64,000 nt of DNA, taken from the NCBI RefSeq assembly GCF_002283555.1, contig NZ_MVOI01000003.1, forward strand, positions 1,905,578-1,969,577. The letters are read 5' to 3'. Positions 1-64,000 of the stretch are shown here, one piece after another. Numbering within the stretch: the stretch's first letter is position 1; every line of letters starts with the position of its first letter. Made by a program: the position numbers and the translations under genes. Under the pieces are notes generated by a model that made no database searches, was not told where the DNA came from, and worked only from the letters and a program-made list of their open reading frames with translations. The DNA is from Rubrivirga sp. SAORIC476. GTDB lineage: Bacteria; Bacteroidota; Rhodothermia; Rhodothermales; Rubricoccaceae.

Positions 1-132
1 CTCGCCGAGCCCCGTCCGCTCCTGGATCTCGGGGATGCGTGACGCCCACGTCCCATACAGTACCCCGTTGGCGGCGAACGGCAGCGCGGCGGACCGCAGG
101 CGTGGCGTCTGGAGAAAGGGGGGAAGGGTCAT
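1..132 (-). CDS. MFS transporter, N-terminal fragment (cut by window edge)
   Basis: Only the first 44 codons are in the window; the gene runs off the left edge. The start ATG (132-130) overlaps the stop of the upstream 148-residue gene in an ATGA arrangement, which fixes the start and implies translational coupling. The visible peptide contains AANGVLYGTWASRIPEIQE. That pattern (first transmembrane helix, then W-x-x-R-I-P-x-x-Q) is typical of the first helix and loop of YbjJ-like major facilitator transporters. Substrate unknown. The family call rests on a short stretch and would be settled by the rest of the gene. Confidence 0.6.
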   Translation of the reverse strand, partial: MTLPPFLQTPRLRSAALPFAANGVLYGTWASRIPEIQERTGLGE

Positions 133-575
133 CCCGGCGCGGCGATGAATGCCTGCCGACGCGCTCGCAAATCCGCCCAGACTGCGTCGGGCACGAGCGC
201 GCGGACCGCCGTTTCCACAGCCGCCGGGTCGCCCGCCTCGGCGACGGCGTCGCGGGGGACGGATACGGATCGTCCCTCGGCTGTCACACGGAGGGTCCAG
301 CCGCTGCCCCCGATGTGCCTCGGGCGGCGAGGCGTCCAGTCGGCTTCGAACAGACCGGCCTCACGGAGTGCTGTGACGAGCGTCTCTCGGTCGAACGCCG
401 TCGGTGTGAGGGGCACCGTCCAGGTGGGCGTGTCGGCGCCCGCATAGCCCGGCCTCAGCGCGACCTCCGCCCCGTCGGCATCGAGGCGGATGCGGACGGC
501 GTAGTGATGCGGCGGCGGCATCGACCCCGCCGACCAGCGGTAGTCGAGCGAGAGGTCGGCCGGAGCAGCGGGCAC
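129..575 (-). CDS. hypothetical protein, 148 aa
   Basis: Not recognised. It is a soluble-looking protein with no signal peptide or membrane segment, starting at GTG (575-573). The N-terminal half carries LDYRWSAGSMPPPHHYAVRI followed by alternating beta-like stretches; the C-terminal half has a possible helix ending in RRQAFIAAPG. Its stop codon overlaps the start of the MFS transporter gene by 4 nt, so the two are probably co-translated. It lies directly downstream of the hybrid kinase gene (96 nt gap, same strand). Codon use matches the neighbours. Real coding sequence is likely from the tight coupling, but the function is open. Confidence 0.6.
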   Translation of the reverse strand: MPAAPADLSLDYRWSAGSMPPPHHYAVRIRLDADGAEVALRPGYAGADTPTWTVPLTPTAFDRETLVTALREAGLFEADWTPRRPRHIGGSGWTLRVTAEGRSVSVPRDAVAEAGDPAAVETAVRALVPDAVWADLRARRQAFIAAPG

Positions 576-671
576 AAGGGAGGGCGGACGGGGAGCCCGA
601 AGCTAGCGGCGACGCTGACCCGGCGGCGCCTGGCTCTTAGAGCCACGACAGGGCACCGGAATCCAGTTCCT

Positions 672-3131
<2,460 letters not shown>

Positions 3132-3213
3132 ACGACTAGAAATGAGGGTCCCTTCTGTATCGGCCGATGCTGGCTCGACTGAAGCCTCCGGGGAATCCAG
3201 AGGCACAGGCACA

Positions 3214-3258
3214 GGAGAAATCAGAAACGCGCCCGTAGGCGCGGTTTCTGATCTCTCC
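3214..3258. terminator. long hairpin, probable terminator of the aldo/keto reductase gene
   Basis: Inverted repeat ATCAGAAAC-GCGCC / GGCGC-GGTTTCTGAT with a CGTA loop (3234-3237), one bulged G, and flanking GGAGA/TCTCC pairing that extends the stem to 3214-3258. It lies about 90 nt past the reductase stop and just upstream of the hybrid kinase gene on the same strand. No clear U-tract follows. Confidence 0.6.
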
Positions 3259-3344
3259 CTCGCCGTGCGTCGGTCTGGCCTCCGCGACCCCAGGGCCCAC
3301 CTCTCGGCGGGGCCGCATCGATCCCGTTTGGAGCCCGCCCTCGC

Positions 3345-4358
3345 TCAGCCCTTCAGAATGGCGTCGATGGCTTCGATCTCGTCGTCAGACAGCGGCGGCT
3401 GGGCCAGCATCGCGACGGCTTCCTCGATCTGCGCGACGCGGCTGGCGCCGATGAGGGTGGAGGTCACCTCCGGCCGGCGGCGCGTCCACGCCAGCGCCAG
3501 TTGCGCCATCGACTGTCCGCGGCCTTGCGCGATCTCCCGGAGCCGACGGACGGTCTCCACCACGTCGTCGGTGACCTGGTCTTCCCGCAGGAAGCCCTCG
3601 GCACGTGCGGCGCGCGATCCCTCGGGGATGCCGTCCAGGTACTTGTCCGTCAATAGCCCCTGCGCGAGTGGCGAAAACACGATGGCTCCCGCGCCGACCT
3701 CCGTCAGCGCGTCGAACAGGCCTGCCTCGGGGTCGCGGACGAGCAGGCTGTACTTCGGCTGGTGGATCAGCAGCGGCGCCCCCAACTCGTCCAGCAGACG
3801 GGCCGCCTCGCGCGTCTGCTCGGGCGGGTAGTTCGAGATGCCCGCGTAGAGCGCCTTGCCCGCGTGGACGGCGTGCGCCAGCGCCCCCATCGTCTCCTCC
3901 AGTGGCGTCTCGGGGTCGAACCGGTGGCTGTAGAAGATGTCGACGTAGTCCAGGCCCATCCGGTCGAGGCTCTGGTCGAGGCTGGAGAGGAGCGTCTTGC
4001 GCGAGCCCCACTCCCCGTACGGGCCGGGGCCCATGCCGTAGCCCGCCTTGGTCGAGATCACCAGTTCGTCGCGGTACGGCCCGAGGTCCTCGGCCAGGAT
4101 CCGGCCGAACGTCTCTTCGGCCGAGCCCGGCTTGGGGCCGTAGTTGTTGGCGAGGTCGAAGTGCGTGATGCCGAGGTCGAACGCCCGCAGCGCCATCGCG
4201 CGAGCGTTCTCGTACACATCCACCGAGCCGAAGTTGTGCCACAGGCCGAGCGACACGGCGGGCAGCTTCAGGCCCGACTGCCCGCAGCGGACGTAGTCCA
4301 TCGCGTCGTACCGGTCGGCGGCGGGGGCGTACGGGGCAGAGTCGTTGCGGTAGATCAC
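3345..4358 (-). CDS. aldo/keto reductase, YghZ (L-glyceraldehyde-3-phosphate reductase) type
   Basis: NADPH-dependent cytosolic TIM-barrel reductase of 337 residues, close to the usual 340-350 for the YghZ/Gpr group and the Kv-beta-like AKRs. The catalytic tetrad is visible: Asp and Tyr in FDLANNYGP, Lys in ISTKAGYG and His in FYSHRFDP. The opening MDYVRCGQSGLKLPAVSLG and the extended motif with YGEWGSRKTLL are typical of the YghZ branch. The C-terminal cofactor segment includes STLIGASRVAQIEEAV. The gene stands alone between two hairpins. The exact substrate cannot be read from sequence: methylglyoxal and L-glyceraldehyde 3-phosphate are known for the E. coli member, but other aldehydes are possible. 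Confidence 0.9.
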   Translation of the reverse strand: MIYRNDSAPYAPAADRYDAMDYVRCGQSGLKLPAVSLGLWHNFGSVDVYENARAMALRAFDLGITHFDLANNYGPKPGSAEETFGRILAEDLGPYRDELVISTKAGYGMGPGPYGEWGSRKTLLSSLDQSLDRMGLDYVDIFYSHRFDPETPLEETMGALAHAVHAGKALYAGISNYPPEQTREAARLLDELGAPLLIHQPKYSLLVRDPEAGLFDALTEVGAGAIVFSPLAQGLLTDKYLDGIPEGSRAARAEGFLREDQVTDDVVETVRRLREIAQGRGQSMAQLALAWTRRRPEVTSTLIGASRVAQIEEAVAMLAQPPLSDDEIEAIDAILKG

Positions 4359-4411
4359 GGGGGCAGGCGCGTGGCCGGGTAGGTGAGGACAGGGCCACCG
4401 AGGTGGCCGCG

Positions 4412-4442
4412 GAGGGTCTCAGGACCGCCGGTCCTGAGCCTC
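4412..4442. terminator. perfect hairpin after the receiver-kinase gene
   Basis: CTCAGGACC (4418-4426), loop GCC, GGTCCTGAG (4430-4438), extended by GAGG/CCTC after a small bulge. It sits 61 nt past the stop of the receiver-kinase gene, before the aldo/keto reductase gene. Probable terminator; no U-tract. Confidence 0.6.
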
Positions 4443-4502
4443 AGTTCCACACCTCCCGCGTGCGCCGAGGACTCGCAGCGCTCCCCGGGCGGGAGGCTCC
4501 GG

Positions 4503-5636
4503 CTACGTCTCCGCGAGGGGAGACGTCTCGGCGGCCGCGATCCACAGGGTCGCCCGGGTGCCCTGGCCCACGGACGAGGCGATCTCGAACCGCCCACCCA
4601 GGAGTTCGAGCCGCCGCCGGACACTGTAGAGCCCGAACTGCTCGTCGGCCGCGAGGCTGGCAGGATCGAAGCCGGCGCCCGCGTCGGACACCACCACCAC
4701 GACCTCCTGGCGGTCCCGGCGAAGGTGTACAGTAGCGCGGTCCACGCGGGCGTGCTTGACGACGTTGAACAGCAGCTCGCGGACGAGTTCGGTCAGCAGG
4801 ACCCGCACCTCCCGGTCCCCGATCACGACGGGGTCGCGGGCCTCGACCTCTACCGTGAGCGCGTACGTCTTGTGGACGTGGGTGGCGAGCCACCGGAGCG
4901 CGAGCGAAAAGTCGTCGGCGTCGAGGACGGGCGGCGTGAAGCCGAGCGCGAGCTGGCGCGTCGCCTCGATGCCCTCGCCGACGATGTCGTAGGCGCGAAG
5001 GATGCGGTCGCGGAAGGGCGCCGCCTCGGGCGTCTTCTGGACGCCTTCCAGCAGGATTTGCGCGCCGAAGAGCAACTGCTGGACGTGGTCGTGGAGGAGC
5101 GCCGAGATGCGTCGGCGCTCGGCCTGCTCGGCGAGCGTGAGGGCCGAGGCGAGCGCGCGGATCTCGCGGTTCGACACGGCCAGGGCGTCGGCCTGCTCGA
5201 CCATCTGGTCGCGCTGCCGCGCGATCTCGGCCTGGTGGTCGGCCACGGCGCGCCGGAGGGCGGCCGTCTCGACGGCGCGCTGGAGGGCCCGCTCGAGCGA
5301 CTCGGCTGTGAGATTCCCCTTGGCGATGTAGTCGAGCGCGCCCGCCCGCATCGTCTCGACGGCGACCTCCATGTCACTGACGCCCGTCAGCATGACCACC
5401 GGGAGGCCGAGGTCGGTGAACCAGGGCAGCAGCGCGAGGCCGTCCGCGTCGGGCAGCCGGAGGTCGAGCAGGACCACGTCGGGGGCGTGGCCGTCGAAGC
5501 CGGTCTCAATGCACGCCTTGCCCTTGGCGGCCGTGGCGGCCTGGCAGACCTCGTGCTCGGGCCGGAGCGCGCGGAGGACCCGTGCCCGGTCCACCTCGTC
5601 GTCGTCGATGAGGAGAATGCGGAAGCCCGGAGTCAT
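4503..5636 (-). CDS. receiver-histidine kinase fusion (REC-HisKA_3-HATPase)
   Basis: 377 residues. An N-terminal receiver (1-125) has the acidic pocket in LLIDDDEVD, phospho-Asp in VVLLDLRLPD, LTG and the conserved Lys in YIAKGN. A coiled-coil linker follows, then a NarL/DegS-type dimerisation domain with ERRRISALLHDHVQQLLFGA, whose His is the likely phosphorylation site. A HATPase_c domain ends the protein (ELVRELLFNVVKHARVD; DAGAGFD). The receiver sits upstream of the kinase, so phosphorylation of the receiver probably tunes kinase activity. There is no DNA-binding output. The start ATG overlaps the stop of the single-domain receiver gene by 4 nt. A NarL/LuxR-type partner is expected but is not in the window. 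Confidence 0.9.
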   Translation of the reverse strand: MTPGFRILLIDDDEVDRARVLRALRPEHEVCQAATAAKGKACIETGFDGHAPDVVLLDLRLPDADGLALLPWFTDLGLPVVMLTGVSDMEVAVETMRAGALDYIAKGNLTAESLERALQRAVETAALRRAVADHQAEIARQRDQMVEQADALAVSNREIRALASALTLAEQAERRRISALLHDHVQQLLFGAQILLEGVQKTPEAAPFRDRILRAYDIVGEGIEATRQLALGFTPPVLDADDFSLALRWLATHVHKTYALTVEVEARDPVVIGDREVRVLLTELVRELLFNVVKHARVDRATVHLRRDRQEVVVVVSDAGAGFDPASLAADEQFGLYSVRRRLELLGGRFEIASSVGQGTRATLWIAAAETSPLAET

Positions 5637-6076
5637 GCGGCGGCGCCCTGGCTCGGCGGAAACTCGACGAGGCGCCAGTAGACGCGCAGCAGCTTGACCA
5701 CCTCCAGGAAGTCCTCGCCCGCCCGGCTCTTCAGGATGTAGCCGGCCACGTTGTGTTCATAGGCCGCCACCTTGTCCTCCTCGCGGTCGCTCGTCGTGAG
5801 CACGAACACGATCGTGCGTGACAGCGCGGGGTCGGCACGGATGGCATCGAGGAACTCGATCCCGTTCATGCGCGGCATGTTGACGTCGAGCAGGACGACG
5901 TACGGATGCGGTACCTCGACCTCGCTCTCCCCACGCAGCGCCGCGAGCGCCTCGACCCCGTCGCGCACGACGACGAACGGGTTGGCGATGCGATGCTGCC
6001 GGAAGGCGCGCTGGATGGCCTCCGCGTCGATGGCATCGTCCTCGACCAGGAGGAGGGTGACGCTGTTTACTTCCAA
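5633..6076 (-). CDS. single-domain response regulator (Rcp1-like)
   Basis: 147-residue receiver with no output domain. It shows LLVEDDAIDAEAI (acidic pocket), phospho-Asp in VVLLDVNMPRMNG, VLTTSD and Lys in GYILKSR, followed by a short tail. Receivers of this Rcp1/CheY-like group typically pair with phytochrome-like or multi-PAS kinases, and the gene upstream is exactly such a kinase. The only credible start is TTG (6076-6074). The gap to the upstream kinase is 4 nt and the stop overlaps the next start by 4 nt, so all three genes are one transcription and translation unit. It probably shuttles phosphate from the PAS kinase. Confidence 0.9.
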   Translation of the reverse strand: MEVNSVTLLLVEDDAIDAEAIQRAFRQHRIANPFVVVRDGVEALAALRGESEVEVPHPYVVLLDVNMPRMNGIEFLDAIRADPALSRTIVFVLTTSDREEDKVAAYEHNVAGYILKSRAGEDFLEVVKLLRVYWRLVEFPPSQGAAA

Positions 6077-6080
6077 GACG

Positions 6081-8372
6081 TTAGGTGTCTACCTGTGTGG
6101 GCCATGTGAACCGGAACATAGCCCCCCGCCCCTCGCCAGGCTCGATCCACACCCGCCCGCCCCGGCTCTGGACCGCTTTCTTGACGATCGAGAGCCCCAT
6201 GCCGCTGCCTTCCACCTCGTCTCGCGGGCGGAGGGTCTGGAACAGGCCGAACACGCGGTCCCGGTACTCGGGCGCGATGCCTGGCCCATCGTCGGCGACC
6301 GTGAACTCCGCCCAGTCGCCGTCCATCCGGGCCGACACCGTCACGCGCCCGTCCGGTCGGTCGTGGTGCTTGACAGCATTCGAGACGAGGTTGCGAATGA
6401 CGAGCGCCAGCGGCGCCCGCGCGCTCACGAGCGTCGGGAACGTGCCCGCCACCTGGACCTCGACGCCCGTGGGCGGGGCCACGAGCGCGACCGCCTCGCG
6501 GACGAGGGCCGCGGTGTCGATGGCCTCGGGCGCAGCCTCCTTGCGCCCCACGCGAGAGTACGTCAGGAGGCTGTCGAGGAGCCGCTCCATCCGCCCGACC
6601 CGGCCGCGGAGGAGCGACAGGTGCCGGACCGAGGGCTCGGGCAGGACGTCTTTGGCGTCTTCCTCGATCCAGGCCGCGAGGCTGTCGATGGCGCGGAGCG
6701 GAGCCTTGAGGTCGTGGCTGGCCACGTAGGCGAACTGGTCGAGCTCGGCGTTCGACCGTTCGAGTTCGGCCGTCCGCGCTTCGACGCGGTCCTCCAACTC
6801 GTCGTTGAGTGCCCGGAGTGCCTGCTCGGCCGCCCGCTGCTCGGTGATGTCGGTGAACAGGAGTGCGACCCGCATGCTGCCCTCGCCTCCGACACGAACG
6901 GCATAGACGTCGAACCAGCGGCCCAGGGCATCCGAGCCGTTCTCGAACCGGAGCGGCTCGCCCGTCTCGGCGACGCGGGCATAGGTCTCGACCCAGTGGG
7001 GCTCGAGGTCGGGGATCAGCTCGTAGGCCCTCCGGCCCTCGGCGCCGACGAGCCCGGTCTGTGCCACGAACGCGGGGTTGGTCTCCACGAAGCGGTAGTC
7101 CACCGGCCGGCCGTCGGCGTCGTAGATCAGGTCGAGGATGCTGAACCCGACGTCGATGGAGTCGAACAGGGTTCGGTAGCGGGCCTCGCTCTGCCGGAGC
7201 CGCTCGTCGGCTTCCTTGAGCGCGTGGATGTCGGTGGCTGTCCCGTACCAGCGGCTGACGCGGTCGCGCTCGTCGCGGGCGGGCACGGCGCGGCTGAGGT
7301 GCCAGCGGTAGCTGCCGTCGCGCATCTGAACGCGGTGCTCGCACTCGTACGGCATGCCCTCGACGACTGCGGTCTCCCACGCCTCGGTCGTCCGCCCGAG
7401 GTCGGCCGGGTGGACCACCGGGGCCCATGCCCACGTGCCGTCCTCGGCGGGTTCGATGCCTCCGTAGAGGTCCCGCCGCTGGTTGTAGTACTCGACGGTG
7501 CCGTCCGGGCGGGCGGTCCAGACGAGCTGGGGCGTGGCGTCGGCGAGCCGGCGGAAGTCGATCTCGCTCTGCCGGAGCGCCTCCTCGGCCTGCTTCGCCT
7601 CGGTGATGTCCTGGACGACCCCCGCGATGCGGCCCGCGTCGATGGCGCGCCCCGTGACGCGCACCCAGCAGACAGGCTCCGACGGGTGGGTGACCCGGTA
7701 TTCCTCACGGAAGGCGCCGCCCGAGTCGACCGCCCGCCGGTAGGCCGCGAGCACGCGCTCCCGGTCGGCCTCGTGGAGAAGCAGGGTCGCCTCCTCGAAC
7801 GAGCGTCGGCGGGCCACAGGCGGGTCGCCGTGGATGGCCTGGAACTGGGCGTCGCCGAAGACGGTGCCGTCGGCGAGGTCCACGTCCCATCGTCCCATGC
7901 TGGCCGCGTCGAGCGCTGTCTGGAGATCCGCGGAGGCCAGCGCCGCCGCGGCGCTCGCCGCGCGGACCTCGGTCCGATCGATGGCGACGAGCACGGTGCG
8001 CCGGGGACGATGGCCGCTCTCGGTCCCGTCAGACACGACCCGCTCGTGCACGTCCAGCCAGCGGACCGAGCCGTCGGGCTGGATCACGCGGGACTCCATG
8101 GCGAAGCTCCCGTCTCCGTCCGGGGGGAGAGACGCCGCGGACCGGCGCTCGATCTCGGCACGGTCGGCCGGGTGGAACCGTGCGAGGACATCGGTGCGAG
8201 GGACGGGGAGCCCAACAGGCAGGCCGAACAGCTCGGCGCCGCGCGCGTCCGCGGTCGCGGTGTCGCCGTCGATGACCAGCGTCCCGAAGTCGACCAGCGC
8301 CGCGACCTGATCGAGGCGGCCATCGGTCTCGGCGGCGTCCGAGGGAGGGGGGAGTAAGGAACCGTCGGGCAC
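6081..8372 (-). CDS. multi-PAS sensor histidine kinase, soluble, phytochrome-like kinase core
   Basis: 763 residues, no membrane segments, GTG start at 8372. Four PAS/PAC units are recognisable (roughly 20-130, 150-265, 270-390 and 400-510), the second and third ending in VVQDITEAKQAEEAL and YGTATDIHALKEADE. The HisKA domain has DQFAYVASHDLKAPLRAI, the SHDLK version seen in phytochrome-type kinases. HATPase_c follows with NLVSNAVKHHD, DDGPGIAPEYRDRVF and GSGMGLSIVKK. It is first in a three-gene unit with a single receiver and a receiver-kinase, implying a small phosphorelay. The ligand is unknown; several PAS domains have the tryptophan-rich PAS_3 look. Confidence 0.92.
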   Translation of the reverse strand: MPDGSLLPPPSDAAETDGRLDQVAALVDFGTLVIDGDTATADARGAELFGLPVGLPVPRTDVLARFHPADRAEIERRSAASLPPDGDGSFAMESRVIQPDGSVRWLDVHERVVSDGTESGHRPRRTVLVAIDRTEVRAASAAAALASADLQTALDAASMGRWDVDLADGTVFGDAQFQAIHGDPPVARRRSFEEATLLLHEADRERVLAAYRRAVDSGGAFREEYRVTHPSEPVCWVRVTGRAIDAGRIAGVVQDITEAKQAEEALRQSEIDFRRLADATPQLVWTARPDGTVEYYNQRRDLYGGIEPAEDGTWAWAPVVHPADLGRTTEAWETAVVEGMPYECEHRVQMRDGSYRWHLSRAVPARDERDRVSRWYGTATDIHALKEADERLRQSEARYRTLFDSIDVGFSILDLIYDADGRPVDYRFVETNPAFVAQTGLVGAEGRRAYELIPDLEPHWVETYARVAETGEPLRFENGSDALGRWFDVYAVRVGGEGSMRVALLFTDITEQRAAEQALRALNDELEDRVEARTAELERSNAELDQFAYVASHDLKAPLRAIDSLAAWIEEDAKDVLPEPSVRHLSLLRGRVGRMERLLDSLLTYSRVGRKEAAPEAIDTAALVREAVALVAPPTGVEVQVAGTFPTLVSARAPLALVIRNLVSNAVKHHDRPDGRVTVSARMDGDWAEFTVADDGPGIAPEYRDRVFGLFQTLRPRDEVEGSGMGLSIVKKAVQSRGGRVWIEPGEGRGAMFRFTWPTQVDT

Positions 8373-8442
8373 GGCAGGGGAGGACAGGGCCGCCTAACGT
8401 ACCTGCGAGCAGGTGTCGCTCGCCGCGCCGAGGCGGACCGGC

Positions 8443-8991
8443 TCAGCCGAGGGCGGTCCGCACGCCCCGGCGGACGAGGTCGACGGTGAGGCCGTAGACG
8501 AGGTGCGAGCCGAACTCCCAGACCCACCACGCGGTCGGCATGTCGCGGGGGGAGGCCTGGAGGCCGGCGGCCGGGAGCGTCGTGCCGTGGGTGGCGGCGA
8601 ACAGCGCCGCGGCGGCGGGGATGCCGAACCCGACCTCCGCGTCGGTCACCTCGGCGAGCACGCCGTAGGCCACGCCCGCGCTCGTCCCGAAGGTCCAGTG
8701 GATGGCGTTCTGCGCTTCCAGCTTCTCGTCGCGGCTCAGCGTCACGCCGACGAGGTCGGTCGCGCCCTGGGCCATGTACGACGGAGGCATCCGGTCGGGG
8801 TGGCCCTGCACGTCGGCTCCGGGGCGCTCCTTCTGGGCGTGCGTCGGGGGGAACCAGCGCTCGCCGAGGTTCTGGAGGATGGGCTCGGCCTGGCTCTTGA
8901 CGACCGTGCCGACGAGCCCGCCGATGAGCCCGGCGAGGGCGCCTTTCCAGATCGACGGCTGCAGATGGGCGGAGGGATTCGAACTCGACAT
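8443..8991 (-). CDS. YagU-like (DUF1440) inner-membrane protein
   Basis: 182-residue protein with helices near the N terminus (WKGALAGLIGGLVGTVVK), the middle (IHWTFGTSAGVAYGVLAE, then IPAAAALFAATHG) and the C terminus (VWEFGSHLVYGLTVDLVR). The order and the charged segment between helices one and two match the DUF1440/YagU family, a poorly understood inner-membrane family linked in E. coli to acid tolerance. Single gene, divergent from the 2-hydroxyacid dehydrogenase with 134 nt between starts. The ATG is preceded by the C/T-rich leader typical of this window. The family call is fairly secure; the function is not. Confidence 0.75.
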   Translation of the reverse strand: MSSSNPSAHLQPSIWKGALAGLIGGLVGTVVKSQAEPILQNLGERWFPPTHAQKERPGADVQGHPDRMPPSYMAQGATDLVGVTLSRDEKLEAQNAIHWTFGTSAGVAYGVLAEVTDAEVGFGIPAAAALFAATHGTTLPAAGLQASPRDMPTAWWVWEFGSHLVYGLTVDLVRRGVRTALG

Positions 8992-9125
8992 GGGAGGTGT
9001 GGGAGAGAGGGGAGGAGTCCAACCCTGACGCTCCTGCGGTGTTCGTCACGAGCCTCGCCTCGGGCCATCCCCGAGGATCCCCGCCGCGCGCCGGTTCGTG
9101 CCTCGCTTCCCTCTCGCGCATTCGG

Positions 9126-10091
9126 ATGCCCACCCTCCTCGTCTGCCTCCCCGACGACCAACTCCCCGATCTCGACCGCGTCCGCGCCCTGGCGCCCGAG
9201 TTCGAGGTCGTCCGCACCCGCTCCAAGGAGGACGTCCGCCCCCACCTCGGCGAGGTCACGGTCGCCCTCGGCTACTTCCCGCCCGCGCTCGTGGCCGAGG
9301 CACCGGCCCTGGAGTGGATCCAGTCGTGGAGTGCCGGGCTCGACTGGCTCGTCGCGCACGAGGCGTTCGACTCGTCGGCGCACCCGGACCTGATGGTGAC
9401 GAGCGCGTCGGGCGTCCACGCCGTTCCCATCGGCGAGCACGTGTTCGCGATGCTGCTGGCCGTCGCGCGCGACCTACCCCGCGCGTTCCGTGACCAGCGC
9501 GACCGCCGGTGGGGCACGTCGGACGACTACGGGGGCGTGTTCGAGTGGCTGAACAAGCGCCTCGTGATGATCGGCGCCGGCTCCATCGGCGAGCGCGTGA
9601 TCCGGCTGGCCGACGCCTTCGGCATGACGGCGGTGGCCGTGCGCCACAGCGGGCGCGAGACGCCCGGCGCCCTCCGCACGGTCACGCCCGACGCCATGAC
9701 CGATGAACTGGCCGAGGCGGACGCCGTCGTGGCTGCGCTCCCCGCCACCGCCGCGACGTACCGCATGCTCGACGCGAGCGTGTTCGGTGCCATGAAGCGC
9801 GGGGCCGTGTTCGTCAACGTCGGCCGGGGGGAGACGGTCGACCAGTACGACCTGATCGAGGCGCTGCGCTCGGGGCAGGTCGGCGCGGCCGGGCTCGACG
9901 TGGTCGAGGACGAGCCGCTGCCCGCCTCGTCGCCGCTGTGGACGATGGACAACGTGATCGTGACGCCCCACGTCGCGGGCGACACGCCGCGCTACGCCGA
10001 CCGCGCGCTGGCCCTGTTCGCCGACAACCTCAATCGGTGGCGAGCGGGCAGCGACCTCCGCAACCGCGTGGACCTCGACGCCGGGTACTGA
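9126..10091 (+). CDS. D-2-hydroxyacid dehydrogenase (NAD-binding)
   Basis: 321-residue cytosolic enzyme of the D-isomer-specific 2-hydroxyacid dehydrogenase family (phosphoglycerate, glyoxylate and hydroxypyruvate reductases). The Rossmann motif GAGSIGERV is near residue 148. The catalytic Arg lies in NVGRGETVD, Glu in LDVVEDEPL and His in TPHVAGDT. The family segment WIQSWSAGLDWL is present. I chose the ATG at 9126 (MPTLLVCLPDD) because it begins the conserved fold; an in-frame extension to 8997 is low-quality sequence. The specific substrate cannot be assigned. It is the first gene on the strand leading to the formate dehydrogenase block but is separated from it by 152 nt. Confidence 0.9.
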   Translation: MPTLLVCLPDDQLPDLDRVRALAPEFEVVRTRSKEDVRPHLGEVTVALGYFPPALVAEAPALEWIQSWSAGLDWLVAHEAFDSSAHPDLMVTSASGVHAVPIGEHVFAMLLAVARDLPRAFRDQRDRRWGTSDDYGGVFEWLNKRLVMIGAGSIGERVIRLADAFGMTAVAVRHSGRETPGALRTVTPDAMTDELAEADAVVAALPATAATYRMLDASVFGAMKRGAVFVNVGRGETVDQYDLIEALRSGQVGAAGLDVVEDEPLPASSPLWTMDNVIVTPHVAGDTPRYADRALALFADNLNRWRAGSDLRNRVDLDAGY

Positions 10092-10243
10092 TGCCTCCGG
10101 CCCCTCTCGCCTCGGGGAGGTCGCGGGCCGACCCTGGTGGCAGGCCGACCGAGGCGGAGGCAGTCAGGCGAGTCCCGAGCGCCGCGCCGGATCCCGACCG
10201 CCCGCGGCGGGTGTACCCTGCGCTCCCTTCACGATGCCTCCGC

Positions 10244-13200
10244 ATGGACCTGCTGCGTACCGTTCCCCAGGCCCACCGCGGGTTCGCGTCCGACGCCACC
10301 GCCGAGGTCGTCCAACTCACCGTCGACGGCCGCGCGGTGGAGGGCCGCGACGGCGAGTGGCTGGCGACCCTGCTCGACCGCCTCGACCAGGCCGACGGCC
10401 AGCGCACGGCGACCGAGGGCGGGCCGGGTGGCCACTCGGTCCCCCACGTCTGCTTCCAGCCGGAACTGGGGCCGATCCAGACCTGCGACACCTGCTTCGT
10501 CGAGGTCGACGGCACGCTGGCCCGCGCCTGCGCGACGCCCGTCCGCGCCGGGCTGGTGGTCGCCACGCGGACGGCCGCCTCGGGCGATGCGCGGGAGGAG
10601 GGGATGCACCGGTTGCTCGGGAATCACAACCTGTACTGCACGGTCTGCGACCGGAACAACGGCGACTGCCCGGTCCACAACGCGACCAAGCACGTCGCCG
10701 TCGAGCACCAGCGCTACCCGTTCGAGCGGAAGCCCTACGAGACCGACGCGAGTCACCCGTTTTACCAGTACGACCCCGACCAGTGCATCGTCTGCGGCAA
10801 GTGCGTCGAGGCGTGCCAGGAGGTCCAGGTCACCGAGACGCTCTCGATCGACTGGGAGGCCGACGTGCCCCGGGTGCAGTGGGACGGCGGCGCGCTCGCG
10901 GGCGAGTCCTCGTGCGTCAGCTGTGGCCACTGCGTGACGGTGTGCCCGTGCAACGCGCTCATGGAGAAGACCATGATCGGTGAGGCCGGTCACTTCACCA
11001 ACCTGCAGTCGAACGTCTTCTACCCGTCCGTGGACGTGGTCAAGGCCGTCGAGCCCTTCATCGGCAACAGCCCCATCTTCGCGCTCTCGGACGCTGAGGC
11101 CGCGATGCGCGAGGCCTCCATCGACAAGACCAAGACCGTCTGCACGTATTGCGGCGTCGGCTGCTCGTTCGAGGTGTGGACGCGCGAGCGGCGCATCCTC
11201 AAGATCGAGCCGACCGGCGAGGGGCCGGCCAACGGCATCTCGACCTGCGTCAAGGGCAAGTTCGGGTGGGACTACGTCAACGCGCCGGAGCGTCTGCGCG
11301 GCCCGCTCGTCCGCGTGCCGGACGGCCAGGGCGGCGAGACGTTCGCCGAGGCGACCTGGGACCACGCCCTGGAGACCGTCGCGACGCGGATGCGCGCCAT
11401 CGTCGACGCGCACGGGCCGGACTCGGTCGCCTTCATCGCGTCGTCCAAGGCGACGAACGAGGAGAGCTACCTCGTCCAGAAGCTGGCCCGCGCCGTGTTC
11501 AAGACGAACAACGTCGACAACTGCAGCCGCTACTGCCAGGCGCCCGCGACGGTCGGCCTGTGGCGGACGGTCGGCTACGGTGGCGACGCGGGCACGATGG
11601 ACGACATCCGCGCGGCCGACCTCGTGCTGATGGTGGGCACCAACACAGACCAGAGCCACCCCGTCCTGGCGGCGCACCTCCGGGCGGCCCAGAAGCAGAA
11701 CGGCCAGACCCACATTGTGGCCGACATCCGCGCGCACCTGACCGCCCAGCGCGCCGACGTGTTCATCCGCCCGACCCCGGGGACGGACCTGATCTGGATG
11801 AGCGCGGTCGCCAAGTACATCTTCGACCAGGGCTGGGAGGACCGCGCCTTCCTGGACCAGCACGTCAACCACGAGGCGAGCTACCGCGAGAGCCTGGAGC
11901 CGTTCACGCTCGCCTACGCGGAGCAGATGACGGGCATCGCGCAGGACACGCTGATCGACATCGCGCGGCGCATCGCCGAGGCGGAGACGGTCTGCGGGCT
12001 GTGGGCCATGGGCGTCACGCAGCACAAGATGGGCTCCGACACGAGCACGGCCCTCTCGAACCTGCTCTTGGTTACTGGCAACTTCGGCAAGCCGGGCACG
12101 GGCGGGTACCCGCTCCGCGGCCACAACAACGTGCAGGGGTGCTCGGACTTCGGCTCCATCAACACCTTCTTCCCCGGCTACCAGCCGGTCGACGACCCCG
12201 AGGTGCGGGCGACGTACGAGGCCGCGTGGGGCGTGCCGCTCTCGGCGACGAAGGGGCTGGACAACCGCGAGATGATCGACGCGATCCACGAGGGGACGCT
12301 GAAGGCCGTCTTCCTGGTCGGCGAGGAGATCGCGCTCGTGGACGCCAATGCGCACTACGTGCAGGAGGCGCTCGCCAAGCTGGACCTGTTCGTGGTGCAG
12401 GACATCTTCTTCTCGAAGTCGGCCCAGTTCGCGGACGTGGTGCTGGCGGCGAGCCCGAGCCTGGAGAAGGACGGCACGTTCACCAACACCGAGCGCCGCA
12501 TCCAGCGGCTCTACCAGGCCATCCCGCCCCTCGCTGACAGCCGCCCCGACTGGCGCATCCTGACCGACCTCGCGCGCCACTGCGGCCACGACTGGGGCTA
12601 CACGCACCCGGGCGAGATCATGGACGAGGTCGCGGCCACGACGCCGCTCTTCGCGGGCGTCACCTACGCCCGCCTCGCAGGCTACCGGTCCCTCTGCTGG
12701 CCCGTCGACGCGGACGGCACCGACACGCCGCTCCTCTACACGGACGGCTTCCACCTGCCCGACGGCAAGGCGCGGCTCTACCCGCTCGGGTGGACCGAGC
12801 CGAGTGAGGCGCCGGACGAGCAGTACCCGCTCCACCTCAACACGGGCCGCAACCTGGAGCACTTCCACGTCGGCAACCAGACGCACAAGTCGGCCGGGCT
12901 GAACGCGATCGTGCCGGACACCTACGTCGAGGTGTCCCACGACCTCGCCCGGGAGCGCGGGGTGGCGACCGGCGACTGGGTGCGCCTCGCGTCGCGGCGC
13001 GGCAAGGTGGAGGTGCAGGTGCTCGTGAGCGACCAGGTGCGCGACGGCGAGCTCTACATGCCGCTGTCGTCCGCTGCACACGCGGTCAACTACCTCACCT
13101 CGAACCACGTCGATCCAGACAGCCACACGCCTGCCTACAAGGAACTGGCGGTCCAGATGGAGGTGCTCGACGGCCCACCTCGGGGCGAGCGCCGCAAGCG

Positions 13201-13342
13201 TCCGATCGCGGCCACGCACCACCGCTACGGCTCGCCGACACCCCAGAACGGCGTCGAGGTGGAGCGCAAGTGGGCGCGGCCCGACTACGACCTGCCCGTC
13301 CTCCAGCGCCCGCCGGTCGGGTACAGGAGGGATGCGGGATGA
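10244..13342 (+). CDS. fdhF: formate dehydrogenase alpha subunit, Cys-type Mo-bis-MGD, with N-terminal Fe-S domains
   Basis: 1,032 residues, YrhE/YjgC-like. The N-terminal 240 residues resemble complex I subunit G: a [2Fe-2S] region with CFQPELGPIQTCDTC, a His/Cys cluster motif HNLYCTVCDRNNGDC, and two [4Fe-4S] motifs CIVCGKCVEAC and CVSCGHCVTVCPC. The molybdopterin oxidoreductase domain starts with CTYCGVGC (near residue 303). The active-site residue is Cys431 in NCSRYCQAPATVGL, not selenocysteine. The C-terminal molydopterin-binding domain includes NTGRNLEHFH. ATG at 10244 chosen; the frame extends further upstream without homology. No NADH-binding or quinone-reducing partner gene follows, so the electron acceptor is unknown. 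DUF1641 and fdhD follow directly. Confidence 0.95.
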   Translation: MDLLRTVPQAHRGFASDATAEVVQLTVDGRAVEGRDGEWLATLLDRLDQADGQRTATEGGPGGHSVPHVCFQPELGPIQTCDTCFVEVDGTLARACATPVRAGLVVATRTAASGDAREEGMHRLLGNHNLYCTVCDRNNGDCPVHNATKHVAVEHQRYPFERKPYETDASHPFYQYDPDQCIVCGKCVEACQEVQVTETLSIDWEADVPRVQWDGGALAGESSCVSCGHCVTVCPCNALMEKTMIGEAGHFTNLQSNVFYPSVDVVKAVEPFIGNSPIFALSDAEAAMREASIDKTKTVCTYCGVGCSFEVWTRERRILKIEPTGEGPANGISTCVKGKFGWDYVNAPERLRGPLVRVPDGQGGETFAEATWDHALETVATRMRAIVDAHGPDSVAFIASSKATNEESYLVQKLARAVFKTNNVDNCSRYCQAPATVGLWRTVGYGGDAGTMDDIRAADLVLMVGTNTDQSHPVLAAHLRAAQKQNGQTHIVADIRAHLTAQRADVFIRPTPGTDLIWMSAVAKYIFDQGWEDRAFLDQHVNHEASYRESLEPFTLAYAEQMTGIAQDTLIDIARRIAEAETVCGLWAMGVTQHKMGSDTSTALSNLLLVTGNFGKPGTGGYPLRGHNNVQGCSDFGSINTFFPGYQPVDDPEVRATYEAAWGVPLSATKGLDNREMIDAIHEGTLKAVFLVGEEIALVDANAHYVQEALAKLDLFVVQDIFFSKSAQFADVVLAASPSLEKDGTFTNTERRIQRLYQAIPPLADSRPDWRILTDLARHCGHDWGYTHPGEIMDEVAATTPLFAGVTYARLAGYRSLCWPVDADGTDTPLLYTDGFHLPDGKARLYPLGWTEPSEAPDEQYPLHLNTGRNLEHFHVGNQTHKSAGLNAIVPDTYVEVSHDLARERGVATGDWVRLASRRGKVEVQVLVSDQVRDGELYMPLSSAAHAVNYLTSNHVDPDSHTPAYKELAVQMEVLDGPPRGERRKRPIAATHHRYGSPTPQNGVEVERKWARPDYDLPVLQRPPVGYRRDAG

Positions 13343-13439
13343 GGCATACGGGATGAGGGACGCGTCAACCGATGCTGCCCCTCTCCATCCTGAGCCCCGC
13401 ATCCCTCTCCATCCCGAATCCCGCCATCCCTCTTTCCTC
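13343..13439. repeat. degenerate GGGAT / ATCCC repeat tract between fdhF and the DUF1641 gene
   Basis: The intergenic DNA after the fdhF stop opens with a G-rich run of GGGATGAG-type units and closes with a C-rich run of CATCCCTCTC / CATCCCGAATCCCGC units that abuts the ATG at 13440. The two halves are imperfect reverse complements, so the transcript could fold into a hairpin that presents the start codon just after its 3' arm. Confidence 0.5.
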
Positions 13440-13931
13440 ATGGCCCAGCCCCTCGCCTACGACCTCCCGCCCGCGCCGCCCGGCGAGCAGGCGTTTACCG
13501 CGCAAGACGACCTGAATCGACTGCTGGAGACCCTCCACACGTCAGGCACCCTGCGCGTGCTGAACGGGCTCGTCAGCCAGTTCCAGGAGGTGATGGCGGT
13601 CGTGCTGGACGGGCTGAACACCTATGAGGGACGCAACGGGCTCGCCAACCTGCTCGTGCTCGCCAAGCTGCTCGGCCGCATCGACGCCGACGGCCTCGAC
13701 CGGTTCGTGGCCGCCCTCGACCGCGCCCTCGCCGACGCCGGGGAGCGGCTGGACGACGCCGACGACGCGCCGGGCTCGCTGACGGTCTTGAAGAAGCTCC
13801 GCCAGCCCGAGGTGCGCCGCGGCCTCGACGCCGCGCTGACGCTGCTGGGTACCCTCGGCAGCCAACTCCACGATCCCCAGCCGCCCGTCCACTCGTCCCA
13901 CGATGGTCGCGACGGCGCGCAGCCGGAATGA
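13440..13931 (+). CDS. DUF1641 protein (YrhD/YjgD-like) partner of formate dehydrogenase
   Basis: 163-residue soluble protein. The body matches DUF1641, with short amphipathic helices such as LNRLLETLHTSGTLRVLNG and the glycine-rich stretch NGLANLLVLAKLLG. In Bacillus the homologues yrhD and yjgD sit beside the YrhE/YjgC-type formate dehydrogenases, so the pairing here is conserved context; the molecular role is not established. ATG at 13440 chosen because homology begins there. Its stop overlaps the fdhD start in an ATGA, indicating translational coupling. It could be a maturation factor or a small structural partner of the dehydrogenase. Confidence 0.8.
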   Translation: MAQPLAYDLPPAPPGEQAFTAQDDLNRLLETLHTSGTLRVLNGLVSQFQEVMAVVLDGLNTYEGRNGLANLLVLAKLLGRIDADGLDRFVAALDRALADAGERLDDADDAPGSLTVLKKLRQPEVRRGLDAALTLLGTLGSQLHDPQPPVHSSHDGRDGAQPE

Positions 13932-14782
13932 CAGTGCAGACGATCGCGTCCCGAGAGGTCGCCGTCGTGCGGGTCCGCGACGGGGCGCCCGAGGCGGACA
14001 TGGACTGGGTGGCGGCCGAGGAGCCGCTGGAGATCCGCCTGCGGTGGGGGACGGCCGCCGAGCCCCGCGTCCAGCGCCTCGCGGTCACTATGCGGACGCC
14101 CGGCCACGACGCCGCGCTCGCGCTCGGCTTTCTCGCAGGCGAGGGCGTCATCCACGCGCCCACCGACGTGATCGACGTGGCGCACACGCCGCTCCAGGGC
14201 GGCCAGCGCGATCCCAACATCGTCGTCGTCACACTGGCCGACCACGTCCGGTTCGACGCGCGGAGGTTGGAGCGGCACGTCTACACCACCTCCAGCTGCG
14301 GCGTCTGCGGGAAGGCGTCGCTGGAGGCCGTCGCGGTGTCGGGCGCGCCGACGCTGCCCGGCGGTCCGTCGCTCCGCCCGGAGACCGTTCACGCGCTGCC
14401 CCTCCGCCTGCGACAGGCGCAGGACGTGTTCGAGCAGACCGGGGGGCTCCACGCGGCCGCGCTCTTTACCGAGGCGGGCGAACTGGTGCGCGTGCGGGAG
14501 GACGTCGGGCGGCACAACGCCGTCGACAAGCTGGTGGGCTCGTTCCTGGCCGAGGGCGCCCACGTGCCGGCCGAGCACGTGCTGCTCGTGAGCGGCCGGG
14601 CGTCGTTCGAACTGGCGCAGAAGGCGCTGATGGCCGGGATCTCCGTGCTGGCCGCCGTCGGCGCCCCGTCGTCACTGGCGGTGGACCTGGCGACCGAGCA
14701 CGGGATGACGCTGCTTGGGTTCGTCCGCGACGGACGGTTCAACGTGTACGCGGGCGCCGGGCGGCTCGCCGAGGCGGGCTAG
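13928..14782 (+). CDS. fdhD: formate dehydrogenase accessory sulfurtransferase FdhD
   Basis: 284 residues, the usual family length. FdhD carries sulfur from a cysteine desulfurase to the Mo-bis-MGD cofactor, which is needed for formate dehydrogenase activity. The loop with the two essential cysteines is present as TSSCGVCGKASLEAV (near residue 123). Other family signatures are GFLAGEGVI, DVGRHNAVDKLVG and the C-terminal LLGFVRDGRFNVY. The start overlaps the DUF1641 stop by 4 nt. The 3' end overlaps the convergent nitroreductase gene by 4 nt. Assignment is secure and it supports the formate dehydrogenase call. Confidence 0.96.
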   Translation: MTVQTIASREVAVVRVRDGAPEADMDWVAAEEPLEIRLRWGTAAEPRVQRLAVTMRTPGHDAALALGFLAGEGVIHAPTDVIDVAHTPLQGGQRDPNIVVVTLADHVRFDARRLERHVYTTSSCGVCGKASLEAVAVSGAPTLPGGPSLRPETVHALPLRLRQAQDVFEQTGGLHAAALFTEAGELVRVREDVGRHNAVDKLVGSFLAEGAHVPAEHVLLVSGRASFELAQKALMAGISVLAAVGAPSSLAVDLATEHGMTLLGFVRDGRFNVYAGAGRLAEAG

Positions 14783-15402
14783 ACGGTCTCGACCACCTCG
14801 TCGTAGTCGAGGCGCGGCGAGCGGTCGAACCACGCGCCCTGCTCGGCCGGTCGGCCGATGTTGACGACCAGGAACGACCGCCACTGCCGGTCCGCGAAGA
14901 ACTCCGCGTCGACGCCGGCCGCGTCGAATCCGGCCATCGGACCGGCGGCCAGACCGGCAGCCCGGATGCCCAGGGTGAAGTAGCCCGCCTGGAGCCACGC
15001 GTTGTCGCGCGCCCCGGCCGCCCGCGCGGCGTCCTGCTCCGGGCTGCCCTCGAACCACGACTTCGCGGCGGGCGCGTGGGGGAAGACGCGCGGCAGGGCC
15101 TCGTGGAAGTCCGTGTCGTAGGCGAGCACGGCCACGAGGGGAGCGCTCTCGGTCTTGCGACGGTTGCCCTCGCCGACGTGAGGCAGGAGACGAGCCCTGG
15201 CTTCGTCGGAGCGCACCAGGAGAACGCGCAGGGGCTGGCCGTTCACGGCCGTCGGGCCCCACTTGACGAGGTCATAGATGGCCTCCATCTGCTCGTCGGT
15301 GACGGACTCGTCGGTGAAGGCGTTGGCGGTGCGGGCCTCGCGGAAGAGGAGGTCCTGCGCATCGTCGTCGAGGCGGAGGGGGGCGGAGAGGACGGGGAGC
15401 AT
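14779..15402 (-). CDS. rutE: nitroreductase-family protein, RutE (malonic semialdehyde reductase) type
   Basis: 207-residue FMN-dependent reductase. It matches the RutE/HadB branch: FREARTANAFTDESVTDEQ at the N terminus, then YDLVKWGPTAVNGQPLRV (the FMN-contacting strand) and LQAGYFTLGIRAAGLAAGPM in the C-terminal half. RutE reduces malonic semialdehyde to 3-hydroxypropionate in pyrimidine catabolism, but no other rut gene is present, so detoxification of another aldehyde or enal is equally possible. The last codons overlap those of fdhD tail to tail. The ATG follows a C-rich leader. Family secure, substrate uncertain. Confidence 0.85.
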   Translation of the reverse strand: MLPVLSAPLRLDDDAQDLLFREARTANAFTDESVTDEQMEAIYDLVKWGPTAVNGQPLRVLLVRSDEARARLLPHVGEGNRRKTESAPLVAVLAYDTDFHEALPRVFPHAPAAKSWFEGSPEQDAARAAGARDNAWLQAGYFTLGIRAAGLAAGPMAGFDAAGVDAEFFADRQWRSFLVVNIGRPAEQGAWFDRSPRLDYDEVVETV

Positions 15403-15507
15403 AGGGGTGGGAGGTGGGTCGGCGGCTCAACGCCTCTCCTACTTGTCTGTTGCAACAAGTAATTGCGAAGGGGCAGACATCCTGCCCCGGCACCAACGCC
15501 CGCGTGG

Positions 15508-16353
15508 TCAGCGGCGCTGGCGCACCACGAGGGCGATGCCACCGAGCGTCGCCACGGACGCCAGCACCAGGCGGGGGGTGACGGCCTCGCCCAGCAACGC
15601 CACGCCGCCCAGTGCTGCCAGCACCGGCACGCTGAGCTGGACCGTCGCCGCGGAGGTCGCCCGCAGGCTCGGGAGGACGGCGTACCACAGCGCATAGCCG
15701 AGCCCGGAGGTCACGGCGCCCGAGGCGAGCGCGTAGCCCAACCCCAGCCCGTCCATCCGGAGTCCGTCGCCCAGCGCGGCGGGAAGCAGTAGCAGCGCCG
15801 CCAGGGGGACGGCGCGCACGAAGTTGCCCGCCGTGTCGGCCGCCGGGTGCTGAGAGCCGCGGCCCCTCAGTGAGTACACGCCCCAGCCGACGCCCGAGGC
15901 GGCCATCAGCAGCGCGGGAACCAAGGGCGGCGCGGTCAGCCCGGGCAGCAACAGGGCGACGAGGCCGCCGACGGCCAGCGCGATCCCGGTCCACACCGGG
16001 AGACTCGGGCGGTCGCCCTGGAAAACGCCCCAGCCGATCATCGTTAGCTGGACGGCGCCGAACAACACGAGCGCGCCCGTGCCCGCGGCTAGTTGGAGGT
16101 AGGCGACCGAGAAGGCCGCCGCGTACACCATCAGCGCCACGGCCGAGGGCCAGCTTCCGCCCACTGCCTGGCGGCGCGCGCGGACGATCGTCCATAGCAC
16201 GAGAGCACCGGTCGCCACGCGGACGGCGGTGAAGCTCGCCGCGCCGGTCTCGGTCGTCGCCAGCCCCAGCCGGGCGAGCACCGAGTTGGCGGCGAACGCG
16301 GCCATCGTCGCCGAGGTCAGCAGGAGGACGGCGGGGCGGGAGAGGGTCGGCAT
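15508..16353 (-). CDS. EamA/DMT-family transporter
   Basis: 281-residue inner-membrane protein with about ten hydrophobic helices arranged as two EamA repeats. The first repeat starts at LLLTSATMAAFAANSVLARL, the second around LVPALLMAASGVGWGVYSL. The closing helices carry LGGVALLGEAVTPRLVLAS, the conserved G-E of the family (drug/metabolite transporter superfamily). I placed the start at the ATG at 16353, just before the first helix; the frame continues upstream without homology. It is divergent from the DUF7009/mobA pair with 50 nt between starts. Substrate unknown; exporters of amino acids or metabolites are common in this family. Confidence 0.88.
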   Translation of the reverse strand: MPTLSRPAVLLLTSATMAAFAANSVLARLGLATTETGAASFTAVRVATGALVLWTIVRARRQAVGGSWPSAVALMVYAAAFSVAYLQLAAGTGALVLFGAVQLTMIGWGVFQGDRPSLPVWTGIALAVGGLVALLLPGLTAPPLVPALLMAASGVGWGVYSLRGRGSQHPAADTAGNFVRAVPLAALLLLPAALGDGLRMDGLGLGYALASGAVTSGLGYALWYAVLPSLRATSAATVQLSVPVLAALGGVALLGEAVTPRLVLASVATLGGIALVVRQRR

Positions 16354-16403
16354 GGGGAGCACGGGCGGACGCCGAACGTACCGTCGCACTTTCCCCGCTC
16401 CCC

Positions 16404-16772
16404 GTGAAGCTCCGCATCCAGGACGACTCTCTCCGCCTGCGCCTGTCGCGCGGCGACCTCCGCACGCTCGACCAGACGGGCGCCGTCGAGGGCGCGATGC
16501 ACGTCGCACCGGGCGCCGTACTCCGCTACATCTTCTGCGCCGCTGAGGTCTCCCACCTCGGTGCCGAGGTGGAGGGGGGCACGGTGACCGTCTCGGTGCC
16601 GCGCGAGTGGCTTGCTGGATGGCCGGACGACGAACGCGTCGGGTTCGAGGGCACGCAGGACGCGGGCGACGGGCGGACGCTGCGCCTCCTCGTCGAGAAG
16701 GACTTCGACTGCCTGCACAAGCGGCCGGACGAGACGGACCTCTTCCCGCACCCCGATGCCGACGCGCGCTGA
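16404..16772 (+). CDS. DUF7009-family protein
   Basis: 122 residues, GTG start at 16404. The protein begins MKLRIQDDSLRLRLSRGDL and ends with a conserved-looking block KDFDCLHKRPDETDLFPHP, a pattern I associate with the small uncharacterised DUF7009 family. There is no signal peptide, membrane helix or metal motif other than the isolated Cys and His in the final block. Its last 17 nt overlap the start of mobA in another frame, so the two are translated together. A role in molybdenum cofactor metabolism is suggested only by this overlap and by the nearby formate dehydrogenase genes. Confidence 0.7.
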   Translation: MKLRIQDDSLRLRLSRGDLRTLDQTGAVEGAMHVAPGAVLRYIFCAAEVSHLGAEVEGGTVTVSVPREWLAGWPDDERVGFEGTQDAGDGRTLRLLVEKDFDCLHKRPDETDLFPHPDADAR

Positions 16773-17307
16773 GGTCACCGGGCTCATTCTTGCAGGGGGC
16801 GCGAGTCGGCGCTTCGGGCGCGACAAGGCGCTCGCGGCGCTGGACGGCGTTCCGTTCGTGGCGCGCGTCCACACCGCGCTGTCCGCCCACGCCGCTTCGG
16901 TGTTCGTGGCGACCGGGCCGACGCCGCGCGCCTATCCCATCGACGCCCGCGTGGTTCTCGATGCCGTCCCGGACGGAGGTCCGCTCGCTGGGCTGGCCGC
17001 TGGGCTGTCCGCCTGCGAGACGCCCTGGCTCGTGTCATCCGCTGTCGACCTGCCCTTTCTCACGGCTGAGGCCCTTCAGCCACTCCTCGGCGACGTGCCC
17101 GAGGCCGTCGATGTCGCCGTGGCGCTGGCCGACGATGGGCGTCGCCAGCCGACGGTGGCACTGTGGCGCGTGGCGACGGTCGGGCCAGTCGTGGCAGAGC
17201 GCCTGGCGGCGGGGCGACTCGCGCTGCACGGCCTCGTCGACCGGCTTGAGGCACGCGAGGTGTCCATACGCGGCCTCCACAACGTCAACCGACCGAGCGA
17301 ACTCTGA
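16756..17307 (+). CDS. mobA: molybdenum cofactor guanylyltransferase MobA
   Basis: 183 residues, near the family's usual 190-200. MobA couples GMP to molybdopterin to give the bis-MGD form used by formate dehydrogenase, encoded a few kilobases upstream. The nucleotide-binding N terminus is GLILAGGASRRFGRDKAL (GG-x-SxRxG-x-DK). PDGGPLAGLAAGL and SSAVDLPFL follow at the expected spacing, the latter corresponding to the metal/GTP DxP motif. The likely ATG (16756) lies inside the end of the DUF7009 gene. The C-terminal NVNRPSEL matches the conserved N-x-N-x-P-x-D/E ending. No other molybdopterin biosynthesis gene is in the window. Confidence 0.93.
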   Translation: MPTRAEVTGLILAGGASRRFGRDKALAALDGVPFVARVHTALSAHAASVFVATGPTPRAYPIDARVVLDAVPDGGPLAGLAAGLSACETPWLVSSAVDLPFLTAEALQPLLGDVPEAVDVAVALADDGRRQPTVALWRVATVGPVVAERLAAGRLALHGLVDRLEAREVSIRGLHNVNRPSEL

Positions 17308-17409
17308 CGGGTGGGCGAGCGGGAGGGCGCACGAAAGTCACAGGCGAGTCCGGCGACCCGGTCGGTAGGTTTTCTCGACCGACTCCTCTTGGATTCCATT
17401 TCGATCCCT

Positions 17410-18708
17410 ATGCGTCGCCTCGTCGTGTCGTGCCTCGTTCTCTTCGCTGTCGTCCTCGGCGCGTGCGACTCCGTGACGCTGGAGGAGCGCCAGGAGGAGT
17501 TCGAGGCCTCGGTGCCTCCGCTCCAGATCTCGGTCGAGGTCCTCAGCGCGAGTCCCGTCCGGGACACGCTTCGCGTCCGCGTCACGGGCGATAACTCAGA
17601 GACGGGCATCGCGTCTGTGCAGGGGACGCTCGGCGAAGAGCGTGTCGGGGCGTCTCCGCCGCAGGACGGCGTGTTGGAGTACGTGGCCTCAGTCAGTGAA
17701 CTGGACGGCACCCTCACCTTCGCGGTCGAGGTCCGGGACACGTTCATCGGGGTCGTGGACGGGGACACGCTGTACGCCGACCGGCTGGCGACGGCGAGTC
17801 TCCCGGTGGAGATCGAGCAGACGTTGTGGCGTCGCGGCGTTTCCAGCCCCTCGCCCTATGAGTCCGACGTGAGCGCGGTCTACTCCGGGGTCAGTGGCGA
17901 GCTGTGGGTGCACCTCTCGGAGTTTCCCTCGTCGTTCTGGTCCTCCACGGACGGGGTCTCCTTCGTGAAGCGGTCCACGGGGTTCGACCGCTACCTCGAC
18001 TCGGACGGCGAGGTGGCGTGGGTCGAGCACCGCACGGCAGCGGGGGGAGGGCAGACGTACCTCCACCGCGTCGACCTCGCGACCGGAGAGACTGGGGCGG
18101 CGTACCGGGTGTTCTACGACGACGGACTCCAGGCCGGAGCCGGGTTTGGGGAGGCGTTCTACGGCATCCACCAGAGTCGCCAGCACCTCATGCGCATCGA
18201 GGGGGAGCGCGTCGCGTTCATCGAGAGCGGCCCATACGAGTACGACTCGGTGCCCCCGTCCCTCCTCGGGTACCACATCTCGTCCGACGGCGTCCACTGG
18301 CTGGCGACGTCTGACCGCGGGGTGCTTCGAAACGACGGGACGGGCTGGCAGTCGACCTCGGGCCTCGGCTCCGACGCGGCGAGCCGCGTCGGCGGGACGC
18401 CGGACGGGCAGGTGTTCGCGCTCACCGGCCCGACCGGCGGACTGTGCACGGTCGCGACGTGGACCGGCTCGGGCTGGGCCGAGCAGGCGTCCTTCCCGCC
18501 GAGCACCTCGGGGTGCGGGACGGTGGCCCTGTCCACCCCAGGCCGGATGTGGGTCGGGGCCCCGGACGGCCACATCGTGCGGTACGTCGGCGGCGTCGCG
18601 GACCGACGCTATCGAGGTGCAGCGAGCGACCTTCTGGTCCAGGGCTCGACCGTCTGGGCGGCGACCAACGATGGCCTCATCGAGATCGACGACTACGACT
18701 CTCCGTGA
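17410..18708 (+). CDS. lipoprotein with propeller-like repeats, unknown function
   Basis: 432 residues. The N terminus RRLVVSCLVLFAVVLGACDS has a clear lipobox (LGAC), so the mature protein should be a lipoprotein. Residues 30-140 look like a beta-rich domain (LQISVEVLSASPVRDTLRV). The rest holds loosely repeated strands ending in segments such as ELWVHLSEF, RMWVGAPDGHIVRY and VWAATNDGLIEID, typical of beta-propeller sensor or binding proteins. No catalytic motif recognised. ATG at 17410 chosen because it starts the signal peptide and follows a C/T-rich leader. It stands alone, ending at a hairpin 14 nt downstream. Family not recognised. Confidence 0.75.
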   Translation: MRRLVVSCLVLFAVVLGACDSVTLEERQEEFEASVPPLQISVEVLSASPVRDTLRVRVTGDNSETGIASVQGTLGEERVGASPPQDGVLEYVASVSELDGTLTFAVEVRDTFIGVVDGDTLYADRLATASLPVEIEQTLWRRGVSSPSPYESDVSAVYSGVSGELWVHLSEFPSSFWSSTDGVSFVKRSTGFDRYLDSDGEVAWVEHRTAAGGGQTYLHRVDLATGETGAAYRVFYDDGLQAGAGFGEAFYGIHQSRQHLMRIEGERVAFIESGPYEYDSVPPSLLGYHISSDGVHWLATSDRGVLRNDGTGWQSTSGLGSDAASRVGGTPDGQVFALTGPTGGLCTVATWTGSGWAEQASFPPSTSGCGTVALSTPGRMWVGAPDGHIVRYVGGVADRRYRGAASDLLVQGSTVWAATNDGLIEIDDYDSP

Positions 18709-18721
18709 GCCCGCCTGCGGG

Positions 18722-18763
18722 GCCGCCGAGCCCCCCGAAGGAGGGGACCACAGGCTCGGTGGC
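18722..18763. terminator. hairpin after the propeller lipoprotein gene
   Basis: GCCGCCGAGCC (18722-18732) pairs with GGCTCGGTGGC (18753-18763), 11 bp with one G·U, enclosing a small CCCC/GGGG hairpin. It lies 14 nt past the stop, between convergent genes. The rest of the gap to 18935 shows nothing else I can name. Confidence 0.65.
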
Positions 18764-18935
18764 GAGCGACTCGCCCGCGGCGGCCTGGGAGCGCGTCGGT
18801 GCTCTGGTAGAGGACGCGTAGGGTCACAGCCGACCTCGGCGCAGAAGATTCCGACGAGAGGTGCCAGCGCTCCGCGGACCCCGTCGGTGGGAACGGAGTG
18901 TAACGCGCCGAGGAGCAGGGGTGCTCCCGGCGATG

Positions 18936-21119
18936 TCAGCGGATCCGCACGACTTGTCTTACCTCGGTGCGTCCGCCGACCGTCGCGCGAATGGCGTAGG
19001 GGCCCGGGGCGGCGTCGGCGGCGTCCCACACGAGACGGTGCGCTCCGGAGGCCAGCGGACCGTCCCAGAGCGTCGCGACGCGGCGGCCGAGCACGTCATA
19101 GACGGCGACCGTGGCCGTAGCGGGCGCGTCGAGCGTGAGCGGCACCGTCAGGCGCGTGCGGAGTGGGTTGGGACTGGGAGCGCCCAGGCCTGCCTCGGTT
19201 GCCTCATCGGCCGAGGTGGAGGCGGCGGCGGCTGTGAGAGCAGTCGCTTTCTCGACCGGGAAGGTGACCGTGAGGTCTGCATCCGGGTAGGTCCCGACGT
19301 GGACGCGGTAGGTGTAGGCACCGGGCGCGGCGGTGCGGCGGAGGTTCTGGCGGATGGTGACGCGGGTCGTCCGGCTGGGGAGGGCGGTGGCCGGGCGAGG
19401 CGCGGTCGCCACGTCCGACAACTCGCCGTCGGGGCCGAGGGCGTCGGCCCAGACCTCGACGGGGAGGTCGACGGCGTTGCGGTTGAGGATCCGCACGTCG
19501 TAGCGGAAGCCGCCGCCGCCGGCCGGGATGACGACGGGCGCGTTGCGTGGGGTCGCCGTGACGACGAGCGGGAGCGGCTGGGCGGTGACGGTGTAGGGCG
19601 TCCGCCAGGACTGCATCCCGACGCCGGCGTGGGTGACGCGGACGTGGTTCAGGCCGGGGGGGACCACCAGGGCGCGGCGGATGTCGCCCGCCTCCCATGC
19701 GGCGGTCGCGTCGCCGTCTGCGGTGGTGTACGGGGGCGGGGTGCCCTCGTAGGCGTCGATCCGGCCCGCCAGGCCCGGCGTCGGGATCACGACGATGCGC
19801 GCGGGGCCGACCACGCGGAACCAGTCGGGGTCCTCAGTGGGCGGGCCGTCGGGCGTGCTCATCGAACGGACGGTCGCGGTGGCGGCGTACGTCGGGCCGA
19901 CGGCGAGGGCGTAGGCCCAGACGGGGTAGTCGGGCTCGTCGAGGCCGCGGATGACGGCGTCGGTGTCCTCCTGCTGGTCGAGGTGGAAGGAGTCGGTGAG
20001 GAGCGAGTCCGCGAGGCGGTGGGGGACGCCATCGCTGGGGACGGGGCCGCTGGCGTCGTAGATCCACTGGCGGGTGATATCCACGACGCCGTCGCCGGTG
20101 GTGCCCATGTCCGACGTGAGCCAGGTATAGTGGAGGTCGGTGGGGAGGGGCATCGCCGGGTTGTCGAGGGTGCCGTCCTCGGCATCCCCGAAGCCCTGGT
20201 CGCGACCGTCGATGTTGATGCCGGTGATGGTGGAGGTCTCGTCGCCGTCGAGGTCCACGTCGTCCGTGTGGAAGCCCGCCGCGATGCCGTCCTCTTCGCC
20301 CCCCCAGAAGTAGGGGGCGGGGCCGTTGCAGATGAAGCAGAAGTAGTTGTAGCGCAGGTCGCGGACGGCGGCGCTGTTGATGTCGGGTGTGCCGTCGAGG
20401 CCGGGGTCGTCGAAGAAGGGGTTGCCGAACAGGTTGCTGCCCCGGTGCGGGGTGCCGACGGTGAGGACGCGGGCGACGCGGTGTCCACCGGGCGCGGTCG
20501 GCTCGACCCACCACATGGGCGTGCCAGCGCCGTCGCGGCGCTGGAGGTACTCGCGAATGGCGAGGCCACCCATCGAATGGCCGACGAGGATGACGCGGTC
20601 TTTGCCAGGGTTGGCGGCGAGCACCGCGTCGATCAGGCGGCCGAGGGTGTAGCCCTGCTTCTGAACGGCCTCCTCGTTGGAGTCGCTCTCCGAGGCGAAG
20701 AGGCCACCGGGGGAGTCGCCTGAGTTGACCTCCAGCAGCGGATTGGCGGGGTCCTCGTTCCAGAAGTTCTCCCAGTTGGACGCATAGACGCAGCCCGGCG
20801 CGAGGGCATTGGACCGGTTGGCGAAGCTGACCAGCACGTCGTCGTCGGGGGTGTCGCGGACGCCGTCGGGGCCGGCGATGCGCTCCTCGTTCTCATAGGC
20901 GTTGAGGACAGCGTGGAACACGTCGGCGCGGGGGCCCCAGATCGTGGCGACGTCGGGGTGGCCGGTGAAGGGCTCCCAGGAGGCCTGGCTGCCGGTGAAG
21001 CCGTGGACGAAGACGACCGGGTAGGGGCAGTCACCCGCCTGCGAACTGGCGTCGGCTCGCGACTGCGCCGAGGTGGGCAGGGCGAGGAGGAGGGCGGCCA
21101 GCAGGAGGAGCGTGCGCAT
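18936..21119 (-). CDS. secreted lipase-like alpha/beta hydrolase with T9SS sorting domain
   Basis: 727 residues. A signal peptide (MRTLLLLAALLLALPTSAQS) leads into an alpha/beta hydrolase with the oxyanion region YPVVFVHGFTGS and nucleophile elbow VGHSMGGLAI (Ser of G-x-S-x-G), followed by TVGTPHRGSNLFGNPF, as in PGAP1-like lipases and triacylglycerol lipases. A calcium-loop-like segment DDVDLDGDE follows. The middle is beta-rich (CARDB-like). The last 80 residues form a T9SS type A sorting domain (SPNPLRTRLTVPL ... VAVYDVLGRRVATLWDG ... VRQVVRIR). It is therefore expected on the cell surface or in the medium. ATG at 21119 begins the signal peptide. Lipid or ester substrate unknown. Confidence 0.88.
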   Translation of the reverse strand: MRTLLLLAALLLALPTSAQSRADASSQAGDCPYPVVFVHGFTGSQASWEPFTGHPDVATIWGPRADVFHAVLNAYENEERIAGPDGVRDTPDDDVLVSFANRSNALAPGCVYASNWENFWNEDPANPLLEVNSGDSPGGLFASESDSNEEAVQKQGYTLGRLIDAVLAANPGKDRVILVGHSMGGLAIREYLQRRDGAGTPMWWVEPTAPGGHRVARVLTVGTPHRGSNLFGNPFFDDPGLDGTPDINSAAVRDLRYNYFCFICNGPAPYFWGGEEDGIAAGFHTDDVDLDGDETSTITGINIDGRDQGFGDAEDGTLDNPAMPLPTDLHYTWLTSDMGTTGDGVVDITRQWIYDASGPVPSDGVPHRLADSLLTDSFHLDQQEDTDAVIRGLDEPDYPVWAYALAVGPTYAATATVRSMSTPDGPPTEDPDWFRVVGPARIVVIPTPGLAGRIDAYEGTPPPYTTADGDATAAWEAGDIRRALVVPPGLNHVRVTHAGVGMQSWRTPYTVTAQPLPLVVTATPRNAPVVIPAGGGGFRYDVRILNRNAVDLPVEVWADALGPDGELSDVATAPRPATALPSRTTRVTIRQNLRRTAAPGAYTYRVHVGTYPDADLTVTFPVEKATALTAAAASTSADEATEAGLGAPSPNPLRTRLTVPLTLDAPATATVAVYDVLGRRVATLWDGPLASGAHRLVWDAADAAPGPYAIRATVGGRTEVRQVVRIR

Positions 21120-21311
21120 GCGTTCGGTCGGGGCGGGGAGGCAACCTACGGGATCGGTGCTCCACGCGGGGCGGACGACCCTGCCCGCCTCGGGGCCGAG
21201 GCGGAGGGAGCGCGGGGGCAAAATGGACCAGGGCGAGGGAGTTCGAGATCATGAACCGGGAAGCCGCTGGGGTCACGTCGGGCCGAGGTTGGGGCTCTCC
21301 TCCGCACCGCC

Positions 21312-21566
21312 ATGCTCTCCCTCGCCGACCTCTCGACCGCGCCTACCCGGACGCTGGACCCGACCATCCTCTATCTCGGGACGCCCGTCGTGCTGGTGAG
21401 CACGCGCAACGCCGACGGCTCTGCCAACCTCGCCCCCATCTCGTCGTCGTGGGGCCGTGTGCGCTCGGCCCATGCCCACCTCGGCACCGAGGCGGGGGCT
21501 GAACAGGCGAACGCCCACCCCCCGAGAAAGGGGGTGGGCGCTCTTTCCGGGAGCCTATGGCGGTAG
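21312..21566 (+). pseudogene. truncated flavin reductase-like fragment
   Basis: The first ~47 codons (TRTLDPTILYLGTPVVLVST, then NADGSANLAPISSSWG) match the N terminus of flavin reductase-like FMN-binding split-barrel proteins, which normally run about 200 residues. Homology stops near 21452, and the frame continues as unrelated sequence that reads through a terminator-like hairpin (21512-21540). This looks like the remnant of a gene lost by a deletion. The 192 nt upstream of it (21120-21311) hold no recognisable gene. Confidence 0.6.
21512..21540. terminator. bidirectional hairpin terminator
   Basis: CGCCCACCCCC (21512-21522), loop CGAGAAA, GGGGGTGGGCG (21530-21540): 11 perfect base pairs. 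On the + strand it is followed by CTCTTTCC. It lies 74 nt past the ahcY stop and probably ends ahcY transcription from the other strand. Confidence 0.75.
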
Positions 21567-21613
21567 GCACCCCGGTCGGGGCCGTCCCGCGAGCGGGACG
21601 GGGAGTCAGACGA

Positions 21614-22909
21614 TCAGGTGCCGGCCGAGTAGTCGGTGGCGTACTCGATCTGGTCCTGGGTCAGCTCGTCGATCTGGAGGCCCATCGTCTCCAGCTTCAC
21701 GCGGGCGATCTGCTGGTCGAGCTCCTCGGGGAGGTCGAGGACGGCCTTGGGCATCTCCTCGCCGGCCTCCTTGGCCTGGATCAGCGCCAGGTGGGCCTGG
21801 AACTGGTTGGCGAAGCTCATGTCCATGACCTCCGAGGGGTGGCCCTCCGCGGCGGCGAGGTTCACGAGGCGGCCGTCGGCGAGGACGTAGATCTTCTTGC
21901 CGTTGTCCATCGTGTACTCGCGGTTGTCGTCGCGGATCATCCGCGTGTCCTGCGAGATCTCGGCCAGCTCGCCGAGGTTGAGCTCGACGTCGTAGTGGCC
22001 CGTGTTGCAGACGATGGCGCCCTCCTTCATCGAGACGAAGTGCTCGCCGCGGATGATGTCCTTCATGCCGGTGGCGGTCACGAAGATGTCGCCGACCTTG
22101 GCGGCCTCCTCCATGGTCATGACGCGCATGCCGTCGAGCGTCGCCTTGAGGGCGGCCGTCGGCTTGATCTCGGTCACGATGACGTTGGCGCCCATGCCCT
22201 TGGCCCGCATGGCGACGCCACGGCCGCAGTGGCCGTAGCCGGCGACGACGAAGTTCTTGCCCGCGATCAGGACGGACGAGCCGCGCAGGATGCCGTCGAG
22301 CGTCGACTGGCCGGTGCCGTAGACGTTGTCGAAGTCCCACTTCGTCTCGGCGTCGTTGACGGCGTAGACGGGGTAGCCCAGCTTGCCGTCGTCGGCCATG
22401 GCACGCAGGCGGTGGACGCCCGTCGTGGTCTCCTCCGAGCCACCGATGATGTCGGCCAGCTTCTCGGGGAAGGCGCTGTGGACGCGGAAGATGAGGTCGG
22501 CGCCGTCATCCAGGGTCGTGTCCGGCGTCTTGTCGATGGACCGGTCGATGGACCAGTAGAAGCCCTCCGTGTCCTGGCCGTACCAGGCGTAGATCTCGAT
22601 GCCGTCCTCGTCGCCGTTGGGGCCCATCGCGAGCGCCGCCGCGACCGAGTCGTTCGTCGAGAGCGGGTTGCAGCCACTCCAGGCCACTTCCGCGCCGCAC
22701 GCCTTGAGCGTCTCGCACAGGACGGCGGTCTCCTTGGTGACGTGGAGGCAGCCCGTGATCTTGTAGCCGGCGAACGGCTTCGACTGGCTGTACTCCTCGC
22801 GGAGCTTCATGAGCACCGGCATCCGGCTCTCGGCCCACTCGATCCGCATGCGGCCCTCGGGCGCGAGGGAGAGGTCGGCGACCTTGTACTTTCCTTCCTT
22901 GTGATCCAT
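21614..22909 (-). CDS. ahcY: S-adenosylhomocysteinase
   Basis: Cytosolic NAD-dependent enzyme of 431 residues that splits S-adenosylhomocysteine into adenosine and homocysteine, recycling the product of SAM-dependent methylation. The substrate domain shows GYKITGCLHVTKETAVLCET and NPLSTNDSVAAALA. The catalytic middle has NDAETKWDFDNVYGTGQSTL, and the NAD site is VVAGYGHCGRGVAMRAKG. HPSEVMDMSFANQFQAHLAL closes the fold. The length and the STND and FDNxYGTGQST sequences are those of the short archaeal/thermophile-like branch. The usual C-terminal K-x-x-x-YRY tail is absent; the protein ends in TDYSAGT. metK, which makes SAM, lies 10 kb away. The gene has its own leader and terminator. Confidence 0.97.
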   Translation of the reverse strand: MDHKEGKYKVADLSLAPEGRMRIEWAESRMPVLMKLREEYSQSKPFAGYKITGCLHVTKETAVLCETLKACGAEVAWSGCNPLSTNDSVAAALAMGPNGDEDGIEIYAWYGQDTEGFYWSIDRSIDKTPDTTLDDGADLIFRVHSAFPEKLADIIGGSEETTTGVHRLRAMADDGKLGYPVYAVNDAETKWDFDNVYGTGQSTLDGILRGSSVLIAGKNFVVAGYGHCGRGVAMRAKGMGANVIVTEIKPTAALKATLDGMRVMTMEEAAKVGDIFVTATGMKDIIRGEHFVSMKEGAIVCNTGHYDVELNLGELAEISQDTRMIRDDNREYTMDNGKKIYVLADGRLVNLAAAEGHPSEVMDMSFANQFQAHLALIQAKEAGEEMPKAVLDLPEELDQQIARVKLETMGLQIDELTQDQIEYATDYSAGT

Positions 22910-22934
22910 GGAGATGGCCGGCCGTGCCGGTGGT

Positions 22935-22954
22935 GTTTCAGGTGTGAGTGAAAC
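22935..22954 (-). other. small hairpin in the ahcY leader
   Basis: GTTTCA / TGAAAC, 6 bp with an 8-nt loop, 26-45 nt upstream of the ahcY start. The surrounding 147-nt leader has no convincing SAH- or SAM-riboswitch core. Confidence 0.35.
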
Positions 22955-23056
22955 CTAGCGCGCCGGACGTTGGGAGGCTGTCAATTTGCAGTGCCGCTCC
23001 GTCAATTCTAGACGAGGGTGCGCGCAGGTGCAAGGCCTCAGGTGGGGGCCTGTCGC

Positions 23057-25441
<2,385 letters not shown>

Positions 25442-25444
25442 GGC

Positions 25445-26017
25445 TCAGGCGGCGAGGGCGCGGGCCAGCCACACCCGCGCCATCCGCCAGTCGCGGCTGA
25501 CGGTGGGCACGGAAACGCCCAGCGTCTCGGCGGTCTCCTCCAGGGTGAGGCCCGTGAAGAACCGGATCTCGACGACGGCCGCCTGGCGGGCGTCGAGCGC
25601 CTCCAAGCGCCCCAGCGCCTCGTCGAGCGCCAACACGTCGTCGTCGGCCATCGCCGCGCCGTGCATGGTTTCGTTGAGCTCGACAGGCGCCTGTCCGCCG
25701 CCGCGCTTGGCCGTCTGCCGCCGGGTGGCGTCGCGCACGAGCACCTGGCGCATGGCCCGGGCCGCGACCCGGAAGAAGTGCTGCCGCCCGTTCCACGCCA
25801 CGTCGTCGGTGCGGACCAGCTTGAGGTACGCCTCGTGGACGAGCGCGGTCGTGTTGAGGGTGTCGCCCGCTCGCCCGCTGCGCACCTTGCGGGCGAGCCG
25901 CTGCAACTCGCCGTAGACGAGCGGGAACACCTCGTCGAGGGCGTCGGGCTCGCCGCGGCTAGCGGCGTGGAGCAGTCGGGTCACGGAGACGTCGAGCGGG
26001 TCTGCCGGGGCGGGCAT
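25445..26017 (-). CDS. ECF-family RNA polymerase sigma factor
   Basis: 190 residues. Region 2 shows LVYGELQRLARKVRSG and TALVHEAYLKLVR; region 4 is a helix-turn-helix, LTLEETAETLGVSVPTVSRD. The features (ELQRLA, LVHEAYL, NGRQHFFRVAARAMRQVL) match the TIGR02999-type ECF group that is usually encoded next to a Ser/Thr kinase. ATG at 26017 chosen; the frame extends 19 codons upstream without homology. The kinase gene follows after 3 nt. Target promoters cannot be read from the window. Confidence 0.93.
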   Translation of the reverse strand: MPAPADPLDVSVTRLLHAASRGEPDALDEVFPLVYGELQRLARKVRSGRAGDTLNTTALVHEAYLKLVRTDDVAWNGRQHFFRVAARAMRQVLVRDATRRQTAKRGGGQAPVELNETMHGAAMADDDVLALDEALGRLEALDARQAAVVEIRFFTGLTLEETAETLGVSVPTVSRDWRMARVWLARALAA

Positions 26018-26128
26018 CGACAGGCAGGCTGGAGGCCTACAGGATAGCGGACCGGAAAACCTTATGCCGACCATGATTAGGTCTCGACCGGGTTCGGCTA
26101 TGGGAAGGGTGAACCTCCTTCATCCCCG

Positions 26129-27835
26129 ATGACTCCCTTGCGACTCCTCCTCTCCGCCCTCCTCCTGCTCGCCGCGCCCGCCGTGCTTGCCCAGCAGGAC
26201 CTCGTCCTCGACGGCTCCTTCGAGGGGACGCCGCCGCTGGGCTGGAGCGAAACCACCAGTTCCGCCACGAGCCCTTTTTGTGATGACACGTGCGGCCGGC
26301 CGCCGCGAACCGGAGCCCAGTACGTGTTTCTCGCTGGGCTGAGTGAGTCCAACGACATGTCCGTAGCGCAGACGGTCACGATTCCGGCCGACGCCACGAG
26401 CGCGCTTCTGACGTACCACCTCCAACTCGGCGCCGGTGACGACGGGAGCGGCGAGTTCGCCGTGTTCATCGACACCATCCAACTGGAGGCCTTCACCCAG
26501 GACGATGCCGCGTCCTTCCCGGACTACGTCGCGCGGAACGTGGACCTCTCGTTCTTCGCCGACGGCCAGCCGCACACGATCCGATTCGTCGGCGTCGAGG
26601 TGGCCGGAACGACGGCGGACGCGTTCTTCGGCGCCCTCGTCGACGATGTGTCGCTCGTGGTGACCACGCCGTCCGGCGGAGACCCGCCGGTCAATGACTT
26701 CGCCTTCGCGGCCTACCCGATCGCGGCGTCCGACACCAACAAGGTCGGTACGCTGGTCGGCGCGGACATCGAGGACACGTTCAACCCGCCCGCCTCCTGC
26801 GTGGGCGCGGGCCGAGACGGCAGCAACGCCGTGTGGTGGGCCTTCGCAGCGACCGGGGTGGGGACCGTGGAGGCGTACGCCGGAGGGAGCGGGGCGGACC
26901 CGGTCGACACCATCCTGACGATCCACACGCTCGACAGCGAGGGCTCTCTTACCGAGGTCGCCTGCAACGACGACCGGACGTTGGGGAGCCCCGATGACGG
27001 CTCCTACGTCACGTTCGACACGGTGCCGGGCACGCGCTACTTCCTGCGCGTGACGGGATACGATGGGGCCGAGGGAGAACTGGCCGTCGGCGTCGGTGGG
27101 GTGAGCGGCCTCCTGAGCACGTTCGTCGCGGAGGCGCCGAACGACAATGTCGCCGCCGCGCCCGGCGCCCTGGTCTTCTCGAACGCCCCGGCGCTGTACC
27201 CGGACCTCAACATCGGCGCCACCGAGGAGGCCGGTGAGAGCGTGGCGGCCTGCGTCGCCGAGGCCAACGATGGGCGGAATTCGGTCTGGCGCATCTTCAC
27301 GGCTCCCGGCGACGGCAGCGTGACCATCGACTGGGCCGAGTCCTCGTTCGACACCATCGGGTCGGTGCACGTGATCACGGAGGCCGGCGCGATCGGGGAA
27401 CAGGTCGCCTGCAACGACGACGCGCCCGTCGGCACGCGCTCACTCGTGACGTTCCCGGTGACGGGAGGCACGTCCTACGTCGTCCGCACGGTCGGCTTCC
27501 AGGGGGCGGAAGGCACCATCCTGCAGACGTTCTCTTTCGATCCGGCGACCGCGTCGGAGGGGGGAGCGGAAGAGGTCGGCCTGCAGCTGACGGCCAGCCC
27601 GAACCCGGCCGTCGGAGCCGTCCGCCTCGCGGCGACTCTGGCCGAGGCCGCCGAGGTCCGCGTGGACGTGTTCGACGCACTCGGCCGCCGCGTGGCGGTC
27701 GTGTTCGACGGCGCGGTCTCAGCCGGCACCTCCGAGTGGACGTGGGACCCCGACGGGCAGACGGCGGGCATTTACATCGTCCGGTTGACGGCCGACGGCG
27801 CGGTGCGCACGCAAACGGTCACCGTCGTGCGGTAG
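26129..27835 (+). CDS. secreted T9SS protein with PPC-like domains
   Basis: 568 residues. Signal peptide MTPLRLLLSALLLLAAPAVLAQ. Residues 22-175 look like a carbohydrate-binding-type beta sandwich (DLVLDGSFEGTPPLGW ... VAQTVTIPADATSALLTYHL ... TIRFVGVEVAG), as in DUF642/CBM-like modules. Two similar domains follow, each with F/Y-DTIL/GSVH and VACNDD (about residues 190-330 and 335-470), resembling bacterial pre-peptidase C-terminal domains. The last ~80 residues are a T9SS type A sorting domain (LTASPNPAVGAVRLAATL ... VFDALGRRVAVV). It is first of three consecutive exported-protein genes. No catalytic motif seen; it is a likely surface adhesin or binding protein. Confidence 0.85.
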   Translation: MTPLRLLLSALLLLAAPAVLAQQDLVLDGSFEGTPPLGWSETTSSATSPFCDDTCGRPPRTGAQYVFLAGLSESNDMSVAQTVTIPADATSALLTYHLQLGAGDDGSGEFAVFIDTIQLEAFTQDDAASFPDYVARNVDLSFFADGQPHTIRFVGVEVAGTTADAFFGALVDDVSLVVTTPSGGDPPVNDFAFAAYPIAASDTNKVGTLVGADIEDTFNPPASCVGAGRDGSNAVWWAFAATGVGTVEAYAGGSGADPVDTILTIHTLDSEGSLTEVACNDDRTLGSPDDGSYVTFDTVPGTRYFLRVTGYDGAEGELAVGVGGVSGLLSTFVAEAPNDNVAAAPGALVFSNAPALYPDLNIGATEEAGESVAACVAEANDGRNSVWRIFTAPGDGSVTIDWAESSFDTIGSVHVITEAGAIGEQVACNDDAPVGTRSLVTFPVTGGTSYVVRTVGFQGAEGTILQTFSFDPATASEGGAEEVGLQLTASPNPAVGAVRLAATLAEAAEVRVDVFDALGRRVAVVFDGAVSAGTSEWTWDPDGQTAGIYIVRLTADGAVRTQTVTVVR

Positions 27836-27884
27836 CGAACCGGGACCGGGCTCTTTCCGGGACGGCACGTCGTCCGGCTCCCTG

Positions 27885-27916
27885 CGCGGCCGGCTCTCTC
27901 CGGGGGGCCGGCCGCG
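27885..27916. terminator. strong hairpin after the first T9SS gene
   Basis: CGCGGCCGGC (27885-27894) and GCCGGCCGCG (27907-27916), 10 perfect pairs with a 12-nt loop, 50 nt past the stop. No U-tract. Confidence 0.6.
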
Positions 27917-28039
27917 TCGTGTGTGCCGAGTCTGCTGAGAGCGGTGCCGAGGTGGGCCTGTCGGACGACGGCGCGTTCGCGGGGTCGCGGAGAACGGCGC
28001 GAGGGGGGAGGCGTCTATTCCCGAACTGTAGGTTCTCCG

Positions 28040-29716
28040 ATGCGTCATTCGATCCGTTTGCTCGCTCTCGTGCTGCTCGTGGCGCCCGGCGTCGCCGTGG
28101 CGCAGGTGGAGCTGTCGCGGGTCGTGGTGGGCGGAGGCGCGACGGCAGCCTCCGGCGCGACGTTCGGAGTCCAGGGAACCATCGGGCAGAGCGTTGTCGG
28201 CGAAGTCTCGGGAGGGGGAGGCGCCATCTGCCAGGGCTTCTGGTGCGGCGGCGGCCTGCCGACGGACGGCCCCGTCTCGATCGTGATCGACACGCCGCGC
28301 GGGGTCCGCTTCCTCGGGCCGCCCGCCTCGGGACTCACCGTGGACGACCTCGCGGCTCAGAACCTCGTCCGCGGCGTGCCCGGCTACTACCCGGCCGCCA
28401 GCCCGGCCAACCTAGAGACGACCTACGACCCCGTCGCGGGCGCCTGGGTGCCGTCGTCGGGGACGGGCGAGGTCCTCGCACTCGGCCGCGCGTTTCGGTG
28501 GCGATTCTACGACCACGCCAACGGCAACCCGGACATCAGCCAGTCGGTGCCGCTGCCGTTCACGCTCACCACCGACCTGCCCGCCAACACGGCCGACGTG
28601 GTGCTGGACCTCAACACGGGCGGCAACCGGTTCACCTTCCTGGCCAACCCGTTCGGCACCGCCCTCGACCTGACCGGCATCGGCGACTGGCCCGGCGGCG
28701 ACAACCTGAGCCCCAACGCGCCGGTCTGGGTCTACGACCCGGTGGCGCAGACGTGGGACGACGCGCCCGCCTCGGTCGGCCCCTGGGTGGCCTTCCGGGT
28801 CCGTGCGAAGGGGCCACCGGTCTCGGGCCAGCCGCGGACGCTCACGATTCCGGCCAGCGCATCCGTCTCGGCCCTGCGCGCGCCCGTGGCGGCCCGCACG
28901 GAGGACGTGACGAGTCCGGGCTCGGCAGTCAGCCCAGCCGCATCGCCGCGTCTGGCGTTCACCCTCGATGGCACGGCGGCTGACGGACGCCCACTCGCCG
29001 ACCGCGCGTTCACGGTCGTGTTCGAGGAAGACGCGCGCGCCGGGTTCGACGAGGCCGAGGACGCCGAAAAACTCCAGGTGCCCGCCGACACCTACGCGAT
29101 GATCGGCGCCCGACATGCCGGGGCGAGCGGCGAGCACGCCTTCGTCGGCTACGACGTGCGCCCGTTCGCCGCCGCCGAAATTCCGCTGGCGGTCGAGACG
29201 CGAGGCGCCGCCGCCGACCTCACGCTCCGCTGGGACGCCGCGGCGCTGCCCGGGGGGCTTCCGGTCACGCTGGTCGACCTCGTCACCGGGGCCGAGATCG
29301 ACGTGCGGTCCCGGTCCGAGGTGGCGTTCCAGGTCGCGCCGCGGCCGAGTCTCGACGAGGTACCGCTCCATGAGATCGCGGACATCGAGAGTGGTGCGGA
29401 CCGCTTCGTGCTCCGCATCGGGGCCTCTGCGGCCTCGTCGGCCGACGAGGTGCGGGAGGTTTCGCTGTCTCCCGTCGTGCCGAACCCGTCGGCCGGGCTG
29501 GTGCGGGTCGCGTTCGCGGTGCCCGAGGCGGGCCGGGTGCGGTTGGCGGTCTACGACGTGCGGGGCCGCGAGGTGGCCGTCCTGGCCGACGGCGAGGTGG
29601 CGGCCGGACGTCACGAGACGCTGCTGGATGGCACGGCGCTGGCCGCGGGCGTCTACGTGGTCCGGCTGGAGGCGGGCGGGCAGCGTCTCACGCGGCAGGC
29701 CGTCGTCATGCGGTAG
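28040..29716 (+). CDS. secreted T9SS protein with an unnamed beta module shared with its neighbour
   Basis: 558 residues. Signal peptide MRHSIRLLALVLLVAPGVAVA. An N-terminal segment ELSRVVVGGGATAASGATFG ... GTIGQSVVGE is the short repeat-like start seen in many Bacteroidota surface proteins. Residues 80-275 form a module (GPPASGLTVDDLAAQNLVRG ... LALGRAFRWRFYD ... FLANPF ... PNAPVWVYDP ... GPWVAFRVRAKG) that recurs in the next gene. A second beta domain and a T9SS type A sorting domain (VPNPSAGLVRVAF ... AVYDVRGREVAVLAD) finish it. ATG at 28040 starts the signal peptide and follows TTCTCCG. Function unknown; probably a cell-surface structural or binding protein. Confidence 0.82.
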   Translation: MRHSIRLLALVLLVAPGVAVAQVELSRVVVGGGATAASGATFGVQGTIGQSVVGEVSGGGGAICQGFWCGGGLPTDGPVSIVIDTPRGVRFLGPPASGLTVDDLAAQNLVRGVPGYYPAASPANLETTYDPVAGAWVPSSGTGEVLALGRAFRWRFYDHANGNPDISQSVPLPFTLTTDLPANTADVVLDLNTGGNRFTFLANPFGTALDLTGIGDWPGGDNLSPNAPVWVYDPVAQTWDDAPASVGPWVAFRVRAKGPPVSGQPRTLTIPASASVSALRAPVAARTEDVTSPGSAVSPAASPRLAFTLDGTAADGRPLADRAFTVVFEEDARAGFDEAEDAEKLQVPADTYAMIGARHAGASGEHAFVGYDVRPFAAAEIPLAVETRGAAADLTLRWDAAALPGGLPVTLVDLVTGAEIDVRSRSEVAFQVAPRPSLDEVPLHEIADIESGADRFVLRIGASAASSADEVREVSLSPVVPNPSAGLVRVAFAVPEAGRVRLAVYDVRGREVAVLADGEVAAGRHETLLDGTALAAGVYVVRLEAGGQRLTRQAVVMR

Positions 29717-29889
29717 GTCGATGTCCTATCTGGCGCGGCATGTAAGGACTTGGTTAGAAACGGTTTATTGTCCATCGGTTCGTGTGCCAGTCCCGGGTGG
29801 GCGCGCGCGCCGACCGCATGGCTAGGGGAGGAAGCAGGCATGCCAGGTGCCCATTCCGCCCGCCGGAAGCGGGTAGGGCTGTCGGCGAA

Positions 29890-29927
29890 TCGTGGGATGC
29901 CACGAGACAAATCGTGGGATCCCATGA
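29890..29927. repeat. two tandem palindromes sharing AATCGTGGGAT
   Basis: Copy 1: TCGTGG-GATG-CCACGA (29890-29905). Copy 2: TCGTGGGATCCCATGA (29912-29927), an almost perfect 16-bp palindrome. Both arms begin AATCGTGGGAT and the copies are 22 bp apart, about two helical turns. They suit a pair of dimeric-protein binding sites or two small RNA hairpins. Confidence 0.55.
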
Positions 29928-30081
29928 TGTGGAATCCCGAAGCGAATCGCACACTGAGGTCGCCCGCCGGGCCTCGCTCTTGAACGGTCGCTGCTGCGCC
30001 GGTTCGGAGCCTCGGCGGACGACATCTCTGCGCCCGGCCTGGCTCTGTTCGTGGTGGGATGGTCCACGCCGGCTGCAGGAG

Positions 30082-30111
30082 CCGCCGTCCCCCGCTGTAC
30101 GGGGGCGGCGG
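30082..30111. terminator. 12-bp GC-rich hairpin upstream of the FG-GAP gene
   Basis: CCGCCG-T-CCCCCG (30082-30094), loop CTGTA, CGGGGGCGGCGG (30100-30111), with one bulged T. It lies 77 nt before the next start codon. It may terminate upstream transcription or act in the leader; there is no U-run. Confidence 0.5.
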
Positions 30112-30187
30112 TCATGTCGTATCCGGGGGCGGTCGGAGAGTGGGCGCTGGGTATCCTTCGTCACACCCTTCAACCTCTTCGCGCTCG

Positions 30188-32359
30188 ATGCTCGCCGTCA
30201 CCCGTCGCCTCGTGCTCGCGTTCGTTTTTGTCGGCGGAGGTGTCGTCGCGCAACCGGCCGCGGAGATCGACCCGGCCGCGCTCCTGGCCACCGACGATTA
30301 CTTCGGCTGGAAGGTGGACGTGTCGGCAGACTATGCGCTCATCGGGGCGTATCGGGCGTCCGAGAACGGCGTGCGGAGCGGCGTCGCGTTCGTCTACGCC
30401 TGGACGGAGACCGGATGGGTGCTAGACGGCACGCTCGTCCCCGACGATGCGGCGGCGGACGACCTGTTCGGAGCGGCCGTCTCGCTCTCGGGCGACCGGG
30501 CGCTCGTCGGCGCATTCGCCAATGGTGACGACGGGGCGCTGAGCGGCTCGGCCTACGTCTTCGTGCGCACGGCCTCGGGCTGGGAGCAGGAGGCCAAGCT
30601 GACCGCCAGCGATGCCGAGGCGGGGGACTACTTCGGATACGCGCTCTCGCTCTCGGGCGACCGGGCGCTCGTCGGCGCGCTCGCAGACGACGATGAGGGG
30701 ACCGATAGCGGCGCCGCCTACGTGTTCGTGCGCTCCGGCACGACCTGGACCGAGGAGGTCAAGCTGACGGCTCTCGACGCGGACGTGGACGACTTCTTCG
30801 GCTTCTCCGTCTCGCTCTCCGGCGATCGCGCGCTCATCGGTGCCTACCGCGACGACGACGGCGGCGACCGCACCGGCTCGGCGTACGTGTTCGTCCGCTC
30901 CGGCACGACGTGGAGCCAGGAGGCCAAGCTCACCGCCTCGGACGCGCAGCCCGTCGACCTCTTCGGGCGCGCCGTCTCGCTCTCGGGCGACCGCGCGCTG
31001 GTCGGGTCCTACTTCAACGACAACCCGGCGCGGAAGAGCGGCGCCGCCTACGTGTTCGCGCGCTCCGGGTCGACGTGGACGGAGGAGGCGAAGCTGGCGC
31101 CCGACGACCGCGGGATCGACCAGGAGTTCGGCATCTCGGTCGCGATCTCTGGCGACCGCGCGCTGGTCGGGTCGCGCCGCGCAGGCCTCGGCCCCGGCAC
31201 CGGCGCCGCCTACGTGTTCGCACGCACGGGCGCGACGTGGGCGCAGGAGGCCGACCTGTTCGCGCCCCGCCTCGACTCCCTCCACGCACTCGGTCAGTCG
31301 GTCGCGATCTCGGGCGACCGCGTGCTCGTCGGCGCGCCCGGCGCCAGCGACGACGGCGACCGCAGCGGCGCCGTCTACAGCTTCGCCCGCGTCGGCGCTC
31401 ACTGGCCCGTGGACGCCCGGCTCATCCGCCCCGCCGTGACGCCCTACGTCTCCACGGTCATCGACGGACGGCTCGGGCTCCGCTACCTGGGGCCGCCCGC
31501 CTCGGGCGTCACCGTGGACGACCTCGCCGCGCAGAACCTCGTCCGCGGCGTGACGGGCTACTACCCCGGCGCCCGCGCGCCCAATCTGTGGACGACGTTC
31601 GACGCGGCGAGCAACACCTGGGCCCCCGCGGCCGGCACCGGCGAGGAACTGGCCCTCGGCCGCGCGTTCCGCTGGCAGATGTACGACCGCGCGCAGGGCA
31701 ACCCGCGCGTCAGCGTCGGGGTCGAGTTTCCGTTCGTGCTCACCACCGACCGCCCCGCCAACACGACCGACGTGACGGTCGAACTGGACACCGCCGGGAC
31801 GCGGTTCACGTACCTCGCCAACCCGTTCGCGACAGATCTCGACCTGACCGGGATCGCGTCGTGGCCCGGCGGCACCAACGTCAGTCCGAATGCGCCGGTC
31901 TGGGTGTGGGACCCCGAGACGCGCCTCTGGGTGGACGCGCCCGCCGCGATCGGCCCCTGGGAGGCGTTCCGCGTCAAGGCCAAAGGGCCGCGCACCAACG
32001 GCGCTGCGCGGACGCTCACGATTCCTGCCTGGGCCGCCGGGCTGGCGGCCCGGCCCGCCGCGCCCGTCTCCGACGCGCGCCTCCCGAGCCCCGAGGCGGA
32101 GACGGTGACCCTGCTACCCGTCGCACCCAACCCCAGCGTGGGCGGCGCGCGGGTGGCGTTCGAACTGTCCGAGCCGGGCACGGTGCGCCTGACCGTCCTG
32201 GACGTGCAGGGCCGCACGGTCGCGGTCCTTGCGGACGGAGCCGTCGCGGCAGGCCGCCACGAGGCGCGTCTGAGCGCGACGCTCGCGGCGGGTGTCTACG
32301 TCGTCCGGCTGGAGGCTGCCGGGCAGGTGGTCGCCCGCCGAGCCGTCGTCGCGCGCTGA
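30188..32359 (+). CDS. secreted FG-GAP seven-bladed propeller protein with T9SS domain
   Basis: 723 residues. Signal peptide MLAVTRRLVLAFVFVGGGVVA. Residues 30-410 hold seven repeats of about 55 residues with the core DLFGAAVSLSGDRALVGA ... GSAYVFVR (FG-GAP type), enough for one integrin-alpha-like seven-bladed propeller. Residues 420-620 carry the same unnamed module as the preceding gene (GPPASGVTVDDLAAQNLVRG ... LANPFATDLDL ... PNAPVWVWDP). A T9SS type A sorting domain ends it (VAPNPSVGGARVAFEL ... LDVQGRTVAVLAD). ATG at 30188 begins the signal peptide. Probably anchored to the surface; ligand unknown. Confidence 0.87.
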   Translation: MLAVTRRLVLAFVFVGGGVVAQPAAEIDPAALLATDDYFGWKVDVSADYALIGAYRASENGVRSGVAFVYAWTETGWVLDGTLVPDDAAADDLFGAAVSLSGDRALVGAFANGDDGALSGSAYVFVRTASGWEQEAKLTASDAEAGDYFGYALSLSGDRALVGALADDDEGTDSGAAYVFVRSGTTWTEEVKLTALDADVDDFFGFSVSLSGDRALIGAYRDDDGGDRTGSAYVFVRSGTTWSQEAKLTASDAQPVDLFGRAVSLSGDRALVGSYFNDNPARKSGAAYVFARSGSTWTEEAKLAPDDRGIDQEFGISVAISGDRALVGSRRAGLGPGTGAAYVFARTGATWAQEADLFAPRLDSLHALGQSVAISGDRVLVGAPGASDDGDRSGAVYSFARVGAHWPVDARLIRPAVTPYVSTVIDGRLGLRYLGPPASGVTVDDLAAQNLVRGVTGYYPGARAPNLWTTFDAASNTWAPAAGTGEELALGRAFRWQMYDRAQGNPRVSVGVEFPFVLTTDRPANTTDVTVELDTAGTRFTYLANPFATDLDLTGIASWPGGTNVSPNAPVWVWDPETRLWVDAPAAIGPWEAFRVKAKGPRTNGAARTLTIPAWAAGLAARPAAPVSDARLPSPEAETVTLLPVAPNPSVGGARVAFELSEPGTVRLTVLDVQGRTVAVLADGAVAAGRHEARLSATLAAGVYVVRLEAAGQVVARRAVVAR
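30290..31420 (+). repeat. FG-GAP tandem repeats (165-bp period)
   Basis: Seven in-frame units of about 165 bp, each with a CTCTCGGGCGACCGsGCGCT-like core. The central units are nearly identical at this core, while the first and last are more diverged. It encodes the propeller of the FG-GAP protein. Confidence 0.75.
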
Positions 32360-32367
32360 CCGGAGCC

Positions 32368-32399
32368 ACGCGGCCCCGGCCCACCGCTAGGCCTGGGCC
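32368..32399. terminator. convergent hairpin between the FG-GAP gene and metK
   Basis: GCGGCCC-c-GGCC (32368-32379), loop of 8, GGCC-t-GGGCCGC (32388-32399). The arms span the 27-nt gap and run into the last codons of metK, so it can serve both convergent genes. Confidence 0.55.
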
Positions 32400-33592
32400 G
32401 CCTCGGTGAGGGCGTCGACCAGGTCGAGGCGCTCCCACGGGAACTCGTCGCGGCCGAAGTGGCCGTAAGCCGCCGTGTTGCGGTACGTCGGCCGCGTCTC
32501 GGCATCGGGGTCGATCAGGCCGAAGCGCGAGATGATGGCCGCCGGGCGGAGGTCGACGACCTCGGTCACGAGGTCGGCCAGCTGGGCGTCGGTGAGGCCC
32601 TTGCCGGTGCCGTTGGTCTCGACGCGGATCGAGACCGGGTCGGCGACGCCGATCGCGTAGGCGACCTGCACGAGGGCCTCGTCGGCCAGCCCGGCCGCGA
32701 CCAGATTCTTGGCGACGTGGCGCGTGGCGTAGGCCGCCGAGCGGTCCACCTTGGAGGGGTCCTTGCCGGAGAAGGCACCGCCGCCGTGGGCGCCCTTCCC
32801 GCCGTACGTGTCGACGATGATCTTGCGGCCCGTGAGCCCCGTGTCGCCGTGCGGCCCGCCGATCACGAAGGTGCCCGTCGGGTTGACGTGCAGGATGAGG
32901 CCGTCATCGACCATGCCCTCGGGCAGGACCGCCGGCAGGACGTGCTCGCGGACGTCGGCCTTGATCTGGGCGAGCGTCGCGTCGTCGTCCTCGGGGTTGA
33001 TCTCGTCGTGCTGGGTCGAGATGACGACGGTGTGGATGCGCTTGGGCGTCCGGCCGTCGGCTTCGTACTCGATGGTGACCTGGCTCTTCGCGTCGGGCCG
33101 GAGGTAGGTCATCACCTCGCCCGCCTTGCGGATCTCGGCGAGCCGCTGCACGAGGCGGTGCGAGAGCATCAGCGCGAGCGGCATCAGCGTCTCCTCGTCC
33201 TCGCGGGTCGCGTAGCCGAACATCATGCCCTGGTCACCGGCGCCCTGCTCCACGTGGAGGCCCTGGTCGTCGTCGACGCCCTGCGCGATGTCGGCCGACT
33301 GCTCGTGGATCGAGACCAGCACGCCACAGGAGCGGGCGTCGAACTGGAGCATCGGGTCGGTGTAGCCGATCTCCTCGATGGTCGTGCGGACGACCTCCTG
33401 CACGTCGACGTAGGTGTCGCTCGTGACCTCGCCCGAGACCACGACGAGGCCCGTCGTGCAGAGCGTCTCGATGGCGCAGCGGCTGGCGGGGTCGCCTGCG
33501 AGGAAGGCGTCGAGGAGGGCGTCGGAGATCTGGTCCGAGACTTTGTCCGGGTGGCCTTCGGAGACGGACTCGGAGGTGAAGAGGATCGCCAT
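32387..33592 (-). CDS. metK: S-adenosylmethionine synthetase
   Basis: Cytosolic enzyme of 401 residues making SAM from methionine and ATP. The family opening [20 protein letters not shown] is intact (catalytic His in GHPDK). The second signature [12 protein letters not shown] is present, as is the phosphate-binding [20 protein letters not shown]. The K+/Mg2+ ligands are as expected, and the C-terminal YGHFGR matches the family ending. ATG at 33592 follows GGTTTCCC. It provides the methyl donor whose by-product AhcY recycles. Single gene, divergent from acpP with a 247-nt intergenic region. Confidence 0.98.
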
Positions 33593-33753
33593 GGGAAACC
33601 GCGAATTGGAGGGTGCAGAGGGCCGAGAAGGTAGCCGACCCCCGGCGTTCCCTGCGCCCCGATTCGGCGCCGTGCCGCGAGGAGAACGCGTCTTCGGCGA
33701 ATCTGCGTCGGCCGACGCTCGTAAGGTGCCCGGAAGCCACTGCGTCGGGCCGA

Positions 33754-33784
33754 TTGCCCGGCCCGAGCGGCTGACGTAGTTTTC
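33754..33784 (+). promoter_or_regulatory. Bacteroidota-type promoter of acpP
   Basis: TTG (33754-33756), 20-nt spacer, TAGTTTTC (33777-33784), matching the TTG / TAnnTTTG consensus of the primary sigma factor of Bacteroidota at 7 of 8 positions in the -7 box. Transcription would start about 50 nt before the acpP ATG. Confidence 0.65.
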
Positions 33785-33839
33785 CCGCCCTCATGGCGCC
33801 CGACCGGCGCACCCCTACCCTCTACATCCGACCCATCCC

Positions 33840-34085
33840 ATGGCTGACGCGTCCACCGAACAGCGAATCAAGGAGATCATCGTCGAGAAGCTCGGCGTCG
33901 ACATGGCCGACATCACGCCCGAAGCCTCGTTCACCAACGACCTCGGTGCCGACTCCCTCGACACGGTCGAGCTGATCATGGAGTTCGAGAAAGAGTTCGA
34001 CATGACCATCCCCGACGAGGACGCCGAGCAGATCGCGACCGTCGGCGATGCGATCTCGTACGTCAGCAAGCAGCAGGACGCGTAG
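33840..34085 (+). CDS. acpP: acyl carrier protein
   Basis: 81-residue acidic helical protein that carries growing fatty acyl chains on phosphopantetheine. The attachment site is the Ser of [15 protein letters not shown]. The rest ([38 protein letters not shown]) is standard AcpP. The ATG follows the C-rich leader CATCCGACCCATCCC. A good promoter lies 56 nt upstream, and a T-tailed terminator before fabF should let ACP be made in excess of the synthase. Confidence 0.98.
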
Positions 34086-34117
34086 GGTCCTGCTCGGCCC
34101 CTCCACTCCGACGTTCT

Positions 34118-34151
34118 CCGGCGGGGCGCTCTGCAGCGCACCGCCGGTTTT
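34118..34151 (+). terminator. intrinsic terminator between acpP and fabF
   Basis: CCGGCGG-g-GCGCT (34118-34130), loop CTGC, AGCGC-a-CCGCCGG (34135-34147), followed by TTTTG. It lies 33 nt past the acpP stop. It is one of the few hairpins here with a real T-run, so partial termination before fabF is likely. Confidence 0.75.
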
Positions 34152-34190
34152 GTATCCCGCCCCTGCGGCGGCCCGTTCCGCGAATCACCT

Positions 34191-35456
34191 ATGTCGTTCT
34201 CCGACCGCCGCGTCGTCGTCACCGGCCTCGGCGCACTCACGCCCATCGGCCACTCGGTCCCCGCCTTCTGGGACGCCATGATGGAGGGCCGCAGCGGTGC
34301 GGCGCCCATCACGCACTTCGACGCCAGCGAGTACCCGACCACGTTCGCCTGTGAGGTGACGGACTTCGACCCGGGGGACTACCTCGACCGCAAGGAGGCC
34401 CGCCGCCTCGACCCGTTCGCCCAGTACGCCATCGTCGCCGCCGACGAGGCGCTGGCCGACGCGGGCATCGACCCCTCCAGCATGTCGGAGGAGGAGCGGA
34501 CGGGGATCGGCGTGATCGTGGGGTCGGGCATCGGTGGGATGAAGCTGTTCCAGGACCAGGTGGTGCAGTACGCCGCGCACGGTCCGCGTCGCCTGAGCCC
34601 GTTCTTCGTGCCGATGATGATCATCGACATGGCGCCGGGCTTGATCTCGATGCGGCACGGCCTCCACGGGCCCAACTACGCGACGGTCTCGGCGTGCGCC
34701 ACGTCCAACAACGCCATTGGTGACGCCTGGATGGTGATCAAGGCCGGGCTCGCGGATACGGTGGTGGCGGGCGGCACCGATGCCTCCATCACGGAGGTCG
34801 GGCTGGGCGGCTTCGGCAACATGAAGGCGCTCTCAACGCGCAACGACGATCCCCAGGGCGCCAGCCGCCCGTTCGACGCGGCCCGCGACGGCTTCGTGAT
34901 GGGCGAGGGCGCGGGCGCGCTCATCCTGGAGGACTACGACCACGCGGTCGCCCGCGGGGCCCGCATCTACGCCGAGGTGGCAGGCGTTGGCATGAGCGCC
35001 GACGCGCACCACATCTCGGCGCCTCACCCGGAAGGCCTCGGCGCGCGGCTCGCGATGCGGCAGGCGCTCCAGACGGCGGGCATCACGCCCGAGGACGTCG
35101 ACTACCTCAACATGCACGGCACGAGCACGCCGCTGGGCGATGTGGCGGAGACGAAGGCCATCAAGACGGTCTTCGGCGAGCACGCCTACCAGATGAACCT
35201 CTCGTCCACGAAGTCGATGACGGGCCACCTGCTGGGTGCCGCGGGAGCCGTCGAGGCGGTGGCGTCCATCCTGGCCATCCAGCACGGCAAAATCCCGCCG
35301 ACGATCAACTTCGAGACGCCGGACCCGGCCTGCGACCTCAACTACACGTTCAACGCGCCCCAGGAGCGCGACGTCAAGGTGGCGCTCTCGAACGCGTTCG
35401 GCTTCGGCGGCCACAACACGTGCATCGTGTTCAAGAAGGTCGAAGACGCGGCGTAG
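34191..35456 (+). CDS. fabF: beta-ketoacyl-ACP synthase II
   Basis: 421-residue condensing enzyme that elongates acyl-ACP with malonyl-ACP. The N terminus RRVVVTGLGALTPIGHSV is typical. The active-site Cys is in VSACATSNNAIGDAW, where the common family reading is ACATG. The two catalytic His are in NMHGTSTPLGDVAET and KSMTGHLLGAAGAVE. The C-terminal NAFGFGGHN is canonical. acpP precedes it. The usual downstream rnc gene is missing; instead a hairpin and unrelated genes follow. ATG at 34191. Confidence 0.97.
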   Translation: MSFSDRRVVVTGLGALTPIGHSVPAFWDAMMEGRSGAAPITHFDASEYPTTFACEVTDFDPGDYLDRKEARRLDPFAQYAIVAADEALADAGIDPSSMSEEERTGIGVIVGSGIGGMKLFQDQVVQYAAHGPRRLSPFFVPMMIIDMAPGLISMRHGLHGPNYATVSACATSNNAIGDAWMVIKAGLADTVVAGGTDASITEVGLGGFGNMKALSTRNDDPQGASRPFDAARDGFVMGEGAGALILEDYDHAVARGARIYAEVAGVGMSADAHHISAPHPEGLGARLAMRQALQTAGITPEDVDYLNMHGTSTPLGDVAETKAIKTVFGEHAYQMNLSSTKSMTGHLLGAAGAVEAVASILAIQHGKIPPTINFETPDPACDLNYTFNAPQERDVKVALSNAFGFGGHNTCIVFKKVEDAA

Positions 35457-35473
35457 CGTCGGGCAGCAGATCG

Positions 35474-35505
35474 CGGGGGCGGTGGGCGAGGGCCTGCCGC
35501 CCCCG
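35474..35505 (+). terminator. hairpin after fabF
   Basis: CGGGGGCGG (35474-35482) and CCGCCCCCG (35497-35505), 9 perfect pairs, followed by TTCTCG, 17 nt past the fabF stop. The remaining 240 nt before the next start contain only smaller GC-rich inverted repeats. Confidence 0.7.
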
Positions 35506-35744
35506 TTCTCGTACAGGACGACGCTTCGCCCAGCCGCCATCCCTGCCGCACCCGGAGCCCCAGGGGCAGGAGCTGATGGGCTTCCGCTTTGGCGTTATCG
35601 GCACGTCGAGTCGGTCGGGGTACGTCCGCCTCGGGTGGGGCCTCCCGCTGTGGGCGGGTCTCGCCTCAAGGGGTGGTACGCCGGGCGCCTTGCGCTGAGG
35701 GCGGTGGTGCCCCACCTTGCGGGCACACCAGACCCTCGGCCGCC

Positions 35745-36215
35745 ATGTCGCACACTTCGCCTCTGGGGCGTTTCGCCCTCCTGTTCGTCGTTTTCCTGTT
35801 CGTCGGCTGTGGGTCGGGCAACGGGGTCCGCGAGAATCGCGATCCCAACGTGGTCACGGCGGCCGACACGGACGGCCAGGCGCTGGCGCGTGTCGAGGAC
35901 ATGCTGCGCGGGCAGGTCGCGGGCGTACAGGTCCGCCAGGAAGCAGGCAACCTCGTCATCCGGATCCGCGGCACCGAGAGCATCCGAGCCGACGGCAACG
36001 CGGACCCTCTGTTCGTGATCGACGGGATCGCGGTTCCGCTCGGGGTGGGGGGCGCGCTCCAGGGCATCAACCCGCGCGACGTCGCCAGCATCCGTGTGCT
36101 GAAGAACGCCAGCGAGACCGCCATGTATGGGTCGCGTGGGGCCAACGGGGTCATCCTGATCACGACCGTCCGGCCGGACTCAGGAGGGCACGACGGCTCG
36201 GGCGCCGGGTCCTGA
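35745..36215 (+). CDS. stand-alone TonB-plug lipoprotein (SusC-type plug without barrel)
   Basis: 156 residues. The signal peptide RFALLFVVFLFVGCGSGNG has a lipobox (VGC), so it is a lipoprotein. The rest is a SusC-like plug domain: VEDMLRGQVAGVQVRQEAGN, RIRGTESIRADGNADPLFVI, then IRVLKNASETAMYGSRGANG and VILITT, which is the signature found in the SusC plug encoded 1 kb downstream. No beta-barrel follows. The ATG at 35745 begins the signal peptide. It precedes the susC promoter by about 100 nt, so it may be a separate transcript. It could interact with SusC barrels or bind ligand; the role is unknown. Confidence 0.8.
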   Translation: MSHTSPLGRFALLFVVFLFVGCGSGNGVRENRDPNVVTAADTDGQALARVEDMLRGQVAGVQVRQEAGNLVIRIRGTESIRADGNADPLFVIDGIAVPLGVGGALQGINPRDVASIRVLKNASETAMYGSRGANGVILITTVRPDSGGHDGSGAGS

Positions 36216-36304
36216 ATGCGCTTTTCCTGGGATGCGTGAGAGTGAAGGGCAGCGGAGGAGACGGCCAGGCAGCCGTGCCGCCCTACAGTCTCTAAAGCCC
36301 GATG

Positions 36305-36336
36305 TAAGCGTTTGCGCAATCTGGGGGAAACGCTTA
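36305..36336 (+). promoter_or_regulatory. paired operator-like inverted repeat at the susC promoter
   Basis: TAAGCGTTT (36305-36313) and AAACGCTTA (36328-36336) form a perfect 9-bp inverted repeat with a 14-nt spacer. Each arm contains an AANCGNTT core, the half-conserved centre of LacI-family operators; the CG centres are 22 bp apart. One arm covers the -33 element and the other the -7 element of the promoter below. It is a candidate site for a LacI-type regulator or another dimeric protein. No regulator gene is next to it. Confidence 0.55.
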
Positions 36337-36342
36337 AGCTTG
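36312..36342 (+). promoter_or_regulatory. Bacteroidota-type promoter of susC
   Basis: TTG (36312-36314), 20-nt spacer, TAAGCTTG (36335-36342), 7 of 8 matches to TAnnTTTG. It overlaps both arms of the operator-like repeat and lies 74 nt before the susC ATG. Confidence 0.6.
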
Positions 36343-36416
36343 GGTCGGCTGATAGCGCTTCCGGTCTCTGGTGGTGCGGTCGGTCGAACGGACACCCCAC
36401 ACACACCCCTACACAG

Positions 36417-39400
36417 ATGAGTCGGAACGCTACCCTCCTCGGGCTGGCCGCGCTCCTGTTTGCGTTCGGTGCGGCCCCCGCGGCCGTCGCGCAAACGGTA
36501 ACAGGCACAGTCGTGGACGCCTCCTCTGGCGACCCCCTGCCCTTCGTCAACGTCGTCATCGAAGGCACCACGCGCGGCGCCGCGACCAACCTCGACGGCG
36601 AGTACTCGATCGCGGTGGACGGCCCCGAGTCGGTCCTCGTCTACCGCTTCCTCGGCTACATCACGGCAACCGAGACGGTCGGCAGCCGCTCCGTCATCGA
36701 CGTGCGCCTCGAAGAGGACTCCGACATCCTCGACGAGGTCGTCGTGGTCGGCTACGGCACGCAGCGTCGCGGCGACGTGACGGCCTCGGTGTCGTCGGTT
36801 GATGTCGACGACGCCAACGAGGGGCTGGTGACCGCCCCGACGGACTTCCTGGAAGGCCGGGTGGCGGGTGTGAGCGTGATCGAGAGCTCGGGCGAGCCCG
36901 GCGCGAACGTCTCCGTCCGGATCCGTGGCGGCACGTCCATCACGGCGTCCAACGAGCCGCTCTATGTCATCGACGGCATCCCGGTCTCGGGCGACAACGT
37001 CACGCCCGGAGGCGCAGGCCAGGCCACGGCCGGCCCGGCGCGCAACCCGCTGACGCTGCTCAACCCGAACGACATCGCGTCGGTGACGGTCCTCAAGGAC
37101 GCCTCCGCGACGGCCATCTACGGCTCGCGCGGCGCCAACGGCGTGGTCCTGATCACGACCAAGAACGGGGCTCAGGGCCGCGTCACGGTCGACTATGAGG
37201 GCTCGTTCTCGATCTCGCAGGCCAGCGAGACGTTCGACGTGCTCACGGCCGACGAGTACCGCCAGTTCGTGACGACCAACTTCGGCGCGGGGACCCTCGC
37301 CGGTCCCGATCCATCGCTCAACACGGGCTCGATCAACAGCGACTTCGTCGGGGAGCTCTTCCGGCCTGCACCGACGCAGTCCCACAACCTGTCGTTCGGC
37401 GGCGGCACCGCGAACACGCAGTACCGCGCCAGCCTGAGCTACCTCAACCAGGACGGCATCGTGATCTCGTCCGGGCTGGAGCGCGTGACCGCGCGCCTCA
37501 ACGCGAGCAACCAGCTCTACGACAACAAGCTGCGGCTGAGCCTCAACCTGACGAGCGCCCTCACCGACGACGACTTCGTGCCGGCCAACGACACGGGCGG
37601 CTTCGAGGGCGGTCTCTTCCAGAACGCCATCCAGTACCGGCCGGTCGCCCCGGTCAACGACCCGAACGCCAACGACGGCTTCTACGAGGTCCCCGGCCAG
37701 CGGTCGTTCCGCAACCCGGTGGCGCTCGCCGAGCAGGTCGATGAGACGGCCCGCACCGTCCGTACGCTGGGCAACATCTCGGCGGAGCTGGACCTGATGG
37801 AGGGCCTGACGGCCTCGCTCAACGTGGGCGGTGACCGCTCGGTCGGCGCGCGGCGCTCCTACATCCCCGGTGCCAGCCCGATCGGCGCGGAGTTCACGAC
37901 GGCGACCACCAACGGCGGCTCCGGCTACCGGCGGACGCTGGAGCGGTCCTCGGCGACGCTCTCGACGTACCTCACCTACGGCACCAACGTCGGCAACAGC
38001 AACTTCGACCTGCTCGGCGGCTACGAGTACCAGCGGTTCAACTACAGCGAGACCTCGCTCCAGGCGGTCTCGTTCGTGACCGACTTCACGGAGGACAACC
38101 AGCTCCAGTCGGGCTCGGTCGTGGTCAACGCCAACAACGCCGGGCCGGGCTCCTTCTCGGCGCGCGCCGAGAACCTGCTGGCGTCGTTCTTCACGCGCAC
38201 CAACTACAACTACGACGAGCGCTACTACCTGACCGGCTCGCTCCGCTACGACGGCTCGTCGCGCTTCTCGGCCGACAACCGGTACGCGCTCTTCCCGGCC
38301 ATCTCGGGCGCCTGGCGCATCTCGGCGGAGCCGTTCTTCGACGGCGGCACGGCGGTCACCGACCTCCGTCTCCGCGCGGGCTACGGCGTCGTGGGCAACC
38401 AGGGCATCGGCGACTACCTGTACCTCCCGCTGCTCGGTGCCAACCCGGCCAACTCGGCGGTCCTCAACGGGATCATCGTGCCGGGCTACGCCCCCACGCA
38501 GCTCGAGAACCCGGATCTGAAGTGGGAGCAGAAGGAGGAGTTCACGGTCGGCCTCGACTACCGACTCCTGAGCGACCGCCTCTACGGCTCGGTCGAGTTC
38601 TACCGCAACACGACCAACGACCTGCTCCTGAACGTGCCGGTGCTCGCGTCGGTCGTGGCCAGCCAGGTCCAGAACGTCGGCTCGCTGCGCAACACGGGCG
38701 TCGACCTCTCGCTGGACGCGCTGCTCTTCGAGAACGACAACGCGTCGTTCACGCTCGGGCTCACGTTCAACACGAACCAGAACGAGGTGCTCGACCTCGG
38801 CGGTGCCAACCAGCTGTTCACCGGCCTCGTCTCGGGCGAGGGCCAGTCGAACGTGAACGCGCTCCTGCTGACGCCGGGCGAGGAGTTCCCGGTGTTCTAC
38901 GGCTTCGAGTTCACGGGCGACTTCGACAACGGTGCGGCCGTCTTCAACGACTACGAAGCCAGCGACCTCGACGGCGACGGCATCGTCGGCCCGCTCGAGC
39001 GCACGCTCGTCGGCACGACGACGGCGCCGGGCGACGATGACCGCGTCAAGATCGGCAGCCCGCGCCCGGACTTCACGTACGGCATCCGCCTCAACGCGGC
39101 GTTCGGCGATCTCGGCGTCCGCGCGTTCTTCCGCGGCGAGCAGGGCCGGGAGCTGCTCAACAACACGGCGCTCGTCTACGGGACGCGCGCGGTGGCCGGC
39201 AACCGCAACGTGCTCGACCTTGGCAGCGACTTCTACGCCACCGAGGACATCGGCGCGGCGGCCGTCTACTCGTCGCGCTACGTCGAGGACGCCTCGTTCC
39301 TGCGCCTCGACCAGCTCACGTTGGACTACGCGCTCGGCTCGATCATTCCGGAGGTCCGCAACGCGCGCGTCTTCGTGACGGGCAACAACCTGTTCGTGGT

Positions 39401-39533
39401 CACGCCCTACTCGGGTGTGGACCCCGAGGTGAACTCGAATGCCTCGACGGACGGCATCACGTCGATCGGGGTGGACTACCTGCCGTACCCCCGGGCGCGT
39501 ACGTTCACCGTCGGTGTCAACCTGAGCCTCTAA
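36417..39533 (+). CDS. SusC/RagA-family TonB-linked outer-membrane transporter
   Basis: 1,038 residues. A signal peptide ends at AAVAQ. A carboxypeptidase-regulatory-like domain follows (about 24-105, TGTVVDASSGDPLPFVNVVI, GEYSIAV), then a TonB-box-like EVVVVGYGTQRRGDV. The plug domain (about 125-245) ends with ASATAIYGSRGANGVVLITT, the SusC signature. A large beta-barrel runs to the C terminus (FTVGVNLSL). SusC proteins import oligomers handed over by SusD at the outer membrane using TonB energy. The susD gene follows after 60 nt that hold a UUCG hairpin. No anti-sigma-binding extension is present, so sigma/anti-sigma control is unlikely; an operator-like repeat sits at the promoter instead. 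Substrate unknown. Confidence 0.95.
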   Translation: MSRNATLLGLAALLFAFGAAPAAVAQTVTGTVVDASSGDPLPFVNVVIEGTTRGAATNLDGEYSIAVDGPESVLVYRFLGYITATETVGSRSVIDVRLEEDSDILDEVVVVGYGTQRRGDVTASVSSVDVDDANEGLVTAPTDFLEGRVAGVSVIESSGEPGANVSVRIRGGTSITASNEPLYVIDGIPVSGDNVTPGGAGQATAGPARNPLTLLNPNDIASVTVLKDASATAIYGSRGANGVVLITTKNGAQGRVTVDYEGSFSISQASETFDVLTADEYRQFVTTNFGAGTLAGPDPSLNTGSINSDFVGELFRPAPTQSHNLSFGGGTANTQYRASLSYLNQDGIVISSGLERVTARLNASNQLYDNKLRLSLNLTSALTDDDFVPANDTGGFEGGLFQNAIQYRPVAPVNDPNANDGFYEVPGQRSFRNPVALAEQVDETARTVRTLGNISAELDLMEGLTASLNVGGDRSVGARRSYIPGASPIGAEFTTATTNGGSGYRRTLERSSATLSTYLTYGTNVGNSNFDLLGGYEYQRFNYSETSLQAVSFVTDFTEDNQLQSGSVVVNANNAGPGSFSARAENLLASFFTRTNYNYDERYYLTGSLRYDGSSRFSADNRYALFPAISGAWRISAEPFFDGGTAVTDLRLRAGYGVVGNQGIGDYLYLPLLGANPANSAVLNGIIVPGYAPTQLENPDLKWEQKEEFTVGLDYRLLSDRLYGSVEFYRNTTNDLLLNVPVLASVVASQVQNVGSLRNTGVDLSLDALLFENDNASFTLGLTFNTNQNEVLDLGGANQLFTGLVSGEGQSNVNALLLTPGEEFPVFYGFEFTGDFDNGAAVFNDYEASDLDGDGIVGPLERTLVGTTTAPGDDDRVKIGSPRPDFTYGIRLNAAFGDLGVRAFFRGEQGRELLNNTALVYGTRAVAGNRNVLDLGSDFYATEDIGAAAVYSSRYVEDASFLRLDQLTLDYALGSIIPEVRNARVFVTGNNLFVVTPYSGVDPEVNSNASTDGITSIGVDYLPYPRARTFTVGVNLSL

Positions 39534-39555
39534 GTCGTCCCTGGTCTTTTTACCT

Positions 39556-39579
39556 GGGGCCGGTCTTCGGACCGGCCCC
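39556..39579 (+). terminator. UUCG-loop hairpin between susC and susD
   Basis: GGGGCCGGTC-TTCG-GACCGGCCCC, 10 perfect pairs closed by the very stable C(UUCG)G tetraloop, 23 nt past the susC stop and 15 nt before the susD ATG. CTTTTTACC lies upstream rather than downstream, so it is a pausing, attenuation or RNA-stability element more than a classical terminator. Confidence 0.65.
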
Positions 39580-39593
39580 GCCCCCACGATCCC

Positions 39594-41183
39594 ATGAACC
39601 GACTCTCTACACGCGCCCGCCTGGCCGTGCTGGCTGGTCTCCTCGCCCCGGCCCTCGGGCTGGCGGCGTGCACCGACCTCTCGGTGGACCCGTACAGCTC
39701 CGTCACGCCGGAGAACTTCTACCAGACCGACATCGAGGTCGTCGCGGCCCTGTCCCCGGTCTACTCCCAGCTGCGCGCGACGCTCTGGGACTACCACAAC
39801 ATGAGCCAGGTCACGTCCGACGAGACCATCGTCCCGACGCGCGGTGGCGACTGGTTCGACGGTGGCGACTGGCTGTCGCTCCACCAGCACTCCTGGACGC
39901 CGCAGCTCGGCTTCATCAACGGCGCCTGGAACACGTCCTACGCAGGCATCGCCCGGGCGAACAGCCTGCTGAGCGACCTCCAGACGATCGAGGTCCCCAA
40001 CAAGGACGGCCTCATCGCTGAGATCCGCGGCCTCCGCGCGTTCTACTACTACACGCTGCTCGACCTCTTCGGAAACGTCCCGCTCATCGGCGACGAGGAG
40101 GGCGAGTTCCGCGTCGACCCGGACAACCTGCCGCCGACGGAGACGCGCGCGACGGTGTACCAGTTCGTCGTCGACGAGCTCGAGGAGATCCGTGCCGACC
40201 TGCCGGTCGCAGGCGCGGGCAACGGCGGTCGCTTCTCGCAGGGCGCCGTCGACGCCATGCTGGCCAACATCTACCTCAACGCAGAGGTCTTCAGCGGCAC
40301 CACGACAGCCGGCGGCATCCAGCGTGGCCCGCAGCAGTACCAGAAGGCCATCGACGCGGCGACCCGCGTGATCAACGGCCCGTACGCGCTCAACCAGGGC
40401 TCCGCCGCGTGGTTCGACCAGTTCTCGCCGACCAACCAGGCCGACGAGGAGCACATCTTCGTGGTGCAGCACCTCGGGGCCGACGGGTACGGGCTGAACT
40501 TCCCGAACCGCGGCCTCCACTACAACTCGTTCGCGGGTGGGGGCTGGAACGGCTTCTCGACGATCGCGGAGACCTACGGCACCTTCGACGCCGACGACCC
40601 GCGCGTCGGCATCTTCGCCATCGGTCAGGCGATCAACTACGACACCGGCGAGCCGATCAACAACCGGGCGGGCGATCCGCTGATCTTCGATCTCGACTTC
40701 GAGAACGGCGTGACTCCGGCGGGTGGCGGTGCCAGTGAGGGCGATGGCGTCCGCATCGTCAAGTTCCCGGTCGACGTCAACCGCGAGACCAACGGCAACA
40801 ACAGCAACGACTACCCCTACTTCCGCCTCGCGGAGATGTACCTGATCCGGGCCGAGGCCAACCTCCGGCTGGGGAACCCCGGCCCGGCGCTCGCCGACAT
40901 CAACATGCTGCGTGCGCGCCTCTCGGGCGACGTCGACGGCGACGGCACCGACGACACGCCGGCCCCGCTGACGTCGGTCACGCTCGCCGACATCCTCAAC
41001 GAGCGGCTCTTCGAGCTGACCTACGAGGCGCGTCGCCGGCAGGACCTGATCCGGTTCGACCAGTTCACCCAGCGCGACTGGTCGTTCAAGAACGGCAGCC
41101 AGCCGTTCCGCGTGGTCTTCCCGATCCCGCAGACCCAGATCGACGCCTCGGACGGGCTGCTGATGCAGAACCCGGGCTACTAA
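39594..41183 (+). CDS. SusD/RagB-family surface lipoprotein
   Basis: 529 residues. Signal peptide with lipobox LGLAACTDLSVDP. A SusD-like N-terminal part (about 25-230) includes TPENFYQTDIEVVAALSPVY and IRGLRAFYYYTLLDLFGNVP; the C-terminal RagB/SusD region ends with FPYFRLAEMYLIRAEAN-like sequence (YPYFRLAEMYLIRAEANL), RLFELTYEARRRQDLIRF and FPIPQTQIDA. It binds substrate and acts as the lid of the SusC barrel. ATG at 39594 follows CCCCCACGATCCC. A 14-bp hairpin 20 nt past its stop ends the pair. Assignment is secure; the ligand is unknown. Confidence 0.95.
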   Translation: MNRLSTRARLAVLAGLLAPALGLAACTDLSVDPYSSVTPENFYQTDIEVVAALSPVYSQLRATLWDYHNMSQVTSDETIVPTRGGDWFDGGDWLSLHQHSWTPQLGFINGAWNTSYAGIARANSLLSDLQTIEVPNKDGLIAEIRGLRAFYYYTLLDLFGNVPLIGDEEGEFRVDPDNLPPTETRATVYQFVVDELEEIRADLPVAGAGNGGRFSQGAVDAMLANIYLNAEVFSGTTTAGGIQRGPQQYQKAIDAATRVINGPYALNQGSAAWFDQFSPTNQADEEHIFVVQHLGADGYGLNFPNRGLHYNSFAGGGWNGFSTIAETYGTFDADDPRVGIFAIGQAINYDTGEPINNRAGDPLIFDLDFENGVTPAGGGASEGDGVRIVKFPVDVNRETNGNNSNDYPYFRLAEMYLIRAEANLRLGNPGPALADINMLRARLSGDVDGDGTDDTPAPLTSVTLADILNERLFELTYEARRRQDLIRFDQFTQRDWSFKNGSQPFRVVFPIPQTQIDASDGLLMQNPGY

Positions 41184-41203
41184 CGCCTCGATGTGGTCTT
41201 CTC

Positions 41204-41237
41204 CGAGCGCCTCGCCCCCTCCCGGGCGGGGCGCTCG
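41204..41237 (+). terminator. 14-bp hairpin after susD
   Basis: CGAGCGCCTCGCCC (41204-41217) pairs with GGGCGGGGCGCTCG (41224-41237) with one T·G, loop of 6, followed by TCTGTGG. It lies 20 nt past the susD stop. Confidence 0.7.
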
Positions 41238-41318
41238 TCTGTGGATGCCGGCCGTGCCTCTGGCACGCCCGACCGCCACCGACCCGTTCGGCGAGGCGGA
41301 TGCCGACTCGTTCTCCCT

Positions 41319-44300
41319 ATGCGCCTGACTGCCTTTTCGTTGCTCGCTCTGCTCGGCCTCGGCGGCTGCAGCGGCGAGGCCGACCGCACCCTCTTCTCGT
41401 CGCTCGACGCGGCCGGTGCCGGTCTCGACTTCGAGAACCGGCTCGAGGAGAGCCAGGAGGTGAACGTGTTCACCTTCCGGCACTTCTTCAATGGGGCCGG
41501 GGTGGGGGTCGGCGACGTGGACGGGGACGGCCGGCCGGACGTGTTCCTGACCGCCAACCAGGGCCCGAACCGGCTCTTCCTGAACCGGACCGAGTCCGGC
41601 GGTCCCATCCAGTTCGAGGACGTGACCGAGGCCGCCGGGGTCGCGGGGACACGGGCCTGGAGCACCGGCGTCTCGGTGGCCGACGTGGACGGCGACGGGC
41701 GGCTCGATCTCTACGTCGCCAACGCGGGCGCCGTCGACGGCGGCGAGAGTGCCAACGAACTCTACCGCAACCTGGGGCCGGGGGCCGACGGGGTCCCCCG
41801 CTTCGAGGAGGTCGCCGAGGCCTGGGGCGTCGCCGACGAGGGCGTTTCGATCCACGGCGCCTTCTTCGACTACGACAGCGATGGGGACCTCGACCTGTAC
41901 GTGCTCAACAACTCGTTCGAGGCGTCGTCGTCGTTCCGGATGGGCCTCCGCGACGCACGTGACCTGCGCGACGAGCGCGGCGGCGACCGCCTCTACCGCA
42001 ACGACGCCGCGCCGGGCGAGGCGCCGCGGTTCGCCGACGTGAGTGCCGAGGCGGGGATCTACGGACCTGAGATCGCGCTCGGCCTCGGCGTCATGCTGGG
42101 CGACGTGGACGACGACGGGGACCTCGACGTCTACATCTCGAACGACTTCTTCGAGCGGGACTACTTCTACCTCAACCGCGGCGACGGCACCTTCGAGGAG
42201 GTGCTCGAGGGAGCGATGCCGGTCACGAGCCTCTCGTCGATGGGCGCCGACATGGCCGACCTCACCGGCGACGGTCGCCCCGAGGTGTTCACCGTCGACA
42301 TGCTGCCGTGGGACGATGACCGGCTCAAGGGATCGTCCAGCTTCGAGGGCCACAACCTGTACCGCGCCAAGGTGGCCAGCGGGTACCACCACCAGATCAT
42401 GCGCAACGCCCTCCAGCGCAACAACGCCGACGGGACGTACTCCGAGATCGCGTCCATCGCGGGTGTCGACGCGACCGACTGGAGCTGGGCGCCCCTCTTC
42501 GCAGACCTCGACCTGGACGCCCGCGCCGACCTCTACATCACCAACGGCATCCTCCGCGACGTCACCGATCAGGACTACATCGCCTTCATGGCCGATGTCG
42601 AGACGCAGGAGGCGATGCTGACCGGGGACGGGGTCGACTTCCTCCAGCTGATCCAGGCGATGCCGTCGACGCCGCTGGAGAACCTCGCCTTCGCGAACGT
42701 CTCCGGCGGCGACTCGGTGGCGTTCCGACGGGCGCCCGAGTGGGGGCTCAACGAGGCGGGCTACTCGAACGGCGCCGCGACCGTGGACTTCGACGGCGAC
42801 GGCGACCTCGACCTGATCGTCAACAACGTCAACGCGCCGGTGTCGCTGTACGAAAACCACGCCGCCGACCGGCTGGGGCGGCGGGCGCTGGCGATGGCGC
42901 TGGAGGGCGAGGGCGGCAACACGGGCGGCATTGGCGCGAAGGTGGCCGTGTGGAACGGCGGCGCGGTGCAGGTCCGCGAGGCCGTCCCCACGCGCGGCTT
43001 CCAGTCGAGCGTGGGCCCCGTGCTGCACGTCGGGCTGGGGGAGGCGACCGCGGCCGACTCCGTCGTGGTCCGCTGGCCGAGCGGCGCCGTTCAGGTGCTG
43101 GCGGACGTGCCCGCGGGCCGCATCACGCTCCGCGAGGCTGACGCATCCGGTGCCTTTCGTCTGCTGGTGCCACCGGCCACACCGGCCGGCCCCTTCCGCG
43201 ACGTGACTGCGGTGGCGGCGCCGGGGTGGACGCACGCTGCGAGCACGGGCGTCGACTTCGACCGCGAACTGCTCATGCCGCGCGCCTACTCGGCCGACGG
43301 CCCGGCGGCGGCCGTGGGCGACGTGGACGGCGACGGCGCCGACGACCTGTTCGTGGGGGGAGGCGCGGGCCAGCCGGGCGTGCTGTGGCTGCGGCGCGGC
43401 GACCGGTTCGACCTGCGGACCCCCGACTCCTTCGCAGCCCACGCCGCCGCCGACGACGTGGCCGCGATCTTCCTCGATGCCGATGGCGACGGTGACCTCG
43501 ACCTGTACGTCGGGTCGGGTGGCTACACGGACCCGGCCAGCCCCGCGCTCCGCGACCGCCTCTACCTCGGCGACGGCGCGGGCGGCTTCACCGAGGCGGG
43601 CGAGGGCGCCATCCCCACGACGACCGCCAGCACCGGCACCGTCGCCGCGGCCGATTGGGATGGCGATGGCGACATCGACCTGTTCGTCGGCGCCCGCGTC
43701 GAGGCGGGCGCCTACGGCACGAGCCCGCGCAGCGCGCTCCTCCGCAACGACGGCCGTCCCGGCGCGGCCCGCTTCGTGGACGTGACGCGCGCCACCGCGC
43801 CGGGCCTCGACGAGGCCGGGATGCTCGCCAGCGGCCTCTTCGCCGACATCGACGCCGACGGCGACCCGGACCTCGTGACGGCGGGCGAGTGGCAGCCGAT
43901 CACCGTCTGGACCAACGACGGCGGCCGATTCGCGCCCGCGCCCATCGCCGGCACTACGGGCCTGTGGCAGGGCCTGACCGCGGCCGACCTCGACGGGGAC
44001 GGCGACCCGGACCTCGTCGGTGCCAACTGGGGGCTCAACAGCCGCCTCCGTACCGAAGGCGGTCCGTTGCGCCTCCACGTCGGCGACTTCGATGGGAACG
44101 GCCGCATCGACCCGCTGCTGTCGGTCATGAATGGGGGCCGGAGCCTGCCGTTCGCGCTCCGCAACGAACTGACAGGCCAGTTGCCGAGCCTCAAGCGCGA
44201 GTACCTCACGCCGTCGACCTATGTCGGCAAGCGCGTCGAGGACCTGCTGACGCCTGCGCAGTTGGAGCGCGCGACGGTGTTCGAGGCCTCCGAGCTGGCG

Positions 44301-44669
44301 TCCGTGGTGGTGCTCAACGAGGGGGACGCGTGGCGCGTCCGGCGGCTCCCGTTCGAGGCCCAGCTCTCCCCGATGGTCGCCCTGCTCGCGCTCGACGCCG
44401 ACGGCGACGGCGCGCTCGACCTGCTGATGGCGGGCAACCGCGACGCCCTCAAGCCCGACCTCGGGCGGTTGGCGGCGTCGGCCGGGGCGTACCTGCGGGG
44501 CGATGGGCGGGGCGGCTTCGCGACCGTTGCCGGTGGCGTGAGCGGGTTCGTGGTGCGCGGCGAGACCCGCCAGCTGGTCCACCTCGGGGGGGCCGGGGGC
44601 GATCTCGTGGTGGCCGTCCGCCACGGCGCTGCACCGGTCGTGTTCGCGCTGGACGGGGCCGCGCCCTAG
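41319..44669 (+). CDS. CRTAC1-type surface lipoprotein: FG-GAP/VCBS repeats with ASPIC/UnbV domain (copy 1)
   Basis: 1,116 residues. Signal peptide MRLTAFSLLALLGLGGCSGE with lipobox (GGC). Many calcium-type FG-GAP/VCBS repeats follow, each around DVDGDGRPDVFL or DVDDDGDLDVYI. An ASPIC/UnbV domain lies at about 530-600 (VREAVPTRGFQSSVGPVLHV ... VRWPSGAVQVLADVP). A second propeller-like set of repeats runs from about 620 to 1,100 (GDVDGDGADDLFVGGGAG). Proteins of this layout are common beside SusCD pairs in Bacteroidota; their ligand is not known. ATG at 41319 starts the signal peptide. A hairpin follows the stop, then a paralogue. Confidence 0.9.
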   Translation: MRLTAFSLLALLGLGGCSGEADRTLFSSLDAAGAGLDFENRLEESQEVNVFTFRHFFNGAGVGVGDVDGDGRPDVFLTANQGPNRLFLNRTESGGPIQFEDVTEAAGVAGTRAWSTGVSVADVDGDGRLDLYVANAGAVDGGESANELYRNLGPGADGVPRFEEVAEAWGVADEGVSIHGAFFDYDSDGDLDLYVLNNSFEASSSFRMGLRDARDLRDERGGDRLYRNDAAPGEAPRFADVSAEAGIYGPEIALGLGVMLGDVDDDGDLDVYISNDFFERDYFYLNRGDGTFEEVLEGAMPVTSLSSMGADMADLTGDGRPEVFTVDMLPWDDDRLKGSSSFEGHNLYRAKVASGYHHQIMRNALQRNNADGTYSEIASIAGVDATDWSWAPLFADLDLDARADLYITNGILRDVTDQDYIAFMADVETQEAMLTGDGVDFLQLIQAMPSTPLENLAFANVSGGDSVAFRRAPEWGLNEAGYSNGAATVDFDGDGDLDLIVNNVNAPVSLYENHAADRLGRRALAMALEGEGGNTGGIGAKVAVWNGGAVQVREAVPTRGFQSSVGPVLHVGLGEATAADSVVVRWPSGAVQVLADVPAGRITLREADASGAFRLLVPPATPAGPFRDVTAVAAPGWTHAASTGVDFDRELLMPRAYSADGPAAAVGDVDGDGADDLFVGGGAGQPGVLWLRRGDRFDLRTPDSFAAHAAADDVAAIFLDADGDGDLDLYVGSGGYTDPASPALRDRLYLGDGAGGFTEAGEGAIPTTTASTGTVAAADWDGDGDIDLFVGARVEAGAYGTSPRSALLRNDGRPGAARFVDVTRATAPGLDEAGMLASGLFADIDADGDPDLVTAGEWQPITVWTNDGGRFAPAPIAGTTGLWQGLTAADLDGDGDPDLVGANWGLNSRLRTEGGPLRLHVGDFDGNGRIDPLLSVMNGGRSLPFALRNELTGQLPSLKREYLTPSTYVGKRVEDLLTPAQLERATVFEASELASVVVLNEGDAWRVRRLPFEAQLSPMVALLALDADGDGALDLLMAGNRDALKPDLGRLAASAGAYLRGDGRGGFATVAGGVSGFVVRGETRQLVHLGGAGGDLVVAVRHGAAPVVFALDGAAP

Positions 44670-44684
44670 GCCGCCCCTTACACT

Positions 44685-44709
44685 GTCCCTCTCCCCAGGG
44701 AGAGGGGAC
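44685..44709 (+). terminator. hairpin between the two CRTAC1-type genes
   Basis: GTCCCTCTCC (44685-44694), loop CCAG, GGAGAGGGGAC (44699-44709) with one bulged G. It lies 16 nt past the stop of copy 1. Confidence 0.6.
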
Positions 44710-44835
44710 GCTCGTTGTGACGCTGTGCTCACGTTCTCGATGACCCGACTCGCTTCTCGCTTCCCCATGATGCGTTCTGTACTCGTCGACACGCCTCGTC
44801 TCGTCCGCGGGACGAGGTCGGAGGGGCGCCGTGGG

Positions 44836-47800
44836 ATGGCACCGCCGTGGGCGTTCGCGGTGCTCCTCCTCGCGCTGGTCGGGTGTGGCGGCAGCGACCC
44901 GAACGCGCTGTTCGAGCGCCTCGACCCGGCCGCGACCGGCGTCACGTTCTCGAACGACCTCGCCGAGAGCGCCGAGTTCAACATCCTCAGCTACCTCTAC
45001 TACTACAACGGCGGCGGCGTGGCTGCGGGCGACGTGGACGGCGACGGTCGGCCGGATCTCTACTTCACCGCCAACGAGGGGCCGAACGCGCTCTACCTCA
45101 ACCGGACGGAGGACGGCGGGCCCATCCGATTCGAGGAGGCCACCGAGGCGGCCGGGGTCGCGGGCTCCAGCGACTGGACCACCGGCGCCACGCTCGCCGA
45201 CGTGGACGGCGACGGCGACCTCGATCTCTACGTCTCGGCGCTCGGCGCCTACAAGACGCAACGGGGCCGCAACGAGCTCTTCCTCAACGAAGGCCCCGGC
45301 GCGGACGGCGTCCCCCGTTTCCGCGAGGCCGCCGCCGAGGTGGGGCTCGACTTCGAGGGCTTCGGCACGCAGGCGGCGTTCTTCGACATGGACCACGACG
45401 GCGACCTGGACGCGTTTCTGCTCAATCACGCCGTCCACACCGACCGGACGTATGCGGCGCCCGAGAAGACGCGCCAGCGCGATGAGCGCTCCGGCGACCG
45501 CCTCTACCGCAACGACGCCGCGCCGGGCGAGACGCCGCGCTTCGTGGAGGTGACCGAGGCGGCGGGCATCGTCAGCGGCATCTCGGGCTACGGGCTCTCG
45601 GTCGTCCCGGCCGACCTCGACGGCGACGGGTGGACCGACCTCTACGTCGGCAACGACTTTCACGAGAACGACTTCGTCTACCTCAACAACACCGACGGCA
45701 CGTTCCGCGAGGTCTCCCGGACCGCACTCGCCCACTCGTCGCGCTTCTCGATGGGCGCCGACGCAGGCGACGTGGACGGCGACGGCCGGGCGGATCTCGT
45801 GGTCCTCGACATGATGCCGCGCCGCGAGGACATCCGCCAGCGCTCCGGCGGCGACGACACCTACGACATCGACTCGTTCAAGCGCGAACTGGGCTACGGC
45901 CCGCAGGTCGCCCGCAACTCGCTCCAACTCAACCGCGGCCCCGGCCCCGACGGCGTCCCGCGGTTCTCGGACGTGGCGACGTTCTCCGGCCTCGAAGCGA
46001 CCGACTGGAGCTGGGCCGCCCTCCTCGCCGACCTCGACCTCGACGGCCGTCGCGACCTCTTCGTGACCAACGGCATCTGGCGGCGGCCCAACGACCTCGA
46101 CTACATCAACTACATCGCCGACCCGGCCATCCAGCAAAACCTGGCGCAGGGAATGGGGGAGGAGAACCTGGCGCTGCTGGAGAAGATGCCCCAGGTGGCG
46201 ATCCCCAACGAGGTCTTCCGCGGCGTCGGCGGGTTCCGGTTCGAGGAGGCCGACTGGGGACTCGCCGATGAGGGCTTCTCGAACGGCGCGGCGACCGCCG
46301 ATCTGGACAACGACGGCGACCTCGACCTGATCGTCAACAACGTCAACGCGCCCGCGTCGATCTACCGCAACGGCGCCGCCGACGCCGGGGCGACGAGCCT
46401 GAGCGTGTCGCTGGAGGGCGAGGGTGGCAACACGAGCGGCATCGGCGCGCGGGTCGAGGTGTGGACCGACAGCCTCCGCCAGACCGCCGAGGCGCAGCCG
46501 ACGCGCGGCTACCTGTCGTCGGTGGACCCCCGCCTCGTTGTCGGTCTGGACGGCGTGGCTCAGGCGGCGCGCGTTCGCGTGACCTGGCCCGACGGGCGCG
46601 TGCAGACGCTCACCGACGTACCCGCCGGCCCGCTCCTCCTCCGCCAGTCCGACGCCGGTCCGCCCAGCGAGGCGCCCGCGCCGACGGCCACGCCGCGCCT
46701 GTTCGCGGAGGTCCCTGGGGCCGGCGCACCCGTGTGGCGGCACGTCGAGAACGTGTTCATCGACTTCAACCGCGAGCGGCTGATGCCCCACATGGTCTCC
46801 CGCCTCGGCCCCGCGCTGGCGGTGGCCGACGTGAACGGCGACGGCCGGGAGGATGTGTTCGTCGGCGGGGCACGGGGGCAGGCCAATGCGCTTTTCCTCC
46901 AGACCTCGGGCGGCGGCTTCGCCGAGGCGCCGGCCACCGCCTGGGCCGACCACGCCGAGGGCGAGGCCGTCGATGCGGTGTTCTTCGACGCGAACGGCGA
47001 TGGCGCGCTCGACCTCTACGTGGCGACGGCGGGCAACGAGTTCCGCGGCGCGCGCGACGAGATCCGCGATCGTCTCTACCTCGGCGATGGCGCGGGTGGG
47101 TTTACGTCCGCGCCGGCGGGGGCGCTACCGGATCGCTTCGTCCACGTCGGCGCCGTGGCGGCGAGCGACTGGGACGGCGACGGCGACACGGACCTCTTCG
47201 TCGGCGGGCGCGTGGTGCCGCGGGCGTATGGCATGCCCGCGCCGAGCGCGCTCCTCGTCAACGACGGCACCGGCCGCTTCTCGGAGGCCACGGCCGATCT
47301 CGCCCCTGGCCTCGCCGAGGTGGGCATGGTCAGCCGCGCCGCCTTCGGCGACGTGGACGGTGACGGCCGTGACGACCTGATCCTGGCGGGCGAGTGGATG
47401 GCGCCGACCGTCTACCGCGCCACCGGTACCGGCTTCGAGGCGCTCGACACCGGGCTGGCCGACGACACCGGCTGGTGGACCGCCCTCGACGCGGCCGACT
47501 ACGACGGCGACGGCGACCTCGACCTCGCGCTCGGCAACCTCGGTCTCAACTCGCGCCTCCGCGCCACGCCCGAGCACCCCGCCCGCCTCTGGCTCGCCGA
47601 CTTCGACGGCAACGACGCGCTCGACGGCATCCTGACCTCGTTCCGCGACGGCGACGACTACCCGCTCGCGACCGTCGGCGTGCTCCAGCAGCAGTTCCCG
47701 GAGCTGCGACGGACCTACCCGACCTACACCGAGTTCGGCGCGCGGACGGTGCCGGAGCTGTTCGGCAGCCGCGCCCGCGACGCCGAGCAGCGACGCGCCA

Positions 47801-48180
47801 CCACGTTCGCCAGCGCCGTCGCCTGGAACGACGGCACCGGCCGCTTCGCCCTCCGTCCGCTCCCCGACCTCGCCCAGATCGAGCCCGTCTACGCCATCGC
47901 CTCCGGCGACGTGGACGGCGACGGCGTGCTGGACCTCGTGCTCGGCGGCGGGCTGCTGGGCGTTCGCCCCAACCGGGGCCGGTACGATGCAGGCCACGGG
48001 CTGGCGCTGCTCGGCGATGGCGCAGGCGGCTTCGTGCCCACCGACCTCGGCGCGGGGCTCGTGCTCGACGGCGAGGTCCGCGCGCTCCGCTTCGTGGACG
48101 GCTCGCTGCTGCTGAGCGCCTCCTCCGACGGCCCGCTCCAGGCGTTCCGCGTCGGCCCCCAGGCCCTCGCATCCCGATGA
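44836..48180 (+). CDS. CRTAC1-type surface lipoprotein: FG-GAP/VCBS repeats with ASPIC/UnbV domain (copy 2)
   Basis: 1,114 residues, paralogous to the preceding protein along its whole length (for example NDFxENDFVYLNN against NDFFERDYFYLNR, and ATDWSWAxLxADLDLDxR in both). Lipobox in LLLALVGCGGSD. FG-GAP/VCBS repeats (DVDGDGRPDLYF), a central ASPIC/UnbV domain (AQPTRGYLSSVDPRLVVGL ... VTWPDGRVQTLTDVPAG) and a second repeat set (DVNGDGREDVFVGG). I chose ATG 44836 because it begins the signal peptide; upstream in-frame ATGs at about 44725-44772 are possible. The two copies are clearly diverged, so the duplication is old and both are retained, suggesting different ligands or a heteromeric surface complex. 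Confidence 0.88.
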   Translation: MAPPWAFAVLLLALVGCGGSDPNALFERLDPAATGVTFSNDLAESAEFNILSYLYYYNGGGVAAGDVDGDGRPDLYFTANEGPNALYLNRTEDGGPIRFEEATEAAGVAGSSDWTTGATLADVDGDGDLDLYVSALGAYKTQRGRNELFLNEGPGADGVPRFREAAAEVGLDFEGFGTQAAFFDMDHDGDLDAFLLNHAVHTDRTYAAPEKTRQRDERSGDRLYRNDAAPGETPRFVEVTEAAGIVSGISGYGLSVVPADLDGDGWTDLYVGNDFHENDFVYLNNTDGTFREVSRTALAHSSRFSMGADAGDVDGDGRADLVVLDMMPRREDIRQRSGGDDTYDIDSFKRELGYGPQVARNSLQLNRGPGPDGVPRFSDVATFSGLEATDWSWAALLADLDLDGRRDLFVTNGIWRRPNDLDYINYIADPAIQQNLAQGMGEENLALLEKMPQVAIPNEVFRGVGGFRFEEADWGLADEGFSNGAATADLDNDGDLDLIVNNVNAPASIYRNGAADAGATSLSVSLEGEGGNTSGIGARVEVWTDSLRQTAEAQPTRGYLSSVDPRLVVGLDGVAQAARVRVTWPDGRVQTLTDVPAGPLLLRQSDAGPPSEAPAPTATPRLFAEVPGAGAPVWRHVENVFIDFNRERLMPHMVSRLGPALAVADVNGDGREDVFVGGARGQANALFLQTSGGGFAEAPATAWADHAEGEAVDAVFFDANGDGALDLYVATAGNEFRGARDEIRDRLYLGDGAGGFTSAPAGALPDRFVHVGAVAASDWDGDGDTDLFVGGRVVPRAYGMPAPSALLVNDGTGRFSEATADLAPGLAEVGMVSRAAFGDVDGDGRDDLILAGEWMAPTVYRATGTGFEALDTGLADDTGWWTALDAADYDGDGDLDLALGNLGLNSRLRATPEHPARLWLADFDGNDALDGILTSFRDGDDYPLATVGVLQQQFPELRRTYPTYTEFGARTVPELFGSRARDAEQRRATTFASAVAWNDGTGRFALRPLPDLAQIEPVYAIASGDVDGDGVLDLVLGGGLLGVRPNRGRYDAGHGLALLGDGAGGFVPTDLGAGLVLDGEVRALRFVDGSLLLSASSDGPLQAFRVGPQALASR

Positions 48181-48411
48181 AAACCGACGCGATGCCTTGC
48201 GAGATGCAGGCTGTCTCCGCGACCTTGCAGGTACGGCACAGAAGCCCAGTGGCGGTATCCCGAACGGATGGGAGGGATCTCCGAGCCGATGCACCGAGGC
48301 CGCCCGTGCTGGCGGTCAGGCCTCGCGAGTTCGGGACGGCGAGGCGTGGGAGCGGATGGCGGTAAAGCCGTCTCCGCTCGCGACTGGATACAGAAGACCC
48401 CCGACGACCCG

Positions 48412-49749
48412 ATGACTGTGCGCCCCCTCGCTCTCCTCCTCGCCCTCGGCCTGCTCGCCGGGTGCCAGGCCCCCGACGGCCCGCCGCCGCCCGAGGCGGA
48501 GGACCCCGAACTGCTGCACGGCGCGTTCCAGCGGATCACCGACGTGATGACGTACGACATCACGAGCCCCCCGCAGGCTGCCCGCGTCTACGCCTACGTG
48601 TCGGTCGCCGCCTACGAGGCCCTCGCCCCGACCCGCCCCGACCGGGTCTCGCTCACAGGCCAGCTCCGCGACTTCGACGCGCCCCCCCCGCCCGGCGACG
48701 ACGTGCATGGCCCGACGGCTGCGCTCTGGGCCGCCCTCACCGTCGGCGAGGCGCTGACGTTCTCCGACGACCGGGTGGCCGAGTACCGTGCCGAGGCCGA
48801 GCAGGCGCTCCGCGACGCTGGGCTCGGCCGCGCCCGCCTCGCCGCCTCCACGGCGCACGGGGAGGCCGTCGCCCGGCACGTGCTCGCCTGGGCCGCCGCC
48901 GACGGCTATGCCCAGACGCGCAGCGGCCCGGCCTACACCATCTCCGACGAGCCCGGCACGTGGCGCCCGACGCCGCCCGCCTACATGGACGCCATCGAGC
49001 CCAACTGGGCCACGCTGCGCCCGTTCGTGCTCGACTCGGCCGCGCAGTTCAAGCCCGAGCCGCCGCCGCCGTACTCGCTCGCGCCCGGCTCCCCCTTCCG
49101 TCAGCAGGTCGACGACGTGGTCGCGGTGACGAACGCCATGACCGAGGAGCAGCGTGCCATCGCCAGCTTCTGGGACTGCAACCCGTACGTCATGCACACG
49201 CGCGGCCACGCCATGTTCGCCACCAAGAAGATCACGCCGGGGGGCCACTGGATGGGGATCGCCGCCATCGCCAGCCGCCTCGCGGGCGACGACACGGCAG
49301 GCGCAGCCGAGGCCTACGTCCGCACCGCCCTCGCCCTAGCCGACGGCTTCCTCTCGGTGTGGGACGAGAAGTACCGCAGCCGCCTCGTTCGCCCCGAGAC
49401 CGTGATCAACGAGCACATTGACGAGGACTGGGCCCCGCTTCTGCAGACGCCGCCCTTCCCCGAGTACTCCTCCGGTCACAGCGTCATCTCGGGCGCCGCC
49501 GCCGAGGCCCTCACGGCGCTCTACGGCGACGATGTCGCCTTCGACGACGACACCGAGGTGCCCTACGGGCTCCCCGTCCGCTCGTTCGGGTCGTTCCGTG
49601 AGGCGGCTGAGGAGGCGGCCATCAGTCGGCTCTATGGCGGCATCCACTACCGGATGGCCGCCGAGCGCGGCCTCGACCAGGGGCGTGGCATCGGCGCGTT
49701 CCACGTCGAGCGCCTCGACACGCGGACACCCAGCGTGGCCGGGCGGTAG
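48412..49749 (+). CDS. vanadium-dependent haloperoxidase-like PAP2-superfamily lipoprotein
   Basis: 445 residues. Lipobox in LLALGLLAGCQAPDG. The C-terminal half has the three motifs of the PAP2/vanadium haloperoxidase site: KYRSRLVRP (K-x6-RP), YSSGHSVISG (SGH) and SRLYGGIHYRMA (SR-x5-H). The acid phosphatase Asp after the last His is replaced by Ala, which fits haloperoxidases better than phosphatases. The N-terminal half is helical (VYAYVSVAAYEALAP). It could oxidise halides with H2O2 at the surface or periplasm, or be a phosphatase-like enzyme; sequence cannot decide. ATG at 48412 starts the signal peptide. It ends the SusCD/CRTAC1 locus. The 231 nt before it hold no recognised element. 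Confidence 0.85.
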   Translation: MTVRPLALLLALGLLAGCQAPDGPPPPEAEDPELLHGAFQRITDVMTYDITSPPQAARVYAYVSVAAYEALAPTRPDRVSLTGQLRDFDAPPPPGDDVHGPTAALWAALTVGEALTFSDDRVAEYRAEAEQALRDAGLGRARLAASTAHGEAVARHVLAWAAADGYAQTRSGPAYTISDEPGTWRPTPPAYMDAIEPNWATLRPFVLDSAAQFKPEPPPPYSLAPGSPFRQQVDDVVAVTNAMTEEQRAIASFWDCNPYVMHTRGHAMFATKKITPGGHWMGIAAIASRLAGDDTAGAAEAYVRTALALADGFLSVWDEKYRSRLVRPETVINEHIDEDWAPLLQTPPFPEYSSGHSVISGAAAEALTALYGDDVAFDDDTEVPYGLPVRSFGSFREAAEEAAISRLYGGIHYRMAAERGLDQGRGIGAFHVERLDTRTPSVAGR

Positions 49750-49905
49750 CGGGACGGTCGTCTTCCGACGGGATGCGGGGCGCCCTGGCCGCCTCGGTCG
49801 TTCCGCGGAGCGCGCGCCCTGCTCGTCAGTCTCCGGAGGGACCGAAGGCCCCCGTCTCGGCTCTGCGGAAGGTCTAGATTCGAGTCTCCGATCCCACCGC
49901 GTTCG

Positions 49906-50319
49906 ATGCGTCGCCTCGCCGTTCTCCCCCTGCTCCTCGCCACGATCCTCGCCCTGCCCGGCTGCGACAGCGGCTCCGACGCCGTGGGGGTGACGGGCAC
50001 TTGGGAGGGCGTGGTCTACCGCGCCGAGATCCCCGATGCCCCCCGCTACCCGATCACGATCCGGATGCGGGACACCGGCGTGCAGATCACCGGCCAGGGG
50101 TTCGTCGAGGACCTGCCCGACGGTCGCTTCGACTTCGTCATCTACGACGGCTCCTTCCTCGACGGCAATCTGACGCTGGACATCCAGTACGACCGGGTGC
50201 CGTTCCTCGGGACCGTCGCGGGCGTGCTCACCAACGAGGATCCCGGTGAGTTCAGGGGCACCTTCGATGGCGCGGGGGACGCGCGGGGAAGCTTCATCAT
50301 CGAACTGACATCACGCTAG
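49906..50319 (+). CDS. small lipoprotein, 137 aa
   Basis: The N terminus MRRLAVLPLLLATILALPGC is a signal peptide with lipobox (LPGC). The remaining ~115 residues look like an all-beta small-barrel or lipocalin-like fold: VTGTWEGVVYRAE, RYPITIRMRDTGVQITGQG, FDFVIYDGSFLDGNLTLDI, then GEFRGTFDGAGDARGSFIIE. The opening TGTWxG is common in small Rhodothermia lipoproteins. No catalytic residues recognised. It stands between the haloperoxidase-like gene and the DUF1080 gene, same strand; its membership of either locus is unclear. Confidence 0.75.
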   Translation: MRRLAVLPLLLATILALPGCDSGSDAVGVTGTWEGVVYRAEIPDAPRYPITIRMRDTGVQITGQGFVEDLPDGRFDFVIYDGSFLDGNLTLDIQYDRVPFLGTVAGVLTNEDPGEFRGTFDGAGDARGSFIIELTSR

Positions 50320-50436
50320 TGATGGGGGAGGCCGGAGAGGTGTCGGCCCCGGACCTCGCCATCTGGACGTGAAAGGGCTTCCACTCGGGAAGGGAGTGGC
50401 CCTACATTGGCGGACCTTCACGGTCCATTGATCATC

Positions 50437-51162
50437 GTGCGCGTCTTCCTGTCGCTCCTCCTCTGTGTCGCGTTGTCGGCGTGCGGCGGCCTCGCCGGCG
50501 GCGCCGATGGGGCAGATGGCGCCTCGCCCGCCCGCGACCGCGCCGAGGCCGGGTGGGTGGACCTCTTCGACGGCGCCACGCTCGACGGCTGGCACGGCTA
50601 TGCCCGAGCCGACGCGCCCGCTGCGTGGTCCGTCCAGGATGGCCTGCTGACGTTCACGCCCGGCACCGACGATGGCGGCGACCTCGTGGCCCCCGGCACC
50701 TACGGCGACTTCGAACTGGAGGTCGAGTGGAAGGTGGCCGCCTGCGGCAACTCCGGCCTCTTCTACCGCGGCGAGGAGAGCGCCGACCTGGCGCCCATCT
50801 ACCGGACCTCGCTGGAAGCCCAGATCCTCGACGACACCTGCCACCCGGACGCGCGCTTCCCGAGCCACCGCGCGGGCGGCCTCTACGACCTCTACGCGCC
50901 CACCGCCCAGGTCTCACGGCCCGGCGACTGGAACACGCTGCGCATCGTCGCCGACGGAGCGCGCATCGAGCATGTCCTGAACGGCACCCGCATCGTAGAC
51001 GCCGAGCAGGGCTCGGCCGACTGGAACGCCCGGATGGCGGTCAGCAAGTTCCGCGACGCCGAGGCCTTCCCCGGCTACGGCACCCGGCGCGCGGGGATCG
51101 TCGGGCTCCAGGATCACGGCGACACGCTGCAGGTCCGCACCGTTCGCATTCGCACCCTCTAA
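50437..51162 (+). CDS. DUF1080 protein (3-keto-disaccharide hydrolase-like) lipoprotein
   Basis: 241 residues from a GTG at 50437; the lipobox is in VFLSLLLCVALSACGG. Two TTG codons upstream (50407, 50428) could extend it, but the first lies inside a possible -7 box (TACATTGG, 50403-50410). The DUF1080 jelly-roll is clear: GWVDLFDGATLDGWHGY, GDLVAPGTYGDFELEVEWKV, CGNSGLFYRGE, EAQILDDTCHPD, GGLYDLYAP, then DWNTLRIVADG and VGLQDHGDTLQVRTVRIRTL. Members of this family act on 3-keto-glycosides. The genes that follow encode the expected oxidase and isomerases, all on the same strand. Export as a lipoprotein puts it on the membrane side of the pathway. Confidence 0.88.
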   Translation: MRVFLSLLLCVALSACGGLAGGADGADGASPARDRAEAGWVDLFDGATLDGWHGYARADAPAAWSVQDGLLTFTPGTDDGGDLVAPGTYGDFELEVEWKVAACGNSGLFYRGEESADLAPIYRTSLEAQILDDTCHPDARFPSHRAGGLYDLYAPTAQVSRPGDWNTLRIVADGARIEHVLNGTRIVDAEQGSADWNARMAVSKFRDAEAFPGYGTRRAGIVGLQDHGDTLQVRTVRIRTL

Positions 51163-51174
51163 CCCACCGACCAC

Positions 51175-52476
51175 ATGAGCGGGATCAAGGCCAGGCTGAG
51201 CACGATGATGTTCCTGGAGTTCTTCGTCTGGGGCGCCTGGTACACGACGGTCGCCGTCTACATGGCGGCCGAGGGCCTCGGCGACCTCACGCACTGGCCG
51301 TACACGGTCAACCCGCTCGCGGCCATCATCGCGCCGTTCTTCCTGGGGCTCGTCGCCGACCGCTACTTCGCGGCCCAGAAGGTGTTCGGCGTGCTGCACC
51401 TGATCGGCGGCGTGTTCATGCTGGTGGCTCCGAGCCTGATCGGCAACCCGACGCTGTTCATCCTGGCGCTGCTGGCCTACAACCTGGCCTACATGCCCAC
51501 GCTGGGCCTCTCGAACACGATCGCGTTCGAGCAGCTGGACGACCAGGAGAAGGAGTTTCCCATCATCCGCGTGTTCGGGACGCTGGGCTGGATCGTGGCC
51601 GGGCTGGCGATCTCGTTCGTGCTGTCGCCCGTACTGGGTGTCGAGTCGGCCGAGGCGACGGCGTGGCCGCTCTACCTGACCGGCATCGGCTCGCTCATCC
51701 TGGGGGTGTTCTCGTTCACGCTGCCCAACACGCCGCCGGTGGCGAAGGGCCAGCCGGTCTCGATCTCCTCGATCGCGGGCGTCGACGCGTTCAAGCAGCT
51801 CGGCAGCCGCCCGTTCTACATCTTCCTGGCGGCCAGCTTCCTGATCTGCATCCCGCTGGCGGCCTACTACAACTTCACCCAGCTCTTCCTCGGGGCGACG
51901 GGCTTCGAGAACATCGCCGCGACGCAGTCGCTGGGGCAGGTCTCGGAGGTCGTGTTCATGCTGGTGATGCCGCTGCTGTTCGTGCGGTGGGGCGTCAAGT
52001 GGATGCTGGCGGCGGGCATGTTCGCGTGGGTGGTTCGCTACGCGCTCTTCGCCCTCGCCGCGCCCGAGGCCGTGACCTGGATGATCGTGGGCGGCGTGCT
52101 GATCCACGGCATCTGCTACGACTTCTTCTTCGTGACCGGCCAGATCTACGTCGAAAAGAAGAGCACGCCCGCCGTGCGCGGGCAGGCGCAGGGCCTGCTG
52201 GTGCTGGTGACGTACGGCGTCGGCATGCTGATCGGGGCGCAGGTGGCGGGCGCTGTTTACAACTCGTTCCTGGCCGGGCGCGACGCGCTGCCGCTGGCCG
52301 AGTGGACCCAGTTCTGGTGGATCCCGGCGGCCTTCGCGGGCGCGGTGCTCGTTCTGTTCGTGCTCCTCTTCAACGACCGCGTGGACCGCACCACCGCCTC
52401 GGTGGACCCGTCGGGCGACGCACCGGACGCCTCGCTCACCCCGGCATCCGAGGCGGGCGTCCCGGCGGTGACCTAG
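51175..52476 (+). CDS. MFS transporter, nucleoside:H+ symporter type
   Basis: 433 residues with about 12 hydrophobic helices. The start KARLSTMMFLEFFVWGAWYT and the following APFFLGLVADRYFAAQKV match the nucleoside:proton symporter (NupG-like) group of the major facilitator superfamily. This group is frequently found next to Gfo/Idh/MocA and DUF1080 genes and probably carries a sugar or keto-sugar there. Other landmarks are RVFGTLGWIVAGLAISFVL and the C-terminal cytosolic tail rich in Asp and Ala. ATG at 51175, 12 nt after the DUF1080 stop, so co-transcription is very likely. Substrate is inferred from context only. Confidence 0.88.
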   Translation: MSGIKARLSTMMFLEFFVWGAWYTTVAVYMAAEGLGDLTHWPYTVNPLAAIIAPFFLGLVADRYFAAQKVFGVLHLIGGVFMLVAPSLIGNPTLFILALLAYNLAYMPTLGLSNTIAFEQLDDQEKEFPIIRVFGTLGWIVAGLAISFVLSPVLGVESAEATAWPLYLTGIGSLILGVFSFTLPNTPPVAKGQPVSISSIAGVDAFKQLGSRPFYIFLAASFLICIPLAAYYNFTQLFLGATGFENIAATQSLGQVSEVVFMLVMPLLFVRWGVKWMLAAGMFAWVVRYALFALAAPEAVTWMIVGGVLIHGICYDFFFVTGQIYVEKKSTPAVRGQAQGLLVLVTYGVGMLIGAQVAGAVYNSFLAGRDALPLAEWTQFWWIPAAFAGAVLVLFVLLFNDRVDRTTASVDPSGDAPDASLTPASEAGVPAVT

Positions 52477-52559
52477 GCCTGGGGGCGTGGAGCGTGGGCC
52501 TGCCCGCCTCGACGCCTCGTCCGGCACCCCGCGCTCTCCGCTCTTTGCACTCCGATCCC

Positions 52560-53345
52560 ATGTTCAACCCCACCATCGACCGCCGCTCCGCGCTCCGTCG
52601 GCTCTCGGCCGTGCTCGGCGGCGTCGCCACGGCGCCGCTCATGTCGGGCCTCCTCGCCGGGTGCTCCACGCCCGGTGGGTCCGACCTCGCGGCGTACCAG
52701 TTCCAGACGCTCTCCGAGCCGCAGCAGAACCTGTTGGCGGCCCTCGTGGACCAGATCATCCCGGCCACCGACACGCCCGGCGCAGCCGAGGCGGGCGTGC
52801 CGCAGTTCGTGGACCACATGCTGGCCGACTGGTACGCGCCCGAGGAGCGCGACGCCTTCCTCGCCGGCCTCGACGCCGTCGACCGCCGCGCCGAGGGCTC
52901 CTTCGTGGGCCTCGACGACGCGGCCCGCGCCACGCTCGTCGAGGCGATGGATGCCGAGACCTACGGCGAGCAGCCGGGCGCCGTCGGCAGCGAAGCGACA
53001 GCCGACGAGGACGCGCCCGACGGCGATGTCGCCGGGGCGGCCCAGGAGGGCACCTACCAGGCCAGCGAGGAGCAGGAGAACGAGGTCGCGGGCATGCAGG
53101 GAGACCTCGGCGAGGCGATGGAAGATTCCACCGAGGCGGCCCAGGAGGTCGTCACCGGCGAGGGGACGGCATCCGTCGGCGGCGCCCCGGAGGCGCCGCC
53201 GTTCTTCCGCCAGCTCAAGGAGCTCACGCTCGCGGGCTACTACACGTCGGAAGCCGGCGCCACGCAGGAGCTTCAGTGGCTCGCCTCCCCCGGCCGCTAC
53301 GACGCCGACGTTCCCCTCTCCGAGGTCGGCAGCGCCTGGGCCTGA
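52560..53345 (+). CDS. gluconate 2-dehydrogenase subunit 3-family protein (Tat-exported small subunit)
   Basis: 261 residues. The N terminus has a Tat motif RRSALRRL followed by a hydrophobic stretch ending in LLAGCS, so export by Tat and possibly lipid attachment are expected. The family core is present: LSEPQQNLLAALVDQIIPAT ... AGVPQFVDHMLADWY and, at the end, FFRQLKELTLAGYYTSE and LQWLASPGRYDADVPL. These small subunits escort GMC-type flavin dehydrogenases through Tat, and the GMC gene follows after 88 nt. Compared with relatives (about 170-220 residues), it carries an extra acidic, Ala/Gly/Glu-rich stretch between about residues 138 and 210. ATG at 52560 follows CACTCCGATCCC. Confidence 0.88.
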   Translation: MFNPTIDRRSALRRLSAVLGGVATAPLMSGLLAGCSTPGGSDLAAYQFQTLSEPQQNLLAALVDQIIPATDTPGAAEAGVPQFVDHMLADWYAPEERDAFLAGLDAVDRRAEGSFVGLDDAARATLVEAMDAETYGEQPGAVGSEATADEDAPDGDVAGAAQEGTYQASEEQENEVAGMQGDLGEAMEDSTEAAQEVVTGEGTASVGGAPEAPPFFRQLKELTLAGYYTSEAGATQELQWLASPGRYDADVPLSEVGSAWA

Positions 53346-53433
53346 TCCGAGTGATGGGCGACGAGCACTGCGTGATGGGTGCCTCGCCTGTCAGCCCGCC
53401 GTCAACGACCTGATTCCTCTTTCCTGACTCCTG
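53346..53433. repeat. short repeat tract before the GMC gene
   Basis: The gap opens with two GTGATGGG units and closes with CTGATTCCTCTTTCCTGACT plus CCTG directly before the ATG. It is the same G-rich then C/T-rich layout as other gaps in the window (13343-13439, 55204-55256, 57678-57771). Confidence 0.4.
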
Positions 53434-55203
53434 ATGCCTCAGCACTCTCACGGCGCCCCGTCGCTCATCGAAAAAATCCGGACCGTCCAGGTCCAGGCCG
53501 GGTCCGAGCCCTACGACGCTATCGTGATCGGCTCGGGCATGTCCGGCGGCTGGGCGGCCAAGGAACTCACCGAGAAGGGCCTCAAGACGCTCGTGCTGGA
53601 GCGCGGGCGCAACGTCGAGCACGGGGCCGACTACATCACCGAGCACCGGGCTCCTTGGGAGACGCCCTTCCGTGGGCGCGGCGACCGCCGCCACGCCGAG
53701 GAGCGCCAGTTCCGCCAGTCCAAGGCCGGGCCGTACAACGAGAACACAGCCCACTGGTACGTCGACGACGTAGACCACCCCTACGAGACGGGCGAGGACG
53801 GCGCCGCCGACGAGTTCCTGTGGGTCCGCGGCTATCACCTCGGCGGGCGCTCGCTGATGTGGGGGCGCCAGACGTATCGCCTCTCGGAGATGGACTTCAC
53901 GGCCAACGAGCGCGACGGCCGCGGCACCCGCTGGCCGGTCGGCTACGCCGACATCGAGCCGTGGTACGACTACGTGGAGCGGTTCGCGGGCATCTCGGGC
54001 GAGGCGCTCGGGCTCCAGCAACTCCCGGACTCGCAGTTCCTCCCGGCGATGCCGCTGACGGCCGTCGAGCAGCGCGTCCGCGAGTCGATCGCGCGCGACT
54101 TCAACGGGCGCGCGATGACCGTCGGGCGGTGCGCCATTCTGACGCAGCCGCACGAGGGCCGTGCGGGGTGCCACTACTGTGGGCCGTGCGACCGGGGCTG
54201 CACCGCCGGCGCCTACTTCAGTTCGCTCTCGAGCACGCTCCCGGCCGCCCAGGCGACCGGCAACCTGACCGTCCGCCCCAACTCGATCGTCCACTCGCTG
54301 GTGTACGACGAGGACAGCGACCGCGTGACGGGGGTCCGCGTGGTGGACCGCGAGACGAAGGAGGAGCTCGTGTTCAATGCCCGGGTCGTGTTCCTGAACG
54401 CGAGCGCGATCGGGTCAGCGATGATCCTGATGAACTCCAAGACGCCGCGCTTCCCCGACGGCCTCGGCAACCAGTCGGGCCTGCTCGGCAAGGGCATCAT
54501 GGACCACCACTTCATGGTGGGCGCCAACGGCGAGATGCCGGGCTTCGAGGACCGCTACACGTTCGGCAACCGCCCGAACGGCATCTACATCCCGCGCTTC
54601 CAGAACCTCCCCTGGGACCCGTCCTCCAACCGCGACTTCATCCGCGGCTACGGCTACCAGGGTGGGTCAAGCCGGGGCGGCTGGGGCCGCGGCGCCGGGA
54701 TGCCGGGCGTCGGCGTGGCGCTCAAGGAGAGCCTGCACGAGCCCGGCCAGTGGAACTTCTCGATGTTCCCCTTCGGCGAGACGCTCGCCTACGACGACAA
54801 CCGCGTCGAGCTGACCGACGAGGTGGACCAGTGGGGCGTCCCGATCCCGCGCATCATCGGTTCCATCCGCGAGAACGAGCGCCGGATGCGCGAGGGCATG
54901 AAGAACGACGGCGCCGAGATGCTCGAAGCGGCCGGGGCCGTCAACGTGAGCACCTGGGAGGCGAACTACCGCCTCGGCGAGGGCATCCACGAGATGGGCA
55001 CCGCCCGGATGAGCGCGACGCCGGAGACGGGCTGCGTGGACGCGAACAACCGCGTCCACGAGATCCCCAACCTCTACGTCACCGACGGCGCCTTCATGAC
55101 GTCCGCCGGCTGCCAGAACCCGTCGCTGACCTACATGGCCTTCACGGCCCGTGCCGTGGATCACGCCGTCCAAGCGGTCAACAGCGGCGACCTGCGCGTC
55201 TAG
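53434..55203 (+). CDS. GMC-family flavoprotein oxidoreductase, probable glycoside 3-dehydrogenase large subunit
   Basis: 589 residues. The FAD-binding motif IVIGSGMSGGWAAKELTEKG lies near residue 30. The GMC C-terminal domain has GIHEMGTARMSATP (catalytic His) and CQNPSLTYMAFTARA. A Cys-rich stretch GCHYCGPCDRGCTAGAYF near residues 246-263 resembles the segment that holds an iron-sulfur cluster in FAD glucose dehydrogenases. There is no own signal peptide; it should be carried out by the Tat-signalled small subunit encoded just upstream. The enzyme probably oxidises the C3 hydroxyl of glycosides to feed the DUF1080 hydrolase. ATG at 53434. The reaction is inferred from family and context. Confidence 0.88.
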   Translation: MPQHSHGAPSLIEKIRTVQVQAGSEPYDAIVIGSGMSGGWAAKELTEKGLKTLVLERGRNVEHGADYITEHRAPWETPFRGRGDRRHAEERQFRQSKAGPYNENTAHWYVDDVDHPYETGEDGAADEFLWVRGYHLGGRSLMWGRQTYRLSEMDFTANERDGRGTRWPVGYADIEPWYDYVERFAGISGEALGLQQLPDSQFLPAMPLTAVEQRVRESIARDFNGRAMTVGRCAILTQPHEGRAGCHYCGPCDRGCTAGAYFSSLSSTLPAAQATGNLTVRPNSIVHSLVYDEDSDRVTGVRVVDRETKEELVFNARVVFLNASAIGSAMILMNSKTPRFPDGLGNQSGLLGKGIMDHHFMVGANGEMPGFEDRYTFGNRPNGIYIPRFQNLPWDPSSNRDFIRGYGYQGGSSRGGWGRGAGMPGVGVALKESLHEPGQWNFSMFPFGETLAYDDNRVELTDEVDQWGVPIPRIIGSIRENERRMREGMKNDGAEMLEAAGAVNVSTWEANYRLGEGIHEMGTARMSATPETGCVDANNRVHEIPNLYVTDGAFMTSAGCQNPSLTYMAFTARAVDHAVQAVNSGDLRV

Positions 55204-55256
55204 AGGGTACCGGGTACCCGCGTGACCGTGCCCCGTACCTCATACCCCGTACCTCC
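55204..55256. repeat. GGTACC-type repeat tract before the Gfo/Idh gene
   Basis: GGGTACC-GGGTACCC at the left and CCCCGTACCTCATACCCCGT plus ACCTCC at the right, the last repeat abutting the ATG. The palindromic left part can pair with the right part. Confidence 0.45.
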
Positions 55257-56690
55257 ATGCACCGCCGCTCCTTCGTCCGCACCGCCGCCGCGGCCTCCGT
55301 CGCCCCCCTCATCGTGCCGCGGCACGTGCTCGGTGGGGTCGGTTTCGTGGCCCCGAGCGACACGGTCGCCGTCGGCATCATCGGCGCCGGGGGCATGGGC
55401 GCCTCCAACGCGGCGCCGCTGGCTATGATGGACGACGTCCGCATCGCGGCGATCGCAGACGTGGACATGGGCCGGGTGGCCGAGGCCGTCTCGGGCCGCC
55501 TCGGGTCCGACAACCCCGGGAGCCGCGCCGCCGGGGCCGCCCTCCGCGATGCCTACGACGGCGCCGCCCGCTTTGCCGACTACCGCGAGATGCTCGCCGG
55601 GGTGGACGACCTCGACGGCGTCGTGATCGCGACGCCCGACCACCACCACGCGCTCGCGGCGCTGCTGGCGATGGACCGCGGGCTCGCCGTCTACTGTCAG
55701 AAGCCGCTGACGTTCACCGTCGACGAGAGCCGGCGTCTGGCCGCGAAGGCGGCCCAGACGGGCGTCGTGACGCAGATGGGCAACCAGGGCCACTCGGGCG
55801 ACGACGGCCGCCGCGTGGTCGAGATGGTCCGCGCGGGCGTGCTCGGGCCCGTCCGCGCCGTCCAGTCCTGGACGAACCGGCCCAACGGCTGGTGGCCGCA
55901 GGGCGTCCCCGCGACCGACCCGGCGCCCGTCCCAGCCGACCTCCCGTGGGACGTGTACCTCGGGCCCAACCCCGAGCAGCCGTACCGCCCCGGCATCCAC
56001 CCGTTCGGGTGGCGTGGGTGGGTCGGCTTCGGCGTCGGCTCGCTCGGCGACATGGGCGCGCACCTCGTCGACTTCCCCGTGTGGGCGCTCGACCTGCCGC
56101 GCCCGAGCCGCGTCGAGACGCGCCACACGCCGTGGGGCGGCGACCGCGACGCCCCGGCGACCTATCCGCTCGCGACCGTCACCAGCTACCACTTCGACGG
56201 CTGCGGGCCCGAGGCGGGCATGGCGGACGCGGGGCAGCCGGTCGAGATGACGTGGTACGACGGCGGCCTCCTCCCGCCGACGCCCGCCAACGCGCCCGAG
56301 GGCTTCACGCTCGACCCCAACGGGGGCGTCATCTTCATCGGCGAGCGCGGCTTGCTGATCCACGAGACGTACGGCACCAACCCGCGTTTTCTCCCGGCCG
56401 CGCCGGACCTCGACCTGGAGGCCGAGGCCGCGGCAGTCCCGGTGTCACTTCCGCGCATCCAGGACGGCATCCGCGGTCACGAGGGCAACTGGATCCGCGC
56501 CATCCAGGGCACGGAGGCCATCTCCTGTCCCTTCGACTACGCGGCGCACCTCAACGAGATCATGCTCCTCGGCGTCGCCGCGATGAGCGCGGGCCATCCG
56601 ATCTCAGTCGCGCCCGACGGTACCGTCACCAACCACGATGCCTCCATCCTGACGCGGGCATACCGCGAGGGGTGGGCGCTCCCTGCATGA
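55257..56690 (+). CDS. Tat-exported Gfo/Idh/MocA-family oxidoreductase
   Basis: 477 residues. Tat signal RRSFVRTAAAASVAPLIVP. Rossmann fold VAVGIIGAGGMGASNAAPL, followed by VVIATPDHHHALAALLAM and the conserved Lys in YCQKPLTF (usually EKP). The C-terminal alpha/beta domain has VGFGVGSLGDMGAHLVDFPV and the helical end HLNEIMLLGVAAMSAG. Exported members of this family are common in Planctomycetes and Bacteroidota and oxidise or reduce sugar hydroxyls with tightly bound NAD(P). Here it likely acts with the GMC enzyme and the two isomerases in the periplasm. ATG at 55257 begins the Tat signal. Confidence 0.9.
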   Translation: MHRRSFVRTAAAASVAPLIVPRHVLGGVGFVAPSDTVAVGIIGAGGMGASNAAPLAMMDDVRIAAIADVDMGRVAEAVSGRLGSDNPGSRAAGAALRDAYDGAARFADYREMLAGVDDLDGVVIATPDHHHALAALLAMDRGLAVYCQKPLTFTVDESRRLAAKAAQTGVVTQMGNQGHSGDDGRRVVEMVRAGVLGPVRAVQSWTNRPNGWWPQGVPATDPAPVPADLPWDVYLGPNPEQPYRPGIHPFGWRGWVGFGVGSLGDMGAHLVDFPVWALDLPRPSRVETRHTPWGGDRDAPATYPLATVTSYHFDGCGPEAGMADAGQPVEMTWYDGGLLPPTPANAPEGFTLDPNGGVIFIGERGLLIHETYGTNPRFLPAAPDLDLEAEAAAVPVSLPRIQDGIRGHEGNWIRAIQGTEAISCPFDYAAHLNEIMLLGVAAMSAGHPISVAPDGTVTNHDASILTRAYREGWALPA

Positions 56691-56780
56691 CGAGCGAGGG
56701 GGGACGCGCGAAGGGTTCTGCCGATGGACACCCTCGCCGACGACGCCTCTTCGCCCCTCCTTCTCCACCACCCATCACCG

Positions 56781-57677
56781 ATGAATCGTCGCCACTTCCT
56801 GCGCCAGTCGGGCGCCGTCGCCGCGGTGAGCGCGCTGCTCGGCCCCGGTGCCGCCCGTGCTTTCGCCGCTGCCCGGACCGCGCCCATCCCAGCCGAACTG
56901 GGGATCCAACTCTACACCCTCCGCGACATCCTTCCTGGTGACGTCAACGGCGTCCTGGAGACGCTCGCGCGCGTCGGCATCGGCGAGGTGGAGACGGCAG
57001 GCTACGCTGACCGTGACCCGGCCGACTTCGCCGCTGTCCTCGACACGCTCGGCCTGACCACACCCTCGGCCCACCAACTGGTGTCGGAGGTGGTCGCGTC
57101 GTCCGAGTCGATGGCGAACGCGGGGCTGCCCGACTTCGAGACGGCCCTGGAGACCATCGCGACGGTCGGCCACGACTACTTCGTGATCCCGTGGCTCCCG
57201 CCGGACGCGCGGCCCGACCGCGACGGCTACCTCCGCCTCGCGGACCTGCTGAATGGCTTCGGGGAGCGCGCGAAAGCGGCGGGCGTCCAACTGGCCTACC
57301 ACAACCACGACTTCGAGTTCGACACGTTCGGCACCGACCGGCCGGCCTATTTCGACTTCGTCGAGCGCCTCGACCCGGAGCTGGTCACGCTGGAACTGGA
57401 CATCTTCTGGTCCACGGTGGCGGGCCACGACGCCGTCGACCTGTTCGAGATGTACCCCGGCCGATTCCCGCTGTGGCACGTCAAGGACGGCACTGGCACG
57501 GGCGAGGAGATGACGCAGAGCGTCGTCGGCGACGGCATCGTCGACTGGCCGCGCGTTTTCGCCGCCAGCGAGACCGCAGGCCTGAAGCACGCCTTCCTGG
57601 AGGCCGACTTCCCGCCGGACGGCGACGGGCTCGCTTTCGCCCGCGAGAGCGTCGCCTATGTCGAGTCGCTGCGATGA
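56781..57677 (+). CDS. Tat-exported sugar phosphate isomerase/epimerase-family TIM barrel (A)
   Basis: 298 residues. Tat signal NRRHFLRQSGAVAAVSALLG. An AP-endonuclease-2/xylose-isomerase-like TIM barrel follows: IPAELGIQLYTLRDILPGDV, IGEVETAGYADRDPADFAAV, LAYHNHDFEFDTFG (metal-binding His/Glu), VTLELDIFWSTVAGHD, FPLWHVKDGTG and HAFLEADFP. The pattern matches IolE/EboC-type epimerases found beside Gfo/Idh/MocA enzymes. Periplasmic location inferred from the Tat signal. Substrate probably a keto-sugar or a derived inosose-like compound. ATG at 56781, 90 nt after the oxidoreductase stop. Confidence 0.88.
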   Translation: MNRRHFLRQSGAVAAVSALLGPGAARAFAAARTAPIPAELGIQLYTLRDILPGDVNGVLETLARVGIGEVETAGYADRDPADFAAVLDTLGLTTPSAHQLVSEVVASSESMANAGLPDFETALETIATVGHDYFVIPWLPPDARPDRDGYLRLADLLNGFGERAKAAGVQLAYHNHDFEFDTFGTDRPAYFDFVERLDPELVTLELDIFWSTVAGHDAVDLFEMYPGRFPLWHVKDGTGTGEEMTQSVVGDGIVDWPRVFAASETAGLKHAFLEADFPPDGDGLAFARESVAYVESLR

Positions 57678-57771
57678 GGGGGCCGGGTAGGAGGGGCCGG
57701 GTAGGCTCGCGTCTGAAACGCTGGGTCTGGCGTCAGGCCGTACCGTGTACCCCGCACCTCGTACCCGTCCC
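57678..57771. repeat. GGGCCGGGTAGG / GTACCC repeat tract before isomerase B
   Basis: Two GGGGCCGGGTAGG units at the left; CCGTACCGTGTACCCCGCAC and CTCGTACCCGTCCC at the right, ending at the ATG. Same G-rich/C-rich layout as other gaps in the window. Confidence 0.45.
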
Positions 57772-58656
57772 ATGAACCGACGAGACTTCGTTCGCACCGC
57801 CGGCGCCGCGCTGCCGCTGGCCGGGTGCGCGCCCGCGGCGGTCGCCGCATCCGGCCCGCTGGTGCCTCCCACGGCCAGTCGGTCGGGGGCGCGGTCGTTC
57901 CGTCACTCGGTCACGCGGTGGCCGTTCGGCGAGTGGCCGCTGGAGCAGCTGTGCGAGGTGGCCGTCGACCTCGGCATCGAGTCCGTCGAACTCGTCCAGC
58001 CCACCGACGCGCCGACGCTGGACCGCTACGGCCTGACGTGCGCCATGACGGCGCACCCCGAGGAGGCTGAGGACGCGCTCCGCAAAGGCTGGAACCGCGA
58101 GGCCCATCACGCGACCCTCGTGCCCGCCTACCGCCGCCAGCTCGCCGCGACCGCCGAGGCGGGCTGGGCCCACCTGATCTGCTTCTCCGGCAACCGCGAC
58201 GGCCTCGACGACGCCACCGGCCTGGAGACGATGGCGCGGGGCATCGAGCAGATCCTGCCCGACGCCGAGCGGCTGGGCGTGACGTTGTGCATCGAGCTGT
58301 TCAACTCGAAGGTGGACCACCCGGACTACATGGGCGACTCGACCGCGTGGGGTCTCGAACTGGTCGAGCGCCTCGGGTCGGAGCGGTTTAAGATCCTCTA
58401 CGACATCTACCACATGCAGATCATGGAGGGCGACGTGATCCGCACGGTGAGCGACCACCTCGACGCGTTCGCCCACTTCCACACGGCAGGCGTGCCGGGG
58501 CGTCACGAGATCGACGAGAGCCAGGAGCTGTTCTACCCGGCCATCCTGCGGGCGCTCGACGCGGCGGGCTTCTCCGGCTTCGTCGCCCAGGAGTTCATCC
58601 CCACCGGCGATCCGCGGGAGGCCCTCGCCGACGCCATCGCGCGCTGCTCGGTGTGA
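57772..58656 (+). CDS. Tat-exported hydroxypyruvate-isomerase-like TIM barrel (B)
   Basis: 294 residues. Tat signal NRRDFVRTAGAALPLAGCAP, in which a Cys could also be lipidated. The barrel has RHSVTRWPFGEWPLEQLCEV, IESVELVQPTDAPTLDRYGL, LICFSGNRDGLDDATGLETM, LCIELFNSKVDHPDYMGDS, RFKILYDIYHMQIMEGDVI and FVAQEFIPTGDP, the layout of the Hyi/OtnI hydroxypyruvate isomerase group with the metal ligands E, D, H, E. It is distinct from TIM barrel A. Presumed to isomerise a product of the keto-sugar pathway in the periplasm. ATG at 57772 begins the Tat signal. Confidence 0.88.
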   Translation: MNRRDFVRTAGAALPLAGCAPAAVAASGPLVPPTASRSGARSFRHSVTRWPFGEWPLEQLCEVAVDLGIESVELVQPTDAPTLDRYGLTCAMTAHPEEAEDALRKGWNREAHHATLVPAYRRQLAATAEAGWAHLICFSGNRDGLDDATGLETMARGIEQILPDAERLGVTLCIELFNSKVDHPDYMGDSTAWGLELVERLGSERFKILYDIYHMQIMEGDVIRTVSDHLDAFAHFHTAGVPGRHEIDESQELFYPAILRALDAAGFSGFVAQEFIPTGDPREALADAIARCSV

Positions 58657-58689
58657 CCGAGGCGTCCGTGCGCCCCGGCCCGTCGGTGT

Positions 58690-60429
58690 CTAGCGGATGA
58701 GCGTGAGCCGCTGCGTGGCCGCCTGCCCGTCCGCCGTGGTCAGGCGGAGGAGGTAGACGCCGGTCGGGAGCGCCGTGCCGTCGAGCGTCACGCGGTGCGT
58801 GCCCGCATCGGCAGGCCCGTCGGCCAGGACGGCGACCGCGCGGCCGAGCGCGTCGTAGACGGCCAGCCGGACCTCGCCAGCGTCGGCCAGGGTGAAGGTC
58901 ACCGTCGCCCGGTCCCGCATCGGGTTGGGCTGGGGGGCCTGGAGGAGACCCTCAGACGAGGTGACCAGCACGCGGCGGCCGACGGTCGGCCCGGGAATGG
59001 TACAGGGAGCCATGAGCGCGTCGGTGAGCCCGTCGGACTGTGCCAGCAGCGCCGTCGCCTGCGTCTCCGTCAGCACGCCCTGGTCTCGGAGCGCGGTCAC
59101 CTCGTCGGCGACGAACCCGAGGGCGGTGAGCACCTGATCGGTCTGGTTGCGGACGAGGATGGCGCGGGCCCGTGTGAGCGCGCGGATCAGGTTGCGGGCC
59201 TGGGATCGGGTGAGCGTGCCGTCGGAGAACAGCGCCGTGAGGTTGGTCCGGAGCGCGTCGAGGGCGTCGGCGGCGGAGAGGGCGGTGACGACGGCGTCGT
59301 CCGGGCCACCTACTGCGGCGCCGTCGTCGACGGTCAGCACGGCCGTGTAGGTACCCGGCGCGGCGGCACAGAAGGACGGCGTCGCGGTGTCGGCGTCGGC
59401 GAGCGTCGCGCCCGAGAGCGTCCATGCGAACGTGAGCGGGCCGCTGCCGGTCGAGGCGGAGCCGTCGAGCGCGACCGTCTGGCCCACGACGACGGTCTGG
59501 TCGGGCCCAGCGTCCGCCAGCGGTGGGACGGTGGCGGAGCCCAGGATCACGACGGTGTGCTCGAAGCCAGCCGCGATGGCGGCGACGCTCGGGAGTCCGC
59601 TGGGAGGTGTCGCCTGCCCCTCGTTGTCGGCCCCCCACGCGACCACGGAGCCGTCGCTCTTCAGCGCGACTGTGAAGCCCGAGCCCGCTGCGATGCCGAC
59701 GACATCAGAGAGGTCTGACGGGACAGAGGTCTGCCCGGCGTACGTCCCACCCCAGGCGACGACGGTGCCGTCTGCTTTGAGGGCGGCCGTGTGGGCGCTG
59801 CCCGCGGCGATGGCCCTGACGCCGGAGAGGCCGGCCGGGACCGTGGCCTGTCCAAAGGTGTCGTCTCCCCAGGCGACGACGGTGCCGTCGGCTTTGAGCG
59901 CCACCGTGTGCTGCCAGTCGGCCGCGATGGCGACGACGCCGGACAGGCCGGCCGGGACCGTCGCTTGCCCGTAGTCGTTGCCTCCCCAGGCGACGACGGT
60001 GCCGTCGTCCTTCAGGGCGACCGTGTGGGAGCGGCCGGCCGCGATGGCGGTGACGCCGGACAGGCCTGGCGGGGAGGGAGAGGTGCTCCCCCACGCGACG
60101 ATCGTGCCGTCGTCCTTGAGAGCGATCGTCTGGTACCGGCCGGCGGCGATGGCCGTCACGCCGGAGAGTCCTGCTGGGATGTTGAGCTGGCCCTGCGAAT
60201 TCAGGCCCCACGCGACGACGGTGCCGTTGTCCTTGAGCGCCACCGTGTGGAAGCGCCCGGCCGCGATGGCGGTGACGCCGGATAGACCCGTCGGGATATC
60301 CGTCTGCCCGTAGACGTTGTTGCCCCACGCGACGACCGAGCCATCCGGCTGGGCCGTGACCGGGGCGACGGCGAGGAGGAGGACAGCGAGACCGAGCACG
60401 CAGGCACGGAACGAGTTCTGAAAGAGCAT
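58690..60429 (-). CDS. secreted RCC1-repeat propeller protein with PKD-like and T9SS domains
   Basis: 579 residues. Signal peptide VLGLAVLLLAVAPVTAQ. Residues 28-300 carry RCC1-like repeats of about 38 residues (AIAAGRFHTVALKDNGTVVA, then WGLNSQGQLNIPAGLSG). Counting the N-terminal half unit and the C-terminal half unit gives seven blades, with ring closure between the two ends. A PKD/Ig-like domain follows (ADAGPDQTVVVGQTVALDGS), then a helical segment (about 385-480), and a T9SS type A sorting domain (PQPNPMRDRATVTFTL ... AVYDALGRAVAVLAD). It lies opposite the keto-glycoside genes, breaking the run between isomerase B and ThuA. Function unknown. Confidence 0.88.
   Translation of the reverse strand: MLFQNSFRACVLGLAVLLLAVAPVTAQPDGSVVAWGNNVYGQTDIPTGLSGVTAIAAGRFHTVALKDNGTVVAWGLNSQGQLNIPAGLSGVTAIAAGRYQTIALKDDGTIVAWGSTSPSPPGLSGVTAIAAGRSHTVALKDDGTVVAWGGNDYGQATVPAGLSGVVAIAADWQHTVALKADGTVVAWGDDTFGQATVPAGLSGVRAIAAGSAHTAALKADGTVVAWGGTYAGQTSVPSDLSDVVGIAAGSGFTVALKSDGSVVAWGADNEGQATPPSGLPSVAAIAAGFEHTVVILGSATVPPLADAGPDQTVVVGQTVALDGSASTGSGPLTFAWTLSGATLADADTATPSFCAAAPGTYTAVLTVDDGAAVGGPDDAVVTALSAADALDALRTNLTALFSDGTLTRSQARNLIRALTRARAILVRNQTDQVLTALGFVADEVTALRDQGVLTETQATALLAQSDGLTDALMAPCTIPGPTVGRRVLVTSSEGLLQAPQPNPMRDRATVTFTLADAGEVRLAVYDALGRAVAVLADGPADAGTHRVTLDGTALPTGVYLLRLTTADGQAATQRLTLIR
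59540..60350 (-). repeat. RCC1 tandem repeats (about 115-bp period)
   Basis: Six complete units and two half units with the repeated core GACGGCACCGTCGTCGCCTG (coding strand). The units are similar at the DNA level, so length changes by recombination are possible. Confidence 0.7.
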
Positions 60430-60458
60430 CGAGAGGTCGGGGGCGCGTGCAACAGGCT

Positions 60459-60477
60459 ACAGCACCCTCGGTGTTGT
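60459..60477. other. small hairpin in the divergent RCC1/ThuA intergenic region
   Basis: ACAGCACC-CTC-GGTGTTGT, 8 pairs with one G·U, between the divergent starts at 60429 and 60573. Possibly in the leader of the RCC1 gene. No promoter could be assigned with confidence in this 143-nt gap. Confidence 0.35.
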
Positions 60478-60572
60478 GTGGCAGTACAAACCGACCCGTT
60501 CCGCTGGCGCTGGCGGTTCGACGCGGATGAGCCGCGGTCGGTGGTAGTCTGGACTCGTCCCGTCCCGTACCT

Positions 60573-61298
60573 ATGCTCCGCCTGCTCGCTCTCGCCCTGG
60601 CCCTCGGTGGCTGCGCGGCGACGCCCCCGACCAACGCCCCTCGCGTGCTCGTCTACACGAACGCGAACGGCTACGTCCACGCCTCCATTCCCGATGGTGT
60701 GGCCGCGCTCACCGAGTTGGGCGCGTCCCACGGGTTTACCGTCGAGGCCACCGACGACAGCCTGGCCTTCACGCCCGAGCGACTGGCGACCTACGCGGCC
60801 GTGGTGTTTCTGAGCACCTCCGGCGACGTGCTCGGTCCGGCCCAGGAGGCGGCCTTCGAGGCCTACGTCGAGGGCGGCGGCGGCTACGTGGGCGTCCACG
60901 CGGCGAGCGACACCGAGTACGAGTGGCCGGGCTACGGGCGGATCGTGGGCGCCTACTTCGACAACCACCCGGCCATCCAGGAGGCGACCCTCGACGTGGT
61001 CGACCCCGACCATCCGGCCACGCGCGGGCTCCCGGCTCGCTGGACGCGCACCGACGAGTGGTACAGCTTCCGCGCCGCGCCCATCGGCGTCGACGTGCTC
61101 CTCCGCCTCGACGAGTCCACCTACGAGGGCGGCACGATGGGCGACGACCACCCGATCGCGTGGGCTCACGCCGTTGGCGACGGGCGGGCGGTCTACACGG
61201 CGCTCGGCCACACGGCCGAGAGCTACGCCGAGGCGGCCTTCCGCACGCACCTCGCCGGGGCCGTCTGCTGGGCCGCGGCCCTGTCCTGCGGGCGCTGA
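60573..61298 (+). CDS. ThuA-like (trehalose utilisation) lipoprotein
   Basis: 241 residues. Signal peptide with lipobox in LALALGGCAAT. ThuA-like flavodoxin-type fold: RVLVYTNANGYVHASIPDGV at the first strand, VFLSTSGDVLGPAQEAAFEA, YVEGGGGYVGVHAASDTEYE and HPIAWAHAVGDGRAVYTALG, ending at RTHLAGAVCWAA. The family contains glutamine-amidotransferase-like proteins without known catalysis, routinely found with DUF1080, Gfo/Idh/MocA and GMC genes. This makes it a likely member of the same keto-glycoside pathway although the RCC1 gene intervenes. ATG at 60573 follows CCCGTCCCGTACCT. Confidence 0.85.
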   Translation: MLRLLALALALGGCAATPPTNAPRVLVYTNANGYVHASIPDGVAALTELGASHGFTVEATDDSLAFTPERLATYAAVVFLSTSGDVLGPAQEAAFEAYVEGGGGYVGVHAASDTEYEWPGYGRIVGAYFDNHPAIQEATLDVVDPDHPATRGLPARWTRTDEWYSFRAAPIGVDVLLRLDESTYEGGTMGDDHPIAWAHAVGDGRAVYTALGHTAESYAEAAFRTHLAGAVCWAAALSCGR

Positions 61299-61319
61299 CC
61301 CGTCGCCATTCCCTCTCCG

Positions 61320-61577
61320 ATGCCCGACGCCACCCCTCGTCCCTCCTTCGGTGGCGGCACGTACGCCGTCCTCGCCCTGTTCTTCCTCGTCGTCGGGGTG
61401 CGGGACCTGACGGGCGAGCCGCCTGACTCGGCGGCCGCGACCTGGGAGCTGATGTTCGCCGCTGCGAATGCGCTCCTGTTCTGGGTCTTCCGGGGCGGCC
61501 CTGCCTGGAGCCGGACGCTGGGCTACGCGCTCTTCTTCGGTGCCGTCGCGGCGGCCCTCGCCGACTTCTTCCTGTAG
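61320..61577 (+). CDS. small membrane protein, 85 aa
   Basis: Short inner-membrane protein with three hydrophobic stretches (YAVLALFFLVVGVRDL, then WELMFAAANALLFWVF and LGYALFFGAVAAALADFFL). Not recognised as a family. It begins 21 nt after the ThuA-like gene, suggesting co-transcription, and ends 5 nt from the convergent DUF779 gene. The ATG follows CCATTCCCTCTCCG, the leader type seen throughout, which supports it being real. Confidence 0.6.
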   Translation: MPDATPRPSFGGGTYAVLALFFLVVGVRDLTGEPPDSAAATWELMFAAANALLFWVFRGGPAWSRTLGYALFFGAVAAALADFFL

Positions 61578-61582
61578 CGCCC

Positions 61583-61960
61583 TCAGGCGTCCACGCGCTC
61601 GACCGGCGCCAGCGCCTCGGCCTCCTCCTCGGTGTAGAGGCGGCTGTCGATCAGGAAGCGCAGGCCCAGCGGGATCTCGATCGAGAAGCTCGACCCGCGC
61701 CCCGGCTTCACGCCGACCGTCAACTGGGTGTGCTTCCAGTACTCGAACTGGCTCTTCTCCATGTAGAACGGCACGCCGTGGACCTCGCCCAGCTTGACGT
61801 CCGAGCGCCCGAGGCGGAAGTCGCCCTCGGCGTAGCACATCGGGCTGGACCCGTCGCAGCAGCCGCCCGACTGGTGGAACATGAGCGGGCCGTGGGTCTC
61901 GCGGAGCTGGTCGATGACCGCGGCGGCCTCGTCGGTGATCAGGACACGGGGGGTGGACAT
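61583..61960 (-). CDS. DUF779 protein (aldehyde dehydrogenase partner)
   Basis: 125 residues of soluble protein. FHQSGGCCDGSSPMCYAEG carries the conserved CC and C residues of the DUF779 family; YWKHTQLTVGVKPGRGSSFS is also typical, and the C terminus is RFLIDSRLYTEEEAEAL. Genes of this family lie next to acetaldehyde/NAD+ aldehyde dehydrogenases of the AcoD/ExaC type in many bacteria; the function of the protein is not established, though the cysteine cluster suggests metal or thiol chemistry. It is downstream of the aldehyde dehydrogenase gene, separated by two strong hairpins. ATG at 61960 follows TCCTCTTGCTCTAT. Confidence 0.88.
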   Translation of the reverse strand: MSTPRVLITDEAAAVIDQLRETHGPLMFHQSGGCCDGSSPMCYAEGDFRLGRSDVKLGEVHGVPFYMEKSQFEYWKHTQLTVGVKPGRGSSFSIEIPLGLRFLIDSRLYTEEEAEALAPVERVDA

Positions 61961-61980
61961 ATAGAGCAAGAGGAAATGGA

Positions 61981-62012
61981 CCGGGGCCGCGCTACGCTGA
62001 GCGCGGCCCCGG
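61981..62012 (-). terminator. 13-bp hairpin between the aldehyde dehydrogenase and DUF779 genes
   Basis: CCGGGGCCGCGCT (61981-61993), loop of 6, AGCGCGGCCCCGG (62000-62012), perfect stem. Position is 65-96 nt past the dehydrogenase stop and 21 nt before the DUF779 start. Probably an attenuator or RNA-stabilising element. Confidence 0.6.
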
Positions 62013-62034
62013 CGAGGGTGCGATGGGGCGTCGT

Positions 62035-62068
62035 GCGTGGAGCGTCGGGTGGTCCCCACGTTCCACGC
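62035..62068 (-). terminator. second hairpin in the same gap
   Basis: GCGTGGA-GCGT (62035-62045) pairs with ACGT-TCCACGC (62058-62068), 11 pairs with one G·U, 8 nt past the dehydrogenase stop. Confidence 0.45.
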
Positions 62069-62076
62069 GCTCCGTC

Positions 62077-63672
62077 CTAGAAGAAGCCGAGGGCGTCCTT
62101 CGAGTACGACACCAGCATGTTCTTGGTCTGCTGGTAGTGCGCGAGCATCATCTTGTGGTTCTCGCGCCCGATGCCGGACTTCTTGTAGCCGCCGAACGCA
62201 GCGTGGGCCGGGTAGAGGTGGTAGCAGTTCACCCACACGCGGCCGGACTCGATGGCGCGCGGCACCTGGAAGAGCTGGTGCGCGTCGCGCGTCCAGACCC
62301 CGGCTCCGAGGCCGTAGAGCGTGTCGTTGGCGATCTCGATGGCCTCTGCCTCGTCCTTGAACGTGGTCACCGAGACGACCGGCCCGAAGATCTCCTCCTG
62401 GAAGACGCGCATCGAGTTGTCGCCGCGGAAGACGGTCGGCTGGATGTAGTAGCCGCCCTCCGGGACGCCCGCCATGCCGTCGCCCGAGGCGCCGTCGCCA
62501 CCGACGGCGGTGCCCGTGGCCGTGGCCGTGCCGCCGCCCTCCGCGACGCTCAGGGTCGGTTCGCCGGCCCGGGCGACGTCCCCGCCGGCCAGCACCTGCG
62601 CGCCCTCCTCCTTGCCGATCCGGAAGTAGCTCTGGATCTTCTCGTACTGGTCGTTCGACGCCTGCGCGCCGACCATCGTGTCCGAGTCGAGCGGGTTGCC
62701 GACGGTGATCGCGTTGACGCGCTCGACGAGGCGCTCGATGAACTTGTCCGCGATGGACTCCTGCACCAGGATGCGGGAGGGGCACGTGCAGACCTCGCCC
62801 TGGTTGAGCGCGAACATCGCCGCGCCCTCCAGGCACTTGTCGAAGAAGGCGTCGTCCTCGTCCATCACCGACTCGAAGAACACGTTCGGCGACTTGCCGC
62901 CGAGTTCCAGCGTCATCGGGATGAGGTTCTCCGAGGCGTACTGCATGATCAGGCGCCCGGTCGTCGTCTCGCCGGTGAAGGCGATCTTCTTGATGCCGTC
63001 GTGCTGGGCGAGCGGCTTGCCCGCCTCGGGCCCGAAGCCGTGGACGATGTTGATCACGCCGGCCGGGACCACGTCCTTGATCAGGTCCATCCACTCCATG
63101 ATGCTCACCGGCGTCTGCTCGGCGGGCTTGATGACCACGCAGTTGCCCGCCGCCAGCGCGGGGGCCAGCTTCCAGGCCGCCATCAGCAGCGGGAAGTTCC
63201 ACGGGATGATCTGCCCGACGACGCCCAGCGGCTCGTGGAGCTGGATGCTGACGGTCGTCTCGTCGAGTTCCGAGATGCCACCCTCCTGGGCGCGGATGAC
63301 CGACGCGAAGTAGCGGTAGTGGTCCACCACGAGCGGCATGTCGGCCGCGAGCGTCTCGCGGATCGGCTTGCCGTTGTCGACGGTGTCGACCAGCGCGAGG
63401 TGCTCCAGGTTGTCCTCGGTGATCTGCGCGATCTTGAGGAGCATGTTGGCCCGGTCGGTGACCGAGGTGTGCTTCCACGTCTCGTCGAACGCCTTCTGCG
63501 CCGCCGCGACGGCGTTGTCCACGTCGGCGTCGGACGAGCGGGCGACCTGGCAGAAGGTCTGACCGTCGATGGGGGAGGGGTTGTCGAAGTAGCGCCCCTC
63601 GACCGGCTCGACGTACTCGCCGCCGATGAAGTTGAGGTAGCGCTCTTTGAATTGCGGACGGTCGTAAACCAT
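62077..63672 (-). CDS. NAD-dependent aldehyde dehydrogenase, AcoD/ExaC type, with an inserted loop
   Basis: 531 residues against about 505 for relatives. The start [20 protein letters not shown], the segment [20 protein letters not shown], the catalytic Glu in [12 protein letters not shown] and catalytic Cys in [12 protein letters not shown] are as expected; [15 protein letters not shown] and [12 protein letters not shown] flank an extra stretch of about 30 residues, Gly/Ala/Thr-rich. The C terminus has [13 protein letters not shown] and [16 protein letters not shown], specific to the acetaldehyde group. ATG at 63672 chosen at the start of homology, preceded by a long C/T leader. With DUF779 and a divergent AraC-like regulator it forms the common acetaldehyde-dehydrogenase locus. 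Confidence 0.93.
62480..62580 (-). repeat. low-complexity insertion with a palindromic CCCTGAGCG element in the aldehyde dehydrogenase gene
   Basis: The inserted codons read [20 protein letters not shown]-like. The DNA 62537-62555 is, on the coding strand, CCCTGAGCGTCGCGGAGGG. This resembles the widespread short palindromic elements (CCCTGAGCGTAGCCGAAGGG type) that insert in frame and give PTLSVxEG peptides. Followed by repeated ACGGCCACGG units. Confidence 0.5.
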
Positions 63673-63830
63673 GGCGAGGGAGGGAGGAGGAGAGGAACAG
63701 AGAGAGGGGCGGCCCGCCGGTCGGGCACAGCCCTTTGCGTCGCCTTCGAATTTCGGGAGCGCTTCCGGGGACTTCTCGGGCTCTCCTCTCGTAAAGTGCC
63801 GGTATCCTGTCAAGCCTGGAGACCGTGCCC

Positions 63831-64000
63831 ATGGAATCGACGTTTTTCGCTCGTCTGGACCGCATCGGCCGCGAGCACGCCCCGACCGACCTCGTCGAGA
63901 ACCGCGTCACGTTCGGCGCCGAGCACGCCGCGTTCTCCGTCTACGACACCGTCCGCCCCGCCGAGCGCGTGCCGCTCGCGGCCGACAACCCGCTCTACTG
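63831..64000 (+). CDS. probable AraC-type transcriptional regulator, N-terminal fragment (cut by window edge)
   Basis: Fifty-six codons before the window ends. The ATG (63831) follows GGAGACCGTGCCC. The peptide includes [20 protein letters not shown] and [20 protein letters not shown], a layout matching the cupin-like N-terminal domain of AraC regulators encoded divergently from acetaldehyde dehydrogenase genes. The intergenic region (158 nt) would contain its operators. No DNA-binding domain is visible, so the call rests on context and a short similarity. Confidence 0.5.

Follow-up and report, generated by a model that had tools for sequence, protein, structure and literature searches.

The locus described here raises the question of what a SusC/SusD importer takes up when the surface proteins encoded beside it are two CRTAC1-type propeller lipoproteins and a haloperoxidase. 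It occupies positions 35745-49749 of the window, the whole 64,000-nucleotide stretch of Rubrivirga sp. SAORIC476 DNA that was analysed, and comprises six genes, all on the + strand, for SusC, SusD and four further lipoproteins (Table 1). The composition proposed in a first-pass annotation, namely a plug lipoprotein, SusC, SusD, two CRTAC1-type proteins and a haloperoxidase lipoprotein encoded on one strand, was borne out by domain matches and lipoboxes. No prior description of a SusC/SusD/CRTAC1/haloperoxidase block was found in the open-access literature searched; this widely conserved surface set, linked to genes for small-sugar breakdown, has apparently gone undescribed so far.

Table 1. 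Features of the six-gene block, its upstream site and the genes behind it (window coordinates)
Feature	Position	Strand	Evidence and remarks
Plug-only lipoprotein, SusC type (TonB-dependent receptor plug domain)	35745..36215	+	156 aa; PF07715 E 4e-14; TIGR04057 signature; lipobox FVGC
Putative LacI-type operator upstream of SusC	36304..36335	+	GTAAGCGTTTGCGCAA, then inverted half-site AAACGCTT
SusC/RagA TonB-dependent transporter	36417..39533	+	1038 aa; TIGR04056 737 bits; CarbopepD_reg_2, Plug and barrel domains
SusD/RagB lipoprotein	39594..41183	+	529 aa; PF07980 E 2e-31; PF14322; lipobox
CRTAC1/UnbV-type lipoprotein A	41319..44669	+	1116 aa; PF13517 x8, PF07593
CRTAC1/UnbV-type lipoprotein B	44836..48180	+	about 1114 aa; PF13517 x12, PF07593
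Vanadium-dependent haloperoxidase lipoprotein, Zobellia VIPO1 homologue	48412..49749	+	about 445 aa; 4cit/4usz match
Small lipoprotein	49906..50319	+	no Pfam family; kept in genus, 51-54% identity in G003 and L056
3-Keto-disaccharide hydrolase (DUF1080) lipoprotein	50407..51162	+	PF06439 E 4e-44; PDB 8tda, 8rr2, others
NupG-family H+ symporter (sugar-type permease)	51175..52476	+	PF03825 E 2e-101
Gluconate_2-dh3-type small subunit of GMC dehydrogenase (Tat/lipoprotein)	52560..53345	+	PF13618 E 2e-32; start placed by eye
GMC sugar dehydrogenase, putative glycoside 3-dehydrogenase	53434..55203	+	PF05199, PF00732
Gfo/Idh/MocA oxidoreductase, exported	55257..56690	+	PF01408; PDB 8tdf/8tdh E 2e-54
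Xylose-isomerase-like TIM barrel 1	56724..57677	+	PF01261
Xylose-isomerase-like TIM barrel 2	57745..58656	+	PF01261; nearest PDB 3ngf, 1k77, D-psicose 3-epimerase
ThuA-family lipoprotein ('trehalose utilisation')	60573..61298	+	PF06283 E 3e-76

The adjacent SusC and SusD genes, recognised by TIGR04056 and by PF07980 and PF14322 respectively, mark this as a SusCD locus, and the SusD is the sole PF14322 match in the genome. Short-frame homologues of the plug lipoprotein adjoin SusCD-CRTAC1 loci in Rhodothermales, and VIPO genes in loci of Rhodothermales and Gemmatimonadota. The two large lipoproteins, 49% identical to each other, have the FG-GAP repeats and UnbV_ASPIC domain of the CRTAC1/UnbV family, and modelling predicts the CRTAC1 fold: in lipoprotein A the UnbV_ASPIC domain is flanked by two FG-GAP propellers, and murine CRTAC1 (9etn) was the top fold match (TMt 0.70) to its AlphaFold2 model (pLDDT 89.6, pTM 0.90). 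Profile comparison of the CRTAC1-type protein with 9etn gave E = 2e-29. The propeller and the UnbV_ASPIC domain are thus shared with cartilage acidic protein 1 (CRTAC1), but the bacterial protein is a lipoprotein and bears an additional C-terminal propeller. For lipoprotein B the start at 44836 yields the lipobox LVGC, an ATG at 44740 being a possible alternative. Both proteins have lipoboxes, and their genes lie in the slot after SusD where the surface ligand-binding lipoproteins of polysaccharide utilisation loci are found; a role for the propellers as receptors, suggested earlier, fits this position and their fold, and we infer that they may act in this way.

The last gene of the block, for which 48412 is the best start (lipobox LAGC), encodes a protein whose match to Zobellia 4cit/4usz is full-length (E=5.9e-147, residues 7-437) and far stronger than its weak Pfam match to PAP2. 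All the residues that bind vanadate (Lys, Arg, Ser, Gly, His, Arg and His) are retained in it, and they are nearly invariant in 178 sequences. On sequence grounds this is a VIPO-type vanadium haloperoxidase, predicted to oxidise halide. It shares full-length homology and every vanadate ligand with the vanadium iodoperoxidase ZgVIPO1 of Zobellia galactanivorans (4cit/4usz), but it has diverged, and its gene is embedded in a SusCD-CRTAC1 block. An identity as a PAP2 phosphatase only was rejected, since the 4cit match overrides the weak Pfam match, though the protein might still have phosphatase activity. Vanadium haloperoxidases and acid phosphatases have a common fold and active site. If the protein were a phosphatase, the ligand would be a phosphorylated glycoconjugate such as kojibiosyl- or glucosyl-glycerol phosphate, and several loci do contain a kojibiose-hydrolase-type GH65, glycerol kinase and GlpD; these glycerol genes are, however, limited to a few genera, and the nearest solved homologue, matched over its whole length, is annotated as a vanadium-dependent haloperoxidase, so that we consider this improbable.

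To gauge how far the block is conserved, 97 haloperoxidase neighbourhoods (20-kb windows) from a phylum-wide genome sample were inspected, in which, as in the other loci examined for comparison, genes were crude ORF picks rather than gene-finder calls, and the counts are therefore approximate. A same-strand CRTAC1 gene lies within 10 kb of the haloperoxidase gene in 77 of the 97, and a SusC/SusD gene is present in at least 49, a lower bound because the 20-kb windows often stop short of SusC. Both other Bacteroidota and Gemmatimonadota have loci in the order SusC-SusD-CRTAC1(1-3)-haloperoxidase, and a search of 80 chosen genomes showed that the nearest SusD homologues adjoin CRTAC1 or haloperoxidase genes, which upholds the proposal of the first-pass annotation that these genes form one system. 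Every one of the families is individually common in Bacteroidota, but chance assembly of unrelated surface genes is ruled out by an order kept over two phyla and many genera, and as an account of the block it is vanishingly improbable.

The same counts bear on whether the CRTAC1-haloperoxidase pair is the true unit, serving surface halide oxidation (to capture iodine, as a chemical defence or to remove peroxide), with SusCD and sugar genes as frequent but secondary companions. CRTAC1 is the most constant neighbour, at 77 of 97 against 49 for SusC/D and 20 for GH37/65, and the nearest characterised relative is an iodoperoxidase. Iodine uptake by Arenibacter needs glucose or a peroxide source; glucose oxidase and haloperoxidase have been proposed to act there, and the Arenibacter genome encodes at least five homologues of VIPO1 (PMC5064120). 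A Zobellia paralogue is upregulated on one brown alga (PMC9296495). However, the SusCD count is only a lower bound, and SusC-SusD-plug-CRTAC1 loci also occur without a haloperoxidase, from which it follows that CRTAC1 belongs at least as much to the SusCD module. One such locus, in Rhodothermales (G019), reads LacI-SusC-SusD-plug-CRTAC1-CRTAC1, followed by SSF, GH13, MFS and GH37 within about 20 kb. A pair devoted to halide oxidation is rather unlikely, if still to be taken seriously.

The first-pass annotation had stated that no glycan-degrading enzyme is near, and this proved incorrect. The gene for a 3-keto-disaccharide hydrolase begins 658 bp 3' of the haloperoxidase gene and is accompanied by further same-strand sugar genes. 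A DUF1080 hydrolase, a GMC dehydrogenase (nearest PDB entry, the fructose dehydrogenase large subunit) with its small subunit, a Gfo/Idh/MocA protein and TIM-barrel enzymes are encoded in one cluster, a gene set predicted to act on 3-keto-glycosides; the ThuA gene, set apart by a 1.9-kb gap containing an opposite-strand gene, is a putative member of the transcription unit. Most of this module also lies behind the block in two congeners, G003 and L056 (in the latter to its contig end). PMC9007349 cites BT2157, a DUF1080 protein of Bacteroides, as a hydrolase of 3-ketotrehalose. As in the 3-keto-glycoside pathway (Bacteroides BT2157; Caulobacter LacABC-DUF1080), a DUF1080 hydrolase gene is found near genes for a sugar dehydrogenase, an oxidoreductase and epimerase-like proteins; unlike in that known pathway, the module stands directly behind a haloperoxidase-CRTAC1 SusCD block. 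Its adjacency within one genus is weak evidence, because Bacteroidota commonly encode DUF1080, Gfo/Idh/MocA and TIM-barrel proteins.

Among 80 loci of relatives, the haloperoxidase gene has beside it a GH37 trehalase in 26, a GH13 enzyme in 23 and a GH65 enzyme in 15; the GH65 found there is of kojibiose-hydrolase type, and glucokinase and sugar symporters also recur next to the block. Haloperoxidase and a strong GH37 match occur together in 39 of 392 Bacteroidota genomes (Fisher p 3e-13, with relatedness ignored), at a distance of 10 kb or less in 12 of the 39. The trehalase of SAORIC476 itself lies 270 kb from the block, and a nearby GH37 is likewise lacking in Roseithermus and the other nearest relatives from outside the genus. 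In the phylum-wide sample, GH37 or GH65 was found near the haloperoxidase in 20 of 97 neighbourhoods, and about three quarters (74 of 97) lack GH37, GH65 and GH13 within 10 kb. These figures allow the earlier suggestion of a dedicated importer for a non-glycan or halogen/peroxide-linked substrate to be assessed. The haloperoxidase is genuine, its active site is kept, and many loci lack the glycosidases sought, particularly those of the type SusC-SusD-CRTAC1-haloperoxidase-CRTAC1 (for example L193, L196, L199 and L203). Against this, genes for trehalase, GH65, GH13, 3-keto hydrolase, glucokinase and sugar symporters are found repeatedly beside the block, and in this genus a 3-keto-disaccharide module lies directly downstream. 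The suggestion was to fall if relatives carried glycan-degrading genes just outside the block; since sugar-cleaving genes do flank it there, it fails by its own measure, and a non-glycan substrate now seems unlikely.

With about even confidence, the block is proposed to be a conserved outer-membrane module that acquires small, trehalose-like alpha-linked glucosides, whether trehalose, sucrose, kojibiose or glucosylglycerol themselves or conjugates that carry them. SusC would import the ligand using TonB energy, with SusD as a lid closing over it, while the two double-propeller lipoproteins, in the position of SusE/F-type binding proteins, would capture the ligand at the surface or scaffold the complex. 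The surface haloperoxidase, whose part is the most conjectural, would use ambient hydrogen peroxide to oxidise iodide or bromide, so removing peroxide and generating a local oxidant. Periplasmic cleavage would fall to lineage-specific enzymes: GH37 trehalase, GH65 or GH13 in relatives, and in this genome probably oxidation at C3 by the GMC dehydrogenase and hydrolysis by the DUF1080 lipoprotein, after which the Gfo/Idh/MocA and TIM-barrel enzymes would reduce or isomerise the product. Against such a substrate, it is not obvious that free disaccharides need SusCD. It is tempting, but only tentatively so, to suggest further that haloperoxidase and propellers are stable parts of the SusCD complex, and that the oxidation of halide is tied mechanistically to the capture of trehalose-type sugars or of glycolipids, perhaps because a conjugate is opened oxidatively before it is imported or because the import complex is shielded.

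Like polysaccharide utilisation loci, the locus encodes large surface lipoproteins behind a SusC-SusD pair, and a sugar-cleaving enzyme is associated with it, here the downstream PF06439 lipoprotein and in relatives GH37, GH65 or GH13. It differs in that the neighbouring enzymes target disaccharides, no polysaccharide-depolymerising enzyme being seen in or beside the locus, and in that the recurrent lipoproteins are CRTAC1 propellers and a vanadium haloperoxidase. The arrangement suggests a halogen-oxidising enzyme working alongside sugar uptake, and that a single import module may be served by several cleavage chemistries (GH37, GH65, GH13 or 3-keto). Bacterial vanadium haloperoxidases, enzymes of little-understood natural function, thereby gain recurrent genetic partners: the SusCD importer, the CRTAC1 propellers and enzymes for alpha-disaccharides. 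This brings genetic tests of what they do within reach in Fulvivirga, Roseivirga, Marivirga or Chitinophaga, which can be cultured; bacterial CRTAC1/UnbV proteins likewise gain a functional context as SusCD partners.

Control of the locus also appears to depart from that of polysaccharide utilisation loci, in being of LacI type rather than by a hybrid two-component system or ECF factor. A pattern scan of the genome for the putative operator gave only one weak extra site, and a reversed control pattern yielded more matches than the operator pattern; for this reason only the position-conserved exact site was used. No LacI-like gene was identified within the 64-kb window. The exact site occurs in this genome only here, and again at the equivalent position upstream of SusC in a congener; its identity as a LacI site is what we infer from these and related loci. 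A LacI-like gene adjoins the locus in both G019 and L086, and in L086 a related site lies between the divergent LacI-family gene and SusC.

The host is a member of the Rhodothermales with a G+C content of about 71%; among the named genomes scanned, a Rubrivirga MAG matches it most closely. The six same-strand genes of the block are all present and belong to the families assigned to them in the first-pass annotation. A lipobox is found in five of the six products, SusC having an ordinary signal peptide. Identity between the two propeller lipoproteins is 49%, suggestive of an old duplication. For the AlphaFold2 model of CRTAC1 A (pLDDT 89.6, pTM 0.90) the best structural match is murine CRTAC1 (TMt 0.70), and the FG-GAP repeats on either side of its UnbV domain point to a further C-terminal propeller. 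A surface-binding or scaffold role for these proteins would fit their lipid anchoring and their position after SusD. FG-GAP_2 or RCC1 repeats also occur in some of the secreted proteins flanking the region.

Location of the gene block and of the flanking secreted proteins in the window
Feature	Positions	Strand
Plug-only lipoprotein, SusC, SusD, two CRTAC1/UnbV lipoproteins, haloperoxidase lipoprotein	35745-49749	+
Flanking secreted proteins with Por_Secre_tail (type IX sorting)	26129-32359	
Flanking secreted proteins with Por_Secre_tail (type IX sorting)	58690-60429	

The block almost certainly forms one conserved system, as had been proposed, since its gene order is repeated, CRTAC1 and SusCD neighbours are frequent and strong SusD matches lie close by. 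A first sample comprised 80 loci around homologues from the scan of named genomes, and the order SusC-SusD-CRTAC1(1-3)-haloperoxidase recurs, rather than an independent scatter of homologues, in Marivirga, Pontibacter, Adhaeribacter, Chitinophaga, Flaviramulus, Roseithermus and Gemmatimonadota, among others. A second sample drew on 392 Bacteroidota genomes; the haloperoxidase occurs in 72 of these, and 97 neighbourhoods were taken. A same-strand CRTAC1 gene lies within 10 kb of the haloperoxidase in 77 of the 97, against a chance expectation of ~1%, estimated from the UnbV genes per genome (roughly 1-14 in 2-7 Mb); in 69 of them CRTAC1 is upstream at no more than 6 kb. At least 49/97 have SusC or SusD nearby, a lower bound because the neighbourhood windows often stop before reaching it. 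With the SusD of the window as query against 80 genomes, all six matches above 300 bits in haloperoxidase-carrying genomes were near the haloperoxidase, against only 5 of the 41 below 120 bits. The best SusD matches in those haloperoxidase-free Rhodothermales that were fetched adjoin CRTAC1 and plug genes, and the plug lipoprotein belongs to the module in Rhodothermales and Gemmatimonadota. Plug-SusC-SusD-CRTAC1-CRTAC1 loci lacking the haloperoxidase (L239, L243, L245-L248 and further Rhodothermales loci) show that the CRTAC1-SusCD association can exist without it. In another variant (loci L164, L170, L172, L181) a redoxin (AhpC/TSA) and a protein weakly resembling Cu2_monoox_C stand between SusD and CRTAC1, hinting at peroxide or redox chemistry.

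The first-pass annotation had seen no glycan-degrading enzyme nearby, which proved incorrect: 658 bp past the haloperoxidase gene lies that of a 3-keto-disaccharide hydrolase lipoprotein. Behind it come genes for a permease of the NupG type, the paired Gluconate_2-dh3 and GMC dehydrogenase, an oxidoreductase of the Gfo/Idh/MocA family and two TIM-barrel proteins, with ThuA following after a gap. Two congeners have this module behind the block, one (G003) as far as the second TIM-barrel gene and the other (L056) up to the end of its short contig. The hydrolase matches PDB entry 8tda and the oxidoreductase the neighbouring entries 8tdf/8tdh, all of which we take to be products of one Bacteroides 3-keto cluster. 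BT2157, of the same family as the hydrolase, is cited as a 3-ketotrehalose hydrolase by Price et al. (PMC9007349).

The proposal of a non-glycan substrate is refuted on its own terms by the GH37, GH13 and GH65 genes beside the block in relatives. Among the 80 loci, GH37 trehalase is near the haloperoxidase in 26, often as the immediately next gene, GH13 in 23, and GH65 of the 7fe3 type (presumably a kojibiose hydrolase) in 15; sodium:solute symporters occur in 27 and ROK kinases in 10. In the phylum sample, trehalase lies within 10 kb of the haloperoxidase in 12 of 39 genomes carrying both, and G019, a Rhodothermales locus without haloperoxidase, still has a trehalase within ~20 kb. One Rhodothermia locus has instead a PfkB-family sugar kinase and a GH13 that by eye is amylosucrase-like. 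The neighbouring enzymes have alpha-linked disaccharides in common, and many such sugars are compatible solutes. We put the chance that the block serves disaccharide uptake at about even, because 74 of the 97 phylum-sample loci have no GH37, GH65 or GH13 within 10 kb of the haloperoxidase, the trehalase of the source genome is 270 kb from the block, and the enzymes of the 3-keto module are of common families. Six loci (L059, L067, L069, L074, L081, L106) have genes close to the haloperoxidase that by eye resemble glycerol kinase and/or glycerol-3-phosphate dehydrogenase, compatible with glucosylglycerol as ligand.

Pfam gives only a weak PAP2 match for the haloperoxidase-like lipoprotein, and its assignment is upheld by a whole-length match (E 5.9e-147) to the vanadium-dependent haloperoxidase 4cit/4usz, the latter being the Zobellia vanadium iodoperoxidase (PMC5064120). 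The full set of vanadate-binding residues (Lys, Arg, Ser-Gly-His, Arg, His) is present and is invariant or nearly so across 178 sequences compared, so that, judged from sequence, the protein very likely functions as a vanadium enzyme. On the most economical view it would oxidise iodide or bromide with ambient peroxide at the cell surface, and so remove peroxide near the importer or yield a local oxidant. Alternatively, the CRTAC1-haloperoxidase pair may serve iodine capture or defence and merely be often linked to sugar loci; in favour of this, iodine uptake by Arenibacter, which has at least five haloperoxidase homologues, needs glucose or a peroxide source (PMC5064120). In one Rhodothermales genome (G011) three of four haloperoxidase copies have one in-frame stop each (C1:71582, C25:1214, C4:38786), which suggests that the family is decaying in that lineage. 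The open-access literature, to which the search was confined, yielded no paper treating UnbV and haloperoxidase together and no description of this locus, which is therefore provisionally new.

Upstream of SusC there is an element, GTAAGCGTTTGCGCAA, with a facing half-site; it is the single exact match in the genome and is found again at the equivalent place in a congener. In G019 the block has a LacI-like gene next to it, and L086 has similar sites in the interval separating SusC from a divergent LacI-like gene, both regulators having been identified by eye from the N-terminus. LacI-type control, if confirmed, would suit a small-sugar locus. A second copy of the element, with 2 mismatches (G000:C3:886489), is separated by ~3.6 kb from a different FG-GAP gene, located at 890 kb.

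Follow-up and report, generated by a model that had tools for sequence, protein, structure and literature searches.

How the susC gene of this locus is controlled is the question raised by its promoter, which carries an eye-catching inverted repeat. The usual explanation for SusCD loci is regulation by sensors of periplasmic glycan. In the present case, what we find favors a LacI-type repressor that works in the cytoplasm and is encoded elsewhere in the chromosome, and both its gene and two operators can be named. We consider it likely that a pair of LacI-family operators represses the susC-susD-ASPIC-ASPIC-PAP2 operon, the repressor most probably being the product of the unlinked gene C3:886k. 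The inverted repeat itself is not the part under selection. Throughout, the window is the whole stretch of DNA analyzed, 64,000 nucleotides long, and the promoter elements, operators 1 and 2, the operon genes, and the open reading frame upstream of susC all lie on the forward strand.

Two conserved LacI-type sites at the susC promoter

The preliminary description reported a perfect 9-bp inverted repeat over a TTG-N20 promoter and read it as twin LacI-like half-sites sharing a core, with CG centers 22 bp apart. The repeat is there: TAAGCGTTT (36305 to 36313) and AAACGCTTA (36328 to 36336) are separated by a 14-bp loop and overlap TTTG-N20-TAAGCTTG. So are the common core, with AANCGNTT in each arm, and the spacing, with CG centers at 36309/10 and 36331/32. 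"Half-sites," on the other hand, is a misnomer, as either arm by itself is a near-complete CG-centered palindrome.

To see which parts are conserved, we compared the footprint in the window's genome with those in two congeneric genomes, G001 and G003, whose SusC proteins share 79 to 80% identity with the SusC encoded here. As a unit, the inverted repeat is absent from both same-genus susC orthologues, so the proposed conservation upstream of susC fails for the repeat and holds for its left arm and for the promoter spacing. Since the right arm keeps only 4 of 9 columns in these orthologues, the repeat was rejected as a functional unit. From the three-genome conservation, the left arm belongs to a complete CG-centered operator, the right arm is private to the window's genome, where it may provide an extra site, and the conserved partner of the left arm lies farther downstream.

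Operator 1, TGTAAGCGTTTGCGCA (36303 to 36318), is a LacI-type palindrome that includes the left arm and covers the presumed −33 element, TTTG (36311 to 36314). It reads TGTAAGCGTTTGC[G/A]CA, with 15 of 16 columns identical in the three genus genomes, and scores 13.3 bits with a matrix built from LacI auto-operators. The presumed −7 element, TAAGCTTG (36335 to 36342), keeps TTAA and its spacing (5 of 8 columns), and TTTG-N20-TAA is present in all three genomes; TAAGCTTG is one base off the −7 box given for Flavobacterium psychrophilum, TAnnTTTG (PMC9723704). The promoter position claimed earlier thus holds, as the LacI-type site lies on TTG-N20-TAAGCTTG, which ends at 36342, 75 bp ahead of the susC ATG (36417).

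Operator 2, CTGATAGCGCTTCCGG (36349 to 36364), falls where transcription is expected to start. All 14 columns of its core, GATAGCGCTTCCGG (36351 to 36364), are identical in the three genomes, each of which contains exactly one copy of GATAGCGCTTCCGG; its fit to the auto-operator matrix is weak (7.7 bits). This conserved partner of operator 1 was overlooked in the preliminary description. Operators 1 (TGTAAGCGTTTGCGCA) and 2 (GATAGCGCTTCC) are both CG-centered, imperfect palindromes; they start at −114 and, for the operator 2 16-mer, −68 relative to the susC ATG and are 47, 49, and 49 bp apart in the three genomes. Conservation around them is much lower, with 2 of 16 columns kept between 36319 and 36334, 24 of 102 between 36200 and 36301, and 30 of 52 between 36365 and 36416. 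On this comparison, the element is a predicted LacI-family operator over the −33 box with a second one 47 to 49 bp downstream, near the expected start.

The operon and its surroundings

susC (36417 to 39533) encodes a SusC/RagA-type TonB-dependent transporter (TIGR04056, 737 bits against a cutoff of 368, with Pfam matches as well) composed of CarbopepD_reg, plug, and barrel domains. It was said to have no anti-sigma-binding extension, and no STN/anti-sigma-contact domain was reported for it at an E value of ≤0.001. There follow genes for a SusD-like lipoprotein (39594 to 41183; PF07980, 110 bits), two FG-GAP/ASPIC-UnbV proteins recognized by domain match (41319 to 44669 and 44767 to 48180), and a PAP2-superfamily protein (48412 to 49749; PF01569, 32 bits), which presumably belongs to the operon and marks its end.

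The susC-susD-ASPIC-ASPIC(-PAP2) arrangement (36417 to 49749) is a conserved cluster in this order. Most of the 20 neighborhoods that we fetched, 17 of them around orthologues, keep susC-susD followed by ASPIC-type proteins; the exceptions are L077, which has no ASPIC-type proteins in the stretch, and L080, which has them upstream of susC. Few genes were called in L078 and L079, the gene caller being tuned to high G+C. A literature search on ASPIC/UnbV together with SusD and TonB-dependent receptors found no paper containing SusD.

The upstream neighbor of susC is an open reading frame (35745 to 36215) that resembles the plug domain and signature of SusC only (TIGR04056 positions 100 to 208, under the NCBIfam cutoff). 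By our own reading, it has relatives near susC in 10 of the 20 fetched neighborhoods, and many related loci have them either ahead of susC or behind susD. It is unusual for a plug protein to lack a barrel.

Past the operon, GTGAAAGGGCTTCCAC (50369 to 50384) lies 68 bp ahead of a 3-keto-disaccharide hydrolase gene (50437). It scores 13.8 bits, although its center is GG instead of CG, and is identical in G001 and different only at the first base in G003; it is likely a second conserved operator in the window.

A candidate repressor gene about 1.06 Mb away

The window's genome has five LacI-family genes. One of them, C3:886k, is unlinked to susC, from which it is separated by about 1.06 Mb. Its product matches PF00356 (64.1 bits) and PF13377 (120.1 bits), both above cutoff, and so combines a LacI helix-turn-helix with a periplasmic-binding-protein-like ligand domain. 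Among NCBIfam equivalogs, the best match is RbsR (211.5 bits; cutoff, 382), and ccpA reaches 180.8 bits (cutoff, 442); because the protein falls below every equivalog cutoff, no named equivalog (RbsR, CcpA, MalI, or others) can be assigned to it.

We placed C3:886k in a tree of 69 LacI proteins, which includes all five from the window's genome, all matches from G001, G002, and G003, and three of the seven from G052, and leaves out G024, G025, G035, and G050, among others. C3:886k falls in a clade of 12 (clade A) with support of 100/100. A TGTAAGCGCTTACA-like site is found upstream of all 12 clade A genes, and operator 1 agrees with TGTAAGCGCTTACA at 11 of 14 positions in the window's genome and at 12 of 14 in G001 and G003. 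The LacI gene with a like site at its own promoter that the preliminary description proposed to look for was therefore found, as clade A lacI, in all three genus genomes, and the assignment of the susC site to the LacI type is borne out by a site type common to the susC and clade A lacI promoters.

Exact matches tell the same story. In G003 and in G001 (an assembly that is 81% complete), TGTAAGCGNTTNCA occurs just twice per genome, once in the promoter of susC and once in that of clade A lacI. In the window's genome, the single exact match to TGTAAGCGNTTNCNCA is susC operator 1, and allowing one mismatch yields two places, one in the clade A lacI promoter and the other ahead of a gene for a transketolase; when two mismatches are allowed, TGTAAGCGNTTNCNCA returns 24 rows against 46 for the reversed control. 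Patterns of this kind were drawn up with the sites already known, and therefore it is the absence of any other exact place that counts.

The layout is shared as well. By our own reading, the clade A lacI promoters are of the form TTG-N20-TAT, with the same spacing as that of susC and the strong operator just downstream. Those of the three genus genomes have a second, AGCGCTTCC-type site 70 to 82 bp from the first, and in G003 this site is one base off the operator 2 core. At its outer right, the site reads ...CGC in front of lacI, susC, and the GH31 gene of the window's genome and ...CAC in front of lacI and susC in G001 and G003 (compare 36303 to 36318 of the window, L031 8088 to 8103, and L145 3989 to 4004), as if the operators of the window's genome had drifted together.

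Operator 1 could instead serve a LacI protein outside clade A, either one of the other four or a different one in each lineage, and we regard this as unlikely. LacI operators are alike, and another LacI gene of the window's genome, C6:721k, has a related site, TGTAACCGGTTACA; moreover, the LacI genes directly upstream of orthologous susC in G019 and G030 (L075 6531 to 7550 and L074 2129 to 3145) are of another clade, clade B. The exact sites, however, are common to clade A lacI promoters only, and the 69-protein tree holds no clade B member from the window's genus, on which ground a clade B LacI was rejected as the regulator here.

LacI-type sites upstream of susC in the order

To follow the susC operator beyond the genus, SusC was searched against 60 genomes (the window's own and 59 relatives), 36 of which had a match at an E value of ≤1e−100. 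The orthologue set comprises 22 matches of 44 to 100% identity, one per genome and the window's own included; eight loci with <44% identity or fragments (L056 to L063) and lower matches were left out as paralogues or incomplete. We then scanned 250 bp of upstream sequence from each of the 22 orthologues with the matrix, which was derived from the 12 clade A auto-operators and contains no susC site.

CG-centered sites of at least 11.7 bits were found upstream of 11 of the 22 susC orthologues versus 13 of 165 neighboring-gene upstream regions, some of which belong to LacI genes (Fisher P = 4e−6, with relatedness not accounted for and the cutoff set afterwards). The operator is thus kept upstream of susC in 3/3 genomes of the genus and 11/22 in the order. 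By family, the hits are 3/3 in f1, 3/3 in f4, 2/2 in f12, 1/1 in each of f5 and f8, and 1/2 in f13; no good site was present in the 250 bp upstream of susC in f3 (0/6) or f14 (0/4) by the matrix scan. Two 11.7-bit places in f3 (G010 and G024) have the center CT, were rejected as canonical sites, and are excluded from the count. Sites occur in 10 of 16 genomes with clade A and 1 of 6 without it, a difference that is not significant (P = 0.15).

G019 and G030 are not the only genomes in which a LacI gene adjoins susC: in G002, G031, and G058, a clade A LacI gene immediately precedes a susC homologue that is more distant. Because LacI genes of differing clades adjoin susC homologues, the association of LacI with SusCD looks old in this group, while the particular LacI may change.

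One arm or two

Could both arms of the repeat nevertheless act together, as sites for two adjacent repressor dimers separated by about two turns of the helix? The perfect 9-bp symmetry and the 22 bp from center to center invite this reading. The repeat alone is weak evidence, since the window contains many perfect 9-bp repeats with short loops (50 with loops of 3 to 30 bp against 27 to 38 in five shuffles; 4 of the 50 have a 14-bp loop). Two AANCGNTT cores so close together are rare: the window has a single such pair, and 200 shuffles gave none. The genome-wide scan suggested for the twin-core pattern found the susC place plus three others in the whole 4.48-Mb genome, four in all, against one for the reversed pattern. 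The other pairs are at L026 8001 to 8028, ahead of a 1,507-amino-acid open reading frame that we take to be glutamate synthase; at L027 7001 to 7050, where four cores follow a presumably leuD-like open reading frame; and at L028 8001 to 8027. LacI-like pairs 19 to 21 bp apart also precede susC in G011 and G025 and, with one CT-centered member, in G010, G024, and G044. A twin operator, however, requires that both arms be kept in orthologues, and the second arm is missing from both same-genus orthologues while the first arm and operator 2 are kept; the 16-mer at 36324 that represents the right arm scores just 6.8 bits. We therefore think it quite improbable that the arms work as a pair.

Very improbable is a conserved promoter or leader sequence that resembles LacI sites by accident: the abundance of short-loop repeats in the window and the fact that GGAARCGCTTCC, with one mismatch allowed, shows no genome-wide excess relative to the reversed control would fit it, but two CG-centered blocks are nearly fully conserved within an otherwise diverged region, and a LacI gene promoter shares their exact matches.

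A model for control of the operon

In the reading that we prefer, repression by an operator pair and an unlinked clade A LacI, the C3:886k protein would bind operator 1; because operator 1 covers the −33 element, RNA polymerase would be blocked. Operator 2, over the transcription start, would probably be bound by the same repressor, a sugar ligand would release it, and the LacI protein would also repress the gene that encodes it, by way of the same two types of site. From the sequence, its conservation, the shared sites, and the gene neighborhoods, we infer repressor binding, the direction of control, the ligand, and any loop between operators 1 and 2. The system resembles a conventional sugar-sensing switch that works over a distance.

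What the ligand might be is suggested by other high matrix scores in the window's genome, which lie before genes for a GH31 glycosidase (19.7), an alpha-amylase (17.9), and the transketolase (17.5); an alpha-glucan or central-carbon signal is our guess. A more ambitious version, which we put forward tentatively and think less likely than not to hold in full, has the unlinked LacI use strong TGTAAGCGNTTNCA and auxiliary AGCGCTTCC-type operators to repress, by looping, the gene that encodes it and the distant SusCD-ASPIC-PAP2 operon, in one regulon with the three enzyme genes. If true, a catabolite sensor in the cytoplasm would govern this SusCD locus in place of the usual membrane sensors.

Comparison with known systems

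The closest parallel that we found is SuxR/suxAB of Xanthomonas campestris, in which a LacI/GalR repressor, released by sucrose, regulates both its own gene and an operon for a TonB-dependent receptor (PMC1790865). The same combination of targets and sugar release is predicted here; on the other hand, suxR lies beside its targets in a proteobacterium, whereas the system described here has an unlinked regulator, a SusC receptor accompanied by a SusD, and binding that is only predicted. LacI-family operators, as surveyed, are even palindromes with a CG center, located 140 to 30 bp before the start codon, and autoregulation is common (PMC4052901). The susC operators share the even CG-centered palindrome, the position, and a site at the lacI promoter with these; in the part of the survey available to us, a single Bacteroides group represents the phylum, and this order and SusCD operons are not mentioned.

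More broadly in the phylum group, the LacI-family regulators KdgR, UxaR, UxmR, and UxuR of Bacteroides thetaiotaomicron control sugar pathways (PMC3878776). These regulators, however, are assigned to uronate pathways, and the SusCD loci of that species are, in the portion consulted, mainly assigned to HTCS, SusR-like, sigma/anti-sigma, AraR (NrtR family), or ManR (GntR family) control (PMC3878776). The xylan locus of Gramella flava lists lacI and susC/susD together (PMC5306329), a similar association; there, lacI is linked and the portion of the report consulted describes no operator, whereas here lacI is unlinked and comes with predicted operators. Our literature search, which covered its sources in part, found no operator study of a LacI-SusCD pair for this order.

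That a LacI-family regulator can control an operon for a TonB-dependent receptor is thus already known, as is the presence of lacI genes in SusCD loci. The present system, as predicted, is distinguished by a regulator that is not linked to its target and by a layout of two operators that recurs at the regulator's own gene, and a named LacI gene with named operators gives a way to test which sugar induces a SusCD locus.
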